From Geoalkalibacter subterraneus (GTDB taxonomy: Bacteria; Desulfobacterota; Desulfuromonadia; Desulfuromonadales; Geoalkalibacteraceae), in NCBI RefSeq assembly GCF_000827125.1, contig NZ_CP010311.1, positions 3,369,001 to 3,433,000 of the forward strand: a DNA stretch of 64,000 nucleotides. Reading direction: 5' to 3'. The position numbers and the translations under genes are program-made. The notes beneath the pieces were generated by a model, which saw nothing but the letters and a program-made list of their open reading frames with translations, searched no databases and was not told the DNA's origin. Positions 1 through 64,000 of this stretch are shown one piece after another; positions within the stretch are counted from its first letter, which is position 1; the number at the start of each line of letters is the position of its first letter.

Positions 1-64
1 CATGTTTTTGCCTATAAATGAATCCTGTCCCCCTGTTATGTCAAGAGGGAGTTGGGAACTCACC

Positions 65-98
65 AAAAAAAGGCGGCCTCCCGCGTGGAAAGGCCGCC
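65..98 (-). terminator. Intrinsic terminator of pckA
   Basis: On the minus strand an 8-bp GC-rich stem (GGCGGCCT paired with AGGCCGCC) is followed by seven T residues. It lies about 40 nt past the pckA stop codon, so it should end the pckA transcript. Confidence 0.8.
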
Positions 99-138
99 CC
101 GTTGCTGTGATGTGATTCGTTCTGAGCGGAAGCCGCAA

Positions 139-1734
139 TCAGCGCCGGGGTCCGGCCTGGGTGAAATCGAAGTCGTCGCTGTCCTTGATGTACTTCTTGA
201 AATTGTCGATGAACATCCCGGCCAACCGGTTGGCGCTGTTATCGAAGTCTTCCTTGTTGGGCCAGGCATTGCGGGGATTGAGCAGCGCGCTGTCGACCCC
301 CGGCAGAGCCTTGGGGATGTTCAGGCGGAACCAGCGGGTCTGCTCGAACTCGGCTTTTTCGATGCTGCCGTCGAGAATCGCGTTGACGCAGGCGCGGGTC
401 GCCTTGATGCTCATGCGTTTGCCGACGCCGTAGCCGCCGCCGACCCATCCGGTATTGACCAGGTAGGCGTTGACATTGTGCTTCTCCATCTTTTCGCCCA
501 GCAGCTTGGCATAGACGGTGGGGGGCAGCGGCAGAAAGGCTTCCCCGAAGCAGGCGGAGAAGGTCGCCTGCGGCTCGGTCACACCGCGTTCGGTACCGGC
601 CACCTTGGCGGTATAGCCGCTCAGGAAGTAGTACATGGCCTGCTCTTTGGTCAGCTTGCTGACCGGGGGCAGTACGCCGAAGGCATCGCAGGTCAGGAAG
701 ATGATGTTTTTAGGATGATCCCCCTTGAGGCTCGGCTCGTGGTTTTCGATATGCTCGATGGGATAGGAAACGCGGGTGTTTTCCGTTTTGGAGCTGTCAT
801 CAAAATCGATCACGCCGTCGTCATTGGACACCACGTTCTCGAGCAGTGCGTTGCGGCGGATGGCGTTGTAGATCTCCGGCTCGCTCTCTTTCGAAAGGTT
901 GATGCACTTGGCGTAGCAGCCGCCTTCGAAGTTGAAAATCCCGTCATCGTCCCAGCCGTGCTCGTCGTCGCCGATCAGCTTGCGCGAGGCATCGGTGGAG
1001 AGGGTGGTTTTGCCGGTGCCGGACAGGCCGAAGAACAGGCACACATCGCCGTCCTTGCCCACGTTGGCCGAGCAGTGCATGGAGAGGATCCCCTGCAGCG
1101 GCAGCCAGTAGTTCATCATGGTGAAGATGCCTTTTTTCATCTCACCGCCGTACCAGGTGCCGCCGATGATCGCCACATCCTTTTCGATGTTGAAGCTGAC
1201 GAACACCTCGGAATTGAGGCCGTGGCGCTCCCAGTCGGCGTTGACCAGGTTGCTGGCGTTGTAGACGGTGAAGTCGGGCTTGAAATTCTTCAGCTCCTCT
1301 TCACTGGGGCGGATGAACATGTTCTTGACGAAATGAGACTGCCAGGCGAACTCGGTGATGAAACGCACCGCCTTGCGGGTTTTTTCGTTGGCGCCGCAGA
1401 AACCGTCGGTGACATAAAGATTTTTACCGTCGAGGTAGCTGGTCACCTCGCCGTAGAGTTCGTCGAAAACTTCGGGAGCCATGGGCTGGTTGATTTTGCC
1501 CCAGGCGATATGTTCGAAGGAAGGCTTCTGATGGACGAAATACTTGTCCTTGGGGGAGCGGCCGGTGAACTTGCCCGTGTCCACCATCATGGTACCGTTG
1601 GCGGCAACCCGCCCCTCCTCGTTGCGTGTCTCGTGCTCGAACAGCTCATCGTAGCCCAGGTTGTGGTAGATCTCGCCCACGCTGTTCAATCCCAACTCCT
1701 GCGCACTGACCTCTGCCTTGCCTGCGTTGTCCAT
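139..1734 (-). CDS. pckA: Phosphoenolpyruvate carboxykinase (ATP)
   Basis: This 531-residue protein interconverts oxaloacetate plus ATP with PEP, CO2 and ADP in the cytoplasm, normally as the first step of gluconeogenesis. Length and sequence fit the ATP-dependent family. The substrate loop FTGRSPKD is at about residues 56-63, the kinase-1a P-loop GLSGTGKT at about 236-243, and the metal-binding segment GDDEHGW follows. The start is backed by an AGGAGG about 10 nt upstream. The gene stands alone, with a terminator behind it and a 16-bp palindrome upstream that may be an operator. In an acetate- or propionate-oxidising anaerobe it would link C4 intermediates to sugar synthesis. Confidence 0.96.
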
Positions 1735-1826
1735 GATGCTGACGCCTCCTGTCGGATGATCTTTTCAGATTTTTTTTCGCAGCCCCATCCGCGCACCGAT
1801 ACCGTGAATGGTCTTTTGCCACGTCT

Positions 1827-1842
1827 GTCACAGAAATGTGAC
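1827..1842. promoter_or_regulatory. Perfect 16-bp palindrome upstream of pckA
   Basis: GTCACA-GAAA-TGTGAC is a perfect dyad with 6-bp arms, about 95 nt upstream of the pckA start and 80 nt past the end of the hydrogenase operon. The arms contain TGTGA/TCACA half-sites as in CRP/FNR-family operators, but in the opposite relative order, so it is not a standard CRP box. The cognate regulator is unknown. Confidence 0.4.
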
Positions 1843-1920
1843 TCTAACAAATTCAATCAAAATAAAAAAGCCCAAAGTGGTGGTAAAAAGCATCGCCAAA
1901 ACAGGGGCAAGGGCAGATTT

Positions 1921-2442
1921 TCATAAACGATGAAAAGCATCTCGGGAGGGAAGTTCGTCCGCCTTCAAAGAAGTGAAACATCGGCCGTTCCAAACCTGCA
2001 GATCCGCAAGCACGCCGTCGGCCACGCGGGGCAGCGCCGCACTGACCTCGGGTGTCATTTCCAACCGCATTTCAATACAACCCGGCTGCACTCCCCACAA
2101 CACCACCTCCTGCGGCAGATCGCCCTGCAGCTCGGCCACGGCGAGCAGATCCTTGAGCCCCATCTGGTGCACCGACAGCTTGTCGGCAAAGGCGCGCGGC
2201 ACCTCATCGCCTGCCAGCCGGAACACCTCTCCCGGTTCAGCGCCCATATCCACCGCATCAACAAGAAGCAGGCGCGCGACCCCTTCAAAGCGCGGCAGCA
2301 GGTCGAGGCCCAGGGTTCCGCCATCGATCACCTCGACATCGGGATCGAAAACATACCTCTCCCGCAGGTACTCCACCACCTTGCCCCCGATCGCATCGTC
2401 AGCCATCAGGGCATTGCCCAAACCCAGTACCAGAATCGACAT
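1921..2442 (-). CDS. NiFe hydrogenase maturation protease (HyaD/HybD family)
   Basis: This 173-residue endopeptidase of the M52 family removes the C-terminal tail of the hydrogenase large subunit after nickel insertion. Visible family marks are the N-terminal GLGNALMADDAIG with its metal-binding acidic residue, the LLLVDAVD strand and the SVHQMGLKD motif. It is the last gene of the operon, 3 nt behind the cytochrome b gene, and its presumed substrate is encoded in the same operon. Its dedication to that large subunit is inferred from linkage. Confidence 0.92.
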   Translation of the reverse strand: MSILVLGLGNALMADDAIGGKVVEYLRERYVFDPDVEVIDGGTLGLDLLPRFEGVARLLLVDAVDMGAEPGEVFRLAGDEVPRAFADKLSVHQMGLKDLLAVAELQGDLPQEVVLWGVQPGCIEMRLEMTPEVSAALPRVADGVLADLQVWNGRCFTSLKADELPSRDAFHRL

Positions 2443-2445
2443 ATT

Positions 2446-3096
2446 TCAGAGTTCCTCGGGATCGATATACTTGGATCCGCTGAACATGCTGCTGATGGTG
2501 CCGTTGGTTTCTTTGACGTCCATCAGCCAGGCGCTGTAGATGTGATTGATGACAAACCCGATCAAAAGCCACATGATGAAATGATGCCCCAGGCGCAGGT
2601 ACGGCGCGCCGGGCCAGACCAGCATCCAGCCGAACAGCGTATCCCACAGCCCGCCCGGGGCAAACTGGCCGTAAAGGGCGAAGCCGCTGGCAATCTGCAC
2701 AAAATACAGGGTAAACACCAGGGCATAAGCCAGGCAGGCCAGGGCGTTGTGACCGACCTCGTAAGGGATCTGCTTGCCGGTAAAGGTGTAATAGCGAAAA
2801 AATTTCATGGCGTTGGCGCGACCCTTCTGCGTCGCCCAGGGAAAAAACATGCGCCAGGAGGCATACGGGTTGCCGATCAGAAACCACAGTGCGCGAATCA
2901 CCACCGAGACGGCAAACAGGTAAGCGAAAGCGAAGTGGAGAAAGCGCATCCAGCCCATGATCCAGGTGCCCTCGCCGGCACTCAAAAAGGGGTGGCCGAT
3001 ATAGAATCCGGTCAAGCTCAGGGCGGTGATGCTCACCACATTGAGCCAGTGCGACAGGCGAACCGGAAATTCCCATACATAGCGGATTTCTAGCAT
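2446..3096 (-). CDS. NiFe hydrogenase b-type cytochrome subunit
   Basis: This 216-residue integral membrane protein anchors the hydrogenase dimer and passes electrons from it to the menaquinone pool. It has four or more hydrophobic segments with candidate haem-ligand histidines (for example in LSHWLNV near residue 17, LHFAFAY, and LGHHFIMWLLIG near residue 180). The start follows an AGGAGG-like site (GAGGAGGTCGTATGC). It lies 14 nt behind the large-subunit gene, in the standard small-large-cytochrome-protease order. Confidence 0.92.
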   Translation of the reverse strand: MLEIRYVWEFPVRLSHWLNVVSITALSLTGFYIGHPFLSAGEGTWIMGWMRFLHFAFAYLFAVSVVIRALWFLIGNPYASWRMFFPWATQKGRANAMKFFRYYTFTGKQIPYEVGHNALACLAYALVFTLYFVQIASGFALYGQFAPGGLWDTLFGWMLVWPGAPYLRLGHHFIMWLLIGFVINHIYSAWLMDVKETNGTISSMFSGSKYIDPEEL

Positions 3097-3110
3097 ACGA
3101 CCTCCTCGGC

Positions 3111-4823
3111 CTACACGACGCGGACGTTAACCACCTCATTCCCCCTGCCATCGAGCACATGCACCGCGCAGGCCAGGCAGGGATCGAAGGAGTGGATGGT
3201 GCGCAGGATCTCCAGCGGCTGTTCCTCGTTGGCGATGGGGGTGCCGATCAAAGCGGCTTCGTAGGGGCCGATCTGCCCCTTGGCGTCGCGCGGCCCGGCG
3301 TTCCAGGTGGAGGGCACGACGGCCTGGAAGTTGGCGATGGCGCCGTTTTCGATGCGCAGCCAATGCCCCAGCGCTCCACGCGGCGCCTCATGGAAGCCGT
3401 AGCCGAACACCTCTTTCGGCCAGGTTGAGGGCTCCCAGCGTTCTGCGTTATGCGTTTCGAGAATGCCGCGGCCCATGTTGTCGGCCAGCTGATCGAGCCA
3501 GGTTTCGGCTTTCTGCGCCAGCAGCAGGGTCTCCATGCCGCGCGCCGCGGTGCGCCCCAGGGTCGAGAACAGCACCTCGGCACCGACGTTGAGCTTGTTG
3601 AGGACAAAGTGAACGATCTCCTGCACCTGCGGCTGTCCGGCGGCGTAGGCCGTCACCATGCGGGCCAGCGGCCCCACCTCCATGGGCTGATCGTCGTAAC
3701 GCGGTGCCTTGACCCAGCTGTATTTCGCTTCCGTATCGAGAAAATCGTAGGGCGGCTTGGGGCCGGTGTAGTTGGGCACCGTCTCCCCTTTAAACGGATG
3801 CAGGCCGCGCTGGTCGCCATCGGCGTATTCGTACCAGGAGCGGGTGACATATTCGGCGATCTTTTCCTGGTCCACCGGCAGTACCCGCGTGAGATCCCGC
3901 CCCATGACAATGCCTCGCGGCATGAAAAAGCTGTCCGGCCCGCCGTTTTCGCGGTCGGGATAATCGCCGTAGCAGAGGAAGTTGCCGACGCCGCCCCCCA
4001 CCTGCGCCCAATCGGTATAGAACGACGCTATCGCCAGCAGATCGGGGATATAGGCCTGCTCGGTGAAGGCGCGCGCCTTGCGGAAGAATTTGCGCAGCTG
4101 CGCGATCTTGTCGGCGTTGAGGGCATTCTGGCTGTCGGGATCAATGGGGATCGCCATGCCGCCCACCAGGAAGGTCTGCGGATGCGGGTTTTTCGAGCCG
4201 AGGATGGCGTGGATCTTGATGATCTCCTTCTGCAGGTCGAGTGCATCGAGATAATGGGCCACCGCCATCAGGTTGGCTTCCGGGGGCAGCTTGTAGGCCG
4301 AATGCCCCCAGTAGGCGTTCTGGAACGGCCCCAGCCGTCCCGTGCCGGCAAAAGCCTTGATCTTGTCCTGCACGGTTTTGAAGTAGGCGGTGCTGGAACG
4401 CGGATAGTCGGAGATGGACTGGGCCAACCTGCTGGTAGCGGCCGGGTCCGCCGACAGGGCGCTGACGATATCGACCCAGTCGAGGGCATGCAGGTGATAG
4501 AAGTGAACGATGTGATCCTGGATGTTCTGCGCCGCCATGATCAGGTTGCGGATCAGGCGGGCATTGTCCGGCACCTGGATGCCGAGAGCATGCTCCACCG
4601 CACGGATACTGGCCATGGAGTGCACGGTGGTGCACACCCCGCAGAAACGCTGGGTGAAATGATGGGCGTCACGGGGGTCGCGCCCCTTGAGGATGGTTTC
4701 GATACCGCGGAACGCCGTGGAAGAACTCCAGGCATCGACAATGCGGCCGTTTTCGATACGGGCCTCGATGCGCAGGTGCCCCTCGATGCGGGTAATGGGA
4801 TCAACAACAATTTTGCGCGACAT
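3111..4823 (-). CDS. NiFe hydrogenase large (catalytic) subunit, group 1
   Basis: This 570-residue subunit carries the NiFe(CN)2CO active site that oxidises H2. Both nickel-binding Cys pairs are present: RFCGVCTTVH near residues 59-68 and DPCLACAVH near 547-555. Processing after His555 would release a 15-residue tail (VLDGRGNEVVNVRVV), which is the substrate of the maturation protease three genes on. It is 3 nt behind the small-subunit gene and should be carried through the Tat pathway with it. The N-terminal KIVVDPITRIEGHLRIE is the usual signature of the family. Confidence 0.97.
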   Translation of the reverse strand: MSRKIVVDPITRIEGHLRIEARIENGRIVDAWSSSTAFRGIETILKGRDPRDAHHFTQRFCGVCTTVHSMASIRAVEHALGIQVPDNARLIRNLIMAAQNIQDHIVHFYHLHALDWVDIVSALSADPAATSRLAQSISDYPRSSTAYFKTVQDKIKAFAGTGRLGPFQNAYWGHSAYKLPPEANLMAVAHYLDALDLQKEIIKIHAILGSKNPHPQTFLVGGMAIPIDPDSQNALNADKIAQLRKFFRKARAFTEQAYIPDLLAIASFYTDWAQVGGGVGNFLCYGDYPDRENGGPDSFFMPRGIVMGRDLTRVLPVDQEKIAEYVTRSWYEYADGDQRGLHPFKGETVPNYTGPKPPYDFLDTEAKYSWVKAPRYDDQPMEVGPLARMVTAYAAGQPQVQEIVHFVLNKLNVGAEVLFSTLGRTAARGMETLLLAQKAETWLDQLADNMGRGILETHNAERWEPSTWPKEVFGYGFHEAPRGALGHWLRIENGAIANFQAVVPSTWNAGPRDAKGQIGPYEAALIGTPIANEEQPLEILRTIHSFDPCLACAVHVLDGRGNEVVNVRVV

Positions 4824-4826
4824 CGA

Positions 4827-5957
4827 TCAATCCTCCTTGATAATCTTTTCGGCTTCGTGTTGGTCCGTTTTGCGGAATGCGCTCACTACGCCGTGCGCAC
4901 CGAACGCCAGCGCCGTCGCCGCCGCCAGACCGAGGCCGATCTTGTCAGCGGTCGCTTCAATGCCGAAACCGGGCACATTGGGCAGGCGCCGGTAGAAGGG
5001 CGTCATGCTGTCCCAGAATCCCGGCTCGGAGCAGCCGATGCAGCCATGCCCTGCCATCACCGGCCAGCTCAGGCCGTCGTTGTAGCGCACCGTCGGGCAG
5101 TTGTGCCAGGTCTCGGGGCCTTTGCAGCCCAGCTTGTACAGGCACCACCCCTGGCGATGGCCGTAATCGCCGAAGGTTTCGGCATACTGGCCGGCATCGA
5201 AATGCCCGCGCCGCTCACAGTTGTCGTGAATGCGCTTGCCGTAGGCGAAGCGGGGGCGGCCGAAACGGTCCGCCGCCGGCAGACGGCCGAAAGTGAGAAA
5301 ATGAACCAGGGCTGCCGACAGGTTGGCGGCATTGACCGGGCAACCGGGCAGGTTGAGAACCGTCGCGTTGGGCACCACTTCCTTGACGGAACGCGCCTCG
5401 GTGGGGTTGGGCGCCGCCGCCGGCAGTCCACCGAAGGTGGCGCAGGTTCCCACGGCGATGGTGGCCAGGGCGTTGCCGCACACCTTGCGGGTGATCTCTT
5501 CGGCACTCTGCCCGGCGACAGTGCAGTAGGCACCGCTCTTACCGGTGGGGATCGATCCCTCAACGATGGCGATATAGCGCCCTTTGTACTTCTCCATGGC
5601 CTGATGCCTGGCTTCTTCCGCCTGGTGTCCGGCGGCGGCCATGACGATCTCGGCGTACTCGAGGGAGATGGTGTCGAGGATGATCTGCACGGCGGTCGGT
5701 GCGCTGGAGCGCAGGAAGGCCTCCGAGTCGCCACTGCAGCTCTGGAATTCCAGCCAGATCACCGGCGGGCGGGTATCGTCCTGTTCCAGCGCCGCGGCGA
5801 TGCGCGGCATGAAGGTCACGGGGAGGGCCAGGGTGGCGGCCATGGTGGAGCAGAAGGTGAGAAAATCGCGGCGACTCACGCCCCGCGCCTCCCATGTGCG
5901 CAACGTCTCTTCGGGAATGGCCGCCATCGCGGATTCGGCCTCTGTCTGCCGGCTCAT
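4827..5957 (-). CDS. NiFe hydrogenase small (iron-sulfur) subunit, Tat-exported
   Basis: This 376-residue electron-transfer subunit has a twin-arginine signal (SRRDFL at 28-33 followed by a hydrophobic stretch) and a C-terminal hydrophobic anchor (LGLAAATALAFGAHGVV). Ligands of the distal cluster (HDNC, GWCLYKLGC) and medial cluster (NCPTVRYND, GHGCIGC) are visible. At the proximal cluster the usual CxxC reads C74-S-G-D77, so the second Cys is replaced by Asp, while the later Cys of GTCATFGG and LPGCP are kept. AAGGAGG about 9 nt upstream supports the start. It is the first gene of the operon, so the operon promoter lies in 5958-6170. Confidence 0.96.
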   Translation of the reverse strand: MSRQTEAESAMAAIPEETLRTWEARGVSRRDFLTFCSTMAATLALPVTFMPRIAAALEQDDTRPPVIWLEFQSCSGDSEAFLRSSAPTAVQIILDTISLEYAEIVMAAAGHQAEEARHQAMEKYKGRYIAIVEGSIPTGKSGAYCTVAGQSAEEITRKVCGNALATIAVGTCATFGGLPAAAPNPTEARSVKEVVPNATVLNLPGCPVNAANLSAALVHFLTFGRLPAADRFGRPRFAYGKRIHDNCERRGHFDAGQYAETFGDYGHRQGWCLYKLGCKGPETWHNCPTVRYNDGLSWPVMAGHGCIGCSEPGFWDSMTPFYRRLPNVPGFGIEATADKIGLGLAAATALAFGAHGVVSAFRKTDQHEAEKIIKED

Positions 5958-6170
5958 GAATGCGCCTCCTTGGGTTTGGAGCTTGACAAGCTGATCGCAA
6001 GTTCAAAACGCTGTTTATCTTAGTTGCCGAAACTAAAGGCGACTGTACATTAAATTCAAGGAAATCAGGGGTATTCTTCGCTCAAAACGCTATAATTCTA
6101 ACACCCTTCAAGACAGCCGCAAGCAGAGCTGAAAAAATAATGGCGTTAAATTGACAGGAATCCAGCCCTA

Positions 6171-6262
6171 AGCTCCCCCCTCCCAACCTCCCCCCGCTGG
6201 GAGGAGGAGCAAAAAGCCCCCTCTCCCAGCGGGAGAAGGCGGGGGGTGAGGGAGGTGTCGCC
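6171..6262. repeat. Dispersed C/G-rich palindromic repeat, copy 1
   Basis: This intergenic block is made of CTCCC/GGGAG runs that fold on themselves (CTCCCAGCGGGAG). The first 31 or so nt recur in inverted orientation near 15295-15330. It lies in the 398-nt gene-free gap between the hydrogenase operon and the next minus-strand gene. The rest of that gap (5958-6170) is AT-richer and should hold the hydrogenase promoter, which I could not place securely. Confidence 0.7.
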
Positions 6263-6293
6263 CAATGCCCAAAGCCTTAAGCCCTGCATACAG

Positions 6294-6317
6294 AAAAAGC
6301 CCCCCAAAACGGGAGGC
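6294..6317 (-). terminator. Intrinsic terminator behind the FG-GAP gene
   Basis: On the minus strand GCCTCCC-GTTTT-GGGGGGC (7-bp stem with one G-T pair) is followed by TTTTT, about 40 nt past the stop of the gene at 6356-8119. Confidence 0.75.
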
Positions 6318-6355
6318 TTCTTCAATTACAAAGTGTGACCAGCGTAAAATAAAAC

Positions 6356-8119
6356 CTACTGCAGCTCGTAAACCACCACGCCGCTGCGCCCCTCGGTGGT
6401 GAAGCCGGGGCGGCTGAAGGTCACGGTCATCGCGACCTCCAACTGGCCGTCATGATCGACATCCGCCACCTGAAAATCAGCCATGTAACCCTGCTGCTCC
6501 TGGGTATGCCAGAGTTCGCGCAGGGTATTGCCGTCCCACTGCAGGGCGGTCAGGCGGCTTGGGCCCAGCTCGCGGAAACGGTCGGTAATCTTCCACCCCT
6601 TGTTGAGGGGCACCAGGATTTCCCCGTCGGGGCCCATGGCAAGATTCGCCTTGATGAACACGGCGCGTGGTTCATTCGACATTCCAGCTGAAGAATCAGA
6701 CCGCTCGAAAAACACTTCGCTGCCGCCGTAATCGCTGCTGCTCTGCCACAACACTTCACCGTTCGAGTTCAGAACCTGGAGTGTGCCGGTGCGATTGAGA
6801 TAGGCAAAGAGCGTTCCGCGGGCCTCATCCACAAACGGGACAAAGCCGAACAGGCTGACCGGAGACGGTACATCCACGGAGCGGCCTTCCACCAGGCGAT
6901 CCTGCTGAACGTTCACACGAAACAGAGGTCCATCAAAATCGTTATTAAGCCCTCCCATGCGCTGCGCCAGCAGAATCCGTCCCTCACCGGGCCAGTCCAC
7001 GCTCCGCAGAAACCAGGGGATCTGCTTTTCCGCCAGCCGCAGCTTTCCCTTTTCCATGACCAGCCGTCGTGAAGACGGACGCGCGCTTTCGGTGCCGTTG
7101 CGCACGGCAGTAACATAAAGCTCGGCGCGACCGTCGCCATCGACATCGATCGCATCCAGGGCGAGGCTCTTTTCCATGGCATCGAAAGTGATTTCATCCA
7201 CAGGAACGAAGGTGCGATCTTCGACACGCCCCACCACAAGGGATTCCTTGAAAAGAACCGCCAGTTCAGGGCGTCCGTCGCCGTTCAGGTCACCGACCGC
7301 CATCGCCAGGGCACGGCCCTTCAACTCGGCGGCATTCCAGACCCCTTCATAATACTGTTCCTGCCTGCGGATGATACCGCCGCTGACCACTTCCGGCACA
7401 GAGGCAATGATGCCGCTGGTCTCGGCAGCGGCTTTTGCAGCCGGGGGCGTCGATACGGCAGGTTGCGACGAGGGCGCAGCAATGGGTGGCGCGGCAGGGA
7501 CCTGCCGGGGGGCGGCCGCATAGGTATGGATCACCTCACCGCCGGGGCCCAGCACGGAAAGCTGCCCGCCGGAAAGCACAAACGCCAGATGGGCGCCGGT
7601 CTTCAGGGGGGCGCTCGGCGTGGCCGGCCGCGCACTCTGGGCGGCGTCGTAGCTCTGCCATTCAAGGGCCGGCAGCGCGGCGCGCAATTTCTGCTGAAAC
7701 TCCTCGCCGACACCTTCGTAATCCCAGAAGACGGCAGAGGTCTGCTCATAGCGCCGGATCTTGTCGCCGCGCTTGATCTCGCCGCCCTCTCCCACCGGCA
7801 CCGCATAACTGTAGCCGGACTTGATGCGCGTCACCCGCAGCACCGCCTTGGCCTCGTCCAAGGTGCCCAGCACCTCGCCGCTGACCGGGTGCACGATGCG
7901 CTCGCCCGACTGCACCACCGCGAACAGGTCGCCCGGCACCACGCCGCGCGAAGCGTCGAGGTCGATCAGGTATTCACCGCCCACCGGCATGATCACCACG
8001 CCGGAGAGCGGCTCGAAATCTTCTTTGATCTTCTCTTCCCACTGTGCCAGGGCCGGACCCGCCGCCAGCAACAGCAGGACCATCCCCATCAACCAACCAA
8101 CATGGCGCATATTTTTCAC
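6356..8119 (-). CDS. Exported FG-GAP/VCBS-like beta-propeller repeat protein
   Basis: This 587-residue protein starts with a signal peptide (hydrophobic core followed by AGPALA-Q). A region with a GVVPGDLFAVVQSG segment, possibly a small beta domain, follows. After a Pro/Ala-rich linker near 205-230, the C-terminal half holds repeats with calcium-type loops: GDLNGDGRPELAV, DVDGDGRAELYV and ADVDHDGQLEVAM. These are typical of FG-GAP/VCBS propellers. The function is unknown; a periplasmic or surface role is inferred. It is monocistronic, with its own terminator. The 200 nt upstream (8120-8320) hold only the terminator of the next gene and its own promoter area. Confidence 0.75.
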   Translation of the reverse strand: MKNMRHVGWLMGMVLLLLAAGPALAQWEEKIKEDFEPLSGVVIMPVGGEYLIDLDASRGVVPGDLFAVVQSGERIVHPVSGEVLGTLDEAKAVLRVTRIKSGYSYAVPVGEGGEIKRGDKIRRYEQTSAVFWDYEGVGEEFQQKLRAALPALEWQSYDAAQSARPATPSAPLKTGAHLAFVLSGGQLSVLGPGGEVIHTYAAAPRQVPAAPPIAAPSSQPAVSTPPAAKAAAETSGIIASVPEVVSGGIIRRQEQYYEGVWNAAELKGRALAMAVGDLNGDGRPELAVLFKESLVVGRVEDRTFVPVDEITFDAMEKSLALDAIDVDGDGRAELYVTAVRNGTESARPSSRRLVMEKGKLRLAEKQIPWFLRSVDWPGEGRILLAQRMGGLNNDFDGPLFRVNVQQDRLVEGRSVDVPSPVSLFGFVPFVDEARGTLFAYLNRTGTLQVLNSNGEVLWQSSSDYGGSEVFFERSDSSAGMSNEPRAVFIKANLAMGPDGEILVPLNKGWKITDRFRELGPSRLTALQWDGNTLRELWHTQEQQGYMADFQVADVDHDGQLEVAMTVTFSRPGFTTEGRSGVVVYELQ

Positions 8120-8260
8120 AAAAAGAATCCTCCTGAAACAGAATGGTTCATGCAGGGTTCACACTATAGCAGAAAAAGCTTTATGACTCTATCGATTGAT
8201 AACCAAACGGGAATCAATATTGAACGGTTTCGCAACGGGTAAAGACAAAGTTTTCACGGA

Positions 8261-8296
8261 ACAGAAAAGGCCGGGACGAAGCCCGGCCTTTTCTGT
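8261..8296 (-). terminator. Strong bidirectional-looking terminator behind the porin gene
   Basis: A perfect 15-bp stem (ACAGAAAAGGCCGGG paired with CCCGGCCTTTTCTGT) with a 6-nt loop lies 25 nt past the porin stop codon. T- and A-rich flanks within the stem allow use from both sides. Confidence 0.85.
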
Positions 8297-8320
8297 TCTA
8301 CAGTGTGACGTGCGCCAAGA

Positions 8321-9709
8321 TTAGAAAGGCACGTTAACCATCAGGGTGGTGGTCCACACGTCATCGGGGTCTGCACCATCCTTGTCGAGAGCAGTTTTGT
8401 CATAGAAGTCGCCGAGAATGGCGTAGGCGCCGCGCAGGCTCACATCAAACTTGTCGGCAAACTTCTTGCCGATCTTGCCGGCAATTTCGTAACCGAGGGT
8501 GCTGCCTTCACGCTTGGCGGCACCATCAGGATTGTCGTCAGCGGCGAAGAAGGCACCCGCGCCGAAACCGGCATAGGTGTCCATCGGCAGGTTCTTGAAG
8601 TTACCGGAGAATACCAGGCCATGCAGACCGTAACCGCCTTCGACCGAGTCATAAATGGCGAAACGGTTTTTATTCACGTTGTTGACAAATGCGTCCACCA
8701 GGAAGATGCTCAGGTTTTCACCGGTGAATTCATAGTTGCCGTGGGACATGAAGAAGCGGTCAAGATCGTCTTCGTCATCGTCGGGGCTGAAGTACATGTA
8801 GCGCAGGCCGAGATCGCCGTTCTGAACGACCATGTTGCCCTTGACGCTGGCAGCCCAGGCCTGACTGTCGACATCCTTGCCGGTCGTACCGTTAAGTACT
8901 TCACCGTCCTGATACAGGATCCAGCCCTGCAGGCCAAGATTGCCGAAACGATAGTCGCCATACAGGCCGGCCCACCACAGTTCGGCGTCAAGGTTGGGAC
9001 CTTCGTTCATGGCATTTTTGGCGAAGTCGGTGGTAGCGCCGAAACCATTGTCACTGTTGTTGTCGTAATAGTAAACGGCTACGCCAGCTTTGGCGTAATC
9101 GCCATACTTATGGGACACGTCAACGCCATAGAAATCGGTGTCGTCCCACTTGAAGGCATCATCCCCTTCCGACCACTTGGAGTAGATCAGGGAGTAGTCA
9201 AGGACACCGACTTTGCCGCTCAGGTTGATGGCCGCCATGTCGTTGAAAAAGACGACGCCGTCGAAGGAGTCTTTGATCCCTTGAATACCCAAGCGCAGAT
9301 TGGAGTTGGCATCAGGTATCTTGAAATCGACAAAAATGTTTTTAGTTTCGATGTTGACGCCATCTGCACCGACCATACCACCACCGCCATGGGAGTGAGT
9401 ATCACCTGCAGAGTCTTCTGCAAAAGCTTTTCCGGCTGAACCCCAAGTCGTATCAACCTCACCATAATAAACAAAGCTGACGTAATCGTTAAGGGTGTAG
9501 CCCAGTTTGGCGCGGAAGCGCTGGTCGATAACACTCATAGTGTCGGAGTCATCCTGACCGGCCAATCCGCCGCCAGCATTCACAGTCCGAATATTCTGCA
9601 GATATCCCTGGGTACGGAAGTACCCACCCAATGTAAACTCGGCCAGGGCGGGGGTGGCCATTGCCACGACAGCCGCCAGGGCAATCAGTATTCTTACGCT
9701 CTTACTCAC
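8321..9709 (-). CDS. Outer-membrane porin-like beta-barrel protein
   Basis: This 462-residue protein has a signal peptide (alanine-rich, cut near TPALA-E) and then FTLGGYFRTQGYL. That opening and the alternating polar/aromatic strands ending in a hydrophobic C-terminal strand (WTTTLMVNVPF with terminal Phe) mark an outer-membrane beta-barrel. Acidic Gly/Asp-rich loops are frequent. It is probably a general or anion porin of the kind abundant in Desulfuromonadales outer membranes; the substrate is not visible. GGAGG lies just upstream of the start (GGAGGTCAAAGTG), and the gene is transcribed alone. Confidence 0.8.
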   Translation of the reverse strand: MSKSVRILIALAAVVAMATPALAEFTLGGYFRTQGYLQNIRTVNAGGGLAGQDDSDTMSVIDQRFRAKLGYTLNDYVSFVYYGEVDTTWGSAGKAFAEDSAGDTHSHGGGGMVGADGVNIETKNIFVDFKIPDANSNLRLGIQGIKDSFDGVVFFNDMAAINLSGKVGVLDYSLIYSKWSEGDDAFKWDDTDFYGVDVSHKYGDYAKAGVAVYYYDNNSDNGFGATTDFAKNAMNEGPNLDAELWWAGLYGDYRFGNLGLQGWILYQDGEVLNGTTGKDVDSQAWAASVKGNMVVQNGDLGLRYMYFSPDDDEDDLDRFFMSHGNYEFTGENLSIFLVDAFVNNVNKNRFAIYDSVEGGYGLHGLVFSGNFKNLPMDTYAGFGAGAFFAADDNPDGAAKREGSTLGYEIAGKIGKKFADKFDVSLRGAYAILGDFYDKTALDKDGADPDDVWTTTLMVNVPF

Positions 9710-9788
9710 TTTGACCTCCTGAATACAATAAAAAAATCGTTTTTTTTTCAGGCTGGCGATGCCAGCCGGCCCTTACGCCCGAAGCGTA

Positions 9789-9935
9789 TTACTCGTGAGC
9801 CATCGGAGTTTCGAACTCATACCCGCAGGCGGGGCATTTGACGCGAACCTGTTTTTCGTCCTTCTTCATCCCGGCGCAAGCGCCCAGGGACAGGGCCAGC
9901 ATGGCCACCATAACCAGAGTCATCAGCTTTTTCAT
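9789..9935 (-). CDS. Small lipoprotein with a zinc-ribbon-like CxxC
   Basis: This 48-residue protein is chosen to start at MKKLMTL because GAGGAGG lies 9 nt upstream. A hydrophobic leader ends in a lipobox (LSLGAC), so the mature lipoprotein is only about 30 residues. It carries KCPACGYEF, half of a zinc-ribbon or rubredoxin-like knuckle. The function is unknown. The downstream 293-nt gap (9936-10228) shows no gene. Confidence 0.6.
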   Translation of the reverse strand: MKKLMTLVMVAMLALSLGACAGMKKDEKQVRVKCPACGYEFETPMAHE

Positions 9936-10228
9936 TGTTTCACCTCCTCTCGTTGTCATGTCAGGATCAGTCAAGATCTCCCCGTCGGGAACCTTGAAGA
10001 AAAACATGTGTCTTTAAAATCCTCTACAAAATAGGTGCCAACAATCACCATTTTATGGTACGCCGCTCATATCCTGCTAAACACCTGAAAAACAGTCTTA
10101 TTTTCTGAAACAGGGTTTTCCGCCGCGTCGCGCCTGCTGGCCTGCTGTTGAGTCCGCGCCACAGTGCTGTTGTTCAAATGCCACAAAGTTACACATCTCT
10201 GCGCAGCAGCTGAGAGCGAAAAACCATT

Positions 10229-10738
10229 TCAGGAACCCTCCTCTTCGATCGCCGCTTCCTTCACCAGGCTGCGCAGTTCATCGCTGGGGAGCTGCCCACC
10301 GTCGCGCAGCACCTTGAAGTCGCGGTCGATAACCAGCACGCGCGGAATAAGGTACACATTGTATGCACGATAGGCCTGACCGTTATCGACCAGGGGAACG
10401 AAGGTCATGCCGTATTCTCTGTCACCCAGGTATTTACGCACCATTTTCTCGGAGTCCTGCACAAAGACGTCGATGACAACGGCATCATGTTCCGACAGAT
10501 AACGGTCGTTCGCCAGAAAGGTTTCGGTTTGCTGCTTGCAGGTGGGGCACCAGGTCGTAGCCAGCTTGAGGATGATCACACGCCCTTTGAAATCGGAGAG
10601 AGAGACCTCTTCACCGTCAAGGGAGGTCAGGGTGAAATCAGGCGGGGTGTCGCCAACGCCCAGGGAGAAAGCGGCGCCGGGCATCAGCATAACGAGGACG
10701 GAGAAAAAAAAGGACAACAGAAGGGCTTTTTTCATCAT
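10229..10738 (-). CDS. Exported TlpA-like thioredoxin/peroxiredoxin-fold protein
   Basis: This protein of about 169 residues has an N-terminal hydrophobic leader (ALLLSFFFSVLVMLMPG) and an AhpC/TSA-Redoxin domain opening with GDTPPDFTLTSLDGEEVSLSDFKG. The redox motif is WCPTC. YLIPRVLVIDRD gives the cis-Pro loop. It probably acts in the periplasm as a thiol-disulfide reductant, for example in cytochrome maturation; the partner is unknown. The start is uncertain: MMKKALLL is taken because it opens the leader, though no clear ribosome-binding site is seen. The 10739-11045 gap is AT-rich and shows no gene. Confidence 0.8.
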   Translation of the reverse strand: MMKKALLLSFFFSVLVMLMPGAAFSLGVGDTPPDFTLTSLDGEEVSLSDFKGRVIILKLATTWCPTCKQQTETFLANDRYLSEHDAVVIDVFVQDSEKMVRKYLGDREYGMTFVPLVDNGQAYRAYNVYLIPRVLVIDRDFKVLRDGGQLPSDELRSLVKEAAIEEEGS

Positions 10739-11045
10739 GAAATCCAAGTCGCCGGGCTGAGGTTGCTTCATAAAAACAGACATGAACCAGCCGGGGGCTG
10801 AAACTGCAAAACGGCATTTAGTAAAATAACCGAATTCTCAGTCTAGCGGATCAGCGTCCGACGTCAACCGCATAAAAACAGAGTTTTGTTTTAAAATTTT
10901 ACTGACCTAGATTTTATCATTTTCACTCGGTTGTCAACCAAAAAAAATCGCAAGTAAATTCAGTCACCTGCGAACTAAAAACCGTATCATTTCTACAAAA
11001 CGTTGTTTGTTTAAACTGGTTTAGCGGTCAAAATCAGCGCTTTTT

Positions 11046-11453
11046 TTAGTGGTCCCCCGGTTGGCACAGTTCGGTCAGCACACCTCCCGTCGCCTTGGGG
11101 TGCAGAAAGGCGATGGATGTGCCGTGAGCGCCGCGCCTCGGTGTCTCGTCGATCAGGCGCACGCCGGAGTCGCGCAGATCGGTCAGCGCTTTTTCGATAT
11201 CATCGACTTCATAGGCCAGGTGATGAATCCCCTCGCCGTTCTTCTCGATGAACTTGGCCACCGGCGAATCGTCGGAGGTCGGCTCGAGCAGTTCCACCCG
11301 GCTTTCCCCAACCGCAAAAAACGCCACCCGCACCTTCTGCTCCGCCACCTCCTCAGTCCCCTCGAAGGCCATGCCGAGAACGTCGCAGTAGAAAGGTGTG
11401 GAAGCGTCGAGGCTTTTAACGGCGATACCGATATGGTTGATTTTTTTGGTCAT
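11046..11453 (-). CDS. mce: Methylmalonyl-CoA epimerase
   Basis: This 135-residue vicinal-oxygen-chelate enzyme interconverts (S)- and (R)-methylmalonyl-CoA. Visible metal ligands fit the family: the first His in INHIGIAV, HHLAYEV in the middle and the Glu in LTELCQ at the end. AAGGAG about 9 nt upstream sets the start at MTKKINHIG. It is the last gene of the mutase-meaB group, so the window encodes carboxylase, epimerase and mutase for propionyl-CoA to succinyl-CoA or the reverse. Confidence 0.95.
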   Translation of the reverse strand: MTKKINHIGIAVKSLDASTPFYCDVLGMAFEGTEEVAEQKVRVAFFAVGESRVELLEPTSDDSPVAKFIEKNGEGIHHLAYEVDDIEKALTDLRDSGVRLIDETPRRGAHGTSIAFLHPKATGGVLTELCQPGDH

Positions 11454-11479
11454 TTGTTTAGGTCTCCTTTTTAAAAAAC

Positions 11480-11600
11480 TCAACGCAGAGGCGGAGAGGA
11501 ATTATAAGCACGGAGAGAAAAGCTGAAAATCATTTCGCTCCTTTGCAAGCAATTTAACGCAAAGACGGGGAGGAGTAAAAGCGCGGTGAGAAAAACCAAA
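11480..11600. repeat. Dispersed AACGCAGAGGCGGAGAGG-type repeat
   Basis: This stretch between mce and the GxxExxY gene is rich in AACGCAGAGGCGGAGAG, CACGGAGAGAAAA and AACGCAAAGACGG units. Related sequence appears inside the 5' end of the GxxExxY gene (around 12000-12044) and near 15222-15285. Such GxxGAG-type repeats are common between genes in this bacterial group. Confidence 0.55.
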
Positions 11601-12044
11601 TCATGAATCGGGAAAATTGTTGACCAGGCGGTGGAAACCGTTTTTCAGGTAGCGTTCGCCAAAATTGATCACAAGCCCTAACGGTCGCTGGGTCAGTCGT
11701 AAATAAGTCAGCAATTGTGCCGCGAAAATCGGGTTGAATTTCTCTACGCTTTTTATCTCAAGGATGATGCTGTTTTCAACCATCAGGTCAAGCACCAAGG
11801 GGTGCTTGATAGCCTGGCCCTTGTAACTGACAGGAATTGAAACCTGCCGCTCGACGGAAAGTCCTCGAATCCTCATTTCGTGAACAAAAGCTTCCTCATA
11901 GATACTTTCAAGCAAGCCTGGCCCACCCAATACGCGATGAACCTCCATGGCCGCATCCAGCAGAATTCCGCTCAAACGATTCAACCACGCCGCTCTCTCT
12001 GCGCCTTTCTCCAAATCTCTCCGCCTCTCCGTTGAAAAATTCAA
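11601..12044 (-). CDS. GxxExxY protein, PDDEXK-nuclease-like fold
   Basis: This 147-residue protein carries the family signature GPGLLESIYEEAF, followed by LVLDLMVENSIILEIKSVEKF, which resembles the D-(E/Q)xK core of PDDEXK nucleases. The biological role of the family is unsettled. The first 20 or so residues (MNFSTERRRDLEKGAERAA) are encoded by dispersed-repeat-like DNA, so the true start may be later, near the LSGILLDAA segment. It overlaps the meaB end by 4 nt and interrupts the meaB-mce pair, which suggests it arrived as a repeat-borne cassette. Confidence 0.8.
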   Translation of the reverse strand: MNFSTERRRDLEKGAERAAWLNRLSGILLDAAMEVHRVLGGPGLLESIYEEAFVHEMRIRGLSVERQVSIPVSYKGQAIKHPLVLDLMVENSIILEIKSVEKFNPIFAAQLLTYLRLTQRPLGLVINFGERYLKNGFHRLVNNFPDS

Positions 12045-13018
12045 TGCCTTTTAAACGCCTCCAGCAACCGCCTGGACGCCGCGCCGGGGGTGGTGATGCC
12101 CTGGGCGACGGCTTCGCGGATGGTGGGGAGCAGGTTTTCGACGCGGGGGTCGCGGAGGAAGAGGTCTTTGAGGTCGTCCATGAGCAGCGACCACATCCAG
12201 TCGAGGCTCTGGGTGCTGCGGCGCTTTTCAAAGTGGCCGTTTTTCTTCATGGTGGCGCGGAAGCCATCGATGGTCTGCCACACCTCGCCGATCCCCTCCC
12301 CCTTCAGGGCGCTGCACAGCAGGACCGGCACCTGCCAGTCGGGGCTGCGCGGCTGCAGGATATGCAGGGCGTTGAGGTACTGGCGGCGCGCCAGGTCGGC
12401 TTTGGGGCGGTTGTCCCCTTCGGCCTTGTTGATGACGATGGCGTCGGCGATCTCCATGACCCCTTTCTTGATCCCCTGCAGCTCGTCGCCCGCACCGGGG
12501 AGTTGCAGCAGCAGGAAGAAGTCGACCATGGAGGCGACGGTGATTTCGGACTGGCCGACGCCGACCGTCTCGACAATGATCACGTCATAGCCGGCCGCCT
12601 CGCACACCAGCATGGTCTCGCGGGTCTTGCGAGCCACGCCGCCGAGGGTCTCGCCGGCGGGAGAAGGGCGGATAAAGGCATTGGGGTCGCGGGCCAGATC
12701 CTCCATGCGGGTCTTGTCGCCGAGGATGCTGCCGCCCGAGATGCGCGAACTCGGGTCGACCGCCAGCACCGCGAGCCGATGACCTTGGGCGGTCAGGTGA
12801 CGTCCAAAGGTTTCGATGAAGGTGCTTTTGCCGACCCCGGGCACGCCGGAGATACCGATGCGGATGGAGTTTCCGGTATCGGGCAGGAGTTCGTCGAGGA
12901 GGGTCGTCGCCGCGCGGGAGTGATCGAGGTTGCGGCTCTCTACCAAAGTAATGGCTTTGGCCAGCGCGCGGATGTTGCCCGCCCGCACGCCGGCCGCCAG
13001 ATCATCAAGTTTGAACAC
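12041..13018 (-). CDS. meaB: Methylmalonyl-CoA mutase-associated GTPase (MeaB/ArgK family)
   Basis: This G3E-family GTPase guards the B12 cofactor of methylmalonyl-CoA mutase, gating cofactor loading and rescue. It has Walker A GVPGVGKST, then VDPSSRISGGSILGDKTRM, the switch segment ETVGVGQSE and the specificity motif NKAEGDN. A GTG start at 13018 preceded by GGGG gives 325 residues and begins with VFKLDDLAAGVRAGN. An upstream ATG in the same frame would run into the mutase gene. It lies 19 nt behind the mutase gene and should be co-transcribed with it. Confidence 0.93.
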   Translation of the reverse strand: MFKLDDLAAGVRAGNIRALAKAITLVESRNLDHSRAATTLLDELLPDTGNSIRIGISGVPGVGKSTFIETFGRHLTAQGHRLAVLAVDPSSRISGGSILGDKTRMEDLARDPNAFIRPSPAGETLGGVARKTRETMLVCEAAGYDVIIVETVGVGQSEITVASMVDFFLLLQLPGAGDELQGIKKGVMEIADAIVINKAEGDNRPKADLARRQYLNALHILQPRSPDWQVPVLLCSALKGEGIGEVWQTIDGFRATMKKNGHFEKRRSTQSLDWMWSLLMDDLKDLFLRDPRVENLLPTIREAVAQGITTPGAASRRLLEAFKRH

Positions 13019-13037
13019 GTTTATGGACCCCGTTTGC

Positions 13038-15182
13038 TCAGCGGCGCTTTTCTTCGATGGCTTCCAGGGTCTGAACCGCCGAGACGGAGATCGGCGTACC
13101 GGGGCCGAAAATCTTGGCTGCCCCGGCGGCAAACAGCATGTCATAGTCGGCGCGCGGAATCACGCCGCCGCAGACCACGGCGATATCGTCCGCACCGAGT
13201 TTTTTCAATTCCGCCACCAGCTGCGGCACCAGAGTCTTGTGCCCGGCGGCGAGGCTCGATACGCCAACCACGTGGACATCGTTTTCCACCGCCATCCTGG
13301 CCGCCTCTTCCGGAGTCTGGAACAGGGGGCCGACATCGACGTCGAAACCGGCATCAGCGTAGGCAGAAGCCACCACCTTGGCGCCGCGGTCATGACCGTC
13401 CTGCCCCATCTTGGCGATCAGGATGCGGGGACGGCGCCCCTCCTTTTCGGTGAAGGCCTCGACGGCCTTTTTCACCGCTTCGAAATCCTTGTCGTTCTGC
13501 ACCACTTCTCCATAAGCTCCCGAAACGAGTTTGATCTCGGCGCGGTGGCGACCAAAGACCTTTTCCATGGCGTCGGAAATCTCTCCCACGGTGGCACGAT
13601 GGCGGGCCGCCTCCACGCACAGCCCGAGCAGATTCTCCTTATCACTCTCGCAGGCGCGGGTGATGGCGTCAAGGGCCTTGCGGCAGGCATCCTCATCGCG
13701 CGTGGAGCGGATCTTCTCCAGCCGCCGGATCTGTGATTCGCGCACTGCGGCGTTGTCCACGTCGAGGGTTTCGATGGGCGATTCCTTGTCCACCTTGTAC
13801 TTGTTGACGCCGACGATCACGTCGCGCCCCGAGTCGATGGCCGCCTGCTTGCGCGCCGCCGATTCTTCAATGCGCAGCTTGGGCATCCCCGATTCGATGG
13901 CCTTGGTCATGCCCCCCAGGTCCTCGATCTCCTTGAGGATCACGCGGGCTTCGTCGATCAGCGATGCGGTCAGCGATTCCACATAGTAGGAGCCGCCGAG
14001 GGGATCGACCACGTTGGTGATTCCGGTCTCCTCCTGGATCACCAGCTGGGTGTTGCGGGCGATGCGCGCGCTGTGGTCGGTCGGCAGGGCGATCGCCTCG
14101 TCGAGAGCGTTGGTATGCAGCGACTGGGTGCCGCCCAGCACCGCCGCCAGCGCCTCGAGAGTGGTGCGGATGACGTTGTTGTAGGGATCCTGCTCGGTCA
14201 GCGACCAGCCCGAGGTCTGGCAGTGGGTGCGCAGCATGGAGGATTTGGGGTTCTTCGGGTTGAAGCGGCTCATCAGCTCCGACCACAGGAAGCGCGCGGC
14301 GCGCAGCTTGGCCGCTTCCATGAAGAAGTTCATGCCGATGCCGAAGAAAAACGACAGCCGCGGCGCGAAGGAGTCGATGTCGAGCCCGCGGTCAAGAGCC
14401 GACTTGACATACTCGAGGCCGTCGCTCAGGGTGAAGGCCAGCTCCAGCACGTTGTTGGCGCCGGCTTCCTGAATGTGGTAGCCGGAGATGGAGATGGAGT
14501 TGAAGCGCGGCATGTGCTTCGAGGTGTACTCGATGATGTCGGCCACGATGCGCATGGAGGGCTCGGGCGGGTAGATGTAGGTGTTGCGCACCATGAATTC
14601 TTTGAGGATGTCATTCTGGATGGTGCCGGAGAGTTTCTCCTGGGAGACGCCCTGCTCCTCGGCGGCGACGATGTAGTTGGCCATGATGGGCAGCACCGCG
14701 CCGTTCATGGTCATCGACACCGACACCTGGTCAAGCGGGATGCCGTCGAAGAGGATCTTCATATCCTCCACCGAATCGATGGCCACCCCGGCCTTGCCCA
14801 CATCGCCCTCGACGCGCGGATGGTCCGAGTCGTAACCGCGATGGGTGGCCAGGTCGAAGGCCACCGACAGCCCCTGCTGGCCGGCGGCGAGGTTGCGGCG
14901 GTAGAAGGCGTTGGATTCCTCGGCGGTGGAGAAGCCGGCGTACTGTCGTACCGTCCAGGGGCGGCCGGCGTACATGGTCGCCATGGGGCCGCGCACGTAA
15001 GGGGGCAGGCCCGGCAGGGAATCAGGCGCTTCGAGCTTTTCCAGGTCAGCCATGGTATAAAGGGGCTTGACCGTGATCCCTTCAGGGGTGTCCCATTTGA
15101 AATCGGACAGGTCGTCGGTCTTCTTCTCCTTCTTCGCCTGAGCTTCCCAATCGCTCAGGGTTTTCTTCTCGTAAAAACTCAT
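13038..15182 (-). CDS. mcm: Methylmalonyl-CoA mutase, single-chain
   Basis: This 714-residue B12 enzyme rearranges (R)-methylmalonyl-CoA to succinyl-CoA. The N-terminal TIM-barrel holds [31 protein letters not shown]-type CoA-binding sequence. The C-terminal B12 domain from about 580 has the cofactor motif D595-x-H597-x-x-G600 in QDGHDRG and the GVSSLAAGH segment. The subunit has both domains intact, so it is catalytic rather than a chaperone-type small subunit. It leads the mcm-meaB-(GxxExxY)-mce group; its promoter must lie in the repeat-filled gap 15183-15428. Confidence 0.97.
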
Positions 15183-15221
15183 CTCGGAAACCTCGTTATT
15201 GGGGTTGCGGGGAATAGTTTA

Positions 15222-15420
15222 GCCACGAAGACGCTAAGAGCGCTAAGAAAGTCAAAAATCTTAACGGAGAGACGCGGAGTTTCGCCCCTCCCCCCAGCGG
15301 GGGGAGGTTGGGAGGGGGGAGCTTGAGCTGCGGCCCCAACAGCCCCCACCCTGACCCTCCCCCGCTGGGGGAGGGGAAATTCTTTTTGATTTTCTTGGTG
15401 TCTTCGCGTCCTGGTGGCGA
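15222..15420. repeat. Composite intergenic repeat block
   Basis: The gap between the mutase gene and the XRE-cupin gene is mostly repeats. It holds GCCACGAAGACGCTAAGAG and AACGGAGAGACGCGGAG units, then a C/G-rich palindromic block (15285-15380) whose sequence AGCTCCCCCCTCCCAACC (read on the minus strand) recurs at 6172, then an inverted partner of the first unit (GTGTCTTCGCGTCCTGGTGGC) near 15397-15418. Confidence 0.7.
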
Positions 15421-15428
15421 AAAGACCT

Positions 15429-15989
15429 TTATCGCGTCACCACCGCCAGCACTTCCACCTCGCTGCCCTCGGCAGCCAGCAGCCGGTGGCGGACGTCGGA
15501 ATCAAAATAAACCGCGTCGCCTTCATCGAGTTCGATGCGCTGCTCGTCGAGGATCAGTTCGGCCTGTCCTTTGAGGATCAGCAGGAACTCCTCGCCCTCG
15601 TGGCTGTAGAGGTTCTCCTCGGCGGCGCGTTCCTTGACGGTCAGCATGAAGGGTTCCATCTTCTTGTTGCGCTTGCGGAAAGAGAGGGCCTCGTAGGTGT
15701 ATCCATGGCCGGTGCCGGCCTTGCTGATGACGCGCGACACCACGCGGCGTTCGCCGCGGCGCACCACCTCGAATTTGCTCTCAACCTCTTCCTCATCGAA
15801 GAACAGGCCCATTTTGACATCGAAAAAACGGGCGATCTTCGACAGGGTCGCAATGGGGGGCGAGACATTGTTGTTTTCGATCTGCGAAATCAGCGCAGGG
15901 GAAAAGCCCGTTTCGTTGGCCACCTGCTGCAGGGTAAGTTTGCGCGCTTTTCGCAATTTTTTGATTTTTTCACCGATATTGTAATCCAT
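15429..15989 (-). CDS. XRE-cupin transcriptional regulator
   Basis: This 186-residue regulator has an N-terminal XRE helix-turn-helix (about 5-60, with LTLQQVANETGFSPALISQIE) and a C-terminal cupin sensor (about 105-186, with EGEEFLLILKGQAELIL). Such proteins usually sense a small ligand and repress or activate short operons. Its promoter region shares its -10, -35 and an adjacent dyad with the promoter of the acyl-CoA carboxylase operon at 24765-24818. It also sits beside the methylmalonyl-CoA mutase genes. I infer autoregulation and control of propionyl-CoA metabolism; the effector is unknown. Confidence 0.9.
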   Translation of the reverse strand: MDYNIGEKIKKLRKARKLTLQQVANETGFSPALISQIENNNVSPPIATLSKIARFFDVKMGLFFDEEEVESKFEVVRRGERRVVSRVISKAGTGHGYTYEALSFRKRNKKMEPFMLTVKERAAEENLYSHEGEEFLLILKGQAELILDEQRIELDEGDAVYFDSDVRHRLLAAEGSEVEVLAVVTR

Positions 15990-16031
15990 AGTCGTTGCCC
16001 CACAAATAAAACCCTTTTTTATTTGTGGCCC

Positions 16032-16085
16032 GGTATAGCGGAAATGGTAAAAATTGTCAACAGCTATTTTTATTGGGAATAAAAA
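16032..16085 (-). promoter_or_regulatory. Promoter and dyad operator of the XRE-cupin gene
   Basis: On the minus strand TTGACA (16060-16055), a 17-bp spacer and TATACC (16037-16032) form a sigma-70 promoter. Six bases upstream of the -35 lies a perfect dyad, TTTTTATT-CCC-AATAAAAA (16067-16085). The same elements with the same spacing occur before the acyl-CoA carboxylase operon. Confidence 0.75.
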
Positions 16086-16306
16086 GATTTATCAATAATA
16101 AACCCCATTTTTTCAATACTTAACTTCGGACCGCTGTCAGGCTTCATTTCCATCCCCCCTTTCTCCAGGTTAGAGCCCGCACAGGCTTAAGGTTGACTTA
16201 CAGCGCCAAATCTCTTATCTTTTTCATGCCTGAAGCGCTGCAGTCCATGTGCTTCAGAGCCATTTCCGCGCCGCATCTGCATGGCGCGCTGAGAACGCAG
16301 GAGTTC

Positions 16307-17416
16307 ATGAAAGACCCTCAGCAAGAACTTAACTCTTTTGAGTACCCCGTCGGCTTCCAACCCTGGAGTGACGCCCTCACCGGCCGCAAAACACCGCAGC
16401 AGGAGGGCTATACCTACCACCTGCTGGAAAATTCCCGTGATGCGTTTCGCTTCCATGCGGTGCTGAACGCCTCGCGTGTCGCGTCCCTGTTTCACGAGTT
16501 CGCGCGTTTTCTCGGGGACGAAGCCTTCTTTATCCTGGAATTCTACGAGGACCAGGTCGGCTCAACCCGCCCTGCGGACAGTACTGACCGCCCCCTGCCG
16601 ACTATTTTCTACTCCCCCTATATGCCGGTGACGGAGGTCATCGAGATGGTCACACCGTACCTGCCGCGCCTGGTCCATGATGGATTCGTCGGTTTCGGAC
16701 TGGCCAACAATCGCGAGGGGATGGAGCTGTTTTATTCCGAGGAGAAAGTCATCACCTGCTTCACCGGCAACCACCTGCGGGTGATGGACCTGTTTTCCCG
16801 CCTCGGCCTGCAGCACGACCCCGAGCTGCTGTTCCCGACCGATTTCGGTCATGATCACCTGTCGCTGCTGTGGCATCCGCGGGAGCATCTACCCAAGCCG
16901 CTGCGTGAACTCGACGAGAAAGCGCTCGATTATGTCCATTTCTGCCGCGATCTGACCGAAGATCTCGACATGTACCCGGTAGAGGAAAGCCTGAGTTTTT
17001 TCCTGTCTAAACGCGATCAGGACATTATCGAGGGGATTCTGCTGCGGCACGAAGAATACGCCGAGTTTGCCGAGGACGATTTCGGCAACCTGCTGTTCGA
17101 CTGGAACGACTTCGTTCTCGAGTGCGAGGGCGGATTTACCGGGGATCTCTGGGAATATCAGCAGGGACTCCAGCTGCGCGACATGATCCAGTATGTCATC
17201 GACGAATCGCCGGAGGTTCAACGGGAGAAGATTATCGACATCATCGGCGAAACCGATGAACGTTTCAAAAAGATCCTCACCGACCGCCGCAAGCGCCTTG
17301 CCCATGCCCCACCGGAAGGGAACCAGCACGAACGGTTCTGGTATCACGGCATCGTTCGCAACGCGGGGGCAGAATTGCGCCGCGATCTGATTCGCAGCGG
17401 CTGGTATCACAACTGA
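16307..17416 (+). CDS. Conserved-looking hypothetical protein
   Basis: This 369-residue soluble protein matches no family I recognise. The start MKDPQQELN is chosen because CAGGAG lies 6 nt upstream; an earlier in-frame start at 16193 lacks a ribosome-binding site. The sequence is acidic, with many aromatic and His residues (HEFARFLG, EFYEDQVGS, DLWEYQQGLQLRDMIQYV) and a basic C-terminus. It has no signal peptide or membrane segment. It precedes mqnB on the same strand with a 72-nt gap. Confidence 0.6.
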   Translation: MKDPQQELNSFEYPVGFQPWSDALTGRKTPQQEGYTYHLLENSRDAFRFHAVLNASRVASLFHEFARFLGDEAFFILEFYEDQVGSTRPADSTDRPLPTIFYSPYMPVTEVIEMVTPYLPRLVHDGFVGFGLANNREGMELFYSEEKVITCFTGNHLRVMDLFSRLGLQHDPELLFPTDFGHDHLSLLWHPREHLPKPLRELDEKALDYVHFCRDLTEDLDMYPVEESLSFFLSKRDQDIIEGILLRHEEYAEFAEDDFGNLLFDWNDFVLECEGGFTGDLWEYQQGLQLRDMIQYVIDESPEVQREKIIDIIGETDERFKKILTDRRKRLAHAPPEGNQHERFWYHGIVRNAGAELRRDLIRSGWYHN

Positions 17417-17488
17417 ATTCCAATTTTCGCTGCCGCTCCGGATCCGATTTCACAGTCCGTCACCTTTCTCTTCTGTTGATCATTGACC

Positions 17489-18232
17489 ATGATTCTGCTT
17501 CTAGCCGCGACCTCTGTTGAAACTTCCTTCTGGCGCTCCGCACTGCCGCGGCGCCCGGAACTGCCCGGAGGTTTCTACGCTTTTCGCGGCGAGGTCAAAG
17601 GGCAGGAACTCGTTCTGGTTCTCACTGGAGTCGGCAAGGCCAATGCGGCGTCGGCCTGTACCGCTGCGCTGATGACCTACCGCCCCGAACTGGTCATCAA
17701 CTTCGGCTGCGCGGGAGCTTTCCCCCAGGCAGAGCTGGCGCTTGGCGACCTGGTGCTGGCCACGGAGGAGATATGCGGGGACGAAGGTGTCGCAACCCGT
17801 GAATCTTTCATGGATCTTGAAAAACTCGGACTGCCGCTGCTCGAGGGGCAGGTCCCTCCCCTTTTCAACCGTTTGGCATTATCCAAAGCCTGGCTAAGCA
17901 GGGCTGGCAGCGCTCTCTCCGCCACATGTTCCCGGCGCCGCGGTCAATGGCGCAGCGGCCCAGTCGTCACGGTCTCCACCGGCTCGGGAAACCGGGAAGA
18001 CAGCGATAAAATCTGGCATCGAACCGGCGCCCTGTGCGAAAACATGGAAGGTTCCGCCATCGCGCTGGTCTGCCGCCGCTTCGGAATCGACCTGGTGGAA
18101 ATTCGCGGCATCTCCAATTGGACCGGCGACCGCGATCCGGCCGCCTGGGACCTGCCGGTTGCCTGTTCGGCCGCCGAGGAAGCCTGCAACAGCCTCATCG
18201 CGCAAATCTCCCGCCAGGAGCCGTCCCCATGA
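17489..18232 (+). CDS. mqnB: Futalosine hydrolase
   Basis: This 247-residue nucleoside phosphorylase-fold enzyme cleaves futalosine (or aminodeoxyfutalosine) to release the base in the futalosine route to menaquinone. Visible marks are GVGKANAAS near residue 45, NFGCAGAF, and the late ENMEGSAIALVCRRFGI active-site segment with VRGISN-like EIRGISNWTGDRD. Overlap of its stop with the start of mqnD supports the assignment over a generic 5'-methylthioadenosine nucleosidase. The ATG at 17489 is used; no strong ribosome-binding site is visible. Confidence 0.9.
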   Translation: MILLLAATSVETSFWRSALPRRPELPGGFYAFRGEVKGQELVLVLTGVGKANAASACTAALMTYRPELVINFGCAGAFPQAELALGDLVLATEEICGDEGVATRESFMDLEKLGLPLLEGQVPPLFNRLALSKAWLSRAGSALSATCSRRRGQWRSGPVVTVSTGSGNREDSDKIWHRTGALCENMEGSAIALVCRRFGIDLVEIRGISNWTGDRDPAAWDLPVACSAAEEACNSLIAQISRQEPSP

Positions 18233-19062
18233 AGATACTGACCCTGGGTTACTCCCCCTGCCCCAACGACACCTTTATCTTCCATGCCCTGGTGCATGGG
18301 CATGTGGCCATCCCCGGCGTTCAAATCCGGGAGCGGCTCGAAGACGTGGAAACACTCAATCAGCTTGCCCGCAACGCGGTGCTCGATCTGACCAAAATCA
18401 GCTACCACGCCCTGGGACACCTGCGCGAAAACTACGCCCTGCTGCGCAGCGGCGGCGCGCTGGGGCGCGGCTGCGGACCGCTGGTCATTGCCGCCGAACC
18501 GGCCAATATGGACGATCTGCGCGGAAAACGCATCGCCATCCCCGGCCTGCTCACCACCGCCAACCTGTTGCTGCAGCTTTACGGCGAAGGGTTTGACAAT
18601 GTCGTCGTCATGCGTTTCGACCAGATCATGCCGGCGGTCTGCTCAGGAGAGGTGGATGCGGGTGTCATCATCCACGAATCCCGCTTCACCTATGCAAAGC
18701 ACGGCCTGCGGAAGATCCTTGACCTGGGAGACTGGTGGGAGAAGACCAGCGGATTGCCGATTCCGCTCGGCGGAATCCTTGCCCGCCGCGATCTCGGTCC
18801 GGAACTGATCGGCAAGCTCGACCAGGCGGTTCACGACAGCCTGGTCTACGCCTACGCCCACCCCGGAGAAGCCCGCTCCTACATCCGGCAGCACGCCCAG
18901 GAGCTTGAGGACGAGGTGATCGACAATCACATTGAGCTCTACGTCAACGACTTCTCCCTCAACCTTGGCTGCGAAGGCGAACAGGCCGTTTCCGAAATCC
19001 TTGGGCGAGCCGAGGCGCGCGGTTTGATTCCGGCCTGCACCCTGCCCCTGTTTCTTTCGTAG
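18229..19062 (+). CDS. mqnD: 1,4-dihydroxy-6-naphthoate synthase
   Basis: This 277-residue enzyme converts cyclic dehypoxanthinyl futalosine to 1,4-dihydroxy-6-naphthoate in menaquinone synthesis. It has a periplasmic-binding-protein-like fold and opens with the signature LGYSPCPNDTFIFHAL. The GCGPLVIA and SGLPIPLGGI segments are also characteristic. ATGA overlap with mqnB shows translational coupling. Menaquinone would be the quinone reduced by the hydrogenase in this window. Confidence 0.95.
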   Translation: MKILTLGYSPCPNDTFIFHALVHGHVAIPGVQIRERLEDVETLNQLARNAVLDLTKISYHALGHLRENYALLRSGGALGRGCGPLVIAAEPANMDDLRGKRIAIPGLLTTANLLLQLYGEGFDNVVVMRFDQIMPAVCSGEVDAGVIIHESRFTYAKHGLRKILDLGDWWEKTSGLPIPLGGILARRDLGPELIGKLDQAVHDSLVYAYAHPGEARSYIRQHAQELEDEVIDNHIELYVNDFSLNLGCEGEQAVSEILGRAEARGLIPACTLPLFLS

Positions 19063-19106
19063 GGGCGACCCGCCGGGTCGCCCTGGGCGAGGCACCGCCT
19101 CGCCCC
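19062..19106. repeat. Twin-hairpin repeat behind mqnD
   Basis: Two perfect 9-bp hairpins in tandem begin right at the mqnD stop: GGGCGACCC-GCC-GGGTCGCCC and GGGCGAGGC-ACC-GCCTCGCCC. This looks like a dispersed repeat unit that may double as a weak terminator. The following gap to 19481 (about 370 nt) is T-rich; it holds a promoter at 19406 and no gene. Confidence 0.6.
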
Positions 19107-19405
19107 TGCACCCCGCCAGAAGACTCTTTTCCCTTGAATTTTATGCCAATACAGAGTTTTGAGATCGGAATCTGAAAAGTTTTTTCGATTTTTTTCTTTT
19201 TTTTGCTTTTTTTTTCTCCCTCATTTTTCAAATGATGGTCTATTTCCAACATCAACACAATTTCATGTGATTCAGGGAGTTTCAGCGCTTTTTTATCGCT
19301 CCTCCGCTTAAGCCTCATCTTTCCGAATTAAACCATCGGTCTACCACGCAAAACAGAAACCACCGTAACACCTTGTTTTATTTATGTTTTTGAAATTCCC
19401 CCCCC

Positions 19406-19433
19406 TTGCTTTAAAAAATTTTGATCCTATAAT
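19406..19433 (+). promoter_or_regulatory. Sigma-70 promoter of the zinc-ribbon gene
   Basis: TTGCTT, a 16-bp spacer and a perfect TATAAT lie 47 nt upstream of the start at 19481. The spacer is A/T-rich. Confidence 0.7.
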
Positions 19434-19480
19434 AGAGCATATAAGCCTTATCGCGAACACACCTGAAAGGAGTATGGGTC

Positions 19481-19696
19481 ATGAAATGCCCCGTCTGCAA
19501 AACTTACCAACAGAATGAACTCGATCTTCATGCCGATGGATTCTACGAGGACATCGTCGAGTGCGGCATTTGCGGAACCGTATGGTCAGTCAATCACGGT
19601 CTGGTTGAAATCGTTAAGGACAGCCAGCAGAATTCGTTCCTTGAAGCACAAAGCGAGTGCGTTGAAGGTGACGATTACAACTACGTCGCCGCTTAG
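19481..19696 (+). CDS. Small zinc-ribbon protein
   Basis: This 71-residue protein has two CxxC knuckles, CPVC near the start and CGIC near residue 28, spaced as in a zinc ribbon, followed by an acidic C-terminal half. AAAGGAG 9 nt upstream supports the start, a good promoter precedes it and a strong terminator follows, so it is a real single-gene unit. The function is unknown. Confidence 0.75.
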   Translation: MKCPVCKTYQQNELDLHADGFYEDIVECGICGTVWSVNHGLVEIVKDSQQNSFLEAQSECVEGDDYNYVAA

Positions 19697-19767
19697 GGGT
19701 CACTTGGGCACCCCTGCCCTGCCGACAGACTGCGCGGCCCATCGAATTTCATTTTTTAACCTGATAA

Positions 19768-19813
19768 CACAAAGCCCCCCGCAAACATTCGTTGCGGGGG
19801 GCTTTGTGTTTTT
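19768..19813 (+). terminator. Strong terminator between convergent genes
   Basis: A 17-bp stem (CACAAAGCCCCCCGCAA paired with TTGCGGGGGGCTTTGTG) with a 7-nt loop is followed by TTTTT. It ends the zinc-ribbon transcript and lies 33 nt from the end of the convergent carboxylase gene. Confidence 0.85.
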
Positions 19814-19845
19814 CCCGGTCCTGCTGGGCTGAAACCAGCTATCGT

Positions 19846-22734
19846 CTACAGAACGCCCTTGAGATATTCACTGGTGCGTGTACGCCGCTCGCGCTCGATC
19901 TGCTTGGGATCGATTTCATCGAACTTCTCGTCCGGCGTCACCTTGAACAGCGGCTGGCCCTTCTTGACGATGGTGCCGTCGCCGCCTTCCACCAGGATTT
20001 TGTCGATGGTGCCGGAGAACTGCGCCCGTACCGTGTTGAACATCTTCATGACCTCGATGATATAGAGCGGCTGGCCTTTTTCAAAATGCATCCCTTCGCT
20101 GACAAAGGCAGGCAGGCCAGGTGCTTCCTGGGCGTAGTACATACCGCCACACATGGCTACGATCTCGTCGTCCTTAGTCGCCGGCGGCGGAGCCAGAACC
20201 TTCTTCATGCGCGCCTGCAGGTCGGGATCGGTCAGGTAATCGGGTATGGTGACCTCGAGATCTTCTTCCACGCGGAAGTCGTAGAAGCTGGTATTTTCGG
20301 CAATCAGGAACAGAATGCCGAGGATTTCATTGCCGGCCTCGAAGCCGAAATGGGACGCCTGAACCTGCTGCCACTCTTCCTCGCTGAACCCTTGCGGAGC
20401 GCTGTCCTGCTTCAGGATTTCATCAAGCTTGAAGTAGTTATCCTTCTCCAGGCCGAACTTCTCGCGCAGGGCGGCATAGAAGCGCAGGGCACGCTTGAGC
20501 AGAGCATCGTCATGATCCCAGATGATTTCAGCCGCCGGTTCGTGTTCGCGGTAGTTCATGTTGAGGTAGTTATAAGTCTCCTCAAGGATGACCAGCGGGT
20601 TGCGCAGCCACACCACCTTGCCGTTCTCGATGCTGTGGTTCTTGCGGTTGAGGCTCAGCCAGCCGGACAGCAGATGCGGATCGTCAAGGAGCCGCTCGAT
20701 AGGCCGTGTCAACAGGGTGCCCTTGCGATCAAGCACCTCGGACATGGTCTTGAGGGCATCGGGGTCATCGGCGCAGCACTCCGCCATCATACGACCGTAA
20801 TGCTTCTTCATCTCCAGAAAGGCAAAGACCGGATCGATTTTGTTGGCTTCTTCCTTGAGCGTGCCGACCAGGGTCAGATAGGGCACCACGAACCGGGTGG
20901 TCGGCTTGGCCATGACATTCTGGCCGATGAACCAGTTGACCAGCCCGTAGTGGAATTCCAGATTGGTGGCCAGGTCGGTGCCGCGCAGAGTGGTACGGCA
21001 CAGAACCTCTGACAATTTGAGGAAGCTGTCGAGGCGATCCTCTCCTTTGGTCAGCAGCAGGGCGATATTGGAGTCATAGGCACCGGCAACGCGGTAGTTC
21101 ATGAACATACCGGTGTCGGGATTGACCAGGCAGATCCCCTGATCGTCACGGATTTCACCCTCAATAGGCTTAGACCAGTAACGGATCATGCCGCCGGCGT
21201 GAGGCGAGAGAGAGGCATCGGTCGCGTTGAGGCGCGCTTCCACCCCGGCATTGAAGCGCAGGATGCGCTCGGGCTTGGGCAGCCGCTCCTTGTGGCGGGC
21301 CAGCAGCGCCATGGCTTCCACCAGCGATTCAACAATAAAGTAATCGTTCTCATCGTCGGGATTGGTGAACTTGAGGCTGTAGCACAGCTCGGTCACGCGG
21401 TGCTCCACCTGGATGCGGGTGTTGACCTCCATGAAATAATGGCGATCGCGGTCGACGATGCACTCGAAGGTCGAAGCCGAATCCAGCCCGACCGCCTGCC
21501 CGAAGCGCGCCGACTGCTCTTCCATGCGCTTGAGCACTTCCAGATCGGTCTCCAGGGCCTTTGCTTCCGCATCGCGACCTTCCGAGCGGGCCTTTTCAAT
21601 GGCCGCGGCAAGCCCTTCCTGGGTCACTGAAATTTCAAGCAGCTTCTGCTCATGCATCTGCAGGGAGCAGTCACGCCCACCGAGAGAAACACACCACTCG
21701 CCGTTACCGAGCAGCTGAATTTCGTTGTGGCGGGTCTGCTCGATATTCAGCTCGATCAACACGTTCTTGTTGTCGCCGACCGCATTAGCCTTGACTTCGT
21801 TGAGCACTTCGCGCACCAGGCCGGGAGCATCGGCTGCTGCCTTGGCGATCTGCTCATCAGTTGGCTCCTTGATCGTCAAAAGAGAGCCGCCGAGAATGCG
21901 CTGCCCCTTGCCACCGCCGCCGCCGATCGCCTTGAGGCGCACCCGGGCACGGGGATAGTTTTTGAACATCTCCGTGACTTCTGCCTGCACCTGGGCGGAC
22001 AACTCCTCAATGGAGAACAGGTCGATCCCCTTCTGGTAGGAGGCCATCAGGATATGGTCGGCCAGGTCTTCCAGGGAAAGGCTTTCATCCTTGAGCACTT
22101 TAGGATCGCAGTCGAGCCCTTCAGCATCCACCAGCGCCACCAGCGCCTGGCGGCTGGGGTGCTTTTTGACCAGGGTGCGGGCGGTGACATTGTCGATGCC
22201 GGGCGTGACGCTGACGCCGACCTTGAGGGCGGTGCGCTTGGCTTCGTCTTTCTTGCCGGCGCTGGCCTGTGTGCGGGCGTTGGGACCGATGAACTTGAGG
22301 CCGGCCTTTTCAATAGCACCGACGAATTCTTCATCCTCGGCCATGAAGCCGTAGCCGGCGAAAATCGAATCGTAGCCGTTGTCCTTGGCGATCTGAATGA
22401 TCTGATGAATGCGCTCGACGCGCTCTTCCTTGGTGGCCCCGGTGTAGTCGGGCACCCGATGCACGTGATCGGGGTTGGGCATCATGCGCAGCTCCGGCGC
22501 CAGCGCATTGGGATAGACAATGGAGTCTTTTTCCGACAGCAGGATGCCGAAATGGGTAATCCCCATCTCCTGGTAGACGTCCATCGCCTCCTTGCGGATC
22601 GGTCCGCGGCAGACGATGAGCGGTTTGAGGTCTTCGCAGGAAAAGGAGCGGACCCACTCGGATGATGACCGGCTCAGGCGGCGGTCGCGGTGGATCAGCG
22701 GATTGTTTGTGTAATAATCAACAGTCTGTGCCAT
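19846..22734 (-). CDS. Acyl-CoA (propionyl/acetyl-CoA) carboxylase, biotin carboxylase-BCCP subunit
   Basis: This 962-residue biotin carboxylase has an unusually long insert-rich chain. The N-terminal domain opens near 40 with LKPLIVCRGPIRKEAMDVY, followed by the ATP-grasp Gly loop (AIGGGGGKGQRI) and the catalytic MEVNTRIQVEHRVTE segment. The C-terminal lipoyl-like domain carries EVMKMFN with the biotinyl Lys, a slight variant of EAMKM. TTGGAG upstream sets the start at MAQTVDYY rather than 39 nt earlier. It follows the carboxyltransferase gene by 61 nt. Given the mutase and epimerase nearby, propionyl-CoA is the likely substrate, but acetyl-CoA cannot be excluded. Confidence 0.88.
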   Translation of the reverse strand: MAQTVDYYTNNPLIHRDRRLSRSSSEWVRSFSCEDLKPLIVCRGPIRKEAMDVYQEMGITHFGILLSEKDSIVYPNALAPELRMMPNPDHVHRVPDYTGATKEERVERIHQIIQIAKDNGYDSIFAGYGFMAEDEEFVGAIEKAGLKFIGPNARTQASAGKKDEAKRTALKVGVSVTPGIDNVTARTLVKKHPSRQALVALVDAEGLDCDPKVLKDESLSLEDLADHILMASYQKGIDLFSIEELSAQVQAEVTEMFKNYPRARVRLKAIGGGGGKGQRILGGSLLTIKEPTDEQIAKAAADAPGLVREVLNEVKANAVGDNKNVLIELNIEQTRHNEIQLLGNGEWCVSLGGRDCSLQMHEQKLLEISVTQEGLAAAIEKARSEGRDAEAKALETDLEVLKRMEEQSARFGQAVGLDSASTFECIVDRDRHYFMEVNTRIQVEHRVTELCYSLKFTNPDDENDYFIVESLVEAMALLARHKERLPKPERILRFNAGVEARLNATDASLSPHAGGMIRYWSKPIEGEIRDDQGICLVNPDTGMFMNYRVAGAYDSNIALLLTKGEDRLDSFLKLSEVLCRTTLRGTDLATNLEFHYGLVNWFIGQNVMAKPTTRFVVPYLTLVGTLKEEANKIDPVFAFLEMKKHYGRMMAECCADDPDALKTMSEVLDRKGTLLTRPIERLLDDPHLLSGWLSLNRKNHSIENGKVVWLRNPLVILEETYNYLNMNYREHEPAAEIIWDHDDALLKRALRFYAALREKFGLEKDNYFKLDEILKQDSAPQGFSEEEWQQVQASHFGFEAGNEILGILFLIAENTSFYDFRVEEDLEVTIPDYLTDPDLQARMKKVLAPPPATKDDEIVAMCGGMYYAQEAPGLPAFVSEGMHFEKGQPLYIIEVMKMFNTVRAQFSGTIDKILVEGGDGTIVKKGQPLFKVTPDEKFDEIDPKQIERERRTRTSEYLKGVL

Positions 22735-22795
22735 GGGTCTGATCTCCAAATCAAAGCCTTGATTAGCTTTCACAATTCATGCCTCTAAGAAATGC

Positions 22796-24520
22796 TTAGT
22801 GGAATTCGCGCTGCACGCCCTGCCAGGGGCCGGGCTTGTAATGACGCAGCAGGAACTGCATATTCTCGCCGAGCACCTTGCGCAGGTCGGTCGGCATCAC
22901 CAGCGAGGAGATCGACCCCAGGGCAAGCCCCTCTTTCGGGTTCATCAACTCTTTCTCGTAGCGCATATTAAGTTCAGCCTCCTTGGCCTTGAGCCAGTCG
23001 GCCGCCTCTTGTTCCGCATCCTTCTTGGCTTCGTCACCGTCCATTCCAGCTGAAACGCGGGTTTTTACCCCCTCTTTGATCATGCCGGGCACCGCGCCGC
23101 GCAGCTTGCGCAGTTCGCCCTTGTAAACAAACTCCTTACCCGCCGGGCCCATAACCGCCAGACGCGTCGTGGGAAGCGCCAGCACCAGGTCGGCGCCGGT
23201 GGGATAGTTGTTGTAGGAGGCATAGGCGCCGCCGAAGGCATTACGCAGAATCAACAGGATGCGCGGTGTGCGCACGTCGATGATCGCATCGAGCATTGAG
23301 CGCCCGGCCTGGACGATGCCACGCGTTTCCTGCTCGCGACCCGGCAGGAAGCCGGTGGTGTCTTCCATGAAAATCAGCGGGATGTTGTAGATATTGCAGA
23401 ACCGCACAAAGCGCGCGATCTTGTTGGCGGAGTCGCAGTCGATCTGACCGGAGCCGACCGCCGAATTGTTGGCCACGAAACCGACCACGTTGCCGCCCAG
23501 ACGCCCGAAGGCGGTGACCGCCTCGCGGGCCCGCTCTGGCTGAACTTCGAAATAGTCGCCGTGGTCACACACCTGCTGGATGATCAGCGAGACGTCAAAG
23601 GGGGTATTGAAGCCGGTGGGCGAATTGAACGCTTTCTTGAGCAGCGTATTGATCTCCCAGGTTTTGCGCTCCAACGGATCACTGGTGGGCTGGTATTGCG
23701 GCGCAACGCTGTTGTTGTCGGGCAGGTAGCTCAGCAGGCGCACGGCGGTGCGCAGGGCCGCCACTTCGTCATTGACGGTCAGATCGACGACACCCGACTG
23801 ACCATGCACCTTGGGACCGCCCAGCTCTTCGGGGGTGATGTCCTCACCCAATACCGATTTGACGACGCCGGGCCCGGTGAGGCCGAAAAAGGTGTCATTG
23901 GGCTGGATCAGGAAGCTGCCCTGGCGCGGCAGGTAACTGCCGCCGCCGGCATTGAAGCCGAACATGCACATGATGGAGGGAACCACGCCGCTGATCTTGC
24001 GCAGGGCGGTGAAGGCCTCGGCGTATCCGTCAAGACCGCCGACGCCGGCGGGAACAAAAGCCCCGGCCGAATCGTTCATGCCGATCAGAGGAATCCCCTT
24101 CTCACCGCACATCTGAAAAAGGCGCGCCAGCTTCTTGCCGTTGGTGGCGTCAATGGACCCGGCGCGCACGGTGAAATCATGGCCATAAAGGGCGACATCG
24201 CGGCCGTTGATATTGAGAATCGCAGTGACCAGGGACGCTCCGTCGAGATTCTTGCCCCAGTTCTGAAACAGCACATTGGGTTCATTCTCGGTCAGCACCT
24301 TGATGCGCTCCCATACGGTCATGCGCTTCTTGAAGTGCTGCTTTTCAATCTGGCCGATGGCGACCGACTTGATCGGGCGCTGAATCAGCTCATGGCCTTC
24401 ACGCATCGCCTCTTCATAAGGCCCGGTGGCGCCGGAAATTTCTCCCGGGATGTTGAACTCGACCACTTCGGCCGGCTCGAAAGGATTTTCCAATGATGGT
24501 TTAATCGCTTTTTTGGACAT
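22796..24520 (-). CDS. Acyl-CoA carboxylase carboxyltransferase subunit
   Basis: This protein of about 574 residues belongs to the PccB/MmdA-type carboxyltransferases that move CO2 from biotin to an acyl-CoA. It has two crotonase-like halves with oxyanion Gly pairs: [17 protein letters not shown] and [13 protein letters not shown] in the first, and [20 protein letters not shown] and [13 protein letters not shown] in the second. The MSKKAIKPS start fits a GAGGATGG site; an ATG 9 nt earlier is possible. It leads the two-gene carboxylase operon under the 24765-24818 promoter, with a leader of about 230 nt. Confidence 0.9.
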
Positions 24521-24764
24521 TGCAGCCATCCTCTGAGATTTTGAGAATTAAATGGCGCGCGACGGGCAAAATCCCAGAACGCGACAAAAGAGCACCGGCG
24601 CGAACGGCCTCATCAACAACAATCCGAGCGCCCCGGCGGAAAAGGAAAACATATCCTATAAATTAAAGTCAGTGATGCGATGACACGCGAATGCATGGAA
24701 GAAAGGACCGTCTCATTCAAGCGTTCCTCCCTGCAATAATAAAACTATATTCTATTATCGGGCC

Positions 24765-24818
24765 GGTATAGCGAAAATGGTAAAAATTGTCAACAGGAAT
24801 TTTTACCCAAGGTAAAAA
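24765..24818 (-). promoter_or_regulatory. Promoter and dyad operator of the acyl-CoA carboxylase operon
   Basis: On the minus strand TTGACA (24793-24788), a 17-bp spacer and TATACC (24770-24765) form the promoter. Six bases upstream lies the dyad TTTTTACC-TTG-GGTAAAAA (24800-24818). Roughly 75 nt around it is nearly the same as at 16027-16110, whereas the transcribed leaders differ. Confidence 0.78.
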
Positions 24819-24935
24819 GATTTATCAAAAATAAACGTAAAATCAGGAACCTGGGGCGTTACAAATGAAATCTGGGGTATACAGGGAGGGAAAACCAGGT
24901 TTGATGAGAAAAACGGCGCTTCACCAAAAATGAGT

Positions 24936-24967
24936 AAAAAAAAGCGGCCTGCGAAAGGGCAAGCCGC
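24936..24967 (-). terminator. Terminator of serA
   Basis: On the minus strand GCGGCTTGC pairs with GCAGGCCGC (9 bp with one G-T pair, 6-nt loop), followed by a run of seven T. It lies 25 nt past the serA stop. Confidence 0.8.
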
Positions 24968-24991
24968 CTGTTAAAAAATAGCGTGTGTAAA

Positions 24992-26596
24992 TCAGTCCGT
25001 TTCAGCCTGGGTCATATGGACCTGCTTGAGGAAGCGCGCATCGATGGCTGCGGCCAACTGCTCCAGCACCTCGTCAGATGCGGGAGAATCAATGGAAAGC
25101 ACCACCATCGCCTCGCCGGCTTTGGCGCGGCGCCCCAGGTTCATGTTGCCGATATTCACTCCTTCGGCACCAAGAATCGTCCCGATCTTGCCAATCAACC
25201 CGGGGCGGTCTTCGTAGTTCATAACGAGCATATACGGCTCGGGGGTAAAATCGGTCTGGAAATCGCGCATCTTGACAATTTTCGGCTTGCCCTCGAACAG
25301 GGTGCCCGCCATGCTGCGCTGCCCTTCCGGCGTCTGAACCGACAGAGAGATCATATCCGAGAAGGATTCCGCTTCCGTCGTGCGTGTCTCCTCGATTGCA
25401 ATTCCCATGTTGCGCGCCACCAGTCGTGCGTTGACCATATTGACTTCAGTTTCGGTCGCCCGGTTGAGCAAAGCCGCCAGTCCGGCAACGGTGAGAGGGG
25501 CACAGTCGTAGCGTGCGATCTTGCCGTAATAGGAGAACGTGATTTTTTCCGGGTTGGCGGGCGCAAGCTGACTGAGAAATTCTCCCATCTGGCTGATCAG
25601 GCCGATAAAGGGGCGCATGTGCTCCATCAGGTCGGGATCGAAGCGCGGGATGTTGACCGCGTTTTCCATGGGACGGCCATCGAGATAGTGGATAATCTCG
25701 CGGCTGACGTCCACCGCCACGTTTTTCTGCGCTTCAAAGGTATTGGCTCCCAGATGCGGGGTGACCACCATGCGTTCGTGGCCGATCAGGCGGCGCAGCA
25801 CGTCACTGGTCGGCGGCTCCTCACTCCAGACATCAAACGCCGCGCCGGTGACGCGTCCGCTGTCCAGCGCATCAAGCATCGCCGCTTCGTCGATGATGCC
25901 TCCGCGAGCGCAGTTAACAACAATCACGCCGTTTTTCATCCCCTCGAAATGTTCGGCGCCGATCATGCCGCGGGTTTCATCGTTCAAAGGGGTATGAACG
26001 GAGATAACATCGGCATAACGCACGATATCTTCGAGAGAGACAAGCTTGACGCCGAAATCCTCCGCCCGTTTTTCCGAAATGTAGGGGTCATAGGTCAGCA
26101 CCTCCATCTCAAAGGCCTTGGCGCGCAGGGCGACACGGCCGCCGACCTTGCCGAGGCCGATGATGCCGAGGGTGCGCCCCTTGAGTTCGTGCCCGGTGAA
26201 GGGTGCGCGCTTCCATTCGCCGCTTTTGAGGCTGGGGTTGGCCTGGGTAATGTTGCGGCACAGCGACAGCAGCAGCGCCATGGTGTGCTCAGCGGCGGAA
26301 TTGACGTTGCCGTAAGGTGCATTGACGACAATGATCCCCTGCTTGCTGGCGGCATCGACTTCCACGTTGTCGATGCCGACCCCGGCACGGGCGATGATCT
26401 TGAGATTTTTTGCATGCCGGATCAGGGCGGAATCGACCCGGGTGCCGCTGCGGGTGATGATCGCCTCGTAGTCGCCGATAATGCGGTGCAACTCCTCCAC
26501 GGCCAGCCCGAGCTTGACATCAACTTGAATGCGGGGATCTTCCTGAAGAGGCTGCAACCCTTCCGGGGAAATCTCATCGGTAATCAGAACTTTCAT
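24992..26596 (-). CDS. serA: D-3-phosphoglycerate dehydrogenase
   Basis: This 534-residue long-form enzyme oxidises 3-phosphoglycerate to 3-phosphohydroxypyruvate with NAD, the first step of serine synthesis. The NAD-binding motif GIIGLGKVGG is near residue 147, the substrate-binding NCARGGII and catalytic His region (VVTPHLGANT) follow, and the chain ends in the ASB domain and an ACT domain (YMLVMNYEDRPGLIGKIG). The ACT domain normally gives feedback control by serine. It has its own promoter and terminator. Confidence 0.95.
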   Translation of the reverse strand: MKVLITDEISPEGLQPLQEDPRIQVDVKLGLAVEELHRIIGDYEAIITRSGTRVDSALIRHAKNLKIIARAGVGIDNVEVDAASKQGIIVVNAPYGNVNSAAEHTMALLLSLCRNITQANPSLKSGEWKRAPFTGHELKGRTLGIIGLGKVGGRVALRAKAFEMEVLTYDPYISEKRAEDFGVKLVSLEDIVRYADVISVHTPLNDETRGMIGAEHFEGMKNGVIVVNCARGGIIDEAAMLDALDSGRVTGAAFDVWSEEPPTSDVLRRLIGHERMVVTPHLGANTFEAQKNVAVDVSREIIHYLDGRPMENAVNIPRFDPDLMEHMRPFIGLISQMGEFLSQLAPANPEKITFSYYGKIARYDCAPLTVAGLAALLNRATETEVNMVNARLVARNMGIAIEETRTTEAESFSDMISLSVQTPEGQRSMAGTLFEGKPKIVKMRDFQTDFTPEPYMLVMNYEDRPGLIGKIGTILGAEGVNIGNMNLGRRAKAGEAMVVLSIDSPASDEVLEQLAAAIDARFLKQVHMTQAETD

Positions 26597-26694
26597 CTCA
26601 TAACCTCGTTTTCTGGCGTCAGGGCTGGCAGACTGCCGGAGACGCCGATCTCGCCGGGCCCGCCGAAACGGGCAGGGTCCGCCGGAAGTGCAGA

Positions 26695-26723
26695 AGTTTA
26701 GAATGTTTACATCACAGTGTCAA
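26695..26723 (-). promoter_or_regulatory. Sigma-70 promoter of serA
   Basis: On the minus strand TTGACA (26723-26718), a 17-bp spacer and TAAACT (26700-26695) lie about 100 nt upstream of the serA start. The leader between them is GC-rich and could fold. Confidence 0.7.
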
Positions 26724-26801
26724 CGCCGTTGAGCCCTCGCTCAACCGGGAAGAATTCCCCGTGAAATCATGGCCGGAAAAGGGCCTTCGGCCAGCGACTT
26801 C

Positions 26802-27086
26802 CTACTTGATGACCTTGAGGTGGGACGCCGGGTCATCGGAAGCCGGCTTCTGTTTGTCCTCGGAAGGGGAATCCTTTTGCTCCGCGTCCTGTTCCTGGGG
26901 CGGATCGAGTCGGGGCAGAGTGCCATCGTCCGCCATGCGCTGAATGGATTCGGCAATTCCCAGGCACTGCTTCATGCAGACCCGCCGCGCCGGGCAGCTC
27001 GTGCAATCCGCCTCGCCTCCGGCCACCCGCAGAGCGTGAATGACCAGTTCGACACTTTCGACCTTATTCAGGGGAATAAAAAACAT
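26802..27086 (-). CDS. Small cysteine-rich hypothetical protein
   Basis: This 94-residue protein has four Cys in DCTSCPARRVCMKQC near residues 28-42 after a predicted helix, then a charged, disordered tail rich in Asp, Glu, Gln, Lys and Pro. The Cys arrangement suits a metal or Fe-S site. The function is unknown. It lies between the DAHP synthase and serA genes on the same strand. Confidence 0.6.
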   Translation of the reverse strand: MFFIPLNKVESVELVIHALRVAGGEADCTSCPARRVCMKQCLGIAESIQRMADDGTLPRLDPPQEQDAEQKDSPSEDKQKPASDDPASHLKVIK

Positions 27087-27196
27087 TTGTCTGTCCGTTG
27101 TCCGTAGTTTATGGTCCGCGGCCTGACAGCAACAGGTGCCATCTGCGGCGGAGCGAGACGCCCCGCCGGGCGCGTCTCGCTCTTGTCCCGGAATGA

Positions 27197-28216
27197 TTAC
27201 AGCTTCTTGCCCGCCACTTTGGCGAATTCAGCCAGTTTTTTCATCATCGCGGCAAAATCGGCCGGTCGCAGGGATTGAGGACCATCGCTGGCGGCGGTTT
27301 CGGGATGAGGATGAACTTCGACAATCAGGCCGTCGGCACCGGCCGCCACTGCGGCATAGCACATGGAGGGGACCAGTGAAGCGTGACCGGTAGCATGGGA
27401 CGGGTCGATGAGAACCGGCAGATGGGTCTGTTCCTTGAGAACCGGCACCGCTGAAATATCGAGGGTGTTGCGGGTAGCGGTCTCGAAGGTGCGGATGCCG
27501 CGCTCGCACAGAATGACCCGCTGGTTGCCCTCGGACAGGATGTATTCGGCACTCATCAGGAATTCCTGGACGGTGGAGGCCATGCCGCGCTTGAGCAGCA
27601 CCGGCTTGCCGAGCTGCCCCAGCATCTTGAGCAGGGCGAAGTTCTGGATGTTGCGCGCACCGACCTGCATAATGTCGGCATAGCGCCCCACCAGCTCCAC
27701 ATCACGGGGATTGACCACCTCGGTGACGATAGGCAGCCCGGTTGCCTCCCGCGCCAACGCCAGCAGCTTGAGGCCGTCCTCTTCCATCCCCTGGAAGGAA
27801 TAGGGGCTGGTACGCGGTTTGAACGCCCCACCGCGCAGCACCTTGGCGCCGGCCGCTTTGACGGCATGGGCCGTTTCAAGAATCTGCTCTTCGCTCTCCA
27901 CCGAACAGGGACCGGCCATGACGATCAACTCGTCTCCACCAACGCTCAAACCGGGAGCGATCTCGACCGCGCTCGGCTCGGGGCGGACTTCCCGGCTGGC
28001 CAGCTTGTAGGGTTTGAGAATCGGCACGACATTTTCAACTCCGGGCATGGATTCGATCTGCTGCAGAATCTCCTTGCCCCGCTCATCGCCCACGGCGCCA
28101 ATCACGTTGCGGGTTTCACCATGGATGACGTGGGGTTTGTACCCCAATGCCTGGATGCGTTTTTTGACCTCGGCCAGTTCACTTTTACCGGCCCCTTTTT
28201 TCATGACGATGATCAT
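27197..28216 (-). CDS. aroF: 3-deoxy-7-phosphoheptulonate (DAHP) synthase, type I-beta
   Basis: This 339-residue enzyme condenses PEP and erythrose 4-phosphate in the first step of aromatic amino acid synthesis. An N-terminal ferredoxin-like regulatory domain (about 1-70, [16 protein letters not shown] and [10 protein letters not shown]) precedes the barrel. The catalytic core shows [38 protein letters not shown] and the metal-ligand DPSHATGH. The N-terminal domain suggests feedback control by Tyr or Phe. A leader with two strong hairpins lies upstream. Confidence 0.95.
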
Positions 28217-28271
28217 TGTGTTGTTTCCTTTCCACTCAGGTCAGGGTTGGAGGCGAAATGCCCGTAACGAC

Positions 28272-28362
28272 GACAGGCCGCCCGGTGCTCCCGGCGGCCT
28301 GTCCTGATCTGAATGTGACAAGGAAAAACCATGGGAGACCCGGTTGAGTCTGCCCATGGTTT
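28272..28362 (-). promoter_or_regulatory. Hairpin leader upstream of the DAHP synthase gene
   Basis: Read on the minus strand, a long hairpin comes first (AAACCATGGG paired with CCCATGGTTT, plus an inner 4-bp stem), directly followed by TTTTT. A second perfect 11-bp hairpin (GACAGGCCGCC paired with GGCGGCCTGTC) follows, 56 nt before the gene start. The first has the form of an intrinsic terminator with no gene clearly ahead of it, so attenuation of aroF is plausible. Confidence 0.5.
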
Positions 28363-28577
28363 GAATCCGGCTGATTGTCAGAATGCGCTCAAATCAGACC
28401 TTTCCCCTAGGCAGACGGCTGAAAATAAAAGCCGGTCCAAAAGAAAAAGCCGAAAAAGAAAGCGGGAGCGAAACGCACGTGACAACCCCGGTTGTTGAAT
28501 GATTTTTTCGAATTTAACTCCAACGCGGCTGCAACGCAAGTACAAATTGGAAAAATTCCTGCACCACTGCTTGCCGC

Positions 28578-28684
28578 ATGAGGTCGCAACGTCCATGACA
28601 AGGGACACTTTTCGCCATCCCTGGCCGTTTGATTGGCGCCCTCCCTGGCGCCAAACACCCTTGTCATGGACGTTGCGACCTCAT
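28578..28684. repeat. Nested inverted repeat with perfect 27-bp arms
   Basis: Arms at 28578-28604 and 28658-28684 are perfect inverted copies (ATGAGGTCGCAACGTCCATG and onward to AAGGG). Inside lies a second inverted repeat, TTGGCGCC-N6-GGCGCCAA. The 107-nt unit looks like a REPIN- or MITE-type element. It fills most of the gap 28217-28709, which holds no gene. Confidence 0.75.
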
Positions 28685-28709
28685 ACGGAACGGTAAAAGA
28701 TGACACTTT

Positions 28710-30128
28710 TCACAATGAATCAATGAAATGGCGCACCCAGCGATGCACGTTATTGCGCTGCACCGACGCGCGCAGGCGGCGCATGCGGTCGCGCCGTTCT
28801 TCCGCCCCCATGTGATAGGCGCGATGGATGGCGTCGGCGGTGCCGTCGATATCATAGGGGTTGACCAGCAGGGCCGCACGGCCGAGTTGCTCCGCCGCAC
28901 CGGCAAACTCACTCAGGATCAGCACCCCGTTGCCGTCCACGGATGCCGCGCAGTATTCCTTGGCCACCAGGTTCATGCCGTCGCGCAGAGGGGTGATCAG
29001 GGCGATCTCCGCTGCACGGTAATGGGCCAGCAGCTGCTCGCGTGGCAGGGAGCGGAAGATGTAATGGATCGGCACCCAGCCCGGTTCACCGTACTGGGCA
29101 TTGATACGCCCGGCCAGCTGATCGAGTTCTTCTTTGAGCTTCTGGTATTCAGGCACCTGGGTGCGGCTGGGCACCACCACCTGCAACAAAGTGATGTTGC
29201 GGTGCAGCTCGGGATATTTTTCAAGCAGCCGTTCAAACGCCAGAATCCGCTCCGGAATCCCCTTGGTGTAGTCGAGCCGATCCACCCCCAGCACCAGTTG
29301 TCGGCGGGACAACTTTTCATGCAGGTACCAGGCGGCATCGGCGACCTCTTTGCTGCGCGCCTGCCGGTTGAATTCGTTGAAATCGATGCTGATGGGGAAA
29401 TGCCCCACCTTCACCGAGCGTCCGTCCTCGTGCAGGGTCGAAGTCCGACGGCGGATATCGGCCTTCATGTTGGGAATCATCTCGCGGACGCACTGCACGA
29501 AGTTACGGCGGTCGCGTAGCGTCTGAAACCCCACCAGGTCGTAGCTGAGCAGCCCCTGCATGATTTCGTTCTTCCACGGCAGGCGCCGGAACATATCGGG
29601 AGCCGGAAACGGGATATGAAGAAAGAACGCCAGGGGATTTTTCACTTTGAGTTCCCGCAGCCGCACTCCCATCAGGGTGAGCTGGTAATCCTGCACCCAG
29701 ATAAGGTCGTTGTCACCCACCGTTCCGGCGGTCACATCGGCAAAGCGGCGATTAACCTCAACGTAGGTGCGCCAGTGGTCGGGGTTGAACTGGCAGTGGC
29801 CGAGCAGGTCGTGAAACAGGGGCCACAGCGTCATGTTGGAGAAACCTTCGTAATATTCCCGAACCTCCTCCTGAGACAGAGGAACGGTGGCAAGGGAATA
29901 ACCCTGCTTGTCGGCAAAACCTTCCAGGAGAGAGTCCAGCGGTGCCTCTTCGCCGCAGCCGGGCCAGCCGATCCACATTCCTTGATGATGCTTAAGCACT
30001 GGCGCAAGGGCCGTAACCAGGCCGCCGGCCCCCGCCGTCAGCTGCCACTGCCCCTGGTCATCCCGGTCGACGGCGATGGGAAGGCGGTTGGATACGGCAA
30101 TCAGGCGTCTCTGCTGCTTTTCACTCAT
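28710..30128 (-). CDS. otsA: Trehalose-6-phosphate synthase (UDP-forming, GT20)
   Basis: This 472-residue glycosyltransferase joins a nucleotide-activated glucose to glucose 6-phosphate. It opens with [16 protein letters not shown] and shows [38 protein letters not shown], the [15 protein letters not shown] strand and the nucleotide-sugar motif [14 protein letters not shown]. No OtsB phosphatase gene is adjacent. The product supports osmotic stress protection. Confidence 0.95.
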
Positions 30129-30326
30129 TACACAACCTCTCTTTGCTCACCAGAAAAAGCCCTTGAAAATATCCATACACTATGTCGATATTGATCTTAC
30201 CAAAGCCTGGGGCTTTGGCAATCTCAAGGCAGAACAACCAGTTAGGGAATACAGCCCTCCTGCTTATCTGATCACCGCAAGCCCATGCACCGCCCACGAC
30301 TGTTTTCGCTGCGAGGATTTTTTGCC

Positions 30327-30355
30327 TTGACAGCCCCGATCCTTTGCCGTATATA
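30327..30355 (+). promoter_or_regulatory. Promoter of tRNA-Phe
   Basis: A perfect TTGACA, a 17-bp spacer and TATATA end 13 nt before the first base of the tRNA. Confidence 0.8.
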
Positions 30356-30368
30356 CATGGGCTCACTT

Positions 30369-30444
<76 letters not shown>

Positions 30445-30452
30445 GTAAAATC

Positions 30453-30486
30453 AAAGGCTTACAGCATAACGCTGTGAGCCTTTTTT
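30453..30486 (+). terminator. Terminator of tRNA-Phe
   Basis: A 13-bp stem (AAAGGCTTACAGC with GCTGTGAGCCTTT, one G-T pair, 5-nt loop) ends in a run of T. It is the last element that looks like host sequence before the prophage. Confidence 0.85.
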
Positions 30487-30501
30487 GTTAGACTGTCTTT
30501 G

Positions 30502-30592
30502 ACGTAACAACTTACGTAACAACTTTTGATTTTCTTCTCTGTTGTAACGCGACGCTTGATTTGGCACCAATTGACGCTTGATTTGGCACCAA
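30502..30592. repeat. Prophage right-end repeats, likely transposase-binding sites
   Basis: Two tandem copies of ACGTAACAACTT (30502-30525) are followed by two 20-bp copies of GACGCTTGATTTGGCACCAA at 30551-30570 and 30573-30592, spaced 22 bp apart. That period matches the length of MuA end-binding sites. Mu-type ends start with TG; candidates are TGTTAG at 30486, TGTCTT at 30494 and TGACGT at 30500. Confidence 0.6.
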
Positions 30593-30673
30593 AAACAACA
30601 AGCCCAAAATTCGTCTGGCATCCTCCTTGCTTTGTGGGTATGCTTCGCGAAACAAAAACCCGCTTCAATACAC

Positions 30674-31717
30674 TTAAATCTCGCCTTTAAAGGCTAGCAG
30701 TTTCCCCCGCAAATTAAACGTATCGGCATGCCGCGCGTGCCCCTCCCACGATGCGATCACCGCTTCGATGTTGTCGCGCACGGGGAGGCCTTCGGCCTTT
30801 CGTCGCTGGATGCTGCGCAGTTTGCGCTTCATGCGGCGCACGCTGTCTTTTCTGAGTTTTCGGTGGGTGGGCCAGATGCGGTAGCCGAGAAAGTCGAGGG
30901 GCCTGCCGCCGCCGATGGAGACGGGGTAGACTTGCGTCTTGCCGTTGGTGCGCAGGGCGAGCGTGTCCCAGAGGAAGGCCTCGATGATTTTGCGCACGGC
31001 GTGCAGGTGGGCCTTGGCGTGGTGGATGACGCAGAAATCGTCCATGTATCTTAGATATCTGCCCTCGCGAAGCTCGTGCTTGGCGAACTGGTCGAGGTCG
31101 TGCAGGTAGACGTTGGCGAAGAGCTGGCTCGTCAGGTTGCCGATGGGGACGCCGCGCGGAAAGGGGTCGTGCGGATCGGCGGTGCTGTCGACGATCTCGT
31201 CGATGAGCCACAGGGTGTCGGCGCAGGCGATGCGCCGTCGAAGCTGCGCCTTGAGTACCTTGTGGGCGATGCTGGGGAAGTATTTGGTGATATCGGCCTT
31301 GAGCACATAGATGCAGCCGTACTCGCGCTTGACCTCGCGCATGAAGGCCTGGGCGCGGTCGGCCCCGGCGTGCGCTCCCTTGCCTGGACGGCAGGCGTAG
31401 GTATCACGGATGAAGCGATTTTCCCAGATCGGCTCGATGGCGGCGACCAGGGCGTGTTGCACAATGCGGTCTTTTAGCGGCAGGGCGGCAACGATGCGCT
31501 CCTTGGGCTCAAAGATGCGAAAGGTGCGGTATGGTCCGGTGCGGTAGCTTTTCCAGACCAGGCTGTTCTGGATCTCGATCAGGTGAGATTCCAGATTACT
31601 CTCAAAAGCCAACACATCGCCCTGCATGCGCCTGCCCCTGACAACGCGCAGCCACGCCTGGTAGAGCGACTCGAAGGTGATAATTTCCGGGAAAAGGTGC
31701 TTGTAGGTTTTTGCCAT
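30674..31717 (-). CDS. Diversity-generating retroelement reverse transcriptase
   Basis: This 347-residue enzyme copies the template-repeat RNA into adenine-mutagenised cDNA that replaces the variable repeat. The finger/palm order is intact: motif A KADITKYFPSI at 140-150, GNLTSQLF at 193-200 (the SQ form typical of DGR enzymes), the catalytic YMDD at 224-227, and the LGYRIWP segment of the thumb border. The start MAKTYKHLF has AGGA just upstream; an in-frame ATG 102 nt earlier would add 34 residues without similarity to the family. No maturase or nuclease domain is attached. It is the last gene before the phage end. Confidence 0.95.
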   Translation of the reverse strand: MAKTYKHLFPEIITFESLYQAWLRVVRGRRMQGDVLAFESNLESHLIEIQNSLVWKSYRTGPYRTFRIFEPKERIVAALPLKDRIVQHALVAAIEPIWENRFIRDTYACRPGKGAHAGADRAQAFMREVKREYGCIYVLKADITKYFPSIAHKVLKAQLRRRIACADTLWLIDEIVDSTADPHDPFPRGVPIGNLTSQLFANVYLHDLDQFAKHELREGRYLRYMDDFCVIHHAKAHLHAVRKIIEAFLWDTLALRTNGKTQVYPVSIGGGRPLDFLGYRIWPTHRKLRKDSVRRMKRKLRSIQRRKAEGLPVRDNIEAVIASWEGHARHADTFNLRGKLLAFKGEI

Positions 31718-31879
31718 TCCTGGCGGCCCTTTATTTGCGGCCAGGGCGAAGGGTCTCCCTTTGGGATACTGTCTCGCCCTGGCCTGTTCATGTTTTTCGG
31801 CGCTTGGCCGAGGGGTCACGGGTCCTTTCGAAAGTGCGCTGGACGGTGCCCCTTAAGGCGCCGACTTCTGGCTATCTTC

Positions 31880-32001
31880 GAGAGCGGGGCGGAACCCGAT
31901 GTTCGTGTTCGCGTTCGAACGCTCATTGTTCAGGTTCAGGGCGAAAGACCCGGCATTCGCACCATTGTTCCAGTTGCCGCCACGGATCGGCAGACGCTCA
32001 C
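31880..32001 (-). repeat. DGR template repeat (TR)
   Basis: This 122-nt repeat matches 32428-32549 except at 14 positions within the repeat and one near its 3' edge. Every internal difference is an A on the coding (minus) strand of this copy. As translated it would encode RGGNWNNGANAG and NLNNERSNANTNIG, that is, Asn codons (AAC/AAT) at each variable site, the normal design of a TR. It lies between avd and the reverse transcriptase gene and overlaps the avd stop codon by 4 nt. Confidence 0.95.
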
Positions 32002-32366
32002 GCCTCATGTTTACCCGCGCCCCTGTTGGTGCTTTTAAACCAACCTCCCACCATGCGGCCGACTTCGTCGAGCAGGCGGCTCCAGACCTCGTACTTCTTG
32101 AACGGGAGATATTCAAGCTGCATTGCCACCCTCACCTGCGAGCGCAGCAGGTCGAGTTCGGCGTCGAGGTCCTGCATGGTGGTCTTTTTGTAGTAGCGAC
32201 GATTGCAGATAATGATCAGGCGCAAAAGGCTCCACATACTCTGACGGATTTCCTGCGACAGCACGTGCCGCTCGGCCTTAGGAAACTGCCGAAGCGCCCC
32301 ATACCCGTAGGTGATCATGTCTTCGCACTTACGCCGGATCTTCAAGTCGTCCACAAAAACCCTCAT
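31998..32366 (-). CDS. avd: DGR accessory variability determinant (Avd)
   Basis: This 122-residue protein is predicted all-helical and basic, as in Avd four-helix bundles that form a pentameric barrel, bind the reverse transcriptase and are needed for cDNA synthesis. It includes YGYGALRQFPKAERHVLSQEIR, which is characteristic of the four-helix-bundle family, and RSQVRVAMQLEYLPFKKYEVW. ATG at 32366 is taken as the start; a TTG four codons earlier is possible. It lies between target gene and TR. Confidence 0.9.
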   Translation of the reverse strand: MRVFVDDLKIRRKCEDMITYGYGALRQFPKAERHVLSQEIRQSMWSLLRLIIICNRRYYKKTTMQDLDAELDLLRSQVRVAMQLEYLPFKKYEVWSRLLDEVGRMVGGWFKSTNRGAGKHEA

Positions 32367-32378
32367 CAAAAAGGGCAA

Positions 32379-32396
32379 GGCGGGCTATCGCCCGCC
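32379..32396. other. DGR target-recognition hairpin (cruciform)
   Basis: GGCGGGC-GATA-GCCCGCC on the coding strand is a perfect 7-bp stem with a GATA loop, 31 nt past the end of the variable repeat. GC-rich hairpins with GRNA loops in this position are known to mark the DGR homing site in Bordetella phage and others, and GATA fits GRNA. It could also act as a weak terminator for the target gene. Confidence 0.75.
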
Positions 32397-32418
32397 CCAC
32401 CAGAACACAGAAAACAGA

Positions 32419-33477
32419 TTACAGAACGAAAGCGGGGCGGAACCCGAGGAGCGTGAGCGCGAGCGAACGCTCATAGCTCAGGTTCAGGGCGAAAGACCCG
32501 GCAAGCGCACCATTGTGCCAGCTGCCGCCACGGAGCGGCAGACGCTCACCAGCGTTGTTGACGTAGAGGTTGCCCCGCGCCATGTCGGTGGCGTGGGGGA
32601 AGAGGCCGAGGGCCTTGGTGAGATCGGGGGCCGCCGTCCCGGCAGCAGCAAGAACGTCCTTGTATTGCGTATTTACGCTTGCCGTAGCTGTAACCACCTT
32701 GGCGAGCTTGACGCCGCTGTCGGAGTTGTATTTCAGGGTGTTGGCCGTCCCCGGCGCCACTAGGGTGCCGTCTTCCAGGATCGCCTGCCAGGCGCTCGAC
32801 CCTGCAGCAGTGCTCAGGGTGTTGTCGGCAGCGTTGTTGTCGGCGATCACCTGAATCTCGCCGTCCACCAAACGCATGCCGCGCTGCCACTCCCATACGT
32901 TTCCGACCAGGTCGGCGATGCCGCTTGGCTCGCCGTTGTGCCGCCACGATGCGGGGCCTGCGCCGGTCAGGGTGCGGGCAGTACCGGAGGCGAGACCGGG
33001 GTTGGCGCCGTCCTGCCGGGGGGCGGTTTCAAAGGTGGCGACGTAGTCGCGCCCATAGTTGGTGTTGCCACGTATTGTGTCAGGCCCGAACTGCTTGTGG
33101 GTGAGCAGGGCAATGGCGGCCCATTCAGCATTGGTCATCAGATGCCAGCCGGCCCCCTTGATGCTGCAGCGCGCGTCCGCCGTATCAAAATCGATGCTCG
33201 CCGCTGGATCGCGGCCGGGGAGCGACAGGGCGCGGCTGTCGTGAATGACGGCCGGATACTGCCCGACCCAGATCTCGCTCTTAGTCGTTCCGTTGACGAT
33301 AAAGGCCGGGTGTGGCACAGCGGCCCAGGAGGGGTCGATGGTGTCGAGGGTGAACATGGGGATACGACACATGTGGCTCGGGTACCCCTTGTCGTCATAC
33401 ATGACGGTGACCTGGCCGCCGGTGGCGGCTTCGACGGATTGGCGCAGGGAGTCCTTAATGCTGATGATCATACTCAT
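32419..33477 (-). CDS. DGR target protein, formylglycine-generating-enzyme/C-type lectin fold
   Basis: This 352-residue protein ends in a diversified C-type-lectin-like domain. The middle shows FGE/sulfatase-modifying-factor marks (GAGWHLMTNAEWAAIALLT and IADLVGNVWEWQRGM), and the C-terminus holds the variable stretch from residue 312 (RGGSWHNGALAGSF, NLSYERS, LGFRPAF). Ten residues differ from the template: 315, 319, 321, 325, 334, 335, 339, 341, 343 and 344. It follows the tail-fibre genes, so a receptor-binding or adhesin role on the virion is inferred, as for Mtd of Bordetella phage. Confidence 0.93.
   Translation of the reverse strand: MSMIISIKDSLRQSVEAATGGQVTVMYDDKGYPSHMCRIPMFTLDTIDPSWAAVPHPAFIVNGTTKSEIWVGQYPAVIHDSRALSLPGRDPAASIDFDTADARCSIKGAGWHLMTNAEWAAIALLTHKQFGPDTIRGNTNYGRDYVATFETAPRQDGANPGLASGTARTLTGAGPASWRHNGEPSGIADLVGNVWEWQRGMRLVDGEIQVIADNNAADNTLSTAAGSSAWQAILEDGTLVAPGTANTLKYNSDSGVKLAKVVTATASVNTQYKDVLAAAGTAAPDLTKALGLFPHATDMARGNLYVNNAGERLPLRGGSWHNGALAGSFALNLSYERSLALTLLGFRPAFVL
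32428..32549 (-). repeat. DGR variable repeat (VR) with IMH at its 3' end
   Basis: This is the 122-nt copy of the template at the 3' end of the target gene. Substitutions are A to C, G or T on the coding strand, often two per Asn codon (AAC to CTC in three codons). The last 15 nt before the edge, GGGTTCCGCCCCGCT, are identical and GC-only-rich as expected for the initiation-of-mutagenic-homing site. Just beyond it VR reads TTC and TR reads CTC. Confidence 0.95.
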
Positions 33478-33483
33478 GGCGGT

Positions 33484-33834
33484 CTATTCTCCTTCAGTTG
33501 CGGGGGCGGCAGGGAGCGCCCACAGGTTGATACGGATCAGGTGATAATCGACGGGGGCGCGCTCCAACGTGGTGACGGGCTCTCCGGTTTCGGGGTCGTT
33601 TTCGCCGGTTTTGACCTCGACAAGGCGCGCCGGAGGCAGCATGACGTTGGCGACATACCACCCGGCCCCCTGGCCTTCGACGACGCACCCCTTGTCGCAC
33701 AGGGAAAGATCGATGGTAACCTCCACGTCGCTTTGGCGTGCGGGGATATCGATGGCATAGTCGCCGATGATGAGGGTGCCGCCCTCAAGGGCGACCGGGG
33801 CGTGATTTCCTTGGGTCATGATGGTGATTTGCAC
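33484..33834 (-). CDS. Hypothetical phage protein upstream of the DGR target
   Basis: This protein of about 116 residues starts at a GTG with AAGGAG 8 nt upstream. It is beta-rich by appearance (GGTLIIGDYAIDIPARQSDVEVTIDL) and holds two nearby Cys (SLCDKGCVVEG). It ends 7 nt before the target gene. It may be a fibre-linked or connector protein for the target, but no family is recognised. Confidence 0.55.
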   Translation of the reverse strand: MQITIMTQGNHAPVALEGGTLIIGDYAIDIPARQSDVEVTIDLSLCDKGCVVEGQGAGWYVANVMLPPARLVEVKTGENDPETGEPVTTLERAPVDYHLIRINLWALPAAPATEGE

Positions 33835-33846
33835 GATGATATCTCC

Positions 33847-34725
33847 TTATCCTGCGGGGTTGAGCAGAGTCCAGCGCACGCGGACATTGTCCGCGCCACC
33901 ACGAATTCTGATCCGGAATCCGTTCTGCTGCCGCTCTGCGATCTCCAGTTGCCCCACAGCCCCCGGATCGGTGGCCGACTCCACCATGAGATCGACGGCG
34001 TAGTCGGGGGCGTTCGGCATCGGTGCCGGCAGCGGCACATAGACATCCTGCACGGTGCCGATAACCCAGCCGTTGTAGTCCTGGACGGTGCGACGGTCGG
34101 TCAGGGTAACGGCCGCCAGGTTGTTGGTGGTGTCCCCTGCGGGGATGCTGAGCTCGTAGAGGAGCAGGCCGGTGTCGGGGACCGTCTCGCCGACATTGAC
34201 GCGATAAATTCCCCCATCAAAGACGAGGTAGGCGAAGTACGTCTTGGTCGCCGTGCCGGGGTTGGTCGGCACACTCACGTGATAGTCGTCGTCGACGAGG
34301 GTGCGCACGGCGCCGTCCGACCAGGCGCGGCTGACCCCGGAGCCGACGGTGCCGGTGGCCGAGAGGTGCAGAGCGCGGATGTCGGCCTTGGTCAGCACCA
34401 TCCCCGAGATGACCCACTTGTTCTTGAGAACCACCGTCCCTTGCGCCAGCGCCCGCTTGCGCAGGTGCTCGATGCTCTGCGCGTTGACGCCGGAAATAGA
34501 GAGGGCCTGCGCAATGGCGGCGACGATGGCGTTTTGTGCTTCAGTGTCAACCCCTTCGGCGAGGGCTTGCAGCTCATCGACCCTGTCTTTTAAGTACCGC
34601 GTGCGGTTGCCGAGCTGTTTCCCCTGCACGTTGCTGATGCCGTTGGGGCCGCCGACAACCGGATCGGTGGTCTCTATCTGGTAAATGCCAGGCTCCCAAG
34701 TATTTTGTTCTGCAAGGTTTGCCAT
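33847..34725 (-). CDS. Phage tail fibre/collar protein
   Basis: This 292-residue protein starts MANLAEQNTWEPGIYQIETTDPV, followed by NRTRYLKDRVDELQAL, a pattern seen at the N-terminus of tail fibres that attach to the baseplate. The rest is beta-rich. It lies between baseplate genes and the DGR target gene and is likely the fibre or its proximal part, with the target as a possible tip. Confidence 0.65.
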   Translation of the reverse strand: MANLAEQNTWEPGIYQIETTDPVVGGPNGISNVQGKQLGNRTRYLKDRVDELQALAEGVDTEAQNAIVAAIAQALSISGVNAQSIEHLRKRALAQGTVVLKNKWVISGMVLTKADIRALHLSATGTVGSGVSRAWSDGAVRTLVDDDYHVSVPTNPGTATKTYFAYLVFDGGIYRVNVGETVPDTGLLLYELSIPAGDTTNNLAAVTLTDRRTVQDYNGWVIGTVQDVYVPLPAPMPNAPDYAVDLMVESATDPGAVGQLEIAERQQNGFRIRIRGGADNVRVRWTLLNPAG

Positions 34726-34759
34726 TGTGTTTTTCCTTTCCGTGGCGGTTAGTGATCAA

Positions 34760-35200
34760 TTAAAAGCTGATAGTCCAGGTTCCCGACAGGCTGATATCCG
34801 ACTCTTTTTCGATGACGCCGCGCACCTTGCGTGAATAGAGCGTCCCGTCGGAACAGATCAGGCCAAACTCGCGGATCGCCTTGCCGTTGGCCTCAGATGT
34901 CGCCAGCGTCCAGGCAAAGCGCACCTGGCCAGTGGCCGGATAGGTTCTTGCCCCGATGTTTTTCTCGTAGGCGCCAGAGAGGCCGGTGTCGTTGGGGCTT
35001 GCTACTGTGGAGCCCGTGCCAAAGCCTATCTTGGTAATAATTTTCCCGCCACCATCACCGCCAATCAATCGCGCGTGGGCGTCTCTGGCTCCATTGACGA
35101 TCAGGTTTTTATCCTCAAACTCGTCAATCAGTCTGCCATCGCGGAAAACCTGCACTCGCAGGGTGCCGACCGGGGCAGCGGCGCTATCTTTTAACTCCAT
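34760..35200 (-). CDS. Hypothetical tail-associated protein
   Basis: This 146-residue protein is beta-rich (GTLRVQVFRDGRLIDEFEDKN, FGTGSTVASPNDTGL, SGTWTISF). No catalytic motif is seen. Its place between tail protein I and the fibre gene suggests a baseplate-fibre connector. The family is not recognised. Confidence 0.55.
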   Translation of the reverse strand: MELKDSAAAPVGTLRVQVFRDGRLIDEFEDKNLIVNGARDAHARLIGGDGGGKIITKIGFGTGSTVASPNDTGLSGAYEKNIGARTYPATGQVRFAWTLATSEANGKAIREFGLICSDGTLYSRKVRGVIEKESDISLSGTWTISF

Positions 35201-35212
35201 GGCTATTGCTCC

Positions 35213-36211
35213 TTATGCTGATAGGTGTTCGGTATTGCTGGCGGCGTGGTGCCGTAATCCATTGTGGTGGTGGCGGCCATTGTGGCGCACCTGGCGAGTC
35301 AAGGTGATGGCCATCACGTCTTGCGGCGTAGTACCCGGGGTGCCGTAACGCCCCGACCCGTCATACACGCTGAGGCCATCGGCCAGGGGGGCTCCCTTGC
35401 TCCAGCTGTCGGCGGCGGCAAGTTCTAGCGCGCCCAGCTCAAAAGCGCTGCGCTCGTTGTCGTGCAGAGATCCAGTCACATCCCAGAGGCTGTATTTGCT
35501 CTGGCCGCTGTAGCCCTGCTCTGCGTCGTAGCGCCAGGTGCCATCAAAGCCAACCGGATCAAACCCCTCGATAAGCCGCGCCTGGTCATGCTGAATCTGG
35601 CCGCCATAGGTCAGGCCGAAGTGGGCCTCTTCTTCAAGGGCCGGGCTAACCGTCGTGGTGGTAGCTTCACCCTGTGGCAGCTCATCGGCTAGCTCGGCCG
35701 AAAACCTCACTTCGCGCAGATGGCGACTCACCGGCTTGGCCATATCGATCAGGGCCGCCATGCGTGAGCGGGCACCGGCATCAACCCCTTCGTATTCACC
35801 AAGATCGACCAGCACATCAAAGAGCGCCCAGCGGCTGCCGCCAAAATAGGTTTCCTCGCCGCTGTAGAGCTGGGTGCCGTCGTGGGTCAGTTGGGGCAGG
35901 CCCTCACTGACCGTGGCTTCGGCATAACCGGCACTGCGCAGGGCTTCGCGTACCGCCCAGACCGTCCCTTTGCGGCGGTGGATAGCAATGCTTTCGGCAA
36001 TCACTGAGCGCTTAACATCAACGCTCCAATTGCTGTCCCAGACATCGACCGACAGCGCCCAGGCCAGCCAGGGCAGCGCATCAGCAGGACAAGTTTGTGG
36101 GTTCCAGAGGTCGCCCACCGGAACCGGTATCTCTGTAGTCCGGGCCGTGGCCGCCTCAAGGGCGCGCTCGGCAGCGGTGGTGTTGGGTGGTAGCAGCGTA
36201 TTACTCACCAC
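35213..36211 (-). CDS. Phage tail protein I (baseplate wedge, P2 gpI-like) with C-terminal extension
   Basis: The first 175 or so residues match the P2 gpI/Mu gp48 type: SNTLLPPNTTAAERALEAATAR, LPWLAWALSVDVWDSNWS, ESIAIHRRKGTVWAVREAL. That family is usually near 200 residues. This protein has 332, adding a tail with GLTYGGQIQHDQARLIEG and a His/Asn-rich end (RHNGRHHHNGLRHH), perhaps a fibre-docking or metal-binding segment. It overlaps gpJ by 11 nt. Confidence 0.85.
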   Translation of the reverse strand: MVSNTLLPPNTTAAERALEAATARTTEIPVPVGDLWNPQTCPADALPWLAWALSVDVWDSNWSVDVKRSVIAESIAIHRRKGTVWAVREALRSAGYAEATVSEGLPQLTHDGTQLYSGEETYFGGSRWALFDVLVDLGEYEGVDAGARSRMAALIDMAKPVSRHLREVRFSAELADELPQGEATTTTVSPALEEEAHFGLTYGGQIQHDQARLIEGFDPVGFDGTWRYDAEQGYSGQSKYSLWDVTGSLHDNERSAFELGALELAAADSWSKGAPLADGLSVYDGSGRYGTPGTTPQDVMAITLTRQVRHNGRHHHNGLRHHAASNTEHLSA

Positions 36212-37103
36212 GACCCTCCACGACCACGATGATATCGGTACACCAGGCCGCTTGCTGCGGAGATATCACCAGATCGGCCAAAGGAGAGATCAGCCGCACG
36301 CGCTGCACACCAGGCTGGTGGAGGGCCGCATAAACGCCGGACAGGGTCACGTCGCGACCCAGGCGGTGTGTCTGGGTCGCGTAGTTTTGCGCTGCGGCCA
36401 GGGCCTCCTGACGCACCGTCTCGGCGTCCGGCCCCTGATGGAGGGTCAGGGCTGCTTGAATTGTGTAGTTAACAATCTGGGCTGTCTGCACCGTAACCCC
36501 GTCGCACAAAGGGCGCACCGTCTCGGCGGACAGGGCAGCGTCAACTGCGGCCAGCAGGGAGTCGCTTGCAGTTCCGCCACCGACAGTGCTCAATACGGTA
36601 ACCAATACCTCTCCGGGAGATGGCGAATAAACACCGACATCCTTGACCTGCGGGTCAGCGGTCATGCCGTGGTATTGATAAGCTCCCCGGCTGCCGGCGC
36701 TGGTCCAACTCTCCGGTGCCAGCTGCACCCGCCGGCGCAGAGCAGTATCGCTCTCATAGGTGGGGGCAACCGGCGGCACGGCGGCGGGGTCACCGGGGTC
36801 GACCACCAGGCGCTGCACACCATAAAGGGCGGCGAGCTGATCAAGATCGCTGCTCTCGGCATAGGCCAGCATCACCGACCGCGCGGCGTCATTGACGCGC
36901 TGGCGCAACAGCAGTTCCCGGTAGGCAGCGACCTCCAGAATCTTGTAGGCCGGGTCGCTCTCGACCAGGGCGTCAAACTGCGGGTCACGGCTGCGCAGAT
37001 CGGCCAGCATGGCGGCAAGAATCTGCTCAAAATCAAGGGGCTCGACTACCTGTGGGGCGGGCAGCAGGGTCAAATCGATCGGGGTGCCGACAGTCTCACT
37101 CAT
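36201..37103 (-). CDS. Baseplate assembly protein J (gp47-like)
   Basis: This 300-residue baseplate wedge protein shows the family's opening (PQVVEPLDFEQILAAMLADL), DPAYKILEVAAYRELLLRQRVNDAARSVMLAYA, and GEVLVTVLS in the core. Overlaps on both sides (3 nt with gpW) fit a tight baseplate operon of W, J and I. Confidence 0.9.
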   Translation of the reverse strand: MSETVGTPIDLTLLPAPQVVEPLDFEQILAAMLADLRSRDPQFDALVESDPAYKILEVAAYRELLLRQRVNDAARSVMLAYAESSDLDQLAALYGVQRLVVDPGDPAAVPPVAPTYESDTALRRRVQLAPESWTSAGSRGAYQYHGMTADPQVKDVGVYSPSPGEVLVTVLSTVGGGTASDSLLAAVDAALSAETVRPLCDGVTVQTAQIVNYTIQAALTLHQGPDAETVRQEALAAAQNYATQTHRLGRDVTLSGVYAALHQPGVQRVRLISPLADLVISPQQAAWCTDIIVVVEGRGE

Positions 37104-37438
37104 AAAATAATCCCTTCCAGGGTCACGGGTTTGCCGGTCGGGCGATAGCGGCCGCTGATCGTCAGGCTGATGTGGCCACCGGCGCCGATGGTGTCGTAGC
37201 GCACCTCATCCAGAGCAAAGCGCGGCTCCCACCTGGCCAGGGCTTCGGCGGTGGCGGCGTAGAGCTCGACCATCAGCCCCTGAGTCGTCGGGCGGTCGAC
37301 CAGGCGCAGCAGGCGGCTGCCGTAATCGCGGCGCATCACACGGCTGCCCAGCGGCGTGGTGAGAATATCGCGGATACTCTGGCGCAGATGGTCAAGCCCG
37401 TCGATGGCCTTGCCGGTGTCGGCGTTGATGCCTCTCAT
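37100..37438 (-). CDS. Baseplate protein W (gp25-like)
   Basis: This 112-residue gp25/lysozyme-like wedge component has IRDILTTPLGSRVMRRDYGSRL, the family's hallmark, and an RWEPRF segment. It starts at MRGINADTG, overlapping the hub gene's stop by 4 nt. Confidence 0.9.
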   Translation of the reverse strand: MRGINADTGKAIDGLDHLRQSIRDILTTPLGSRVMRRDYGSRLLRLVDRPTTQGLMVELYAATAEALARWEPRFALDEVRYDTIGAGGHISLTISGRYRPTGKPVTLEGIIL

Positions 37439-38409
37439 AATGCCTCCGGGGTCTCGGCTTCGATGCTGCAACGATAGCCGCCGTCATTCAGGGTGTGGTC
37501 AACGCTGATCAGGCTCCACTCGCCCGCTAGCCCCTCGCGCCCATCGGTTATCGTCAGGCGCGCTTCGGCCAGCAGGTTGGCAGCGCCGGGGCCGCTGGCG
37601 CGCAGCACGGCGGCCCCGCGCAGGGTAGCCGCCAGGCGGCTCTGGGCGGCGGCGGTGGCGGCAGCAGCATCGGGATAGGCGCGGCGCACGGTCAGCACCG
37701 GCTCACCCTCGCCGACAGTCACCGGAGTGCGCTCGGCGCTGCCCTGATCATGCCAGTAGGTGGTGACAGCGGCATATTTGCCGCGCTCGGCCATGGTGAC
37801 CTCGTAATCGGTTAATGATTCGCGGGTCCAGGTGATATGTGCCAGCGGTTCCCCGGCGGCGCTACGGGCTTGGGCGCGGGGCACAAACAGCAAGCGCCCA
37901 CCGGCGGCCTTGGCCACGGCGTCGTATTCTCTGGCCAGGCGGGTCAGCAGGTGCAGGTCGCTCTCGGTCTGGTCGATGTGCGGCAGGGTGATGCCGGCCA
38001 GCTCGTCCGCAATCGAGGGAATAAAACCATGCTCCCCGGCGATGGTCGTGACCAGGTCGCCGATGGTGGTATTTAGCGGCCAGCTACGCTCTTGCGGGGC
38101 GCGGAGCGCCTGGCCCAGATCGGCGGCGCGGGCGCGGATAATCAGGGTATCCGGTGGCCCGGAAATAGACACCTCGTCGACAACCCAGCGGCCCATGGCG
38201 ACCAGGCCGGTTTCGCGGTAGCCTAAAGCGACCTCCAACACCGCACCGGTGCGGGGCAACGCGATATGGGGGGCGCGATCATCGAGGCGGATTTCGCAGG
38301 AGTCGCTTTCCAGCCCCGCCTCATCGCGCAGACGCAGTTCTAAAAAACGCTCACGGATGATCGCGGTGATGTCCTGGTTGTCGGCTTCGATGCGGAAATC
38401 AGGGGTCAT
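37435..38409 (-). CDS. Phage late control D protein (tail hub, Mu gp45/P2 gpD)
   Basis: This 324-residue hub protein shows the family's architecture, with DQTESDLHLLTRLAREYDAVAKAAGGRLLF in the middle and the SIRADDRA-like early strands (SCEIRLDDRAPHIALPRTG). The hub connects the tail tube to the puncturing spike. It lies 1 nt from gpX. Confidence 0.9.
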   Translation of the reverse strand: MTPDFRIEADNQDITAIIRERFLELRLRDEAGLESDSCEIRLDDRAPHIALPRTGAVLEVALGYRETGLVAMGRWVVDEVSISGPPDTLIIRARAADLGQALRAPQERSWPLNTTIGDLVTTIAGEHGFIPSIADELAGITLPHIDQTESDLHLLTRLAREYDAVAKAAGGRLLFVPRAQARSAAGEPLAHITWTRESLTDYEVTMAERGKYAAVTTYWHDQGSAERTPVTVGEGEPVLTVRRAYPDAAAATAAAQSRLAATLRGAAVLRASGPGAANLLAEARLTITDGREGLAGEWSLISVDHTLNDGGYRCSIEAETPEAL

Positions 38410-38410
38410 A

Positions 38411-38623
38411 TCAGTCCCACAGTCTGATGATCTTGGTGGTGGTGGCGGCGGGGATCTCGGGCAATCTGATCACCAGCCCTGCCTGGTACACCGGGCCGAT
38501 AGCGGCCAGATGGCGGTTAGCTTCGAGTACCAGCTCAACGACCTTGCCACTGCGGCCATAATGGCGGTGGCAGATATCGTCGAGCATATCGCCGTCGCGG
38601 GTGCGGTATCTGGTGGCGCTCAT
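38411..38623 (-). CDS. Tail protein X (LysM-like)
   Basis: This 70-residue protein has TRDGDMLDDICHRHYG, a LysM-like repeat as in P2 gpX, and ends with VIRLPEIPA. The start MSATRYRTRDG overlaps the gpU stop by 4 nt. Confidence 0.88.
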   Translation of the reverse strand: MSATRYRTRDGDMLDDICHRHYGRSGKVVELVLEANRHLAAIGPVYQAGLVIRLPEIPAATTTKIIRLWD

Positions 38624-39015
38624 GGCTGGTCCTCCCCGTAGCGTAGCAAGCGCAGGCGAAATTCGATTTTGTACGGGTCGCCATTGCGGGCAAATAGGGT
38701 CTGGGTTTCTTCGATGCGCTCGATGCACCACAGCCCCCAGATTTTGCCGCGGCCGTCGCTGAGCATCAGCGCAGTGCCCTGGCCTGCCAGGTTGCGCATA
38801 CGGTCAAGCTGGTTCAGGCCTCCGGCAAAGTGCGGATGGATAATGCCATCAAGATCAAGGCTTTCGGTTCCGACCCCGACAAACTGCGTGGCCGGGGCGC
38901 GACCGATCCGCTGCTGTTGTGGCCAGCGGTATTCGGCGCTGCGGCGCAACTGTTGATAAGCGGCTGACGGCAGAGCAAAGCGATAATCCCCCAGGGCCAT
39001 CATGATCTCAGTCAT
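38620..39015 (-). CDS. Tail protein U (gpU family)
   Basis: This 131-residue protein starts at MTEIMMALGDYRFALPSAAYQQL and includes VGVGTESLDLDGIIHPHF. This is the gpU family, which caps the tail tube. It overlaps the tape-measure end by 8 nt. Confidence 0.88.
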   Translation of the reverse strand: MTEIMMALGDYRFALPSAAYQQLRRSAEYRWPQQQRIGRAPATQFVGVGTESLDLDGIIHPHFAGGLNQLDRMRNLAGQGTALMLSDGRGKIWGLWCIERIEETQTLFARNGDPYKIEFRLRLLRYGEDQP

Positions 39016-41530
39016 AGAGCGCCCCCCGCTGACGTGCCGCCTGGCTGCGCTCCCGCTCTTTAAGTTGGCGCTCAACCTCGGCGGCGATCTCTTTAGCGTC
39101 CATGCCGGGGGTGGCGTTGATGACGATCTCGTAGCGCTCGTTGTGGTTGATCACCTGTTCCCGCGCCTGAGTTGTTGGGGCAATAGTCGCTGCAAGCCTG
39201 GCGTCGGCAGCGGACTGCTGCTGTTCGTGTCTCCCGCCCCGAGCGTCAACCATGGCCAGACCTTGGGTTTCGGGCAGCTCGACCGGCTGAACAACGGGAC
39301 TGACGCTGGCAAAGCCTTGGGTTTCGGGCAGCTCGACCGGCTGAACAACGGGACTGACGCTGGCAAAGCCTTGGGTTTCGGGCAGCTCGACCGGCTGAAC
39401 AACGGGACTGACGCTGGCAAAGCCTTGGGTTTCGTGGACTTCTGGTGGTGCAGCAGCGACCGGAGCGGCGAGGTTTGCGCCCAGGGCGACGGTGGCAGCG
39501 GCTTTGCGAGTGCGCCCGAAAAAACGGCGCTTTTCTTTTTCCGGCTCGGCGCTTGATTCTGGCTCCTGGTCGTCTTTTTTGCCGCCGAACAGGTCACCAA
39601 CAAACCCGGTCAGTTTTTCGCCTGCCTTAAAAAGCAGCCCCAGGGGCGACTTTTCCCAGATGCTGATCAAAAAACCGACGCCATCTTTAAACAGGGATTT
39701 AATGCCGTCCCAAAGACCGCTAAAAAAGCCCTTGATCGGCTCCCAATACGCAATCACCAGGCCCGCAGCCAGGGCAATACCGGCTATTGCCAGGCCGATG
39801 GGGTTGCTCATCACCGCCAACCCCATCACCCGAAAGCCGGTGGCAATAGCGGTAGTCGCTGTGGTGACTATCGCGCTGCCAATCGCCCAGGCCTTTTGAG
39901 CGGCAGCCAGGCCCCAGGTTTTCAGGGTCGCAAAATGCAGCGACTTTCCCACCCAGGCCATTGCCAGAGCGACCTTGGGGGACGCCGCCAGCGTGGCGTA
40001 GTAAGCGGCCTGCATACCAAGCCAGCCGCCCTTAAGCCATAAAACCCCGACGGTTAGCGCCTTGGCGGCGGCCAGCACCCCGATAAGCCCAACCACCAGC
40101 CCCACCGTTGTACCGGTGGTGCGGGGGAATTTCTCGCTAAGCCACTGCAGACCGAGCGCGACCTTGCCGATCGCACCGGCCACCGCCTCCGCTGCCGGAT
40201 AGAGAGTTGTGCCGACGGTCGCTGACAGATTCTGCATCTGCTGGCCCAGTAACTCAAAGCCCCGGCCGCGCTGCATGCGCTTGGCCATTTCTTCGGTCTT
40301 TTCCAGACCACCGGTCAGTGACTTTTCAATTTCTGCCGCGCCGTCACGCAAGGCGCCGCGCCGAGCCAGGAGCAAATCAACCAGCTCCGTGGCTTCCTTG
40401 GTGCCAAAAGCCGCGCGCAGGTCATCCTTGGCGGCCTGGTCCATCACGCCACCGTAGGCGTCGTTGATTTGGTCGAGGATTTCAGGCACCGACTTGAGCA
40501 TGCCGGTCTGCTCGTTAACAAAATCAAGGCCGAGCTTTTCCCCGGCGCCACTGGCCGAGGCCAGAAACGCGTTGAATTTGGTTGCCGCCTCACTGCCGCT
40601 CATGGTGCGCTGTAACTCACCCAGCACCGCCAGTTGCTCGGAAAACGCATAGCCTGCGGTGGTCGCGGTCGCTCCCAGGCTTGAGAGCGCCTGGCTCATC
40701 TGTGCGCCGTCGGTCCGAAAGGCCTGGACGCTGGCAGAGATCCCGGCTGAAAAGTATTTACCGAACTCAATGTCGCGCTCTTCCGCCGACAGCGACTGCC
40801 AGCCGGTGATCACCTGCTCGCCAAAACTGTTGAACTGATCGCGATAAATGCCGTAGCCCTTGGCGAACAGGTTGGTCATTTCCGCCGTGGTGCTTTTGGT
40901 TGCTGCTGCGGTTAACGCCGCGATACGGGTGAACTCCCCTACCGCCACATCGCCCAGGCTTGAAATACCGCTCTTAACGTCGTAGCTGGCGCGGACAAAG
41001 TCGCTGACACTGGTGCCCGCCCAGGCATTGGAAAACGCCTCGCCAACACGGGTGATGCTGTCGATCCCGGAATCATCAATCCCCAGTGAGGCAATTTCGC
41101 CCTGTGCCTTCAAGACGTCGCCGCGCGCACTGACCAGCTTGCCGATGGAATACATGGACGCGGCAATGCCCACCAGCGAAGAGCGCGCCTCGCCCAGCGC
41201 TTGACGGTTGGCGTCGATCTTGATGCGCACGCTCGATTGCTTTTTCAAGTTGAGCAGGGTAGAATTAAGCCTGCGGCTGGAGGTATCCAGATCCCGCACG
41301 TCCACCCCGGCGCGCTGCAACGACGCCGCCAGCTCACGCAGGCGGGCGCTGTTGCCTTGGGCGTCTTTTGATAATTTTTTAAACTCGGCAATTTCCAGCT
41401 TGGTGCCGTTCAGCCCATCAATCGCGGCACTGATCTGCTCAAGCGAGCGATAAGCCCCGCCCATCGCTGCCGAATAGGAGGAGCCCAGTGTCGCGCCGAT
41501 CGTTAAACCAATCGCCAGGCTTTTACTCAT
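39008..41530 (-). CDS. Tail tape measure protein
   Basis: This 840-residue protein sets tail length. It has a coiled-coil N-terminus, the TP901-type core (VREAFSNAWAG-like GEAFSNAWAGTSVSDFVRAS, LGATATTAGYAFSEQLAVLGELQ, LRAAFGTKEATELVDLL), and several hydrophobic segments near 480-600 (VGLVVGLIGVLAAAKAL, PIGLAIAGIALAAGLVIAYW). Three 18-residue repeats (PVVQPVELPETQGFASVS) lie near the C-terminus. Confidence 0.93.
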   Translation of the reverse strand: MSKSLAIGLTIGATLGSSYSAAMGGAYRSLEQISAAIDGLNGTKLEIAEFKKLSKDAQGNSARLRELAASLQRAGVDVRDLDTSSRRLNSTLLNLKKQSSVRIKIDANRQALGEARSSLVGIAASMYSIGKLVSARGDVLKAQGEIASLGIDDSGIDSITRVGEAFSNAWAGTSVSDFVRASYDVKSGISSLGDVAVGEFTRIAALTAAATKSTTAEMTNLFAKGYGIYRDQFNSFGEQVITGWQSLSAEERDIEFGKYFSAGISASVQAFRTDGAQMSQALSSLGATATTAGYAFSEQLAVLGELQRTMSGSEAATKFNAFLASASGAGEKLGLDFVNEQTGMLKSVPEILDQINDAYGGVMDQAAKDDLRAAFGTKEATELVDLLLARRGALRDGAAEIEKSLTGGLEKTEEMAKRMQRGRGFELLGQQMQNLSATVGTTLYPAAEAVAGAIGKVALGLQWLSEKFPRTTGTTVGLVVGLIGVLAAAKALTVGVLWLKGGWLGMQAAYYATLAASPKVALAMAWVGKSLHFATLKTWGLAAAQKAWAIGSAIVTTATTAIATGFRVMGLAVMSNPIGLAIAGIALAAGLVIAYWEPIKGFFSGLWDGIKSLFKDGVGFLISIWEKSPLGLLFKAGEKLTGFVGDLFGGKKDDQEPESSAEPEKEKRRFFGRTRKAAATVALGANLAAPVAAAPPEVHETQGFASVSPVVQPVELPETQGFASVSPVVQPVELPETQGFASVSPVVQPVELPETQGLAMVDARGGRHEQQQSAADARLAATIAPTTQAREQVINHNERYEIVINATPGMDAKEIAAEVERQLKERERSQAARQRGALYD
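39261..39436. repeat. 54-bp tandem repeats inside the tape measure gene
   Basis: Three perfect 54-bp copies (39261-39314, 39315-39368, 39369-39422) plus a partial fourth encode an 18-residue Pro/Val/Gln-rich unit. The copies are identical at DNA level, which implies recent expansion and length instability. Confidence 0.92.
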
Positions 41531-41700
41531 CGCTGTGCGCCTTGTTTGCTACCATTGCCATCGTCCTTTGGTTGCTGCACGGGGTTGAGGTGCGTGGTGC
41601 TACGCCGCTGACCAACGGGCTTGCCGCCGCCTTTATTGCTGTTTTTGTTTTCCCTGCCGTGCGGGCCCTGATCCGCTGCGCGGCCTACTTCTTCCGGTAA
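41488..41700 (+). CDS. Possible antisense two-helix membrane protein
   Basis: On the plus strand a GTG-started frame of 70 codons is preceded by a perfect AGGAGG 6 nt upstream. It encodes two hydrophobic segments (CALFATIAIVLWLL and GLAAAFIAVFVFPAV). It fills the 154-nt gap between the tail chaperone and the tape measure gene, which holds no open frame on the minus strand, and overlaps the tape measure start by 43 nt. It would be the only plus-strand gene seen in the prophage. It may be chance; a phage membrane protein or exclusion factor is possible. Confidence 0.4.
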   Translation: MSRRSLNQSPGFYSSLCALFATIAIVLWLLHGVEVRGATPLTNGLAAAFIAVFVFPAVRALIRCAAYFFR

Positions 41701-42061
41701 AAATCCTTCGCCTCGCCCAACCAGGCGAGCAGCTCCTCTGCGGTTAAATCCAGCAGCTCATCAAGCCCCCAGCGCGTGGCGCTGTTCAATGCCAGCACCG
41801 CGCGTCGGGCGCTGGCCGGGGTCAGGACAAAAAACCGCTGTACACTTCCTGGATGGCGCGGTAGTCGGCCAGATCCAGCTCCTCAATGACTGCCGGGGCG
41901 ACTTCGCACAGGTTGGCGAACAGCCGCACTTCTTTTTCTGCGTTGTTGGCGCCCCCCTTTTCGGCGGCCAGCTGGTCGCGGACCCGGGGTCTGCGCAGGT
42001 TCAGCTCCAGGATTTCCTCACCACCGATGGTGACCGGGTGCTTTAATTTCACCGTTTCCAT
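41685..42061 (-). CDS. Tail assembly chaperone, with -1 frameshift product (gpE/gpE')
   Basis: The zero frame (41822-42061) encodes 79 residues, METVKLKHPVTIGGEEIL and onward, of the phage tail assembly (gp41/gpE) family. Just before its stop lies the slippery heptamer T-TTT-TTG (41834-41828). A -1 shift there opens 47 more codons to a TAG at 41687-41685, giving a 125-residue protein ending in LLDLTAEELLAWLGEAKDFYRKK-type sequence. Two products in this ratio-controlled form assemble the tail around the tape measure protein in P2 and lambda. Confidence 0.88.
41828..41834 (-). promoter_or_regulatory. Programmed -1 frameshift site TTTTTTG
   Basis: The heptamer lies in the X-XXY-YYZ phase relative to the chaperone frame (GG-T TTT TTG TCC TGA), two codons before the stop. 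The same heptamer is used in P2 gene E. Confidence 0.85.
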
Positions 42062-42105
42062 GATAGTTCTCCTAAGGGCGCCCGGATCGCCGGGACCCCT
42101 CTTTG

Positions 42106-42609
42106 TTAGATGCCAAGGTTGGCGCGGGTTGCGGCCATCTGATCAACGCCGCCGATCACCCGGCGCATGGCCATAATGTCGATATCGTGCAGCACTTCGC
42201 CGGCCTGCGTGTATTTGTAGGCGCGCAGGGAGACAACGGCCTTCAGGGTGGCCTTTTCACCTGCCTTCCAGCTGCCGTGCTCCAGTTCGCGGATCTTGCC
42301 GACCAGGTTGATCACCACCGGCACATTGTCGCCGTCTTCGCTTTCGGCGGAGCCACGCAGGGTCAAAGGCGTGGTGTTGCCGGGGGCCAGCCCGAACAGC
42401 TTGATCACCTCGCGGTCGTACTTGGTCAGGGTGAACTCGCACTCCATTTTTTCCATGCCCATCTCGACATCCACAGGGGCGTCCATGCCGCCGCCGCGAA
42501 ATTCCTCGGTCAGCATGGTCAGCTTGGGTGGGGTGAGCTCCTCGACGTCTCCGGCATAACCACGACCGTCAACGAACAGGCTGAAATTGCGTAGAATATG
42601 GCTCAGCAT
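42106..42609 (-). CDS. Major tail tube protein (P2 FII-like)
   Basis: This 167-residue protein opens with MLSHILRNFSLFVDGRGYAGDVEEL and shows PVDVEMGMEKMECEFTL and IDIMAMRRVIGGVDQM, as in contractile-phage inner tube proteins. It follows the sheath gene by 14 nt. Confidence 0.92.
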   Translation of the reverse strand: MLSHILRNFSLFVDGRGYAGDVEELTPPKLTMLTEEFRGGGMDAPVDVEMGMEKMECEFTLTKYDREVIKLFGLAPGNTTPLTLRGSAESEDGDNVPVVINLVGKIRELEHGSWKAGEKATLKAVVSLRAYKYTQAGEVLHDIDIMAMRRVIGGVDQMAATRANLGI

Positions 42610-42623
42610 CGTTTTTTATCTCC

Positions 42624-43826
42624 TTAGACAATCTGCTCGAAATAGTCATTGACCATGCGGCTGCGGAAGGTCACCCGCTCGGCCGGGGCCGGTGGGGTAA
42701 AGTCGAAGTCAAAGAACACCTTGCCTGCCGCCAGGTTCGACGGCGTGTTCAGTTCACTGTCGGCCCAGCACTTGCCACCCAGAATCGCGCCCAGGGTGGT
42801 CAGGTAGCTCAGGTAGTTGTTGACCCCTTCGACCACATCCTCCAGGTAGGTCTTGGTGATGTTGCGGTCAACGGCCCACAGGTGGGCGCGCAGCAGGCTC
42901 TCGTTGATCATGTCGGCGGTGCGCACCACGTTGATAAAGGCCCACTTGGGGTCGCTCGACAGGGTGCGGTTGCCCCACAGTCGGTAGCCGTCCTGTCGGA
43001 TGATCGTCGCGATGTTCTGCTCGTTAAGCAGGTTGGCGCGGGCATCGGCGTCGCCCAGGGTAAAGTCGATCGGGCGGGTGGTGCCGACAATGCCGTACAT
43101 TTCGCGGTTGGAGGGGCTCCACCAGAAGCCGCGCTCGGCGTCCGATTTGGCGATCATTCCGGCCACCCGGGCGCTGGCAGGCTCAATCGCCACCTCGCCA
43201 TCAGCAAACACCTTGACGCCGGGGTCAACCAGATAGACGCGGCGACTGCCGAAATCCGCCGCATAGGTGATGGCATCGGCGTCGTTGGTGTCGGGGCCGT
43301 CGGCAATAATCACGGCGCGCAATCGGTCGGCAATGCCCAGCAGCTCCGCCACCACCGGGTTGGCCAGAAACTGCCCCGACGTGACCGGGTCTTCCGGGCG
43401 ATGACTGGTAAAGCCTGGCGCGCACAAGATGCGCGGAGCAAAGCCAAGGACGCTCTCGGCGGCCAAAAAGGCGTGAACGCCGGTGTAGGCGCCGGTTTCC
43501 ACATCAACGCCACCAGTCACGTTACTGATCGTCGCGGCAAGGTCCAGCCCCTCGTCGACCCGTACCACAACAACAACCGCCCCAGCCTGGTCAAAGATGC
43601 CGTCAATAGCGTCGGGCAGGGTTCCGTTGCCGGCACCGACCGTATCGAGGGCAGCGGCTTCAAGGCGATTTCCGGCAATCATCACCGGGGTGTTCAGCGG
43701 AAACTTCGCGGCGTCGGCGTCGGGGGCGGTACCGATCAGGCCGATAACGCTACTGCGAACGGTTTGAATCGGGCGCGGGCCGTAGTCAATTTCTACAACC
43801 TCAACCCCGTGTAAAAACGATGGCAT
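42624..43826 (-). CDS. Tail sheath protein
   Basis: This 400-residue contractile sheath subunit opens with MPSFLHGVEVVEIDYGPRPIQTVRSSVIGLIGTAP. It includes RVYLVDPGVKVF, WWSPSNREMYGIVGTTRPIDF and GYRLWGNRTLSSDPKWAFINVVRT, all typical of the family. The presence of a sheath makes this a myovirus-type phage. Confidence 0.95.
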   Translation of the reverse strand: MPSFLHGVEVVEIDYGPRPIQTVRSSVIGLIGTAPDADAAKFPLNTPVMIAGNRLEAAALDTVGAGNGTLPDAIDGIFDQAGAVVVVVRVDEGLDLAATISNVTGGVDVETGAYTGVHAFLAAESVLGFAPRILCAPGFTSHRPEDPVTSGQFLANPVVAELLGIADRLRAVIIADGPDTNDADAITYAADFGSRRVYLVDPGVKVFADGEVAIEPASARVAGMIAKSDAERGFWWSPSNREMYGIVGTTRPIDFTLGDADARANLLNEQNIATIIRQDGYRLWGNRTLSSDPKWAFINVVRTADMINESLLRAHLWAVDRNITKTYLEDVVEGVNNYLSYLTTLGAILGGKCWADSELNTPSNLAAGKVFFDFDFTPPAPAERVTFRSRMVNDYFEQIV

Positions 43827-43829
43827 GGC

Positions 43830-44006
43830 TTATTTCTCCTTGCTGGTTCTGGGTTTGGCTTCCACTTTGACCGGCTCGATCTTCCCTGCCAGCACCAGAT
43901 ATTTGGCTTGGCGTGGGTTGAGCTTAACGGTCTGGCCCTGCGCCACCTGCGACCCATCGGCCATGGAAACATTCCTCTTCGCGATATAGCTCTGCTGTTC
44001 TGGCAT
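43830..44006 (-). CDS. Small phage protein in the DUF2635/gp38 position
   Basis: This 58-residue protein (MPEQQSYIAKRNVSMADGS at its start, KVEAKPRTSKEK at its end) has a very good ribosome-binding site, AAGGAGAAGG, just upstream. It sits immediately before the sheath gene, the place of Mu gp38, but the sequence only loosely recalls that family. Confidence 0.65.
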   Translation of the reverse strand: MPEQQSYIAKRNVSMADGSQVAQGQTVKLNPRQAKYLVLAGKIEPVKVEAKPRTSKEK

Positions 44007-44018
44007 GATCCTTCTCCT

Positions 44019-44234
44019 TTAGTAGACTTTGCCTGTATGCTCACCATCCGGCGCACCGCCGGTGGTCTCAACCACAGCGTTTGCCTGAATCTCGTCAATA
44101 ATCCCCTGGCACAGCGCCTCCAGCACCTTGCGCCGGTACGCGGCAACAGCGCCACCGTCGTTGCTTTGGTGAGCCGGTACGGCAGCCATCCGCGCCTCGA
44201 CAAAGTCGGCCATGCTCTGCTTGGTCAGCCCCAT
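44019..44234 (-). CDS. Hypothetical protein between gpV and gp38-like gene
   Basis: This 71-residue protein starts MGLTKQSMADFVEARMAAVPAHQ. It is predicted helical with an acidic tail. The start overlaps the gpV stop by 1 nt. No family is recognised. Confidence 0.55.
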   Translation of the reverse strand: MGLTKQSMADFVEARMAAVPAHQSNDGGAVAAYRRKVLEALCQGIIDEIQANAVVETTGGAPDGEHTGKVY

Positions 44235-44806
44235 CAGAAACTCTCCTGAACTGTTGCGCTGATGTGAGGGTGCGGCTTGCCGGTAAAGGCGCAGATACAA
44301 TCGCCCTGGACCGCCCCCTTGAGCTGGCCGCTGCCACCATCGATGTCGACCTTGTTCTTGCTGATCAGCGTCGTCTTTCCCGCGACGTTGATGTCGGCAT
44401 TGCCGCCGACGTCAATCAAGGTCTGACCGGCGGTGTTGATGTGCAACTGGCCGGCGGCGCGGTCGTACTGCACAAAGCCGCCGTCAGCAAAGTCAATGCG
44501 GCGCACCGTTTCGCGGTCACCATTGGCCGGGTGCGCTGCCTGGTAAATCGCCGGGAGCACCAGGCCTTGGGCCAGGTCGCCGCAGGGGGCCAGCAGCAGA
44601 ACTTGTTCGCCGACCTCGGGTGCCCACCAGTCGCGGTCGTTGCTTGCGCGGCGAGTCAGCCAGGGAAGCCAGGTGGTCAGCAGGTTGCCCGATTTGACCC
44701 GCACTTTTGCGGCGGGTGCGTCGAGTTCAGCCACCGTGCCGACGCGCAACAGGTTGGCAACCATGCGCTCCAGCTCACTGACGCGGTAGTTCAGCGGCTC
44801 GTTCAT
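44234..44806 (-). CDS. Baseplate assembly protein V (spike)
   Basis: This 190-residue protein starts MNEPLNYRVSELERMVANLLRVGTV, carries the OB-fold segment GNLLTTWLPWLTRRASNDRDWW and then repeats of beta-helix type (GQTLIDVGGNADINVAGKTTLI). It is the membrane-puncturing spike of contractile phages. It starts inside the stop codon of the previous gene. Confidence 0.9.
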   Translation of the reverse strand: MNEPLNYRVSELERMVANLLRVGTVAELDAPAAKVRVKSGNLLTTWLPWLTRRASNDRDWWAPEVGEQVLLLAPCGDLAQGLVLPAIYQAAHPANGDRETVRRIDFADGGFVQYDRAAGQLHINTAGQTLIDVGGNADINVAGKTTLISKNKVDIDGGSGQLKGAVQGDCICAFTGKPHPHISATVQESF

Positions 44807-45357
44807 CAGTCGCTGCCTCCCAGCTTGATATAGTCGTCCTCGTGGGGCTCGCCGATTTCCGGTGCAAAGCCGACGTAGAGCTCGGAGGGCAGCACGCCTT
44901 CTCCGGCCCAGATATCGGCCCCCAGGCGCACCCGCTGTTCCCAGGTCACAGCCCACAGCGCAACGCCCGCCTTGTCGAACTCGGCCCCGTACAGGTTGTC
45001 GAGTCGGGTCACGCTGGCCGCGCTGCAGCCGGTCTGCCCGAAGCGCGCCCCCTCCACCTCGGCCAGCACACCTTCGGCCAGCTCCAGCGCATCCATGCCG
45101 CGCTCGTTGCGGCCTCCCGCGTGCCGCGTCAGGCAGTAAGCGCTGTAGCGGCACAGAAAGTCGTATTCGCCGTTGCCGTGCTCGCTGCCCCGGGTCGCAC
45201 CCAGGCAGGCCACCAGCACCGCAGGCGCCGCCAGGCTGCCCCGCGACAGCTCCCCGCCGGAGAACTCCCCCGCGTACAGGTCGCAAGTGCGAAGACCGGG
45301 CAGGGCTGTTTTCAGGTGCGCCACGGCGGCGCGCTGCAGCTGGTTGGGAGTCGTCAC
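44806..45357 (-). CDS. DUF1834 family protein (Mu gp37)
   Basis: This 183-residue protein is of the gp37/DUF1834 type, likely a tail terminator or connector component. It includes ELAEGVLAEVEGARFG and the DNLYGAEFDKAGVALWAVTWEQ strand region. Its order after gp36 (DUF1320) and before gpV fits Mu relatives. Confidence 0.82.
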   Translation of the reverse strand: MTTPNQLQRAAVAHLKTALPGLRTCDLYAGEFSGGELSRGSLAAPAVLVACLGATRGSEHGNGEYDFLCRYSAYCLTRHAGGRNERGMDALELAEGVLAEVEGARFGQTGCSAASVTRLDNLYGAEFDKAGVALWAVTWEQRVRLGADIWAGEGVLPSELYVGFAPEIGEPHEDDYIKLGGSD

Positions 45358-45777
45358 TTAATAGCCTCCGCCGTCAAAAACCGAGCGCCCCGGCTTGAAC
45401 TCGGCAGCGTAGGTGTCGTCACCTGCAGCCTCCTGCGCCTGATCGTCCACGCCAAGGCTGACCTTGCCGCCGGCGATCTCGCGCAGCAGCCTGCGGGCCT
45501 CATCGGCCTGCTTGCTCCAGCGCTCGTCGTGTGTGTCGGAATCGGTGGCCAGCACGTCGCGGGCCAGAATGCACGCCAGGCGCGTCAGAGTCAGCGGCAC
45601 GGTGGAAAGCGGCAGCTCGTAGCGCGGCGCCAGATACATATCGATTTCAGCCGAAGCGTCCGCAATCGCCGCGTCGATCACGGCGGAATCGATAATCCCC
45701 GCGCCGTCGCGGTCGGTGAGCTGCACCAGCAGCTGCTCGCCGAATCTCTCTATCATCTGTGCCTGGGTGCAATACAT
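45358..45777 (-). CDS. DUF1320 family protein (Mu gp36)
   Basis: This 139-residue protein opens MYCTQAQMIERFGEQLLVQLTDRDG and shows DASAEIDMYLAPRYELPLSTVP, the hallmark of gp36 head-tail connector proteins. Confidence 0.9.
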   Translation of the reverse strand: MYCTQAQMIERFGEQLLVQLTDRDGAGIIDSAVIDAAIADASAEIDMYLAPRYELPLSTVPLTLTRLACILARDVLATDSDTHDERWSKQADEARRLLREIAGGKVSLGVDDQAQEAAGDDTYAAEFKPGRSVFDGGGY

Positions 45778-45780
45778 CGG

Positions 45781-45984
45781 TTACTCCTTCTTTGCCCCGC
45801 CGGCCTTCTTGCCGCCCTTGGCCTTGCCACCCTCGACCCCGGCCTCAACTTCGAGCATCGGCTCGTTGAAAAGCACCTCCAGCTCTTTCTCGCTGAAGTG
45901 ATCATCGGCGTATTCGGTCGGCTGCTTGCTGTGGGCGACGCCGCAGCGGCGGAAACCGTCGCGCCTGGCAGTAATGCGAATCAT
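45781..45984 (-). CDS. Small HI1506-like phage protein
   Basis: This 67-residue protein starts at MIRITARRDGFRRCGVAHS and ends in a Lys/Gly/Ala-rich tail. Its position between the major head protein and gp36 and the FRRCGV motif fit the HI1506/gp35 family, which is of unknown role. Confidence 0.7.
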   Translation of the reverse strand: MIRITARRDGFRRCGVAHSKQPTEYADDHFSEKELEVLFNEPMLEVEAGVEGGKAKGGKKAGGAKKE

Positions 45985-46052
45985 AAAAACCTCCGGCAAA
46001 AGGGGAGCGGGCACGCGGCCCGCGCCCCTTATCTCAGGTTGACGTCAGCGCC

Positions 46053-46946
46053 TTAGTCCAGCCAGGGCACTTCGAGCAGCTCGACGCGGTTGAAGTTGAT
46101 GTTGCTGTCGCCGCCGTTGATCAGCTGAGCTTGCAGGATCTTGCGCGCCGCACTGGCGTTGCTCGAGCCCACCACCAGAAGGTTGGGCTTGACGCCCAGG
46201 GGCTTGCCGTGGTCGCCCTTGAAGGCGCTCAGGGCGTCGTAGGCGGCTTCGAAATTCGCGGCACTGAGAACCGCTTTGCTGCCAAACGCCATCTGCCAGA
46301 AGCCGAAGCCCACGTTCTTGCGGTCATCGACGCCGTAGATCAGCTCGTTGCGGTTAAACACGTTGTCGTCTTCAGGCTTGTCCTTGTTGACGAACTGCGG
46401 CTCCTTGCGCATCTGCAGAATCAGCGGCTTCAAGGGCCGGCGGGTGTCGAGCAGAAACCAGGGGTTCTCGGCACCGGCCTGCACGTTGCTCACGCTGGCG
46501 GTGCTGCCGTCGGCCTGGATCACCGGGTGATCGGTGTCGAAGAAATACTGGCCGTCGTAGCATTCGGTGGCGAAGCCGGACGCCAGCAGGTCAAACACCA
46601 GCTGATCGGGGTGCTCTCCGGCTGACTGGCCGAGCATCTCCATCATCGGCGAATACACGCCGTACTGGTCGTCTTCGACCTTTTCGCGCGGCACGCCCAC
46701 GGTCAGCTCGAACTTCTTGTTCTTGATGCTGTAATCGTGCTGCTGCAGGTTGTGAATGTGCCGGTCGCCGACCCATTCGCGCATGCCGGGGATATCGCCC
46801 AGCCAGCCGTAATCCTCCGCGCCGGTGGTCGACGGCACGCGGGTGGCCACCTTGTTCCACATGGGCGCGACGCCGCCGAAGCCGCGCTGGAAGGCGGCGT
46901 TGAAGGCGCGGAACAGAATAGAAAGATTGCCGCTGTTGATGATCAT
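46053..46946 (-). CDS. Mu-like major head subunit (gpT)
   Basis: This 297-residue capsid protein opens MIINSGNLSILFRAFNAAFQRGF and includes GWLGDIPGMREWVGDRH and PWFLLDTRRPLKPLILQMRKEP, all typical of Mu gpT. Its long conserved stretch makes this one of the firmest phage calls. Confidence 0.95.
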   Translation of the reverse strand: MIINSGNLSILFRAFNAAFQRGFGGVAPMWNKVATRVPSTTGAEDYGWLGDIPGMREWVGDRHIHNLQQHDYSIKNKKFELTVGVPREKVEDDQYGVYSPMMEMLGQSAGEHPDQLVFDLLASGFATECYDGQYFFDTDHPVIQADGSTASVSNVQAGAENPWFLLDTRRPLKPLILQMRKEPQFVNKDKPEDDNVFNRNELIYGVDDRKNVGFGFWQMAFGSKAVLSAANFEAAYDALSAFKGDHGKPLGVKPNLLVVGSSNASAARKILQAQLINGGDSNINFNRVELLEVPWLD

Positions 46947-46980
46947 GTGAAAGCTCCTTTATCTCGACTTAAATGGTTGA

Positions 46981-47385
46981 TTATCGAAGATCGACCCAGA
47001 CGCCCTGGGCGTCGACGTCGAAAACCTTGCCGGCCACAGACAGCGTGCCGGTGCCATCGGTCTTGGCGACCGTCTCGTCGTCCGCGATGTAGCAGTCGGT
47101 GCCGATGTCGGCAGTAGCAACGGGGTCGGTGCTGCTGTTGGCGAAGCGGAAAATGCCGCGCTCGATGCGCACATCGGCCGCGTCGTCTGCGCCTGCGCTG
47201 TTGTCGACCGTCTCGGCGCAGCGCCCCACGCCGAGCAGCGTGGTGGCGGCAGCTCCGGGGGTGGCGCGGCCGTTGGCGTCGCGGGCGACCATAGCGCCTG
47301 CGAAAAAGATTTTGGCGGCAGCGGCCTTGAGCGTAAGCTGGTCGCCGCTGCGGCGGGCGGTGTCTCGTTCGGCGGTCAGAGCCAT
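46981..47385 (-). CDS. Capsid decoration-like protein
   Basis: This 134-residue protein (MALTAERDTARRSGDQLTLK at its start) is beta-rich with IFFAGAMVARDANGRATPG and DCYIADDETVAKTDGTG. It lies between protease and major head genes, where head decoration or cement proteins are found. Confidence 0.75.
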   Translation of the reverse strand: MALTAERDTARRSGDQLTLKAAAAKIFFAGAMVARDANGRATPGAAATTLLGVGRCAETVDNSAGADDAADVRIERGIFRFANSSTDPVATADIGTDCYIADDETVAKTDGTGTLSVAGKVFDVDAQGVWVDLR

Positions 47386-47423
47386 AAGGTTTCTCCTCTA
47401 TCCTTGGGAAAAGATTGTGGCGG

Positions 47424-48452
47424 TTATTCCGCCGGGTTGGCTTTGCGGTAGTCCTCGGCGCTGATACCCAGGTTGCGGCACACGGCCAGCTCTTCTTCGG
47501 TCAGGCTGTCTGCATCGCCGCCCTCGGGAGCTTTGCCCCCGGTCTGGGTGCCGCCCTTAAGTGCTGCGATCGCAGGGGTCTTCTCGAGATACCCCTTAAG
47601 CGCCGCGACATCTTTGTTGCCCAGCTCTTTCGCCCAGTCTTTCTGGGCGGGCAGCAGCTTGCCGTCGGCGATACCTTTGTCCACCAGGGCGGTCACTTCG
47701 CCGCTGGTCTGCTGCGCTTTCAGCGCGGCCACCTCGGTCTTGAGCGACTCGAAGATCTCCATCGGCACGAACTTGGCCGGGTCGGGCTTGGCGGCTTTAA
47801 GCGCCGCAATCTCATCATCCTTGCCCTTGGCCGCATCCGCCTTGGCTTTGAGTGCGGTCATGGCGCTTTTGATCTGCTCGTCGCTCGCGTCTTCGGCAAG
47901 CCCCAACAGCGCAATCAACTCTTCTCGGTTCATGGTGTGCTCCTCTTCTGTGGTTGAAAACTTCGCGGCGGCCCGGGCCGCCAGGTCACTATGGCCGTCC
48001 AGGGCCGGGTAGTTGGTCAAAGCGGCCATCAGCAGCTGCGTGACGGTGCCGCTTTGCCGGTCGTATCTGAAAACGGGAGAGATATAGCGGTACTCGCCGG
48101 CCTCGATCAGCGCCCGGGCACGTTCGGTCCAGCGCACATCGGTGGCGTAGAGCCCATCGCCCTCGCGCCATTCGAGGCGCTTGAACCAACCGGCCGCAGG
48201 CGCGGGCTTGCCGTTGTTCTCGGCGTTGAGGGTCTGGTGTTCGTAGTCGATGACAAAGTCGCCCCGGGCGGCTTCGGCCTGGGCGATGAGCCGCGCGGCG
48301 GCCGCAGCGTCGACCTTCCAGCTTTCGACGTCACCGGGGCGGCCATCTCTGGCGCGGAACTCTCCAGCCGGCACCAGCATGATTTCGGTCGGCACGCCGC
48401 CGGTCAGTTCGGACACGCAGGCGGCAATGGCAATGCGGTGTTTTTTGATCAT
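47424..48452 (-). CDS. Phage head maturation protease with scaffold (Mu I/Z type)
   Basis: This 342-residue protein has an N-terminal protease part (FVIDYEHQTLNAENNGKPAPAAGWF with the catalytic-type His, and EYRYISPVF) and a C-terminal scaffold with long charged helices and TDGG-like ends. In Mu the scaffold is also made separately from an internal start; MNREELIALLG near residue 173 could serve this, with a GAGGAG just upstream. Confidence 0.88.
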   Translation of the reverse strand: MIKKHRIAIAACVSELTGGVPTEIMLVPAGEFRARDGRPGDVESWKVDAAAAARLIAQAEAARGDFVIDYEHQTLNAENNGKPAPAAGWFKRLEWREGDGLYATDVRWTERARALIEAGEYRYISPVFRYDRQSGTVTQLLMAALTNYPALDGHSDLAARAAAKFSTTEEEHTMNREELIALLGLAEDASDEQIKSAMTALKAKADAAKGKDDEIAALKAAKPDPAKFVPMEIFESLKTEVAALKAQQTSGEVTALVDKGIADGKLLPAQKDWAKELGNKDVAALKGYLEKTPAIAALKGGTQTGGKAPEGGDADSLTEEELAVCRNLGISAEDYRKANPAE

Positions 48453-48613
48453 CCTCGTCCCTCCATGGGCCGCTTTTGCTTTTGCGGGTCAGTGGTCTGA
48501 ATCAGAACCGTTTTTAAACCCTTTTTAAAATCCTCTGTATTGAACGATCTTTGCTTCCCCGTACGTTGGGGTGGTCGCGACCCTTTAAAGCCGTTACAGG
48601 GCAAATTTCGCGT

Positions 48614-49063
48614 TCAGCCTTCCAGCGCCTGCGCCATGTGTTCCTCCACCAGGCGCAGCACCTCGGTCTCATCGCCGCGCGAAAGTCCCAGAAAGGGCCG
48701 TTCCGGAATGTTCGCTTCGTCGCGCCCGAACTGATGCGTCGCGCCGTAGATCCGGTCGGTGCCGAACACCAGCTCTTTCGCGCTGGCCTGGTAGCGCAGC
48801 GTGCCCGCCAAAAGATCATCGAGCACCAGGACCTTGCCTTTATTGCGCTTCTTGCGCTTTTTGTACTGCGGCGACAGCGGCTCCCAGGGGTCACCTTCCG
48901 GGCTCTGCTGCTCCTTGAACCTCTCGTCGTGGGCCAGCAGCAGGTATCCGCCGATATCGCGAAAGACCGGCGCGAGGTTGCCCGCCTTTTGCTCCAGTCT
49001 CTCCAGCGCCGCCTTGACCTCCTCGATCCCGCTGACTTCGACGTTGAACTTCGCACCGGCCAC
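48614..49063 (-). CDS. Phage virion morphogenesis protein (Mu gpG)
   Basis: This 149-residue protein uses a GTG start overlapping the preceding stop codon (TAGTG). It includes SGIEEVKAALERLEQKAGNL and PWEPLSPQYKKRKKRNKGKVL, typical of the gpG tail-completion family. The following 160 nt (48453-48613) show no convincing gene. Confidence 0.9.
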   Translation of the reverse strand: MAGAKFNVEVSGIEEVKAALERLEQKAGNLAPVFRDIGGYLLLAHDERFKEQQSPEGDPWEPLSPQYKKRKKRNKGKVLVLDDLLAGTLRYQASAKELVFGTDRIYGATHQFGRDEANIPERPFLGLSRGDETEVLRLVEEHMAQALEG

Positions 49064-49827
49064 TACCGCCTCCGCCCGTCGGTCTCACTACGCAGCCGCG
49101 CGGCAATGTCGGCCGGCAGCGCAGCGATCTTCTCGTCGATAAATCCGGCCCGGTTCTCTCCTGGCCGATATTCAAAGCCCGGATCGATGCCGTGCGGCAC
49201 CTTGACGGTGCGCGGGCTTGGGCCGCGCACGCCGACGGTCTTTTCCTCCCACTCGACCGGCGGGGCGCTCTGGGCCACATCCAGCCCCATGCGCCGGGCG
49301 TCGGCTTCGCTGATCATGCGCTTTTTGCACTTGCAGCCCCAGCCGTTCTGCGGGGTGTGGGTGTCCCACCAGGGGTCATCGAGCGGCAGCACCAGCCCAT
49401 CCCAGGCCAGATGCTCCGGGCGCGGGTCTTCGCTGCCGCCGTGGCGGTACAGGCCATAGGGCCTGCGGCGCCTCAGCTCCGGGTCGGCCATCTGCGCTTC
49501 GCGCCCGGCGTGATAGCTCTGCCGCAGGTTCGTTTCAAAGATCACCCGGGTGCGCCAGTTGCGCCCTCCGGTGTAGCTCCAGCCGCGTCGCTCGACGATC
49601 TCGTCAAAGTCGCGGCGAAACTCCTCCAGGGTGGTGCCTTCAGCGATCGCCTTATCCACCGCTGCGCGCAGATCGGCCAGCAGGTCCGCCTTGGCCGCGC
49701 CGGCCACCATGAAGGCGTGGTTGTGCTCTGCGGCATACACATCCGTCCAAACCGCCGTGAGCTGCGGATACTTGCGGCGGAAGAACGCGATCTGCTCCGC
49801 AAAAGGCAGGCTGCCGTATTCAGCCAT
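49063..49827 (-). CDS. Phage minor head protein (Mu F-like, gp30)
   Basis: This 254-residue protein starts at MAEYGSLPFAEQIAFFRRKY. It shows TNLRQSYHAGREAQM and DPWWDTHTPQNGWGCKC, the signature of the minor head protein F family, which is needed for early capsid assembly and DNA entry. Confidence 0.92.
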   Translation of the reverse strand: MAEYGSLPFAEQIAFFRRKYPQLTAVWTDVYAAEHNHAFMVAGAAKADLLADLRAAVDKAIAEGTTLEEFRRDFDEIVERRGWSYTGGRNWRTRVIFETNLRQSYHAGREAQMADPELRRRRPYGLYRHGGSEDPRPEHLAWDGLVLPLDDPWWDTHTPQNGWGCKCKKRMISEADARRMGLDVAQSAPPVEWEEKTVGVRGPSPRTVKVPHGIDPGFEYRPGENRAGFIDEKIAALPADIAARLRSETDGRRR

Positions 49828-49828
49828 C

Positions 49829-51391
49829 CTAGAGATCCTCCAGAATCTCGTAACGCCCGGCCAGGGCCGCAGCGGCCAGGGCCTGCGCCATCGCATCGGC
49901 CAGCGCGGCCGAGTCCATCTCGGGCCAGGCCTCGATCAGCGAGTCGCGCAGCTCCTCGAGAGAGCTCGCCTGCTCCACCTTGCGGCGGATCACCTCGACC
50001 ATGTCTTCGACCGGCTTGCGCGCTTCACGCTCGAGCCGGGCGATCTGCTGCGCCTGTGGGTCATCGGCTTCACTCTGCCCTTTAAGCGCCGCAAGCGCGG
50101 TCAGAGACTCGGGCGGGGCGGGTTTGACGCTTCGCTGCAAAACCTCTTCTCCTTCTTCGGCCTGCGGGATGCGGGTCTTTTCATGCAGCCACCAGGAGGG
50201 GATCTTGGCGCCCAGGTCGACAAACACCGGCAGGCTCTCCGAGAGCAGCTTGAAATCCTCGGTGTCGCCGGGGTCGAGAAAGAACCTCGGCGCGCGGCGG
50301 CGGTCTTCGATGCCGAAGTTGAGCGCGGCCATCGGCCACAGGATGTCGCGGCAGATGGTGCCGGCGTACTGGCGCGCGTCGGAGCGCAGCAGGCTCTGCT
50401 GGCTGCGCTCGTGCACGTTGCCCAGCGCGTTGGTATTGGTGCCCTCGCCGGTGCCGCTGGTCAGTGTGGAGCCCAGAATCGCCTTGCCCTTGGCCCGTTC
50501 GCACCAACGCATCATGGACTCGAACAGGTCGGACTTGCCGTTTGCCGCCTCTTTGAACTCGATCTGCATCCCTTCGGGGATGATGCCGGCGGCGCGGTGG
50601 CCAAGCGTTGTGACCGCCCGCAGCAGCGTTGCCCTCTCTTTCGAGGTGGCGTTGCGCGGATAGGTGCCGATGCGCGCGGGCAGACCGTAGATTTCGAGCA
50701 GCTCGGCCAGATCGCCCAGTGCGTAGTTCTGAAACAGGTAGGGCCAGGCCAGCACCCGGAGCAGGCCGGACCTTGACACATAGCCCGCCTTGGCGCGGTG
50801 GCGGTGCTGTACCCAACCCAGTGGCCACAGCGGCGCACCGGTTGCCGAGTTGTCGCGCAGGCGCAGCTCCTGCTGGTTGTCGAGCGGCAGGCGAAACCAC
50901 GAATGCGGCCGAAAGATCGGCTGCTCGATAATGCGCCGGCCGCCGTCGATCGACCAGGGCAGCTCCAGGTTGGCCCAGCCGTGGCCGATGCCCGAGCCCA
51001 TTTCGATAATCAGATCTTCGACCTCAATGCCGCTGAACACATCGGCGCAGAATTCCGCCGCCTTTTTCTCCTGGGCGTTTGCGCCGTCGGGTGCCACGAT
51101 CTGCCATTCCATTTCGGCGGCGAGCTGGCGGCGCTTACCCAGGTCTGCGGCGATCTGCGGGTCTTTCTCCTCCATGTCGTCGAACAGCTCGTGCTGCGCC
51201 TTGATGTCGCCGCGCTCGGCGTCTTCGAGAATGCGGTAGAGCCGGGCAGGGGTCAGGCCCTTGCTGGGGTGCTCGGCGAATTCGCGCTTGAGCATGCCGA
51301 TGCGCGATTCGTTGTCGGTCTGCTGCTCTTTGAGCGCGTCGGTTTCATCTGCGCCGAACAGCCGTTTCACGAGGCTTTTGACACTCACCAT
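49829..51391 (-). CDS. Portal protein (DUF935, Mu gp29)
   Basis: This 520-residue portal forms the DNA-entry ring. It includes LTPARLYRILEDAERGDIKAQHELFDDMEEKD, the HGWANLELPW segment and GTNTNALGNVHERSQQSLL. Overlap of 7 nt with the terminase gene and an AGGAGG at its start support co-translation. Confidence 0.94.
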   Translation of the reverse strand: MVSVKSLVKRLFGADETDALKEQQTDNESRIGMLKREFAEHPSKGLTPARLYRILEDAERGDIKAQHELFDDMEEKDPQIAADLGKRRQLAAEMEWQIVAPDGANAQEKKAAEFCADVFSGIEVEDLIIEMGSGIGHGWANLELPWSIDGGRRIIEQPIFRPHSWFRLPLDNQQELRLRDNSATGAPLWPLGWVQHRHRAKAGYVSRSGLLRVLAWPYLFQNYALGDLAELLEIYGLPARIGTYPRNATSKERATLLRAVTTLGHRAAGIIPEGMQIEFKEAANGKSDLFESMMRWCERAKGKAILGSTLTSGTGEGTNTNALGNVHERSQQSLLRSDARQYAGTICRDILWPMAALNFGIEDRRRAPRFFLDPGDTEDFKLLSESLPVFVDLGAKIPSWWLHEKTRIPQAEEGEEVLQRSVKPAPPESLTALAALKGQSEADDPQAQQIARLEREARKPVEDMVEVIRRKVEQASSLEELRDSLIEAWPEMDSAALADAMAQALAAAALAGRYEILEDL

Positions 51392-52902
51392 GCACCTCCT
51401 ATGGCCTCGGCCAGGTCGTCATTGTTATCGTCCTCGTCGGCCGAGCCGTTCCAGCCGCTGTTCGATCCGGGGGCGGCGGTAAAGTCGATCTCTACCGCCT
51501 CCATCAGGCTTGCGTAGTACGCCATGGCAATGGCGATGGCGGCGTCGCCGTGGCGGTTCTTGCTGTCGCCGGTCTTGCCCTCCGGAAGCCTCGGGATGCC
51601 TTTGACTACCTGCAGCGCCCGCAGGTCATCGAGCACCTCGCGGTCGCGGGGGATCGAGAGCAGATCATCCTCGAAAGCCGCCTTGAGCTTTGGCATGTTC
51701 TCCAGGTACCAGCCTTGTGAGAGCATCACCGCTTCGATGCGCCCCGCGCCGTAGCGGTAGGCGGTCTGCTCGGCCAGGTATTGCCCGTTTCCGCGCGCAT
51801 CGAGTGCGCCGGCCTGCAGTCGCGGCAGGCGGTCGGCGATGTAGTTGAGCACCTGCTCCTGTTGCTTGAACGGCACGTTGCGCAGCTCGACCAGGAACGG
51901 CACAAACCGCGAGAGGTCGCGGCGGATGGCGATCGGGGCGATCACCGTCAGGTCGCCAGAGCGCCCGAAGTCTTCCCCGAAAGCGTGCGGGTCGCCCGGG
52001 TCAAGGGCGGTGAGGTGCGGCAGCAGCTCTTTCTCGCACCAGTCGCGCATCTCGGCTTCGCGCAGATGTTCCGGCCAGCCGTTGAATTCGGCCGATCCCT
52101 CGAAACGCAAGACCGGTGCTTCGCCCATGCGCGACTCGATCAGCGCGCGCGACAGGTAGGCCCCGCCGCCGCTCTTGGGCACGCAGTAATATTCCTCCAG
52201 CGCGTCTTCGCGGGTGGCGGTGTCGCGCAGCAGGTTGTTTTTCCATTCGTCTTCGGCCGCCTGGCTCCAGTCGGTGCCGCGCACCTGGCAGATGCGCTTG
52301 TACAGACCGTCGCGGCAGGCGTCGTCGAGAGTAATGCGGTGCACGCTGTAGCGTTTCTTACCGGCGCGGCTGTCCTGAATGATCTCGTTGAACAGGTTCT
52401 CCACGCCGTTGTGGGTGCTGATCAGCCGCACCTTTGCGCCCCACATGGTCAGCGCCAGCGCCGCTTTGAGCACTTCGGCCAGCTGCTCGTGGAAGGCGGC
52501 CTCGTCGATGGTGACGTTGCCCTGCCGGCCGCGCATGTTCGAGGGCCTGGAGGAAAGCGCCTGAATCTTGAACCCGCTGGTAAAGCGGATGGTGTAGGTG
52601 AGGATGTCTTTGTCCTCGTCTTCGAGGATCTCTTCCTGGATCTCGCTGGCGGCCCGATTGAACGCCTTTGCCCACATGGCGCAGGCGTCGATAAACTCGA
52701 TCGCCATCTCCTTATTGGAGCCGACGTAAAAATGATTGGTGCCGCCTGCCGCTTTCGACGCGCTTGCGGAGAGAACCGCGTCCGCCGCTTCGGCCCAGGT
52801 CAGACCGGTCCGGCGGCTTTTCTCGGCGATTTTGAGCTGCGATTCATCGGCAACCCAGCGCCGCTGGTAGGGCAGCAAAATGCTTTCGGGCGTCTCGCTC
52901 AT
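51385..52902 (-). CDS. Terminase large subunit (Mu gp28)
   Basis: This 505-residue packaging motor has an N-terminal ATPase (LKIAEKSRRTGLTWAEA as Walker A-like, VTIDEAAFHEQ as Walker B) and a C-terminal nuclease with acidic residues (FGEDFGRSGD, ALDARGNGQY, RHGDAAIAIAMAYYA). It is preceded by the DUF3486 small subunit. Confidence 0.94.
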   Translation of the reverse strand: MSETPESILLPYQRRWVADESQLKIAEKSRRTGLTWAEAADAVLSASASKAAGGTNHFYVGSNKEMAIEFIDACAMWAKAFNRAASEIQEEILEDEDKDILTYTIRFTSGFKIQALSSRPSNMRGRQGNVTIDEAAFHEQLAEVLKAALALTMWGAKVRLISTHNGVENLFNEIIQDSRAGKKRYSVHRITLDDACRDGLYKRICQVRGTDWSQAAEDEWKNNLLRDTATREDALEEYYCVPKSGGGAYLSRALIESRMGEAPVLRFEGSAEFNGWPEHLREAEMRDWCEKELLPHLTALDPGDPHAFGEDFGRSGDLTVIAPIAIRRDLSRFVPFLVELRNVPFKQQEQVLNYIADRLPRLQAGALDARGNGQYLAEQTAYRYGAGRIEAVMLSQGWYLENMPKLKAAFEDDLLSIPRDREVLDDLRALQVVKGIPRLPEGKTGDSKNRHGDAAIAIAMAYYASLMEAVEIDFTAAPGSNSGWNGSADEDDNNDDLAEAIGGAW

Positions 52903-53504
52903 GCAGTCCCCAGAATCTCGCGTTTGATCGCCTCGATCGAATCGCGGCTCATGCCCTGGTTGGCCAGGGTCTTCTCCGTCACGTCGGCCGCGGCCTCGGC
53001 GGCCTGCCTGCGGATCTCTGCCTCGCGCTTGACGTTGAGGTTTGCGGCCTGTTCAAGACGCTGTGTGGTCAGCGCCAGGTCTTTAAGCATGCCGACCACC
53101 GCCGGGGCGTTCTCAGGGTCGACCCCGCCGCGCTTGAGCATGCGGGTCAGGTCGAAGGAGAGGCTGCGCAGGATCTCGTTGACCAGGCTGCCGACCTGCC
53201 CCTGGGGCGCGGCTCCGAGCTTGCCGATCCACACTTCGGCGATTTCGCGCGACTCGCGCAGCTCCTTGCCGATCTCCTCCATCTCAAGCGCGTAGCGGTT
53301 GACTGCGCTTTTACTCAGCCTCTCCGGCGTCCCGTCGGGCAGATCGGCGCGGGTGCGCAAATCTTCGAGCATGGCGTTGATGCGCCTCACCGCTTCGAGC
53401 TGCGTGACGCGGCGATCGGCGAGCAGCTCGTTGAGCTGGGCGCGGATATCGTCTGGCAAAAGGTCAATGCTCGACTGCTGGCGCTTTTTGCGCGTGCGGC
53501 CCAT
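52899..53504 (-). CDS. DUF3486 protein, probable terminase small subunit (Mu gp27)
   Basis: This 201-residue helical protein opens MGRTRKKRQQSSIDLLPDDIRAQLNELLADRRVTQLEAV and contains SKSAVNRYALEME, a DNA-binding helix-turn-helix type segment. Position before gp28 and family match support a small terminase role. Confidence 0.9.
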   Translation of the reverse strand: MGRTRKKRQQSSIDLLPDDIRAQLNELLADRRVTQLEAVRRINAMLEDLRTRADLPDGTPERLSKSAVNRYALEMEEIGKELRESREIAEVWIGKLGAAPQGQVGSLVNEILRSLSFDLTRMLKRGGVDPENAPAVVGMLKDLALTTQRLEQAANLNVKREAEIRRQAAEAAADVTEKTLANQGMSRDSIEAIKREILGTA

Positions 53505-53507
53505 GGG

Positions 53508-53804
53508 TTACGCCCTCGGCCGGGGGCGCTTGATGCCGTCGACGCGGGCGGCGCCGGTAGAGACGTCGATGCCGCGCCCGGTGATGCGCGCAACCTTGAT
53601 GCCTGCGGTATCGCCCACGGTCACCAGCCCCTGCTCTTCGAGCCAGCCAAGCTCGGTGCGCACCCGGTCACGGGTCACGGTGTGCCCGAAAAGCCCTAGA
53701 ATCTCTTGCAGGATGGACTCGTTTGCGCTGTAGCCCTGGTCTTCTGCCAGCGCCTTTAGAATCACCAGCCGGATATCCGCAGTGACAAGATCGGCAAAGC
53801 TCAT
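53508..53804 (-). CDS. Phage winged-helix protein (VpaChn25_0724-like)
   Basis: This 98-residue protein has VILKALAEDQGYSANESILQEILGLFGHTVTRDRVRTELGWLEEQGLV, a winged-helix pattern seen at this position in Mu-like prophages. A role as regulator or packaging cofactor is not established. Confidence 0.8.
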   Translation of the reverse strand: MSFADLVTADIRLVILKALAEDQGYSANESILQEILGLFGHTVTRDRVRTELGWLEEQGLVTVGDTAGIKVARITGRGIDVSTGAARVDGIKRPRPRA

Positions 53805-54247
53805 GTGTTCCCCCGGTTGTTCAGCAGGTGCTCATGCACCAGTTGCAGGTTGTTGTTCAGGCCCTTGACCGCGCCCACCAGCTCGTGCACGTCGCCGTGG
53901 ATCTGGTCGATGCGGCGGTAGACTTTAGCGAGGTCTGTGTGGTTGGGCAGGTGCTTGACTTCGCCTTCAACGGTGCGGATCCGGTCGCCGTGCAGCGCCA
54001 TGATTTCATCGATTCGTTTATGGTGATCCCTGCAGTCGGCTGGGGACGTCACAGCGTCGAGCCGTTTTCTCAGGGCGTCCACCTGTGTTTTGGGGGCCCG
54101 GTCATTCACCGCCGCTTCAACCGCCCTGAAACGCTTTGAGGTCACCTTCTCGCGATCGCGCCACCAGGAAAAGATCCCCAGCGCAATCAACCCGCCCAGC
54201 TGGACCACGTCGAACCAGAACCGCGCCGCGCCGTAGTTTTCAATCAT
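53801..54247 (-). CDS. DUF2730 family phage protein
   Basis: This 148-residue protein has one N-terminal membrane helix (FWFDVVQLGGLIALGIFSWW) and a long coiled coil. It overlaps its neighbours by 4 nt on both sides. DUF2730 proteins occur between lysis and terminase genes in Mu-like phages; the role is unknown. Confidence 0.85.
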   Translation of the reverse strand: MIENYGAARFWFDVVQLGGLIALGIFSWWRDREKVTSKRFRAVEAAVNDRAPKTQVDALRKRLDAVTSPADCRDHHKRIDEIMALHGDRIRTVEGEVKHLPNHTDLAKVYRRIDQIHGDVHELVGAVKGLNNNLQLVHEHLLNNRGNT

Positions 54248-54450
54248 CGGTGCGCCTCGATCTCGCGCTGGCAGTCGATGCAGCGCACAGCATTGGGGTT
54301 GGCCTGGCGGCGTTTCAACGGGATCTCCTCTTCGCAGTCGATACAGTGTGTGCGCCCGGCGGCGCTGCTCTGTCGGTTGCGCCAGGCGTCGAGCGCCTGG
54401 GCCTGGTAGCGCTCGTTGTGCCTCTGCGCCCGGTCGATATCGTCAGCCAT
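54244..54450 (-). CDS. TraR/DksA-type zinc-finger protein
   Basis: This 68-residue protein has the C4 finger CIDCEEEIP...CIDCQREIE with 17 residues between the pairs, as in TraR. TraR-like proteins bind RNA polymerase in the secondary channel and mimic DksA plus ppGpp. The start is MADDIDRAQ. In the phage it may shift host transcription. Confidence 0.88.
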   Translation of the reverse strand: MADDIDRAQRHNERYQAQALDAWRNRQSSAAGRTHCIDCEEEIPLKRRQANPNAVRCIDCQREIEAHR

Positions 54451-54455
54451 GTCGT

Positions 54456-54683
54456 CTATTCTTCTTGCAGCCGGTCGCCGCAGCACTCCAGCAGATCGAC
54501 CAGCGCCTCGTCGGAGAGCAGCCAGCCGGTAAAGGGGGCGGGCTCTGTCGCCTCAAGGGCGATCGTCTCGCTGCTGCCCCGCAGATAAATGTTCTCGGGC
54601 GGCTTTGCGGCGCAGCTCGTCAATACGAGCGCTGACGCGATCAGCGTCCCTCTCAGCCACAGCCCGGCGTATCTCTTGCTCAT
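54456..54683 (-). CDS. o-spanin (Rz1-like outer-membrane lipoprotein)
   Basis: This 75-residue protein has a leader ending in a lipobox (VLTSC), so the mature lipoprotein starts at Cys and is short. It is nested out of frame in the i-spanin gene for about 130 nt, the usual Rz/Rz1 layout, and extends past it. Confidence 0.75.
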   Translation of the reverse strand: MSKRYAGLWLRGTLIASALVLTSCAAKPPENIYLRGSSETIALEATEPAPFTGWLLSDEALVDLLECCGDRLQEE

Positions 54684-54783
54684 CCTCGGTTCCGCGCCGC
54701 TCATCCTGGCGCGCCTTCCATTCCTGGTAGTGGTGCAGCAGCGCGACGATGACCGCCGCGATGCCTGCGATTGCCTCCAGCAC
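54553..54783 (-). CDS. i-spanin (Rz-like)
   Basis: This 76-residue protein has an N-terminal membrane helix (MLEAIAGIAAVIVALLHHY) followed by a charged coiled coil, and shares DNA with the o-spanin. Together they fuse inner and outer membranes in the last step of lysis. Confidence 0.75.
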   Translation of the reverse strand: MLEAIAGIAAVIVALLHHYQEWKARQDERRGTEDEQEIRRAVAERDADRVSARIDELRRKAAREHLSAGQQRDDRP

Positions 54784-54789
54784 CGCCGC

Positions 54790-55011
54790 TTAGTCCGTGC
54801 CCTGTGCGCCGACGTGCGGGTCGGTCTTATCCCCCCAGGTCACCGGCTCTTTGGTCATCAGACGCAACGCCACGTTGATGGCGGCGAGGAGCGAAACCTG
54901 TGTTTCAGGGTCGATTACAAAGCCTGTAAAGGACTGTAAAACCATCGCCAGCAGTGCGACGACGTTGGTCCAGAAGGTTTTGGAGAGATAGATTTTCTTT
55001 CCGGTTGCCAT
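54790..55011 (-). CDS. Holin-like membrane protein
   Basis: This 73-residue protein has hydrophobic stretches (TNVVALLAMVLQSFTGFVI and VSLLAAINVALRLM) and a polar tail. Its place between the endolysin and the spanins points to a holin, which permits endolysin release. Confidence 0.7.
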   Translation of the reverse strand: MATGKKIYLSKTFWTNVVALLAMVLQSFTGFVIDPETQVSLLAAINVALRLMTKEPVTWGDKTDPHVGAQGTD

Positions 55012-55025
55012 AGGGTGTGCTCCTT

Positions 55026-55520
55026 TCAGCTTTCGAGACGGCCCAGCCAGCCGGCCAGAAAGCGCGGCTGATCAAGGGATATGTAGTGCCCGGCGGCCTG
55101 GTATTTAAGCGCAGCAAGCAGGGCGCGCGGGTGATCGTACTCGTTGACGGCGGCGGCGGTGACGGGGCCAAGCAGGCCGTCCACAACCAGAGAGCCCCCG
55201 GCGCGCAGCAGGTTGCAGGCACGCTGCAGCATGCGCACAGCCGCCCCGGGCCCGCAGTTGACCCCCAGGTCGAACAGGCGCGCGGCCAGATCCGGGTGCT
55301 TAATGCGCCAGATGCCGGGCTTCTCCCAGTAGTCTTCGCGGTAGATGGCCACAGCGTGGGCCATCGAGAGATTGGCAATGTCAAGGTCGGGATAGGCGCG
55401 GCGGCTGATGCCGTACTTCGTCGCGCCGCCGCGATCGTGCGCGTCGTCGACGTAGCCGCCTTCATGCTGGATGGTACGCATCACCGCATTATTGAAATGA
55501 TCTGTCTCGGAATGGCCCAT
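55026..55520 (-). CDS. Endolysin, GH108 N-acetylmuramidase
   Basis: This 164-residue enzyme cuts peptidoglycan. The catalytic Glu lies in IQHEGGYVDDAHDRGGATKYGIS, the GH108 signature, and the C-terminal domain follows (DGLLGPVTAAAVN). It has no signal peptide, so it depends on the holin. It is the first gene of the late operon, with a terminator and a dyad upstream. Confidence 0.93.
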   Translation of the reverse strand: MGHSETDHFNNAVMRTIQHEGGYVDDAHDRGGATKYGISRRAYPDLDIANLSMAHAVAIYREDYWEKPGIWRIKHPDLAARLFDLGVNCGPGAAVRMLQRACNLLRAGGSLVVDGLLGPVTAAAVNEYDHPRALLAALKYQAAGHYISLDQPRFLAGWLGRLES

Positions 55521-55565
55521 GTCGATACCCTTAAAGCCGCCAGGCGGGCCCGGCGGCGTTGCAGT

Positions 55566-55582
55566 GTGACGTATTCTGTCAC
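55566..55582. promoter_or_regulatory. Dyad upstream of the endolysin gene
   Basis: GTGAC-GTATTCT-GTCAC is an inverted repeat with 5-bp arms, 46 nt upstream of the endolysin start. A close copy, GCGAC-ATATTCT-GTCAC, lies at 56375-56391 inside the zinc-ribbon gene. An activator site for late transcription, like the C or Mor sites in Mu, would be expected here; this is a guess from position. Confidence 0.35.
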
Positions 55583-55594
55583 GGTCAGGGTATG

Positions 55595-55617
55595 AAAAAG
55601 CCCGCCGGGCGGCGGGC
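55595..55617 (-). terminator. Terminator between early and lysis genes
   Basis: On the minus strand GCCCGCC-GCCC-GGCGGGC is followed by TTTTT. It would separate the early operon from the lysis and head genes. Confidence 0.8.
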
Positions 55618-55640
55618 GGTTTGTCAGGGGTGAGATAATT

Positions 55641-55943
55641 CTAAAGAGGCAGGTCCATCTGGTTGGGGTCGTCGAACTTGCGGGTGATGGTGCGGTTGCG
55701 GGCGAGGAAATCAACCAGCTCCTGGTAGCGTACCCGGTGGTGGCCGCGCGTCATGTAGCTATCGAGCGTCCAGGGCAGGCGGGGGCTGCCGTCAAGCTCC
55801 TGATCGTAGGCGGCGACCATGCGCCAGAATGTACGCTCTGAGACACCCAGGATCAGACACACCTCGCTGCGCCGGTAGCTGGGGCGCACCGGCAGGCCTG
55901 CGGCCTTGAGCATGCCGTTGAGCTTTTCTTGGGCGAGGTCCAT
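55641..55943 (-). CDS. Helix-turn-helix DNA-binding protein
   Basis: This 100-residue protein has YRRSEVCLILGVSERTFWRMVAAYD, a MerR/excisionase-type helix-turn-helix, and HHRVRYQELVDFL. The ATG at 55943 is used, with AGGAG 12 nt upstream; a TTG start 27 nt earlier is possible. As the last early gene it may act as the activator of late transcription. Confidence 0.72.
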   Translation of the reverse strand: MDLAQEKLNGMLKAAGLPVRPSYRRSEVCLILGVSERTFWRMVAAYDQELDGSPRLPWTLDSYMTRGHHRVRYQELVDFLARNRTITRKFDDPNQMDLPL

Positions 55944-55950
55944 AGGCTGT

Positions 55951-56745
55951 TCACTCTCCTTTCTTGGCAAGCTGTTCGCGCAGCTCGCGCAGCCGCTGTT
56001 TTCCGGCTTCGCGCTCTGCGTCGCTGAGCGGCGGCTCGTCGAGCTTTGGCCGGTCGGGGCGGCGCGGCAGGGCCTCGATCAGCGCTGCGGGTTCGGGCCA
56101 GCGTTTGAGCCCCTGGGACAGCAGCTTTTCAAAACCCTTGCGGATGCGCGGCGCGTCGATCTCTTCAATCTTCAAGCCCTGGCGCTGGGCCACCAGCCGC
56201 CAGATATCGGCGGTGCGGCAGATCACATCGGCGGCGGGCGTGCCGTCAAGCCCCAGCGTCAGCAGCGCCGAGAGCCCTTCAGCCAGGCCGCGCTCCAGCC
56301 AGCCGCTTCCCGCCCACTCTGAGAGCGCCACGATGGCCGAAGCCCGCTTGCCGCGTGGGGCGGGGTTGTCGTTTGCGACATATTCTGTCACGGCATGCGC
56401 CCCGGCGTCGACGGACTCAACAACGCGTTTCAGGTAATTATGGTTCTTCAGCGGCCGCACGTCGCCCTGGTCGCGCTTGGCGCGCATGGCTTCGACGGTC
56501 TCGGTCAGGGCCGTGGCCAGGGCGCTGCGGTCGGCGGGCAGCTCAAGCACCTCGCGCGCCAGCTTGAGGGCGCGGGCATGGCTTAAATCTCGCGACGCCG
56601 GGCGAAAGCAGCCCAGGTAGGCCACCAGCGGCTTGAACAGCGGGCCGCTGCCGGCGAGCAGAACCAGCAGCTCGCGGCCGGATTCGTCGGCGGTGAAGGC
56701 TTCAAGGCTGTTGCTGGCGTGGCAGCAGGGGCAGCGCAGTTTCAT
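55951..56745 (-). CDS. Zinc-ribbon phage protein
   Basis: This 264-residue protein has an N-terminal CPCCHASNS knuckle, an early CFRPASRDL region and a helical remainder ending in a Lys-rich coiled coil. It may handle DNA or RNA. The stop lies 7 nt before the next start, and the start overlaps the previous stop by 4 nt. The function is unknown. Confidence 0.65.
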   Translation of the reverse strand: MKLRCPCCHASNSLEAFTADESGRELLVLLAGSGPLFKPLVAYLGCFRPASRDLSHARALKLAREVLELPADRSALATALTETVEAMRAKRDQGDVRPLKNHNYLKRVVESVDAGAHAVTEYVANDNPAPRGKRASAIVALSEWAGSGWLERGLAEGLSALLTLGLDGTPAADVICRTADIWRLVAQRQGLKIEEIDAPRIRKGFEKLLSQGLKRWPEPAALIEALPRRPDRPKLDEPPLSDAEREAGKQRLRELREQLAKKGE

Positions 56746-56921
56746 GCCAGGTCCAGCAAGCGTTCGACGATGCGCAACAGATCCTTGGCGACGTCGCCGT
56801 CTCTGCCGAACTGGTCCCCGGCGAACTTGAGGCGCTTTACGCAGGCGGCGTCAATGTCGCCGTCGTCGATATAGGGGCGCCCAGTCGTCAAAATGGCGTC
56901 AACCAATTCTTTTTCGGTCAT
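56742..56921 (-). CDS. Small hypothetical early protein
   Basis: This 59-residue protein starts MTEKELVDAILTTGRPYIDDG and is acidic and helical. The start and stop overlap both neighbours (ATGA), which supports it as real. No family is recognised. Confidence 0.6.
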   Translation of the reverse strand: MTEKELVDAILTTGRPYIDDGDIDAACVKRLKFAGDQFGRDGDVAKDLLRIVERLLDLA

Positions 56922-57085
56922 ATCTTCCTCCATTTGCACACCATCACCGGCCCGAGCATCAGCGACCATTCGAGCACATCATAGGGCGCGTCGCAGCGCT
57001 CGAAACCCCAGCACTTCCACCAGACGCGCAGCGGCCCGCCGTAGCTGCAGGTGATGCGGGTTAGTCGAAAAAAAAGGCGCTTCAT
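56918..57085 (-). CDS. Small Cys/Trp-rich early protein
   Basis: This 55-residue protein starts MKRLFFRLTRITCSYGG and has four Cys and five Trp (WWKCWGFERC). GGGAGG lies 7 nt upstream of the ATG. It is the first gene behind hammerhead ribozyme A. The function is unknown. Confidence 0.6.
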   Translation of the reverse strand: MKRLFFRLTRITCSYGGPLRVWWKCWGFERCDAPYDVLEWSLMLGPVMVCKWRKI

Positions 57086-57109
57086 CCGTTGCCTCCCATC
57101 TTTTTATGG

Positions 57110-57177
57110 CTGCTCGTCAGTACCGGGTCGCCACGCCCGGCAGACGTGAGGTCGCAAAATGCGGCCTCACGTTTCGC
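57110..57177 (-). ncRNA. Hammerhead ribozyme A (type II-like)
   Basis: On the minus strand the order is GC-GAAA, stem III (CGTGAGGCCGCA paired with TGCGACCTCACG, 11 of 12 pairs), GUC, stem I (TGCCGGG paired with CCCGGTA with one G-T, 8-nt loop), then CUGACGA-GC. All catalytic-core bases (CUGANGA, GAAA, NUH) are in place. Cleavage is expected 3' of 57143. The TAA of the preceding small gene directly touches the core. Stem II is only 2 bp, so the sequence CAGCCA may instead pair with UGGC of loop I. Confidence 0.9.
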
Positions 57178-57315
57178 TTAAGTTCGACGCTTCTTCTCCG
57201 CCTCAGCCTCAGCCTTCCATCTCTTGAGCTGCTCTAGCTCGGCAATAAAAGCGGCATACTCGTTGGCATCCAAAATGACTTTATTCCCGTTGTACCCCAG
57301 TATTCTAGGTATCAT
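57178..57315 (-). CDS. Small coiled-coil early protein
   Basis: This 45-residue protein starts MIPRILGYNGNKVILDANEYA and continues as a charged helix ending AEAEKKRRT. Its ATG overlaps the stop of the ORF6N gene, and AGGGGAG lies upstream. Its own stop abuts hammerhead ribozyme A. No family is recognised. Confidence 0.65.
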   Translation of the reverse strand: MIPRILGYNGNKVILDANEYAAFIAELEQLKRWKAEAEAEKKRRT

Positions 57316-58007
57316 TCCAGCTCCCCTCTTTTGTGTTTATAGATCTGGGTTGCGATGGTGTTAATGTTGACGCCGGTCAAGTCTCTAATTTTCGCAGGCT
57401 TTAACCCTTGATTGTGGTAGGTGATGATCTGCCTTTTCATGTCGGGAGCTATCCTCGCGCGCTGCACGCCTCGCAACATCCGGTTTTCGCACTCTATCAG
57501 CTCGTAATAGCGGTCTTCAGGGATGGTGCGCGTTTTCGTGGCGGCCTGCGGTGCCGGGGCAAATCGCTCGCTCGGTGCGGCTGGCCTGTCCTGTTTCTCA
57601 AGCGCATGCTCGAAAGCCATAAAACCTTCGACGATGCGGATCGCCTGCTCGGTCGCCTCCGGCGTTTGCAGGATGGTGGCAAACATATAGGCGCCGCGAC
57701 GGGTGTAGGCATAGGGAAGATGACCGCCGTTATAGGCGATATCACATTTTGTGACCTCGCGCCTTTCCAGCTGAAAGTAGGCCGTTCCTTCCTGAAACTT
57801 GGCGGGGTTTCTGTTCCTGGCCTGGTTTAACTCTCGGGTTGTTACCCCATAAATTTTCGCCAGGTCGGACTGCACCATGAAGGGTTCGCGGTCTGCAAGT
57901 TGATAAATTTTTGCTCCTGCATCCGCCAGTACGGCGGACCGAACGGCAGGCTGGAAAAGGGAGTCGAAAACATCGTCAAGATAGCTCTGAGCTTGTTTTT
58001 TGCTCAT
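57312..58007 (-). CDS. Phage regulatory protein with ORF6N domain
   Basis: This 231-residue protein has an ORF6N-type DNA-binding domain (VQSDLAKIYGVTTRELNQARNRNPAKF and GGHLPYAYTRRGAYMFATIL at about 43-115). A Pro/Ala linker follows, then a helix-turn-helix-like C-terminus (ILNQGLKPAKIRDLTGVNINTIATQIY-type). Such proteins are early phage regulators; the target is unknown. Confidence 0.85.
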   Translation of the reverse strand: MSKKQAQSYLDDVFDSLFQPAVRSAVLADAGAKIYQLADREPFMVQSDLAKIYGVTTRELNQARNRNPAKFQEGTAYFQLERREVTKCDIAYNGGHLPYAYTRRGAYMFATILQTPEATEQAIRIVEGFMAFEHALEKQDRPAAPSERFAPAPQAATKTRTIPEDRYYELIECENRMLRGVQRARIAPDMKRQIITYHNQGLKPAKIRDLTGVNINTIATQIYKHKRGELE

Positions 58008-58216
58008 GCGGTTGCCTCCTTCTCTTCAAGGGTGTTCTTTGCGTGAGTGATGTTGCGCTCGATGTCCGCCAGAAGCATGCTGAGCCCCTCAAGCCCGCGC
58101 GGGCTGAGGTTGTCGCGGCTGTGGGCGGCGAAGCAGGAAAGGGCGTCGGCCAGAAAGGCCGACTTGCAGATGCACTCTGAGAGAGCATCCAGGGGATGGG
58201 GAGCGGGTTGGGTCAT
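58004..58216 (-). CDS. Small early protein behind the ash-like segment
   Basis: This 70-residue protein starts MTQPAPHPLDALSECICKSAF, with AAGGAG 7 nt upstream, and is predicted helical (LSMLLADIERNITHAKNTLEE). An open frame continues upstream without a stop to 58507, so a fusion with the ash-like segment is formally possible, but the internal ribosome-binding site favours this start. Confidence 0.6.
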   Translation of the reverse strand: MTQPAPHPLDALSECICKSAFLADALSCFAAHSRDNLSPRGLEGLSMLLADIERNITHAKNTLEEKEATA

Positions 58217-58507
58217 GATTTTCTCCTTGGGTTGGGGTTGAATCCCCCTCTTCCCGCCGTCAAACGAAAAGAGGGCGCGCCATGCGGGTTGACGGACCGG
58301 CACCCAAGGAAGCCGGCGAGCCAGAAGGCTCCCCACATGACGCGCCCAACTGAAGGCGCGACCATGTTCCGGACGCACAAAAACCGCCTGAGACTCTCGG
58401 CGGTTGCGTCCGCCTTGGGTGTTTCGGGCCGTCAAACCCGGCCACTGGATTTTGCCAGCAGCAGGGCAAGCGTAGCCCGAAGCGGTTTTTGTGTCAAGTT
58501 TCTGCAT
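58217..58507 (-). ncRNA. Ash-like segment: structured RNA or coding leader
   Basis: This 291-nt stretch folds into several hairpins on the minus strand: GACGCAACCGCC with GGCGGT...TGCGTC, GCGCC with GGGCGC, GAGCC-TTCT-GGCTC, CCGGC...GCCGG, and CCCTCTT with AAGAGGG. An in-frame reading from ATG 58507 gives sequence like the ash-family proteins annotated in many phages (FSWARHVGSLLARRLPW). All minus-strand frames look open or nearly so, and the recurrent element may be RNA rather than protein. Confidence 0.5.
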
Positions 58508-58520
58508 TGTCTTCACCTGT

Positions 58521-58592
58521 GGCTGCTCATCAGTACCGGGTCGCCACATCCGGCAGACGCGACATGACAAAATGTCATGTCACGTTTCGCAA
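58521..58592 (-). ncRNA. Hammerhead ribozyme B (type II-like)
   Basis: On the minus strand: GC-GAAA, stem III (CGTGACATGACA paired with TGTCATGTCGCG, 12 bp with one G-T), GUC, stem I (TGCCGG with CCGGTA), then CUGAUGA-G. All core bases match the consensus. Cleavage is expected 3' of 58556. Loop I (ATGTGGCGA) contains GUGGC, which pairs perfectly with GCCAC just after the core. It begins 9 nt past the gemA stop. Confidence 0.92.
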
Positions 58593-58599
58593 GTCAGGC

Positions 58600-59043
58600 T
58601 CACTCCCCGCTCAAATCCCACCCCTCACGCACCGCCTGCTTCCTGAGCGCCGTAATCAGCTTGTAAAGCTCGTCATCCGGCACCCAGGCGACCTTGTCGA
58701 CCTTGCAGATCCGCTGCGCCAGGGCATCGGCATAGCCCCAGGGCTTGCCGCCAACGGTGAGCAGCGCTTCGATCTTCGCCAGCTGCGCGGCGCGGCCGTA
58801 GCGGCCCGCCTCGATGTTGTGCGGCCGCTTGCCTTTGCCGCCGGGTGCGCCACGGCGCTTCCAGACGCCTGCGGCTTCGGCCTTGTGCTCCAGGTCGGCC
58901 AGCAGCTTCGCGGCCTTGAAGGGGGTTAAGTCCTTGCTGGAGCTGGCGCCGTAGGTGGCGAGGATGTCGCGGTAGGCGTCGTCATCGAGATTCAGCGCGC
59001 CCTTGACCACATGGATCAACTTAATCTGCTTCTTGGTCGCCAT
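58600..59043 (-). CDS. GemA family protein (DUF1018, Mu gp16)
   Basis: This 147-residue protein opens MATKKQIKLIHVVKGALNLDDDAYRDILATYG, typical of GemA, which modulates host gene expression and DNA topology in Mu. It includes a basic Gly-rich segment (RRGAPGGKGKRP) and ends VREGWDLSGE. It overlaps the upstream small gene by 23 nt and its stop is 9 nt from ribozyme B. Confidence 0.9.
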   Translation of the reverse strand: MATKKQIKLIHVVKGALNLDDDAYRDILATYGASSSKDLTPFKAAKLLADLEHKAEAAGVWKRRGAPGGKGKRPHNIEAGRYGRAAQLAKIEALLTVGGKPWGYADALAQRICKVDKVAWVPDDELYKLITALRKQAVREGWDLSGE

Positions 59044-59203
59044 GGCCTTTGCCTTTCTTGGTGTTCTTAGCGTCTTGGTGGCTGCTCAAATAGGGCGTGC
59101 GGTCTTTGTATTCCTGACGCTTGCCCTTGTTCCACTGCTGCACGGGCCGAAAGAAACCGCAGACGCGGGACCAGACCTCTGTGGGGCGGCTGCATTTAGG
59201 CAT
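59021..59203 (-). CDS. Mini-protein like the C-terminal end of anaerobic ribonucleotide reductase
   Basis: This 60-residue protein has VWSRVCGFFRPVQQWNKGKRQEYKDR, which resembles the NrdD glycyl-radical-enzyme zinc/C-terminal segment (YxRPVQxWNxGKxQEFxDR). It lacks the full Cys set and the glycyl-radical loop. Its last 25 or so residues are encoded by a copy of a dispersed host repeat (CCAAGACGCTAAGAACACCA). Its role in a phage is unknown. Confidence 0.65.
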   Translation of the reverse strand: MPKCSRPTEVWSRVCGFFRPVQQWNKGKRQEYKDRTPYLSSHQDAKNTKKGKGHGDQEAD

Positions 59204-59381
59204 CGCGCCGCTCCATTTCTGACCTCACATCGCTGTAGATCTGCTGCATGACGGCGGTTTCAAGGTAATCGCTGATGCACACGCCGCGTTTTTTAGCGTC
59301 GGCGATCATCGCCCGGTAGACCTCGCCGGTCATGCGGCAGCTGGCGACGTGCGTCTTGGGGTTTTCGACTGTTTTTCCCAT
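59196..59381 (-). CDS. Small ribbon-helix-helix-like protein
   Basis: This 61-residue protein has HVASCRMTGEVYRAMIADAKKRGVCISDYLETAVMQ, consistent with a CopG/Arc-type fold. ATG overlaps the upstream stop. It may regulate the early genes. Confidence 0.6.
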   Translation of the reverse strand: MGKTVENPKTHVASCRMTGEVYRAMIADAKKRGVCISDYLETAVMQQIYSDVRSEMERRDA

Positions 59382-59620
59382 CAGAACAGGCTCCTTTGGT
59401 TTTCGAGAATCATCTGGTACTCAAATCGCCCGCGGCCGACGCAGCGGGTCACGATGTCGTAGCCGTTGCAGCGCAGCTCGGCAATGACCGTATTGACGGC
59501 GCACACGTCGGCTGCGCGCATGATGTCGCGGGTGCTGTGCCAGGCTCCGTCGGAGAGCAGGCGGTGAGCACGTTGAAGGCGCTCGCTTTCGTCGATCTTT
59601 GCGTAATGGATACGGCTCAT
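59381..59620 (-). CDS. Small winged-helix-like protein
   Basis: This 79-residue protein has LLSDGAWHSTRDIMRAADVCAVNTVIAELRCNGYDIVTRCVGRGRFEYQM, a classic winged-helix pattern used by small phage regulators. Its start overlaps the previous gene's stop (ATGA). Confidence 0.7.
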   Translation of the reverse strand: MSRIHYAKIDESERLQRAHRLLSDGAWHSTRDIMRAADVCAVNTVIAELRCNGYDIVTRCVGRGRFEYQMILENQRSLF

Positions 59621-59802
59621 TGGTCTCCCCTGCGCGCGTCTGCGGCTCCGCGCCGCCAGTGGATGGCGGCAAACGAGGTGTATGGATAAGGGCAGGGCGC
59701 GCCCTGGGCGGCCAGCCCCTGGTGGTAATAGCGGTTTTGGGCCTCCTCGGTCTGGCGGCGGATCGCGGCCATGGCGGCTTCCCATTTCCAGTCGGTTGCC
59801 AT
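59617..59802 (-). CDS. Small hypothetical early protein
   Basis: This 61-residue protein starts MATDWKWEAAMAAIRRQTEEA, is Ala/Arg-rich and overlaps its neighbour by 4 nt. It is the first gene behind hammerhead ribozyme C, with a leader of about 100 nt that holds two small hairpins. No family is recognised. Confidence 0.55.
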   Translation of the reverse strand: MATDWKWEAAMAAIRRQTEEAQNRYYHQGLAAQGAPCPYPYTSFAAIHWRRGAADARRGDQ

Positions 59803-59900
59803 GATCTCAAGCCCCTTAAAAAAGTTCCCCGGCGCAGCGGCTCAGGAGGAGGGGGCCGCTGCTCCGGGTGAGGTAATAAACCTCGAAAGCCTCGGTGGCT

Positions 59901-59968
59901 GGCTGCTCATCAGGCCCGGGGCACCACCCCCGGACGACCGGCCCCTGAAGAGGGGCGCGGTTTCGCTA
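59901..59968 (-). ncRNA. Hammerhead ribozyme C (type II-like)
   Basis: On the minus strand: GC-GAAA, stem III (CCG-c-GCCCC paired with GGGGCCGG, one bulged C), GUC, stem I (GTCCGGGG paired with CCCCGGGC, one G-T, 6-nt loop), then CUGAUGA-G. Cleavage is expected 3' of 59936. Stem III and stem I sequences differ from copies A and B while the pairing is kept. GGTGG of loop I can pair with CCACC after the core. The TAG of the preceding gene runs into the core. Confidence 0.9.
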
Positions 59969-60169
59969 GATTTCTCGCTCAAGCAGGGTACAATCCTGCG
60001 GCTTGACCCACTGTTTTTCGGGCTTGATGCCTGCGGCCAGGAAGCGCACCTGCACTTTTTGCTTGCCGACCCGGACGATCTGGGCGCGCTCGGCTTCAAA
60101 CTGCTCGGGGTCTTCGTCGACTTCAACGACATCGCCCAGGTACAGAACCTCTCCGTCTCGATCGATCAT
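59966..60169 (-). CDS. Small basic/acidic hypothetical protein
   Basis: This 67-residue protein starts MIDRDGEVLYLGDVVEVDEDPEQ and is predicted as a small beta barrel (KQKVQVRFLAAGIKPEKQWV). The start overlaps the previous stop (ATGA) and the stop abuts ribozyme C. No family is recognised. Confidence 0.6.
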   Translation of the reverse strand: MIDRDGEVLYLGDVVEVDEDPEQFEAERAQIVRVGKQKVQVRFLAAGIKPEKQWVKPQDCTLLEREI

Positions 60170-60330
60170 GACTGCTCCTTTACAAATGCGGCGCAGGTTG
60201 ACTTCCGGCCGACCTGGTAGTTGCACTGCAGCGGGCATTCAAGCCGTGCGCTTGCGGGGCGAACGCGGTGGTTTTTGCACTGTGCGCAGGTGCCTTCCTC
60301 ACGTTTTGCGGTGCGGTATTTGTGTGCCAT
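60166..60330 (-). CDS. Small zinc-finger-like protein
   Basis: This 54-residue protein starts MAHKYRTAKREEGTCAQCKNHRV and carries CAQC, CPLQC and a later Cys, which could bind zinc. GGAAGGAAG lies upstream. No family is recognised. Confidence 0.6.
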   Translation of the reverse strand: MAHKYRTAKREEGTCAQCKNHRVRPASARLECPLQCNYQVGRKSTCAAFVKEQS

Positions 60331-60363
60331 GGCTTCTTCCTTCCTCTCCATCGGTGGGTATTT

Positions 60364-60435
60364 TTAGCGGCGCTTGAGCGCGTCAAGGGCTTCGTCTGTA
60401 CTCTGGCATGTCTGGCTGCCTACAACGATCAGCAT
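60364..60435 (-). CDS. Possible 23-residue microprotein
   Basis: A short frame MLIVVGSQTCQSTDEALDAL is preceded by AAAGGGGG and lies between DUF3164 and the zinc-finger gene. It is too short to be sure. Confidence 0.3.
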   Translation of the reverse strand: MLIVVGSQTCQSTDEALDALKRR

Positions 60436-60451
60436 AGCGGCCCCCTTTAGC

Positions 60452-61072
60452 TCAGGCGTTGGCCAGGTCGAGCGGGATCTGCTCGTAGCGGCCGCCCTCG
60501 GTGCGCTCGTAGATGCGCAGGTAGGTGCTGGAGCCGACCACCTGGAGGCTTTCGCCGATGGCGTCCATGGCGCGGTTCCAGCGCGGGTCGTCGATGTCGT
60601 AGCGGCGCAGCTCGAGGATGCGGCGAATATCGAGTCTGCCCTCCTGGTTGACTTTGAAGGCATCGTTGACGATGACCTTGAGGTTGGCGTTTGAGCCTTC
60701 GGCCCATTCGTTGATGCACTCGTCGATCAAGGCTTTCGCGGCCTGCACGCCTTCATCAAACGTCAGGTGCTCGGCCTGATCGCGCCGCACCTTGTATTTG
60801 CCGTCGAAGGTCGAAAGCTGCACGTTGCCCTTGACGCCGCCGAATTTGACGCCGTAGCGCTCCAGCGAAAGTTCAATGAAGGCGTCGATATCCCCCAGGC
60901 GCTGCAGCTTGAATTCAGCCAGGTGCCGGCGCAGCTTGAGGGCGGCTTCGACGATCTCGCGCACCAGGGCGTCGCGCTCGATGTCGATGGGCCTGATCTT
61001 CTCCATCGGAATCAGCCGCCCCTGGGCGTCTTCCATGTAGCCTTGAGGGATGTCTTTTATCTGTTGTTCCAT
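60452..61072 (-). CDS. DUF3164 family phage protein
   Basis: This 206-residue protein opens MEQQIKDIPQGYMEDAQGRLIPMEKIRPIDIERDALVREIV and includes NVQLSTFDGKYKVRRDQAEHLTFDEGVQAAKALIDEC, the hallmark of DUF3164 proteins of Mu-like early regions. The role is unknown; DNA-related functions are suspected from context. Confidence 0.92.
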   Translation of the reverse strand: MEQQIKDIPQGYMEDAQGRLIPMEKIRPIDIERDALVREIVEAALKLRRHLAEFKLQRLGDIDAFIELSLERYGVKFGGVKGNVQLSTFDGKYKVRRDQAEHLTFDEGVQAAKALIDECINEWAEGSNANLKVIVNDAFKVNQEGRLDIRRILELRRYDIDDPRWNRAMDAIGESLQVVGSSTYLRIYERTEGGRYEQIPLDLANA

Positions 61073-61078
61073 GATGGT

Positions 61079-61219
61079 TTATCCTTTCTTTAAACTCGGT
61101 TGATTGAGGCCCTGCACGGTGTTATTGGCCACCATCAGCTGGGCATTCTTGACGGCGCGCTGGTAGCGGATGCGGCGTTCTTTGCGCCAGGCGAAATAAT
61201 TGCGGATGCGGTTAATCAT
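61079..61219 (-). CDS. Small basic early protein
   Basis: This 46-residue protein starts MINRIRNYFAWRKERRIRYQRA and is strongly basic. Its ATG has GGAGG 8 nt upstream, inside the end of the previous gene. No family is recognised. Confidence 0.55.
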   Translation of the reverse strand: MINRIRNYFAWRKERRIRYQRAVKNAQLMVANNTVQGLNQPSLKKG

Positions 61220-61334
61220 TTTGACCTCCTGAGAGTCTGCGGCGGGCCCGCTCTTCGCGGTACACGCGGATAAAGCCCATGACGTTGATGCCGACAACGA
61301 TGCCGATAAAAAGCAGCGTGGCGTCGCGGATCAT
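61212..61334 (-). CDS. Small membrane protein
   Basis: This 40-residue protein has one membrane helix (ATLLFIGIVVGINVMGFI) and a basic tail (REERARRRL). Its start overlaps the stop of the preceding microprotein (GCATGATC), and its end overlaps the next start. Confidence 0.6.
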   Translation of the reverse strand: MIRDATLLFIGIVVGINVMGFIRVYREERARRRLSGGQND

Positions 61335-61453
61335 GCCGACCGGCCTTTTTCGCCGGGGCTTTCTTCGGTGCTGCTCAAGGCCAGGGCGCACATGATGGCG
61401 ATGCCGACAAAGCCGCCCAGCAAAAACATAGCGATCAGATACACAGCGTTCAT
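61331..61453 (-). CDS. Small membrane protein, DUF3789-like
   Basis: This 40-residue protein starts MNAVYLIAMFLLGGFVGIAIM, close in pattern to DUF3789 one-helix proteins, with AGGAGGGCGTC just before the ATG. It overlaps its upstream neighbour by 4 nt. Confidence 0.65.
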   Translation of the reverse strand: MNAVYLIAMFLLGGFVGIAIMCALALSSTEESPGEKGRSA

Positions 61454-61884
61454 GACGCCCTCCTGCAAGTCCGTCGTTCGGGGTTCTCGATAAAGGTGCC
61501 GTCAGCCTGCTCAAACAGCGGCGGCGGTGCGGTTTGCTGGCCCTGATTCCAGTTGCGCCACAGCCGGGCATGGGCCGGGCACAGCGGGTACGTCGCGCAG
61601 CCTTCGACGTAGGTCTCTTCGCAGCCCTGCACAGTGCAGGTACGGGTGCGCTCGGCAACCCACTTGCGGCGGCTCTCAGAGGCCTTACGGCTCTTCACGG
61701 TGCGCTCCTGGCTGGCCTGGTCGGCGCGTCTTACCGCCCGCTCTTCAACCCGCTTGGGCGCTTCGCGCTGTACGCTGAAACCACAGCGCAGGCAGCGCAC
61801 GCGCTGGATCTTGGTGTTTTCGAGGTAGTCGACCTGAGCGTCAAGGTACGCCGGGCCGCCTTTGCATTTGGGGCAGTGGGGCAT
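61450..61884 (-). CDS. Phage zinc-finger protein
   Basis: This 144-residue protein starts at MPHCPKCKGGPAYLD, supported by AGGAGG. It has a CPKC...CLRC ribbon, a middle basic helix (RAVRRADQASQERTVKSRKASESRRK) and a second Cys cluster (CTVQGCEE...CATYPLCPAH). It probably binds nucleic acid. Confidence 0.7.
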   Translation of the reverse strand: MPHCPKCKGGPAYLDAQVDYLENTKIQRVRCLRCGFSVQREAPKRVEERAVRRADQASQERTVKSRKASESRRKWVAERTRTCTVQGCEETYVEGCATYPLCPAHARLWRNWNQGQQTAPPPLFEQADGTFIENPERRTCRRAS

Positions 61885-61888
61885 GGGT

Positions 61889-62221
61889 TCACCTCCTGTT
61901 ACAGTTGCGGCAGGCGCGGTACATGTGCACCCGCAGCGGGTTGGTGGCGGCAAAGGGCTTCTTGCGCCACTGGCTGCATTTGCCCAGGGTGATGGTTTCG
62001 CCAAGGCCGGGACAGTCGACGGTCGAGTTTCCATAGACTTCCTCGACGCGGGTCAAAAGGTTGTTCAGGTTGCCGCGATACTTGCCGCTTAAAGCCTGGC
62101 TGATCGCCGCCGAGGAGTAGCCAAGCTCCTCGGCAACGCGCGACTGGCCGCCTTGCCCCATCTCCCTGTTGTATTCGGTCACCTTCTGGCGCAGAAGGCT
62201 GAGCAGATCCGGGTGGGTCAT
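61889..62221 (-). CDS. Helix-turn-helix phage regulator
   Basis: This 110-residue protein has GGQSRVAEELGYSSAAISQALSGKYRGNLNNLLTRVEEVYG, an XRE-like helix-turn-helix, and a C-terminal Cys-rich part (CSQWRKKPF...CRNCNRR). Proteins of this form are common in early regions of Mu-like phages. Confidence 0.78.
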   Translation of the reverse strand: MTHPDLLSLLRQKVTEYNREMGQGGQSRVAEELGYSSAAISQALSGKYRGNLNNLLTRVEEVYGNSTVDCPGLGETITLGKCSQWRKKPFAATNPLRVHMYRACRNCNRR

Positions 62222-62634
62222 TGTTTGCCTCCCGCAACTCTGAGGGTTTCGTCATCGGGGGTGTCCTCTTTGTTTTCTTCTTTGTCTTTTTCTGTTTCTT
62301 TGTCTTTTTTTTCACAGGCAGAAGCGATTGAATTGCCGCACTTCTCGCAGGATTGAGGGTAAAGAGGCCCCGAGTCGCGCACCAGGCGAAACACCTGGTA
62401 GTCACCGGCGCGGCCTGAAACGGGGCGGCCTTCCTTGACCACCACGCCGTGGGCGCAGAGGTTGGACATCCATTTGCGAAGGTTCTGGTAGTCGTTCTTA
62501 CCCCGGCTTGGGCCGAGGGTCCGGCAAAGGTCAGGCAGGGTGAAGCGGCGCATGATGCGCATGCTCTGCCAAGCCTTGGCGCGCAGGGTGTGGGGTCGAC
62601 GGCGGCGATGTTGCATGCCCTTTTTTCCAGCCAT
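62218..62634 (-). CDS. Winged-helix-like early protein
   Basis: This 138-residue protein starts at MAGKKGMQHRRRRPHTLRAKAWQSMRIM. It has a probable winged-helix (LPDLCRTLGPSRGKNDYQNLRKWMSNLCAHGVVV), a CEKCG knuckle and an acidic/lysine low-complexity tail (KKDKETEKDKEENKED). Its stop overlaps the next start. Confidence 0.65.
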   Translation of the reverse strand: MAGKKGMQHRRRRPHTLRAKAWQSMRIMRRFTLPDLCRTLGPSRGKNDYQNLRKWMSNLCAHGVVVKEGRPVSGRAGDYQVFRLVRDSGPLYPQSCEKCGNSIASACEKKDKETEKDKEENKEDTPDDETLRVAGGKQ

Positions 62635-62705
62635 AAAAACGAACTCCATAAATTCAGATTGAACGGATTGTAAATGCGGATAAAAAGCGTCCTGAACTCA
62701 ATGGG

Positions 62706-63449
62706 TCAGCCGCCGTTTCGCGTCGGTCGCGTGGTAAAAATAGGCTGATCGTAGAAAAGCTCCCGGTCGCCCCATTGTTCATGGGTAACCCGCCCGATTC
62801 CGCTGGCCTTGCCCATGCGCTCGATCTTGCTCAGCCCGATCACCATGCGGCCGATGTTGCCGCGCGCCGAGCTGTGCAGGTGCGCCAGCAGGCAGTCCGC
62901 AACGCCGACTTCACACAGCTCGTCGGCCACGGCGCGGGCGTCATCCAGGTCGATGCCGGTGAATTCGACCCACTGGGTGATGCGGCGGGCAAAGCGGCCG
63001 TGGGCCTGCACGGTGCGGGCGATGTCCTCCATCCCGCACAGGATGATGGGGCAACCGCTGATGTCGTAGATGTCGCGCAGGGCTTCTGCCATCTCGAACT
63101 TTTTCGGCTTGTCGAAGAGGTGATCGGCTTCGTCGATGAAGATCGGACGCTTGTTCTCGGCGAGCTGCTCGACGATGAAATCCACCATATCGGCGCGGCG
63201 CAGCATGCGCTGCCCGCCCAGCTCTCTGCACAAGTAGCCGAGCATGCTGGTCACCGTCCAACTGCTCATGGCGCGGGCGTAGATCCCGTCCATGGCATTG
63301 ACGACATAAGCGATGGAGGTTGACTTGCCCTCGCCGGGTTCGCCCCACAGCAGACCCATGCCTTCGGTGCCCATCGGGCGGTCCATCAGTTCATCGACGG
63401 CGGCCAGAAACCGCCGCATGTTCTTGGTCATTGCCATTACGTGCCTCAT
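62706..63449 (-). CDS. AAA ATPase, MuB-like transposition protein
   Basis: This 247-residue ATPase has Walker A GEPGEGKST and Walker B IFIDEADHL, followed by the sensor segment PIILCGMED. MuB-type proteins coat target DNA and activate the transposase. GGAGG precedes the start. It sits next to the probable transposase gene, matching Mu. Confidence 0.92.
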   Translation of the reverse strand: MRHVMAMTKNMRRFLAAVDELMDRPMGTEGMGLLWGEPGEGKSTSIAYVVNAMDGIYARAMSSWTVTSMLGYLCRELGGQRMLRRADMVDFIVEQLAENKRPIFIDEADHLFDKPKKFEMAEALRDIYDISGCPIILCGMEDIARTVQAHGRFARRITQWVEFTGIDLDDARAVADELCEVGVADCLLAHLHSSARGNIGRMVIGLSKIERMGKASGIGRVTHEQWGDRELFYDQPIFTTRPTRNGG

Positions 63450-63505
63450 TTTGGTATCCTCCTTAATGTTGCTGTTTTGCGCCCCAAAAAGGGCGCGCCC
63501 AATTT

Positions 63506-63531
63506 GCCGCCGGCGGGGCCTCGCCGGCGGC
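63506..63531. terminator. Strong hairpin between the ATPase and the upstream gene
   Basis: A perfect 10-bp GC stem (GCCGCCGGCG with CGCCGGCGGC, 6-nt loop) lies 6 nt past the stop of the gene at 63537. The T run is on the plus-strand side, so it may dampen rather than stop minus-strand transcription. Confidence 0.5.
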
Positions 63532-63536
63532 TTGTT

Positions 63537-63914
63537 TTATTTGACCCGGCGCAACCTGGCCCCGTCGAGCACGCGGCTGGGGATCTCACCCATCGGCGGG
63601 TTGAGCCACAGCTCATGCTTGCGGTCAAGCGCGGCAAGCTTTAGCCGCCGGTTATTTTCAAGCCGGGTTTCGTGCCTGCGTCTCTCATGCAGGTTCATGG
63701 GCCGCAGCCCCTCTTCTTCGAGCCAGCGTCGGCGGATATCGCACCCGCCCACCACATGATCCAGGCGCCGATAAGCCTCCTCGAAATACGCCTCTTCCTT
63801 TTCCACCGACCACTGCGGACCGAAATCTCTGTCGAGCTGTGCGAGAACGTCCCTTTCATGCCATTTCAGGACGGCCTCCGGGTCATAACTGCGGCTGCTG
63901 ATGTCGTTATTCAT
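63537..63914 (-). CDS. Hypothetical early protein between transposase and ATPase
   Basis: This 125-residue protein starts at MNNDISSRSYDPEAVLKWHERD. It is charged and helical, rich in Arg and Glu (HERRRHETRLENNRRLKL). Its ATG overlaps the upstream gene's stop. No family is recognised. Confidence 0.6.
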   Translation of the reverse strand: MNNDISSRSYDPEAVLKWHERDVLAQLDRDFGPQWSVEKEEAYFEEAYRRLDHVVGGCDIRRRWLEEEGLRPMNLHERRRHETRLENNRRLKLAALDRKHELWLNPPMGEIPSRVLDGARLRRVK

Positions 63915-64000
63915 CGCCTCGCTCCCCTCTGGCCTTGCGGGCCCTCTCAGCAAACGGCTGCCAGCCGGACCGCAGCAGGCCCTTCTTGCCTTTCCCGGCC
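63907..64000 (-). CDS. C-terminal end of upstream gene, probably the transposase (partial)
   Basis: The last 30 codons of a gene entering from beyond the window read KKGLLRSGWQPFAERARKA and end at a TAA at 63909-63907. Position in a Mu-like genome makes it likely the MuA-type transposase, but no catalytic residue is in view. Confidence 0.45.
   Translation of the reverse strand, partial: AGKGKKGLLRSGWQPFAERARKARGERGDE

Follow-up and report, generated by a model that had tools for sequence, protein, structure and literature searches.

A canonical BPP-1-type diversity-generating retroelement with a TaqVP-like target in a Mu-like contractile prophage of Geoalkalibacter subterraneus

Background

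Variation of a lectin-like tail protein driven by a diversity-generating retroelement (DGR) is a well-known phage route to altered binding. Bordetella phage BPP-1, a podovirus, carries such an element in the order mtd-VR-avd-TR-brt, with Mtd as the target protein that contains the variable repeat (VR). In phage DGRs GC-rich stems of 7-10 bp with GRNA loops lie 4-34 bp after the VR (PMC3240598), and a high-throughput study of the BPP-1 DGR has described a context-dependent AAC bias that favours Tyr and Ser (PMC12875486). DGRs in Mu-like phages have also already been published, namely in Hankyphage, a Mu-like Bacteroides phage with a Mu-like transposase and 117-bp repeats that show 14 adenine mismatches (PMC6199706). 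A further point of reference is TaqVP of Thermus aquaticus (5VF4), a DGR variable protein with the FGE subtype of the C-type-lectin fold (PMC6328139). Further phage records with DGR-type reverse transcriptases (RTs) include those of BalMu-1 and the Aeromonas phage phiARM81mr.

Results and discussion

Architecture of the locus

The window, i.e. the whole stretch of 64,000 nucleotides analysed here, contains most of a Mu-like prophage of Geoalkalibacter subterraneus, in which the parts of a DGR are arranged on the minus strand in the order target-VR-avd-TR-RT. Its features are:

30540..30592, plus strand: probable right prophage end, with two TTTGGCACC repeats; the exact base is tentative
30674..31717, minus strand: reverse transcriptase, 347 aa, intact, YMDD; phmmer match to 8ub7_A and Pfam RVT_1
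31718..31882, minus strand: TR-RT spacer, presumably the 3' portion of the DGR RNA
31883..32001, minus strand: template repeat (TR), 119 nt with 25 adenines
31998..32378, minus strand: avd, accessory variability determinant, 126 aa ORF; Pfam bAvd (PF22296), E 6.2e-33
32374..32401, minus strand: target-site hairpin/cruciform, 7-bp perfect GGCGGGC/GCCCGCC core with a GATA (GRNA) loop
32419..33477, minus strand: target of the DGR, a variable protein of 352 aa with an FGE-type C-type-lectin fold; homology to 5vf4, Pfam FGE-sulfatase
32427..32440, minus strand: VR 3' end, a region like the initiation of mutagenic homing (IMH) site; fixed T at 32430 (C in TR), the two closest relatives being alike
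32431..32549, minus strand: variable repeat (VR), changed at 14 of the TR-adenine positions, with 10 residues affected
33484..63953, minus strand: remainder of the transposable phage within the window, with tail, baseplate, sheath, head, portal, terminase, lysis and MuB-like genes

An earlier note on this DNA had proposed a complete DGR in canonical order and strand within a contractile Mu-like phage. All its parts (target, VR, avd, TR and RT) are found where the note had placed them, and the surrounding genes include those for a sheath, a baseplate, a Mu-type head and MuA/MuB-like proteins. Every testable feature that defines a DGR (TR/VR pair, RT, Avd, C-type-lectin target and GRNA hairpin) is present, and we hold it to be almost certain that the locus is a canonical BPP-1-type DGR in a Mu-like contractile prophage. 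Gene order and strand are as in BPP-1, and the likeness extends to an RT homologous to bRT, an accessory protein of the Avd family, adenine-only changes and a GRNA hairpin after the VR. In contrast, the target is TaqVP-like rather than Mtd, and the host phage, unlike BPP-1, is Mu-like and contractile. With Hankyphage it shares the residence of the DGR in a Mu-like transposable phage and the pattern of repeats (117 bp there) with 14 adenine mismatches, although this likeness is drawn from description rather than sequence and the Hankyphage host belongs to a different phylum. The G. subterraneus DGR thus fits the known picture of phage DGRs, leaves that picture unchanged and brings in no new mechanism; its value is that of a clean, complete example with a TaqVP-type target in the Mu-like prophage of a sequenced bacterium.

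Template and variable repeats

A repeat search of the locus recovered a single family of 123 nt and 88% identity, whose copies lie 548 nt apart. When the inner 119 nt of TR and VR are compared base by base there are 14 differences, each of them at a TR adenine, and a separate scan gave the same picture, with 14 of the 25 TR adenines altered in the VR and zero other changes in the 119 nt. Placement of all 14 differences at adenines by chance has p = 7.5e-12 (hypergeometric). Codon comparison shows that ten target residues are altered (315, 319, 321, 325, 334, 335, 339, 341, 343 and 344), so that both the adenine-only differences and the ten residues between 315 and 344 reported in the earlier note are borne out. 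The TR/VR pair is single-copy in the G. subterraneus genome, and a search of its 3.7 Mb found no further TR or VR copy and no second target. The same TR/VR architecture was recovered in 131 of the 161 sequences scanned.

Over its full 123 nt the repeat holds one further difference that is not at an adenine: the TR has C and the VR has T at 31882/32430. As this difference is common to both closest relatives, it probably marks the IMH/IMH* boundary rather than an exception to adenine mutagenesis; a fixed C/T difference at the 3' end of the repeat is as expected for a boundary of this kind that is not transferred.

Target-site hairpin

Between the VR and avd lies a GC-rich inverted repeat, GGCGGGC-GATA-GCCCGCC, whose core is lengthened to 12 pairs in a DNA fold (z -4.69 against shuffles). 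This post-VR hairpin matches the published target-site hairpin consensus. It is situated about 34 nt past the end of the scanned repeat, unlike that of BPP-1, and in the relatives compared GATA or GAGA loops likewise lie 34-37 nt beyond the scanned repeat end. By a loose criterion, a perfect stem of at least 6 bp within 90 nt, such an element is present in 71 of 131 DGR loci.

Target protein

The target gene sits downstream of tail genes, and the VR closes at its last codons. Its product shows homology to TaqVP, a variable protein of known structure (5vf4; phmmer E 7.5e-104), in two stretches, residues 2-253 and 269-352, the second of which includes the VR; the C-type-lectin fold previously assigned to it is therefore upheld by homology over the whole protein. 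The Pfam match to FGE-sulfatase (E 4.9e-5) is barely over the cut-off. The two proteins share the FGE-type C-type-lectin fold with a C-terminal VR, but they differ in the residues at the variable sites, and the G. subterraneus gene, unlike that of TaqVP, sits in a prophage structural region. Gene position and precedent suggest that the target binds a receptor; it is most likely a receptor-binding tip, with a presumed location in the tail.

Reverse transcriptase, avd and the TR-RT spacer

The RT, which has many relatives among phages and genomes, matches BPP-1 bRT (8ub7_A) over nearly its full length (phmmer E 6.5e-66) and lacks stops; with its YMDD motif this agrees with the intact system described before. 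As first opened, the RT ORF has a GTG start at 31819, which would extend the gene across the TR-RT spacer. The bRT match starts at residue 1 of the 347-aa version (Met codon 31717-31715), and because the homology begins at this Met the ATG at 31717 appears the more likely start, giving a gene of 30674-31717. The spacer itself has 92-94% identity in the two closest relatives, as against 87% for the RT gene, and its conservation exceeds that of the surrounding genes. This is what a functional RNA would show, and the spacer is presumed to be the 3' part of the DGR RNA. The avd product matches Pfam bAvd strongly, but the solved BPP-1 Avd structures (4dwl, 8ub7_B) only weakly.

Proposed mechanism, activity and alternative explanations

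By analogy with known DGRs, the RT-Avd complex would copy the TR-containing RNA, misincorporating opposite template adenines, and the mutated cDNA would then take the place of the VR, which lies 3' in the target gene. The IMH-like sequence at the VR 3' end, together with the GATA-loop hairpin beyond it, would direct this transfer. The predicted outcome is that a group of residues close to the C-terminal end of a protein with the C-type-lectin fold, whose gene adjoins tail genes, is randomised.

The two closest relatives, IMG/VR contigs L025 and L026, carry the same DGR, with 87% RT identity at the DNA level and a near-identical TR and hairpin, but with different VR outcomes; such close relatives allow VR turnover to be followed in public contigs. 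In a sister phage lineage, with 63% RT identity to the G. subterraneus DGR, contigs L038 and L039 are separated by 15 VR differences, every one at a TR adenine, and by none in the 2704 bases outside the VR. As these VRs differ at TR adenines between identical flanks, the contrast shows, at the level of sequence, a related DGR that is active. Across the four metagenome contigs of that lineage (L038-L041) there are 0-13 differences per 2704 bases outside the VR and 13-15 within it. Recent activity of the G. subterraneus DGR is plausible because its differences are purely at adenines, its RT is intact and the VRs of close relatives differ; we infer that it may also be active in the strain at present.

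Two other explanations deserve weighing. The DGR could be silent though intact in appearance, its VR having been diversified earlier and now frozen in an inactive prophage, and a strain known from one VR sequence, in a genome with a single TR/VR copy, would be compatible with this. Against it speak the undamaged RT, avd, TR and hairpin, the confinement of TR/VR differences to adenines, the strong conservation of the spacer and the continued change of the VR in close relatives, and we regard such silence as improbable, if not negligibly so. Simple gene duplication followed by divergence, without any retroelement function, can yield repeats about 120 nt long, but it is a vanishingly improbable account of a repeat whose 14 internal differences all fall at adenines and which is accompanied by an RT, an avd and a hairpin. 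The adenine specificity already refutes plain duplication.

Among related DGRs, those of L112, L113, L115 and L048 (Burkholderia, Pigmentiphaga, Pseudothauera) have the VR about 1170 nt before the TR, a gap with space for an additional gene between the target and avd/TR.

Substitution spectrum at AA pairs

At changed adenines the DGR family prefers G, then T, then C; in the G. subterraneus VR, 7 of the 14 changes are A to C. Four of its five AAY codons with both adenines altered have become CTY (Leu), and these four CTY codons are the top count in the set of related TR clusters. At in-frame AAY sites of 96 TR clusters CT and TA are in excess, and TG (Cys) is nearly absent; the outcomes at AA pairs are interdependent in G. 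subterraneus and these 96 related clusters. Out-of-frame AA sites served as the control for telling selection from mutation, but most turned out to have been assigned to the wrong frame, and the 12 that remained were too few for the purpose. The published BPP-1 AAC bias may explain part of this spectrum. It is a tentative and rather doubtful suggestion that the non-independent changes reflect either an RT context effect beyond that bias or selection at the protein level, and that G. subterraneus may show an unusual, hydrophobic VR outcome.

The host prophage and its surroundings

The prophage is transposable, about 38 kb in size, with MuA/MuB-like genes. Its structural genes encode a tail sheath, baseplate J/gp25/GPD proteins, tail protein I, a tape measure, a Mu-type head, a protease and a portal; profile matches include a MuB-like protein (phrog_296), the sheath (phrog_23) and protease, head and portal phrogs. 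Just past the window (contig L024) lie a repressor-like gene and a 731-aa ORF that is taken to be MuA-like from its reading and its position. At the left end, around L024 positions 12385 and 12440, lie two TTTGGCACT-like sites in inverted orientation to the right-end TTTGGCACC repeats; these inverted TTTGGCACC/T repeat pairs flag the probable prophage ends and give the size above. TTCTC is present at both proposed ends, a possible 5-bp target duplication, the boundaries being tentative. A tRNA-Phe at 30369-30444 lies outside the prophage, and its proximity is probably coincidental, the phage being transposable. Beyond the prophage, at L024:13587-19546, a primase-like mobile region is seemingly interrupted by an IS21-type istA/istB pair, as judged by reading.

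Follow-up and report, generated by a model that had tools for sequence, protein, structure and literature searches.

A periodic array of YTG units, placed between the variable repeat (VR) and a GC-rich hairpin and missing behind the template repeat (TR), very likely has a function within the target site of DGRs, as judged by comparison of sequences. The array was found in the window, by which the whole 64-kb stretch of DNA analysed is meant, and it is practically certain that a DGR uses the segment described here as its DNA target. The same order and register of parts is observed in the window and in its relatives: a GC-rich segment that TR and VR have in common, YTG units present on the VR side only and following each other in 7-8-nt steps, and a GC-rich hairpin whose GRNA loop is closed by a C-G pair. 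No description of an array between VR and hairpin was found in the running text of the openly accessible papers that the search covered; as far as this literature goes, the YTG units spaced every 7-8 nt appear to be new.

A complete DGR, with target gene, Avd, TR and reverse transcriptase (RT) all present, is located on the minus strand of the window, and its frames and motifs are intact at the sequence level. The genes are the following:

32419..33477, minus strand: DGR target gene, 352 aa, variable C-terminal region (weak FGE-sulfatase match, 4.9e-5)
31998..32366, minus strand: avd (accessory variability determinant), 122 aa (Pfam bAvd, 5.5e-33; PHROG 'Avd protein of DGR', 3.9e-44)
30674..31819, minus strand: DGR reverse transcriptase, open frame from a GTG at 31819
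30369..30444, plus strand: tRNA-Phe beside the RT gene (ARAGORN)

The target gene product matches phrog_2889 (3.8e-128) and PDB chain 5vf4_A (7.5e-104, best stretch residues 2-253), a Thermus DGR variable protein; the likeness to this chain is strong despite the distant hosts. The VR occupies the 3' end of this receptor-like gene up to the stop codon, and tail fibre, baseplate and tape-measure genes are found upstream of the DGR. The RT matches RVT_1 (5.1e-16), phrog_1423 (2.2e-140) and PDB chain 8ub7_A (8.3e-66), and in the RT tree it falls among DGR RTs having TR/VR pairs; its start is likely the ATG at 31717, because most relatives align from about residue 35. The genome of the window contains one close RT copy, and a second, distant RT match lies on the other contig (G000:C2:82123-82578). 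A weak bAvd-like frame was also noticed elsewhere in the genome (G000:C1:976779-977102).

The repeats and the elements next to them are listed below.

31879..32001, minus strand: TR, its last bases (31882-31879) within IMH*
32427..32549, minus strand: VR, repeat of the TR at an offset of 548
32431..32447, minus strand: 17-nt GC-rich 3' end of the VR, equal to the TR (IMH core), TCGGGTTCCGCCCCGCT, by alignment
32430..32430, minus strand: single IMH/IMH* difference, T in the VR and C in the TR (31882), by alignment
32397..32430, minus strand: YTG array between VR core and hairpin, four CTG in 7-nt steps
32379..32396, minus strand: highly probable homing hairpin, GGCGGGC-GATA-GCCCGCC, perfect 7-bp stem, all G/C, GATA loop

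TR and VR differ at 14 positions of a 119-nt ungapped core, all of them (14/14) TR adenines, with no other mismatch. According to the initial annotation the last 15 nt of the VR equal the TR; an identical run is indeed present, but its length is 17 nt (32447..32431). The one-base difference between IMH and IMH*, also proposed there, was found again directly behind this run (32430 versus 31882); past it, TCG is common to TR and VR, and then the similarity ends. As C in the TR and T in the VR immediately follow the shared core in 53/72 clusters of the window's RT group (see below), the difference is a conserved feature and no accident. This lone base is, however, not all that sets the VR apart from the TR, since the VR-specific YTG array, overlooked in the initial annotation, is probably the larger part of the distinction. 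The shared segment TCGGGTTCCGCCCCGCT is GC-rich and not GC-only, so that a 14-bp GC-only segment of the BPP-1 type is not found here.

The perfect 7-bp stem with a GATA loop past the VR was confirmed at 32396..32379, and G-T pairs can lengthen the stem to 32374-32401. Its distance from the VR, previously given as 31 nt, was measured as 30 nt when counted from the last shared base (32427), or 34 nt from the end of the 17-nt run (32431). Eight perfect hairpins with a stem of at least 7 bp and a 4-nt loop occur on either strand of the 64-kb window, and among them only 32379..32396 has a GRNA loop on the coding strand of the target. When the 61 nt around the hairpin were folded as DNA, an energy of -11.8 kcal/mol was obtained (z -4.6), with 0/200 shuffles as good. 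The text sections covered of Guo 2011 describe the hairpins of phage DGRs shown in its Figure 5 (VHML, BPP-1 and others) as having stems of 7-10 bp and GRNA loops, 4-34 bp from the VR (PMC3240598). The window hairpin agrees with each rule stated there: its stem is GC-rich and within 7-10 bp, its 4-nt loop reads GRNA on the coding strand, and its distance from the VR falls within 4-34 bp; VHML corresponds to L066 of the present survey. The segment 32379..32396 is taken with high confidence to be the DGR homing hairpin, and its type is already known, being the same as that of the hairpin needed by BPP-1 homing.

Between VR core and hairpin, CTG is found on the minus strand at 32424-32422, 32417-32415, 32410-32408 and 32403-32401, with an exact 7-nt spacing. 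The array reads TTCGTT-CTG-TAAT-CTG-TTTT-CTG-TGTT-CTG-GTGG and is followed by the stem. The stop codon of the target gene (32421-32419) is contained within the array, and three of the four units lie past it. A chain of at least 4 units is reached by 0.4% of dinucleotide shuffles of this 34-nt stretch.

For the survey of relatives, loci were gathered by RT searches from IMG/VR, GTDB contigs and named phages, and scanned for TR/VR pairs with adenine-specific mismatches. Pairs were identified in 168/228 sequences and gave, after drops, 175 VRs grouped into 136 clusters; the 60/228 sequences with no TR/VR pair enter no count. Pairs scoring below 50, the window's own copy (L001) and the pairs with reversed assignment in L184, L193 and L225 were dropped before counting, as was an additional pair of L225. 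The group labels A1-A4 refer to the RT query that fetched the loci, and A1 is not one clade on the tree.

A hairpin with a 4-nt loop and a stem of at least 5 bp, within the 70 nt that follow the VR, was found in 92/136 clusters; the loop is GRNA in 87/92 and the closing pair C-G in 89/92. Hairpins were present in 17/136 of the equal stretches after the TR, in 7/132 of those before the VR and in 14/136 of those 301-370 nt downstream, with 0 GRNA loops in each of these controls, while shuffles gave means of 8.0 hairpins and 0.28 GRNA loops. With G-T pairs and single mismatches allowed, the hairpin is found in 61/72 clusters of the window's group, 41/53 of the BPP-1 group and 0/11 of the others. 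In the 87 GRNA hairpins the loop-adjacent pair is C-G in 85 and the next pair G-C in 78, the outer pairs being variable, and the third loop base is T in 46, A in 23, C in 15 and G in 3 (pyrimidine in 61/87). A pyrimidine at this place breaks the RNA GNRA rule and fits the stable DNA loop class cGNNAg. Hairpin and position are kept across relatives that otherwise share little sequence there; the nearest ones, L012 and L013 (83 and 87% RT identity), keep both loop and position with only 5 perfect pairs. The comparison with related elements, suggested as a test together with the initial annotation, therefore revealed a hairpin that is neither missing nor freely varying, with variable stems and a fixed loop and C-G closing pair, and the GRNA loop rule invoked there for target recognition holds for these 87 of 92 loops. 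The GRNA hairpin is not universal, being mostly absent in the Magia-like, Bacteroides-like and 'other' groups.

Some loci carry other forms of the hairpin. In the Firmicute-type DGRs L069 and L146 a normal CTG array is followed, at 42-45 nt from the VR core, by hairpins with 7-nt loops (CCACCAA / CACCAAA) instead of GRNA loops, possibly a second loop class. In L086, L099, L158, L222, L225 and L226 the VR is followed by a GRNA loop on a stem that is interrupted, between C-G pairs, by purine-purine mismatches of the tandem G-A type; these hairpins are missed by the exact-stem test. In some A4 (Magia-like) loci, among them L336, L364, L365, L372 and L376, C-G closed loops of 3 nt (GCA, GTA or ATA) are found. 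They are resembled by the GRA loops of nanoarchaeal DGR hairpins, which, in the parts covered of Paul et al. 2015 (PMC4372165), are like the hairpin of the window in showing a short G..A loop near the VR, and differ from it in the 3-nt length of the loop and the location inside coding sequence.

Among 61 spacers of the window's group, TG pairs at lag 7 number 140, versus 32.8 in shuffles (z 23.9) and 4 after the TR, a z-score which, like those reported below, overstates independence, as clusters are related by descent; the array effect persists under strict deduplication. More peaks are seen at lags 14/15 and 21/22, with depletion at most other lags. YTG chains of at least 4 units at 7/8-nt steps are present in 43/72 clusters of the group (4 units in 19, 5 in 23 and 6 in 1), compared with 0/72 after the TR and about 0.2/72 in shuffles. 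Under the strictest deduplication (spacers sharing <12% of 6-mers, n=22) chains of at least 4 were retained in 11/22, versus 0.18 expected, and in this set other step sizes, from 3/4 to 13/14, gave 0 chains, save 6/7, which shares the 7. The last unit usually begins 5-7 nt before the stem, earlier peaks being near -13, -20, -27 and -33; array and hairpin are thus in register. Each unit is composed of (T)YTG followed by variable, A/T-leaning letters, a profile that informs on the fill letters only, as units were picked by YTG.

The target site of BPP-1, formed by (GC)14, a 21-bp IMH segment and a hairpin, offers a functional reference. In the text sections covered of Guo 2011, the GC segment is the point at which the cDNA is joined, the hairpin is needed for efficient homing, a requirement shown for BPP-1 only, and the 21-bp IMH segment, with 5 mismatches to the TR, 'determines the directionality' (PMC3240598). 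This 21-bp element holds YTG units: when IMH (CTGTGACCACCTGATTCTTG) is compared with IMH* (CTGTGCCCATCACCTTCTTG), the middle CTG is changed to CAC in the TR, which breaks the middle YTG. The VR side reads ...CTGTGACCACCTGATTCTTGAGTAG followed by the hairpin, and the TR side ...CTGTGCCCATCACCTTCTTG. In 41 clusters of the BPP-1 group, TG pairs at lag 7 number 38 versus 7.7 (z 11.4), with 1 after the TR. In this group the hairpin is closer to the core, at a distance of mostly 13-23 nt, the units number 2-3, and the array is singly detectable in only 6/53 clusters. BPP-1 and the window are alike in the order of parts, in the C-G-closed GRNA loop (GAAA in BPP-1, GATA in the window), in a direction signal present on the VR side only, and in Avd and RT proteins of the same families. 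They differ in the gap between core and hairpin, which spans 34 nt and holds 4 clear YTG units in the window, against 19 nt and 2-3 units in BPP-1, and in the end of TR/VR homology, which precedes the array in the window and falls within it in BPP-1.

According to the same sections, the VR of BPP-1 mtd is inactivated by synonymous IMH changes, which is what a DNA-level element predicts, and the target works in either orientation; a 3-bp insertion in the spacer is tolerated, while with insertions of 6 and 15 bp homing declines gradually and shows no steps of 7 (PMC3240598). In E. coli, homing is not abolished by removal of the hairpin (PMC12875486).

Two further scans, together with six phage records and a bAvd scan, supplied 278 more VRs in 194 clusters, again leaving out pairs scoring below 50 or with too little flank; the 41/193 loci of this set in which no TR/VR pair was found enter no count. 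The bAvd scan, run on 297 genomes of the phylum, yielded few DGRs, with TR/VR pairs in 4/27 scanned loci (L394-L420). Magia-like DGRs, which belong to a different RT clade (81 clusters), show 8-nt units built around ATTY/TTYA; at lags 8 and 16 their self-match is 0.46 and 0.39, respectively (z 21 and 10.8), with none after the TR. Chains of at least 3 [ACT]TT[CTG], a motif widened after viewing the data, are present in 65/81 clusters versus 5.2 in shuffles and 2 after the TR; the narrower motifs TTYA and ATTY gave 18/81 versus 0.3 and 26/81 versus 0.9, respectively. These DGRs are mostly devoid of the hairpin and, within the window's own group, L108, L113 and L134 have an array and no hairpin, so that array and hairpin are separable. 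In Bacteroides-like DGRs (102 clusters) the array signal is weak, and more coding sequence follows the VRs.

Periodicity was also evaluated by a motif-free test on single sequences, at p 0.05. In the window's group, positives are 45/70 with Avd and 1/2 without; they are 60/81 in Magia-like DGRs, 6/53 in the BPP-1 group and 12/102 in Bacteroides-like DGRs, and among other DGRs 4/6 with Avd and 0/5 without, counts that may all shift by one or two on repeat, according to the shuffle seed. The extra phage records gave 2/4 with Avd and 2/3 without, and the loci from the bAvd scan 1/4, whereas TR tails were positive in 4/70, 2/81, 2/53 and 7/102 clusters of the window, Magia-like, BPP-1 and Bacteroides-like groups.

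By a model built here, Avd was found in 95/105, 77/81 and 75/80 loci of the three array-bearing groups, and in 0/80 Bacteroides-like loci. On the RT tree arrays occur on several branches, while most Avd-less loci belong to one nested clade; array and Avd therefore co-occur, but through few independent events. The link is also confounded, because the lone large Avd-less clade has its VRs inside coding sequence as well. The array travels with the VR, that is with the target, and not with avd: in Magia-like DGRs it is detected at 29/43 VRs far from avd and 31/38 next to it, YTG chains of at least 2 are found at 6/6 VRs of the BPP-1 group far from avd, and L004 has an array at a VR with avd 4.6 kb away.

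A GC-rich stem behind a gene may also be an intrinsic transcription terminator, here of the target gene, with a coincidental or secondary role in the DGR. In the window CTTTTTG comes after the G-T-extended stem (32401-32374), which is on the terminator scan list, and the nearest relatives, L012 and L013, have CTTTT at the same place; over the survey, however, a T run of at least 4 follows the stem in 9/87 clusters, and at least 5 T within 8 nt are found in 11/87. A terminator needs no loop sequence, yet 87/92 loops are GRNA, with a third base (T or C in 61/87) against the RNA GNRA rule, and a strong stop at the hairpin would sever avd and RT from the transcript of the target. This explanation is improbable; termination as the general role of the hairpin was rejected on the few T runs and the fixed loop, and a side role may remain in the window.

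The array itself could act at the RNA level, for example in the translation of avd, which lies downstream, or in its coupling, and the location of the array in the window, between the target stop codon and an avd start 12 nt past the hairpin, would suit such a role, which is nevertheless highly improbable in view of the arrays at VRs apart from avd (29/43 Magia-like, 6/6 BPP-1 group, L004) and of the BPP-1 target functioning in either orientation (PMC3240598, sections covered). A function as avd leader was rejected, since VRs at a distance from avd also carry the array. The RTs of DGRs are related to those of group II introns, whose choice of target is largely made by RNA-DNA pairing, and the array might pair with the DGR RNA as exon-binding sites do. 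Over 61 loci, however, the best complementarity between array and own spacer RNA is 6.79, versus 6.74 for the RNA of other loci, the corresponding values being 5.69 versus 5.67 for the TR and 6.49 versus 6.44 for the upstream region, and the BPP-1 group (41 loci) behaves likewise. With no excess over swapped loci, RNA-DNA pairing of the array was discarded and has next to no likelihood; counts of YTG and CAG in the spacer RNA that follows the TR likewise show no comparable peak at 7. Finally, short tandem repeats are easily produced by slippage, and the array could be a neutral duplication or a codon effect near gene ends. There is very little likelihood of this, as YTG is kept while the fill letters vary, spacing is held at 7-8, clades differ in unit sequence yet have nearly the same step, the TR tails of the same loci have no array, and in the window three of four units are beyond the stop codon.

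We consider it very likely that GC segment, array and hairpin together form the DGR target site, the array presumably being read by a ribonucleoprotein. In this view the array is a general element, of which the 21-bp segment of BPP-1 would be a variant. On the target DNA the array would be recognized by the DGR ribonucleoprotein (RT-Avd-RNA), with Avd as the most likely point of contact, the hairpin would hold the site open or dock the complex, and the mutagenized cDNA would then be joined at the GC segment. Having neither array nor hairpin, the TR would act as donor only; being outside the copied part, array and hairpin would be kept through each round. By elimination, the reader of the array should be a protein or ribonucleoprotein recognizing DNA. 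Avd is the tentatively favoured candidate, since at the level of clades its presence coincides with that of arrays, and since it is a pentamer in BPP-1. It is doubtful that the Avd ring reads the array ring by ring. Equally speculative is a general target code shared by Avd-bearing DGRs, in which an array with 7-8-nt steps and clade-specific units (YTG-N4/5, or 8-nt ATTY/TTYA) would be read by the Avd ring on single-stranded or opened DNA, up to one unit per protomer, and the array, not TR/VR homology, would set the gene diversified. Chains of 4 and of 5 units are the commonest in the window's group, where a single one of 6 occurs, which bears on this idea; one unit per Avd protomer as a strict rule found no support, given 2-3 units in the BPP-1 group and one cluster with 6. 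The gradual effect of insertions in BPP-1, the varying unit number and the occurrence of array and hairpin apart all argue against a rigid reading model.

A comparable principle is known from TRAP, a ring protein that reads triplets at constant spacing on RNA, in 11 repeats; the likeness is conceptual only, as the array would be read as DNA and Avd is a putative reader. Group IIC introns inserting at terminator hairpins are similar in that a related RT targets DNA beside a GC-rich stem-loop, but there the loop sequence hardly matters, whereas in DGRs it is fixed (PMC3240598, sections covered). The text sections covered of Guo 2011 call the VR-hairpin distance 'quite flexible' and do not describe periodic units (PMC3240598).

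The homing step is still called incompletely understood in PMC12875486 (2026), and the array bears on how a DGR separates the recipient gene from a near-identical template and on what protein or RNA touches the target. It may supply the part so far lacking from the address label that the DGR machinery reads. As a VR-only periodic element that overlaps the direction-setting 21 bp of BPP-1 and recurs in several RT clades, it opens the nature of the IMH direction signal to testing. It could also serve to find DGR targets with no RT nearby, and provide a rule for building targets in directed evolution. If the general array code is true, DGRs would be retargetable by moving the array.

Further features were noticed around the DGR. 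The stretch between TR and RT (31740-31882, minus strand) contains blocks strongly conserved in the window's group, GCCAGAAG, CAAAAGGA, CCTCGGCC..GCCGAAA and AACAGGC, which may correspond to a structured DGR RNA. The tRNA-Phe is a plausible candidate for the prophage attachment site. About 110 nt past it, at 30551-30592, two perfect 20-nt direct repeats (GACGCTTGATTTGGCACCAA) with 22-nt spacing are found, perhaps an att or integrase-arm site. The tape-measure gene contains, at 39150-39300, a tandem amino-acid repeat, LPETQGFASVSPVVQPVE-like, in about three copies plus a partial one.
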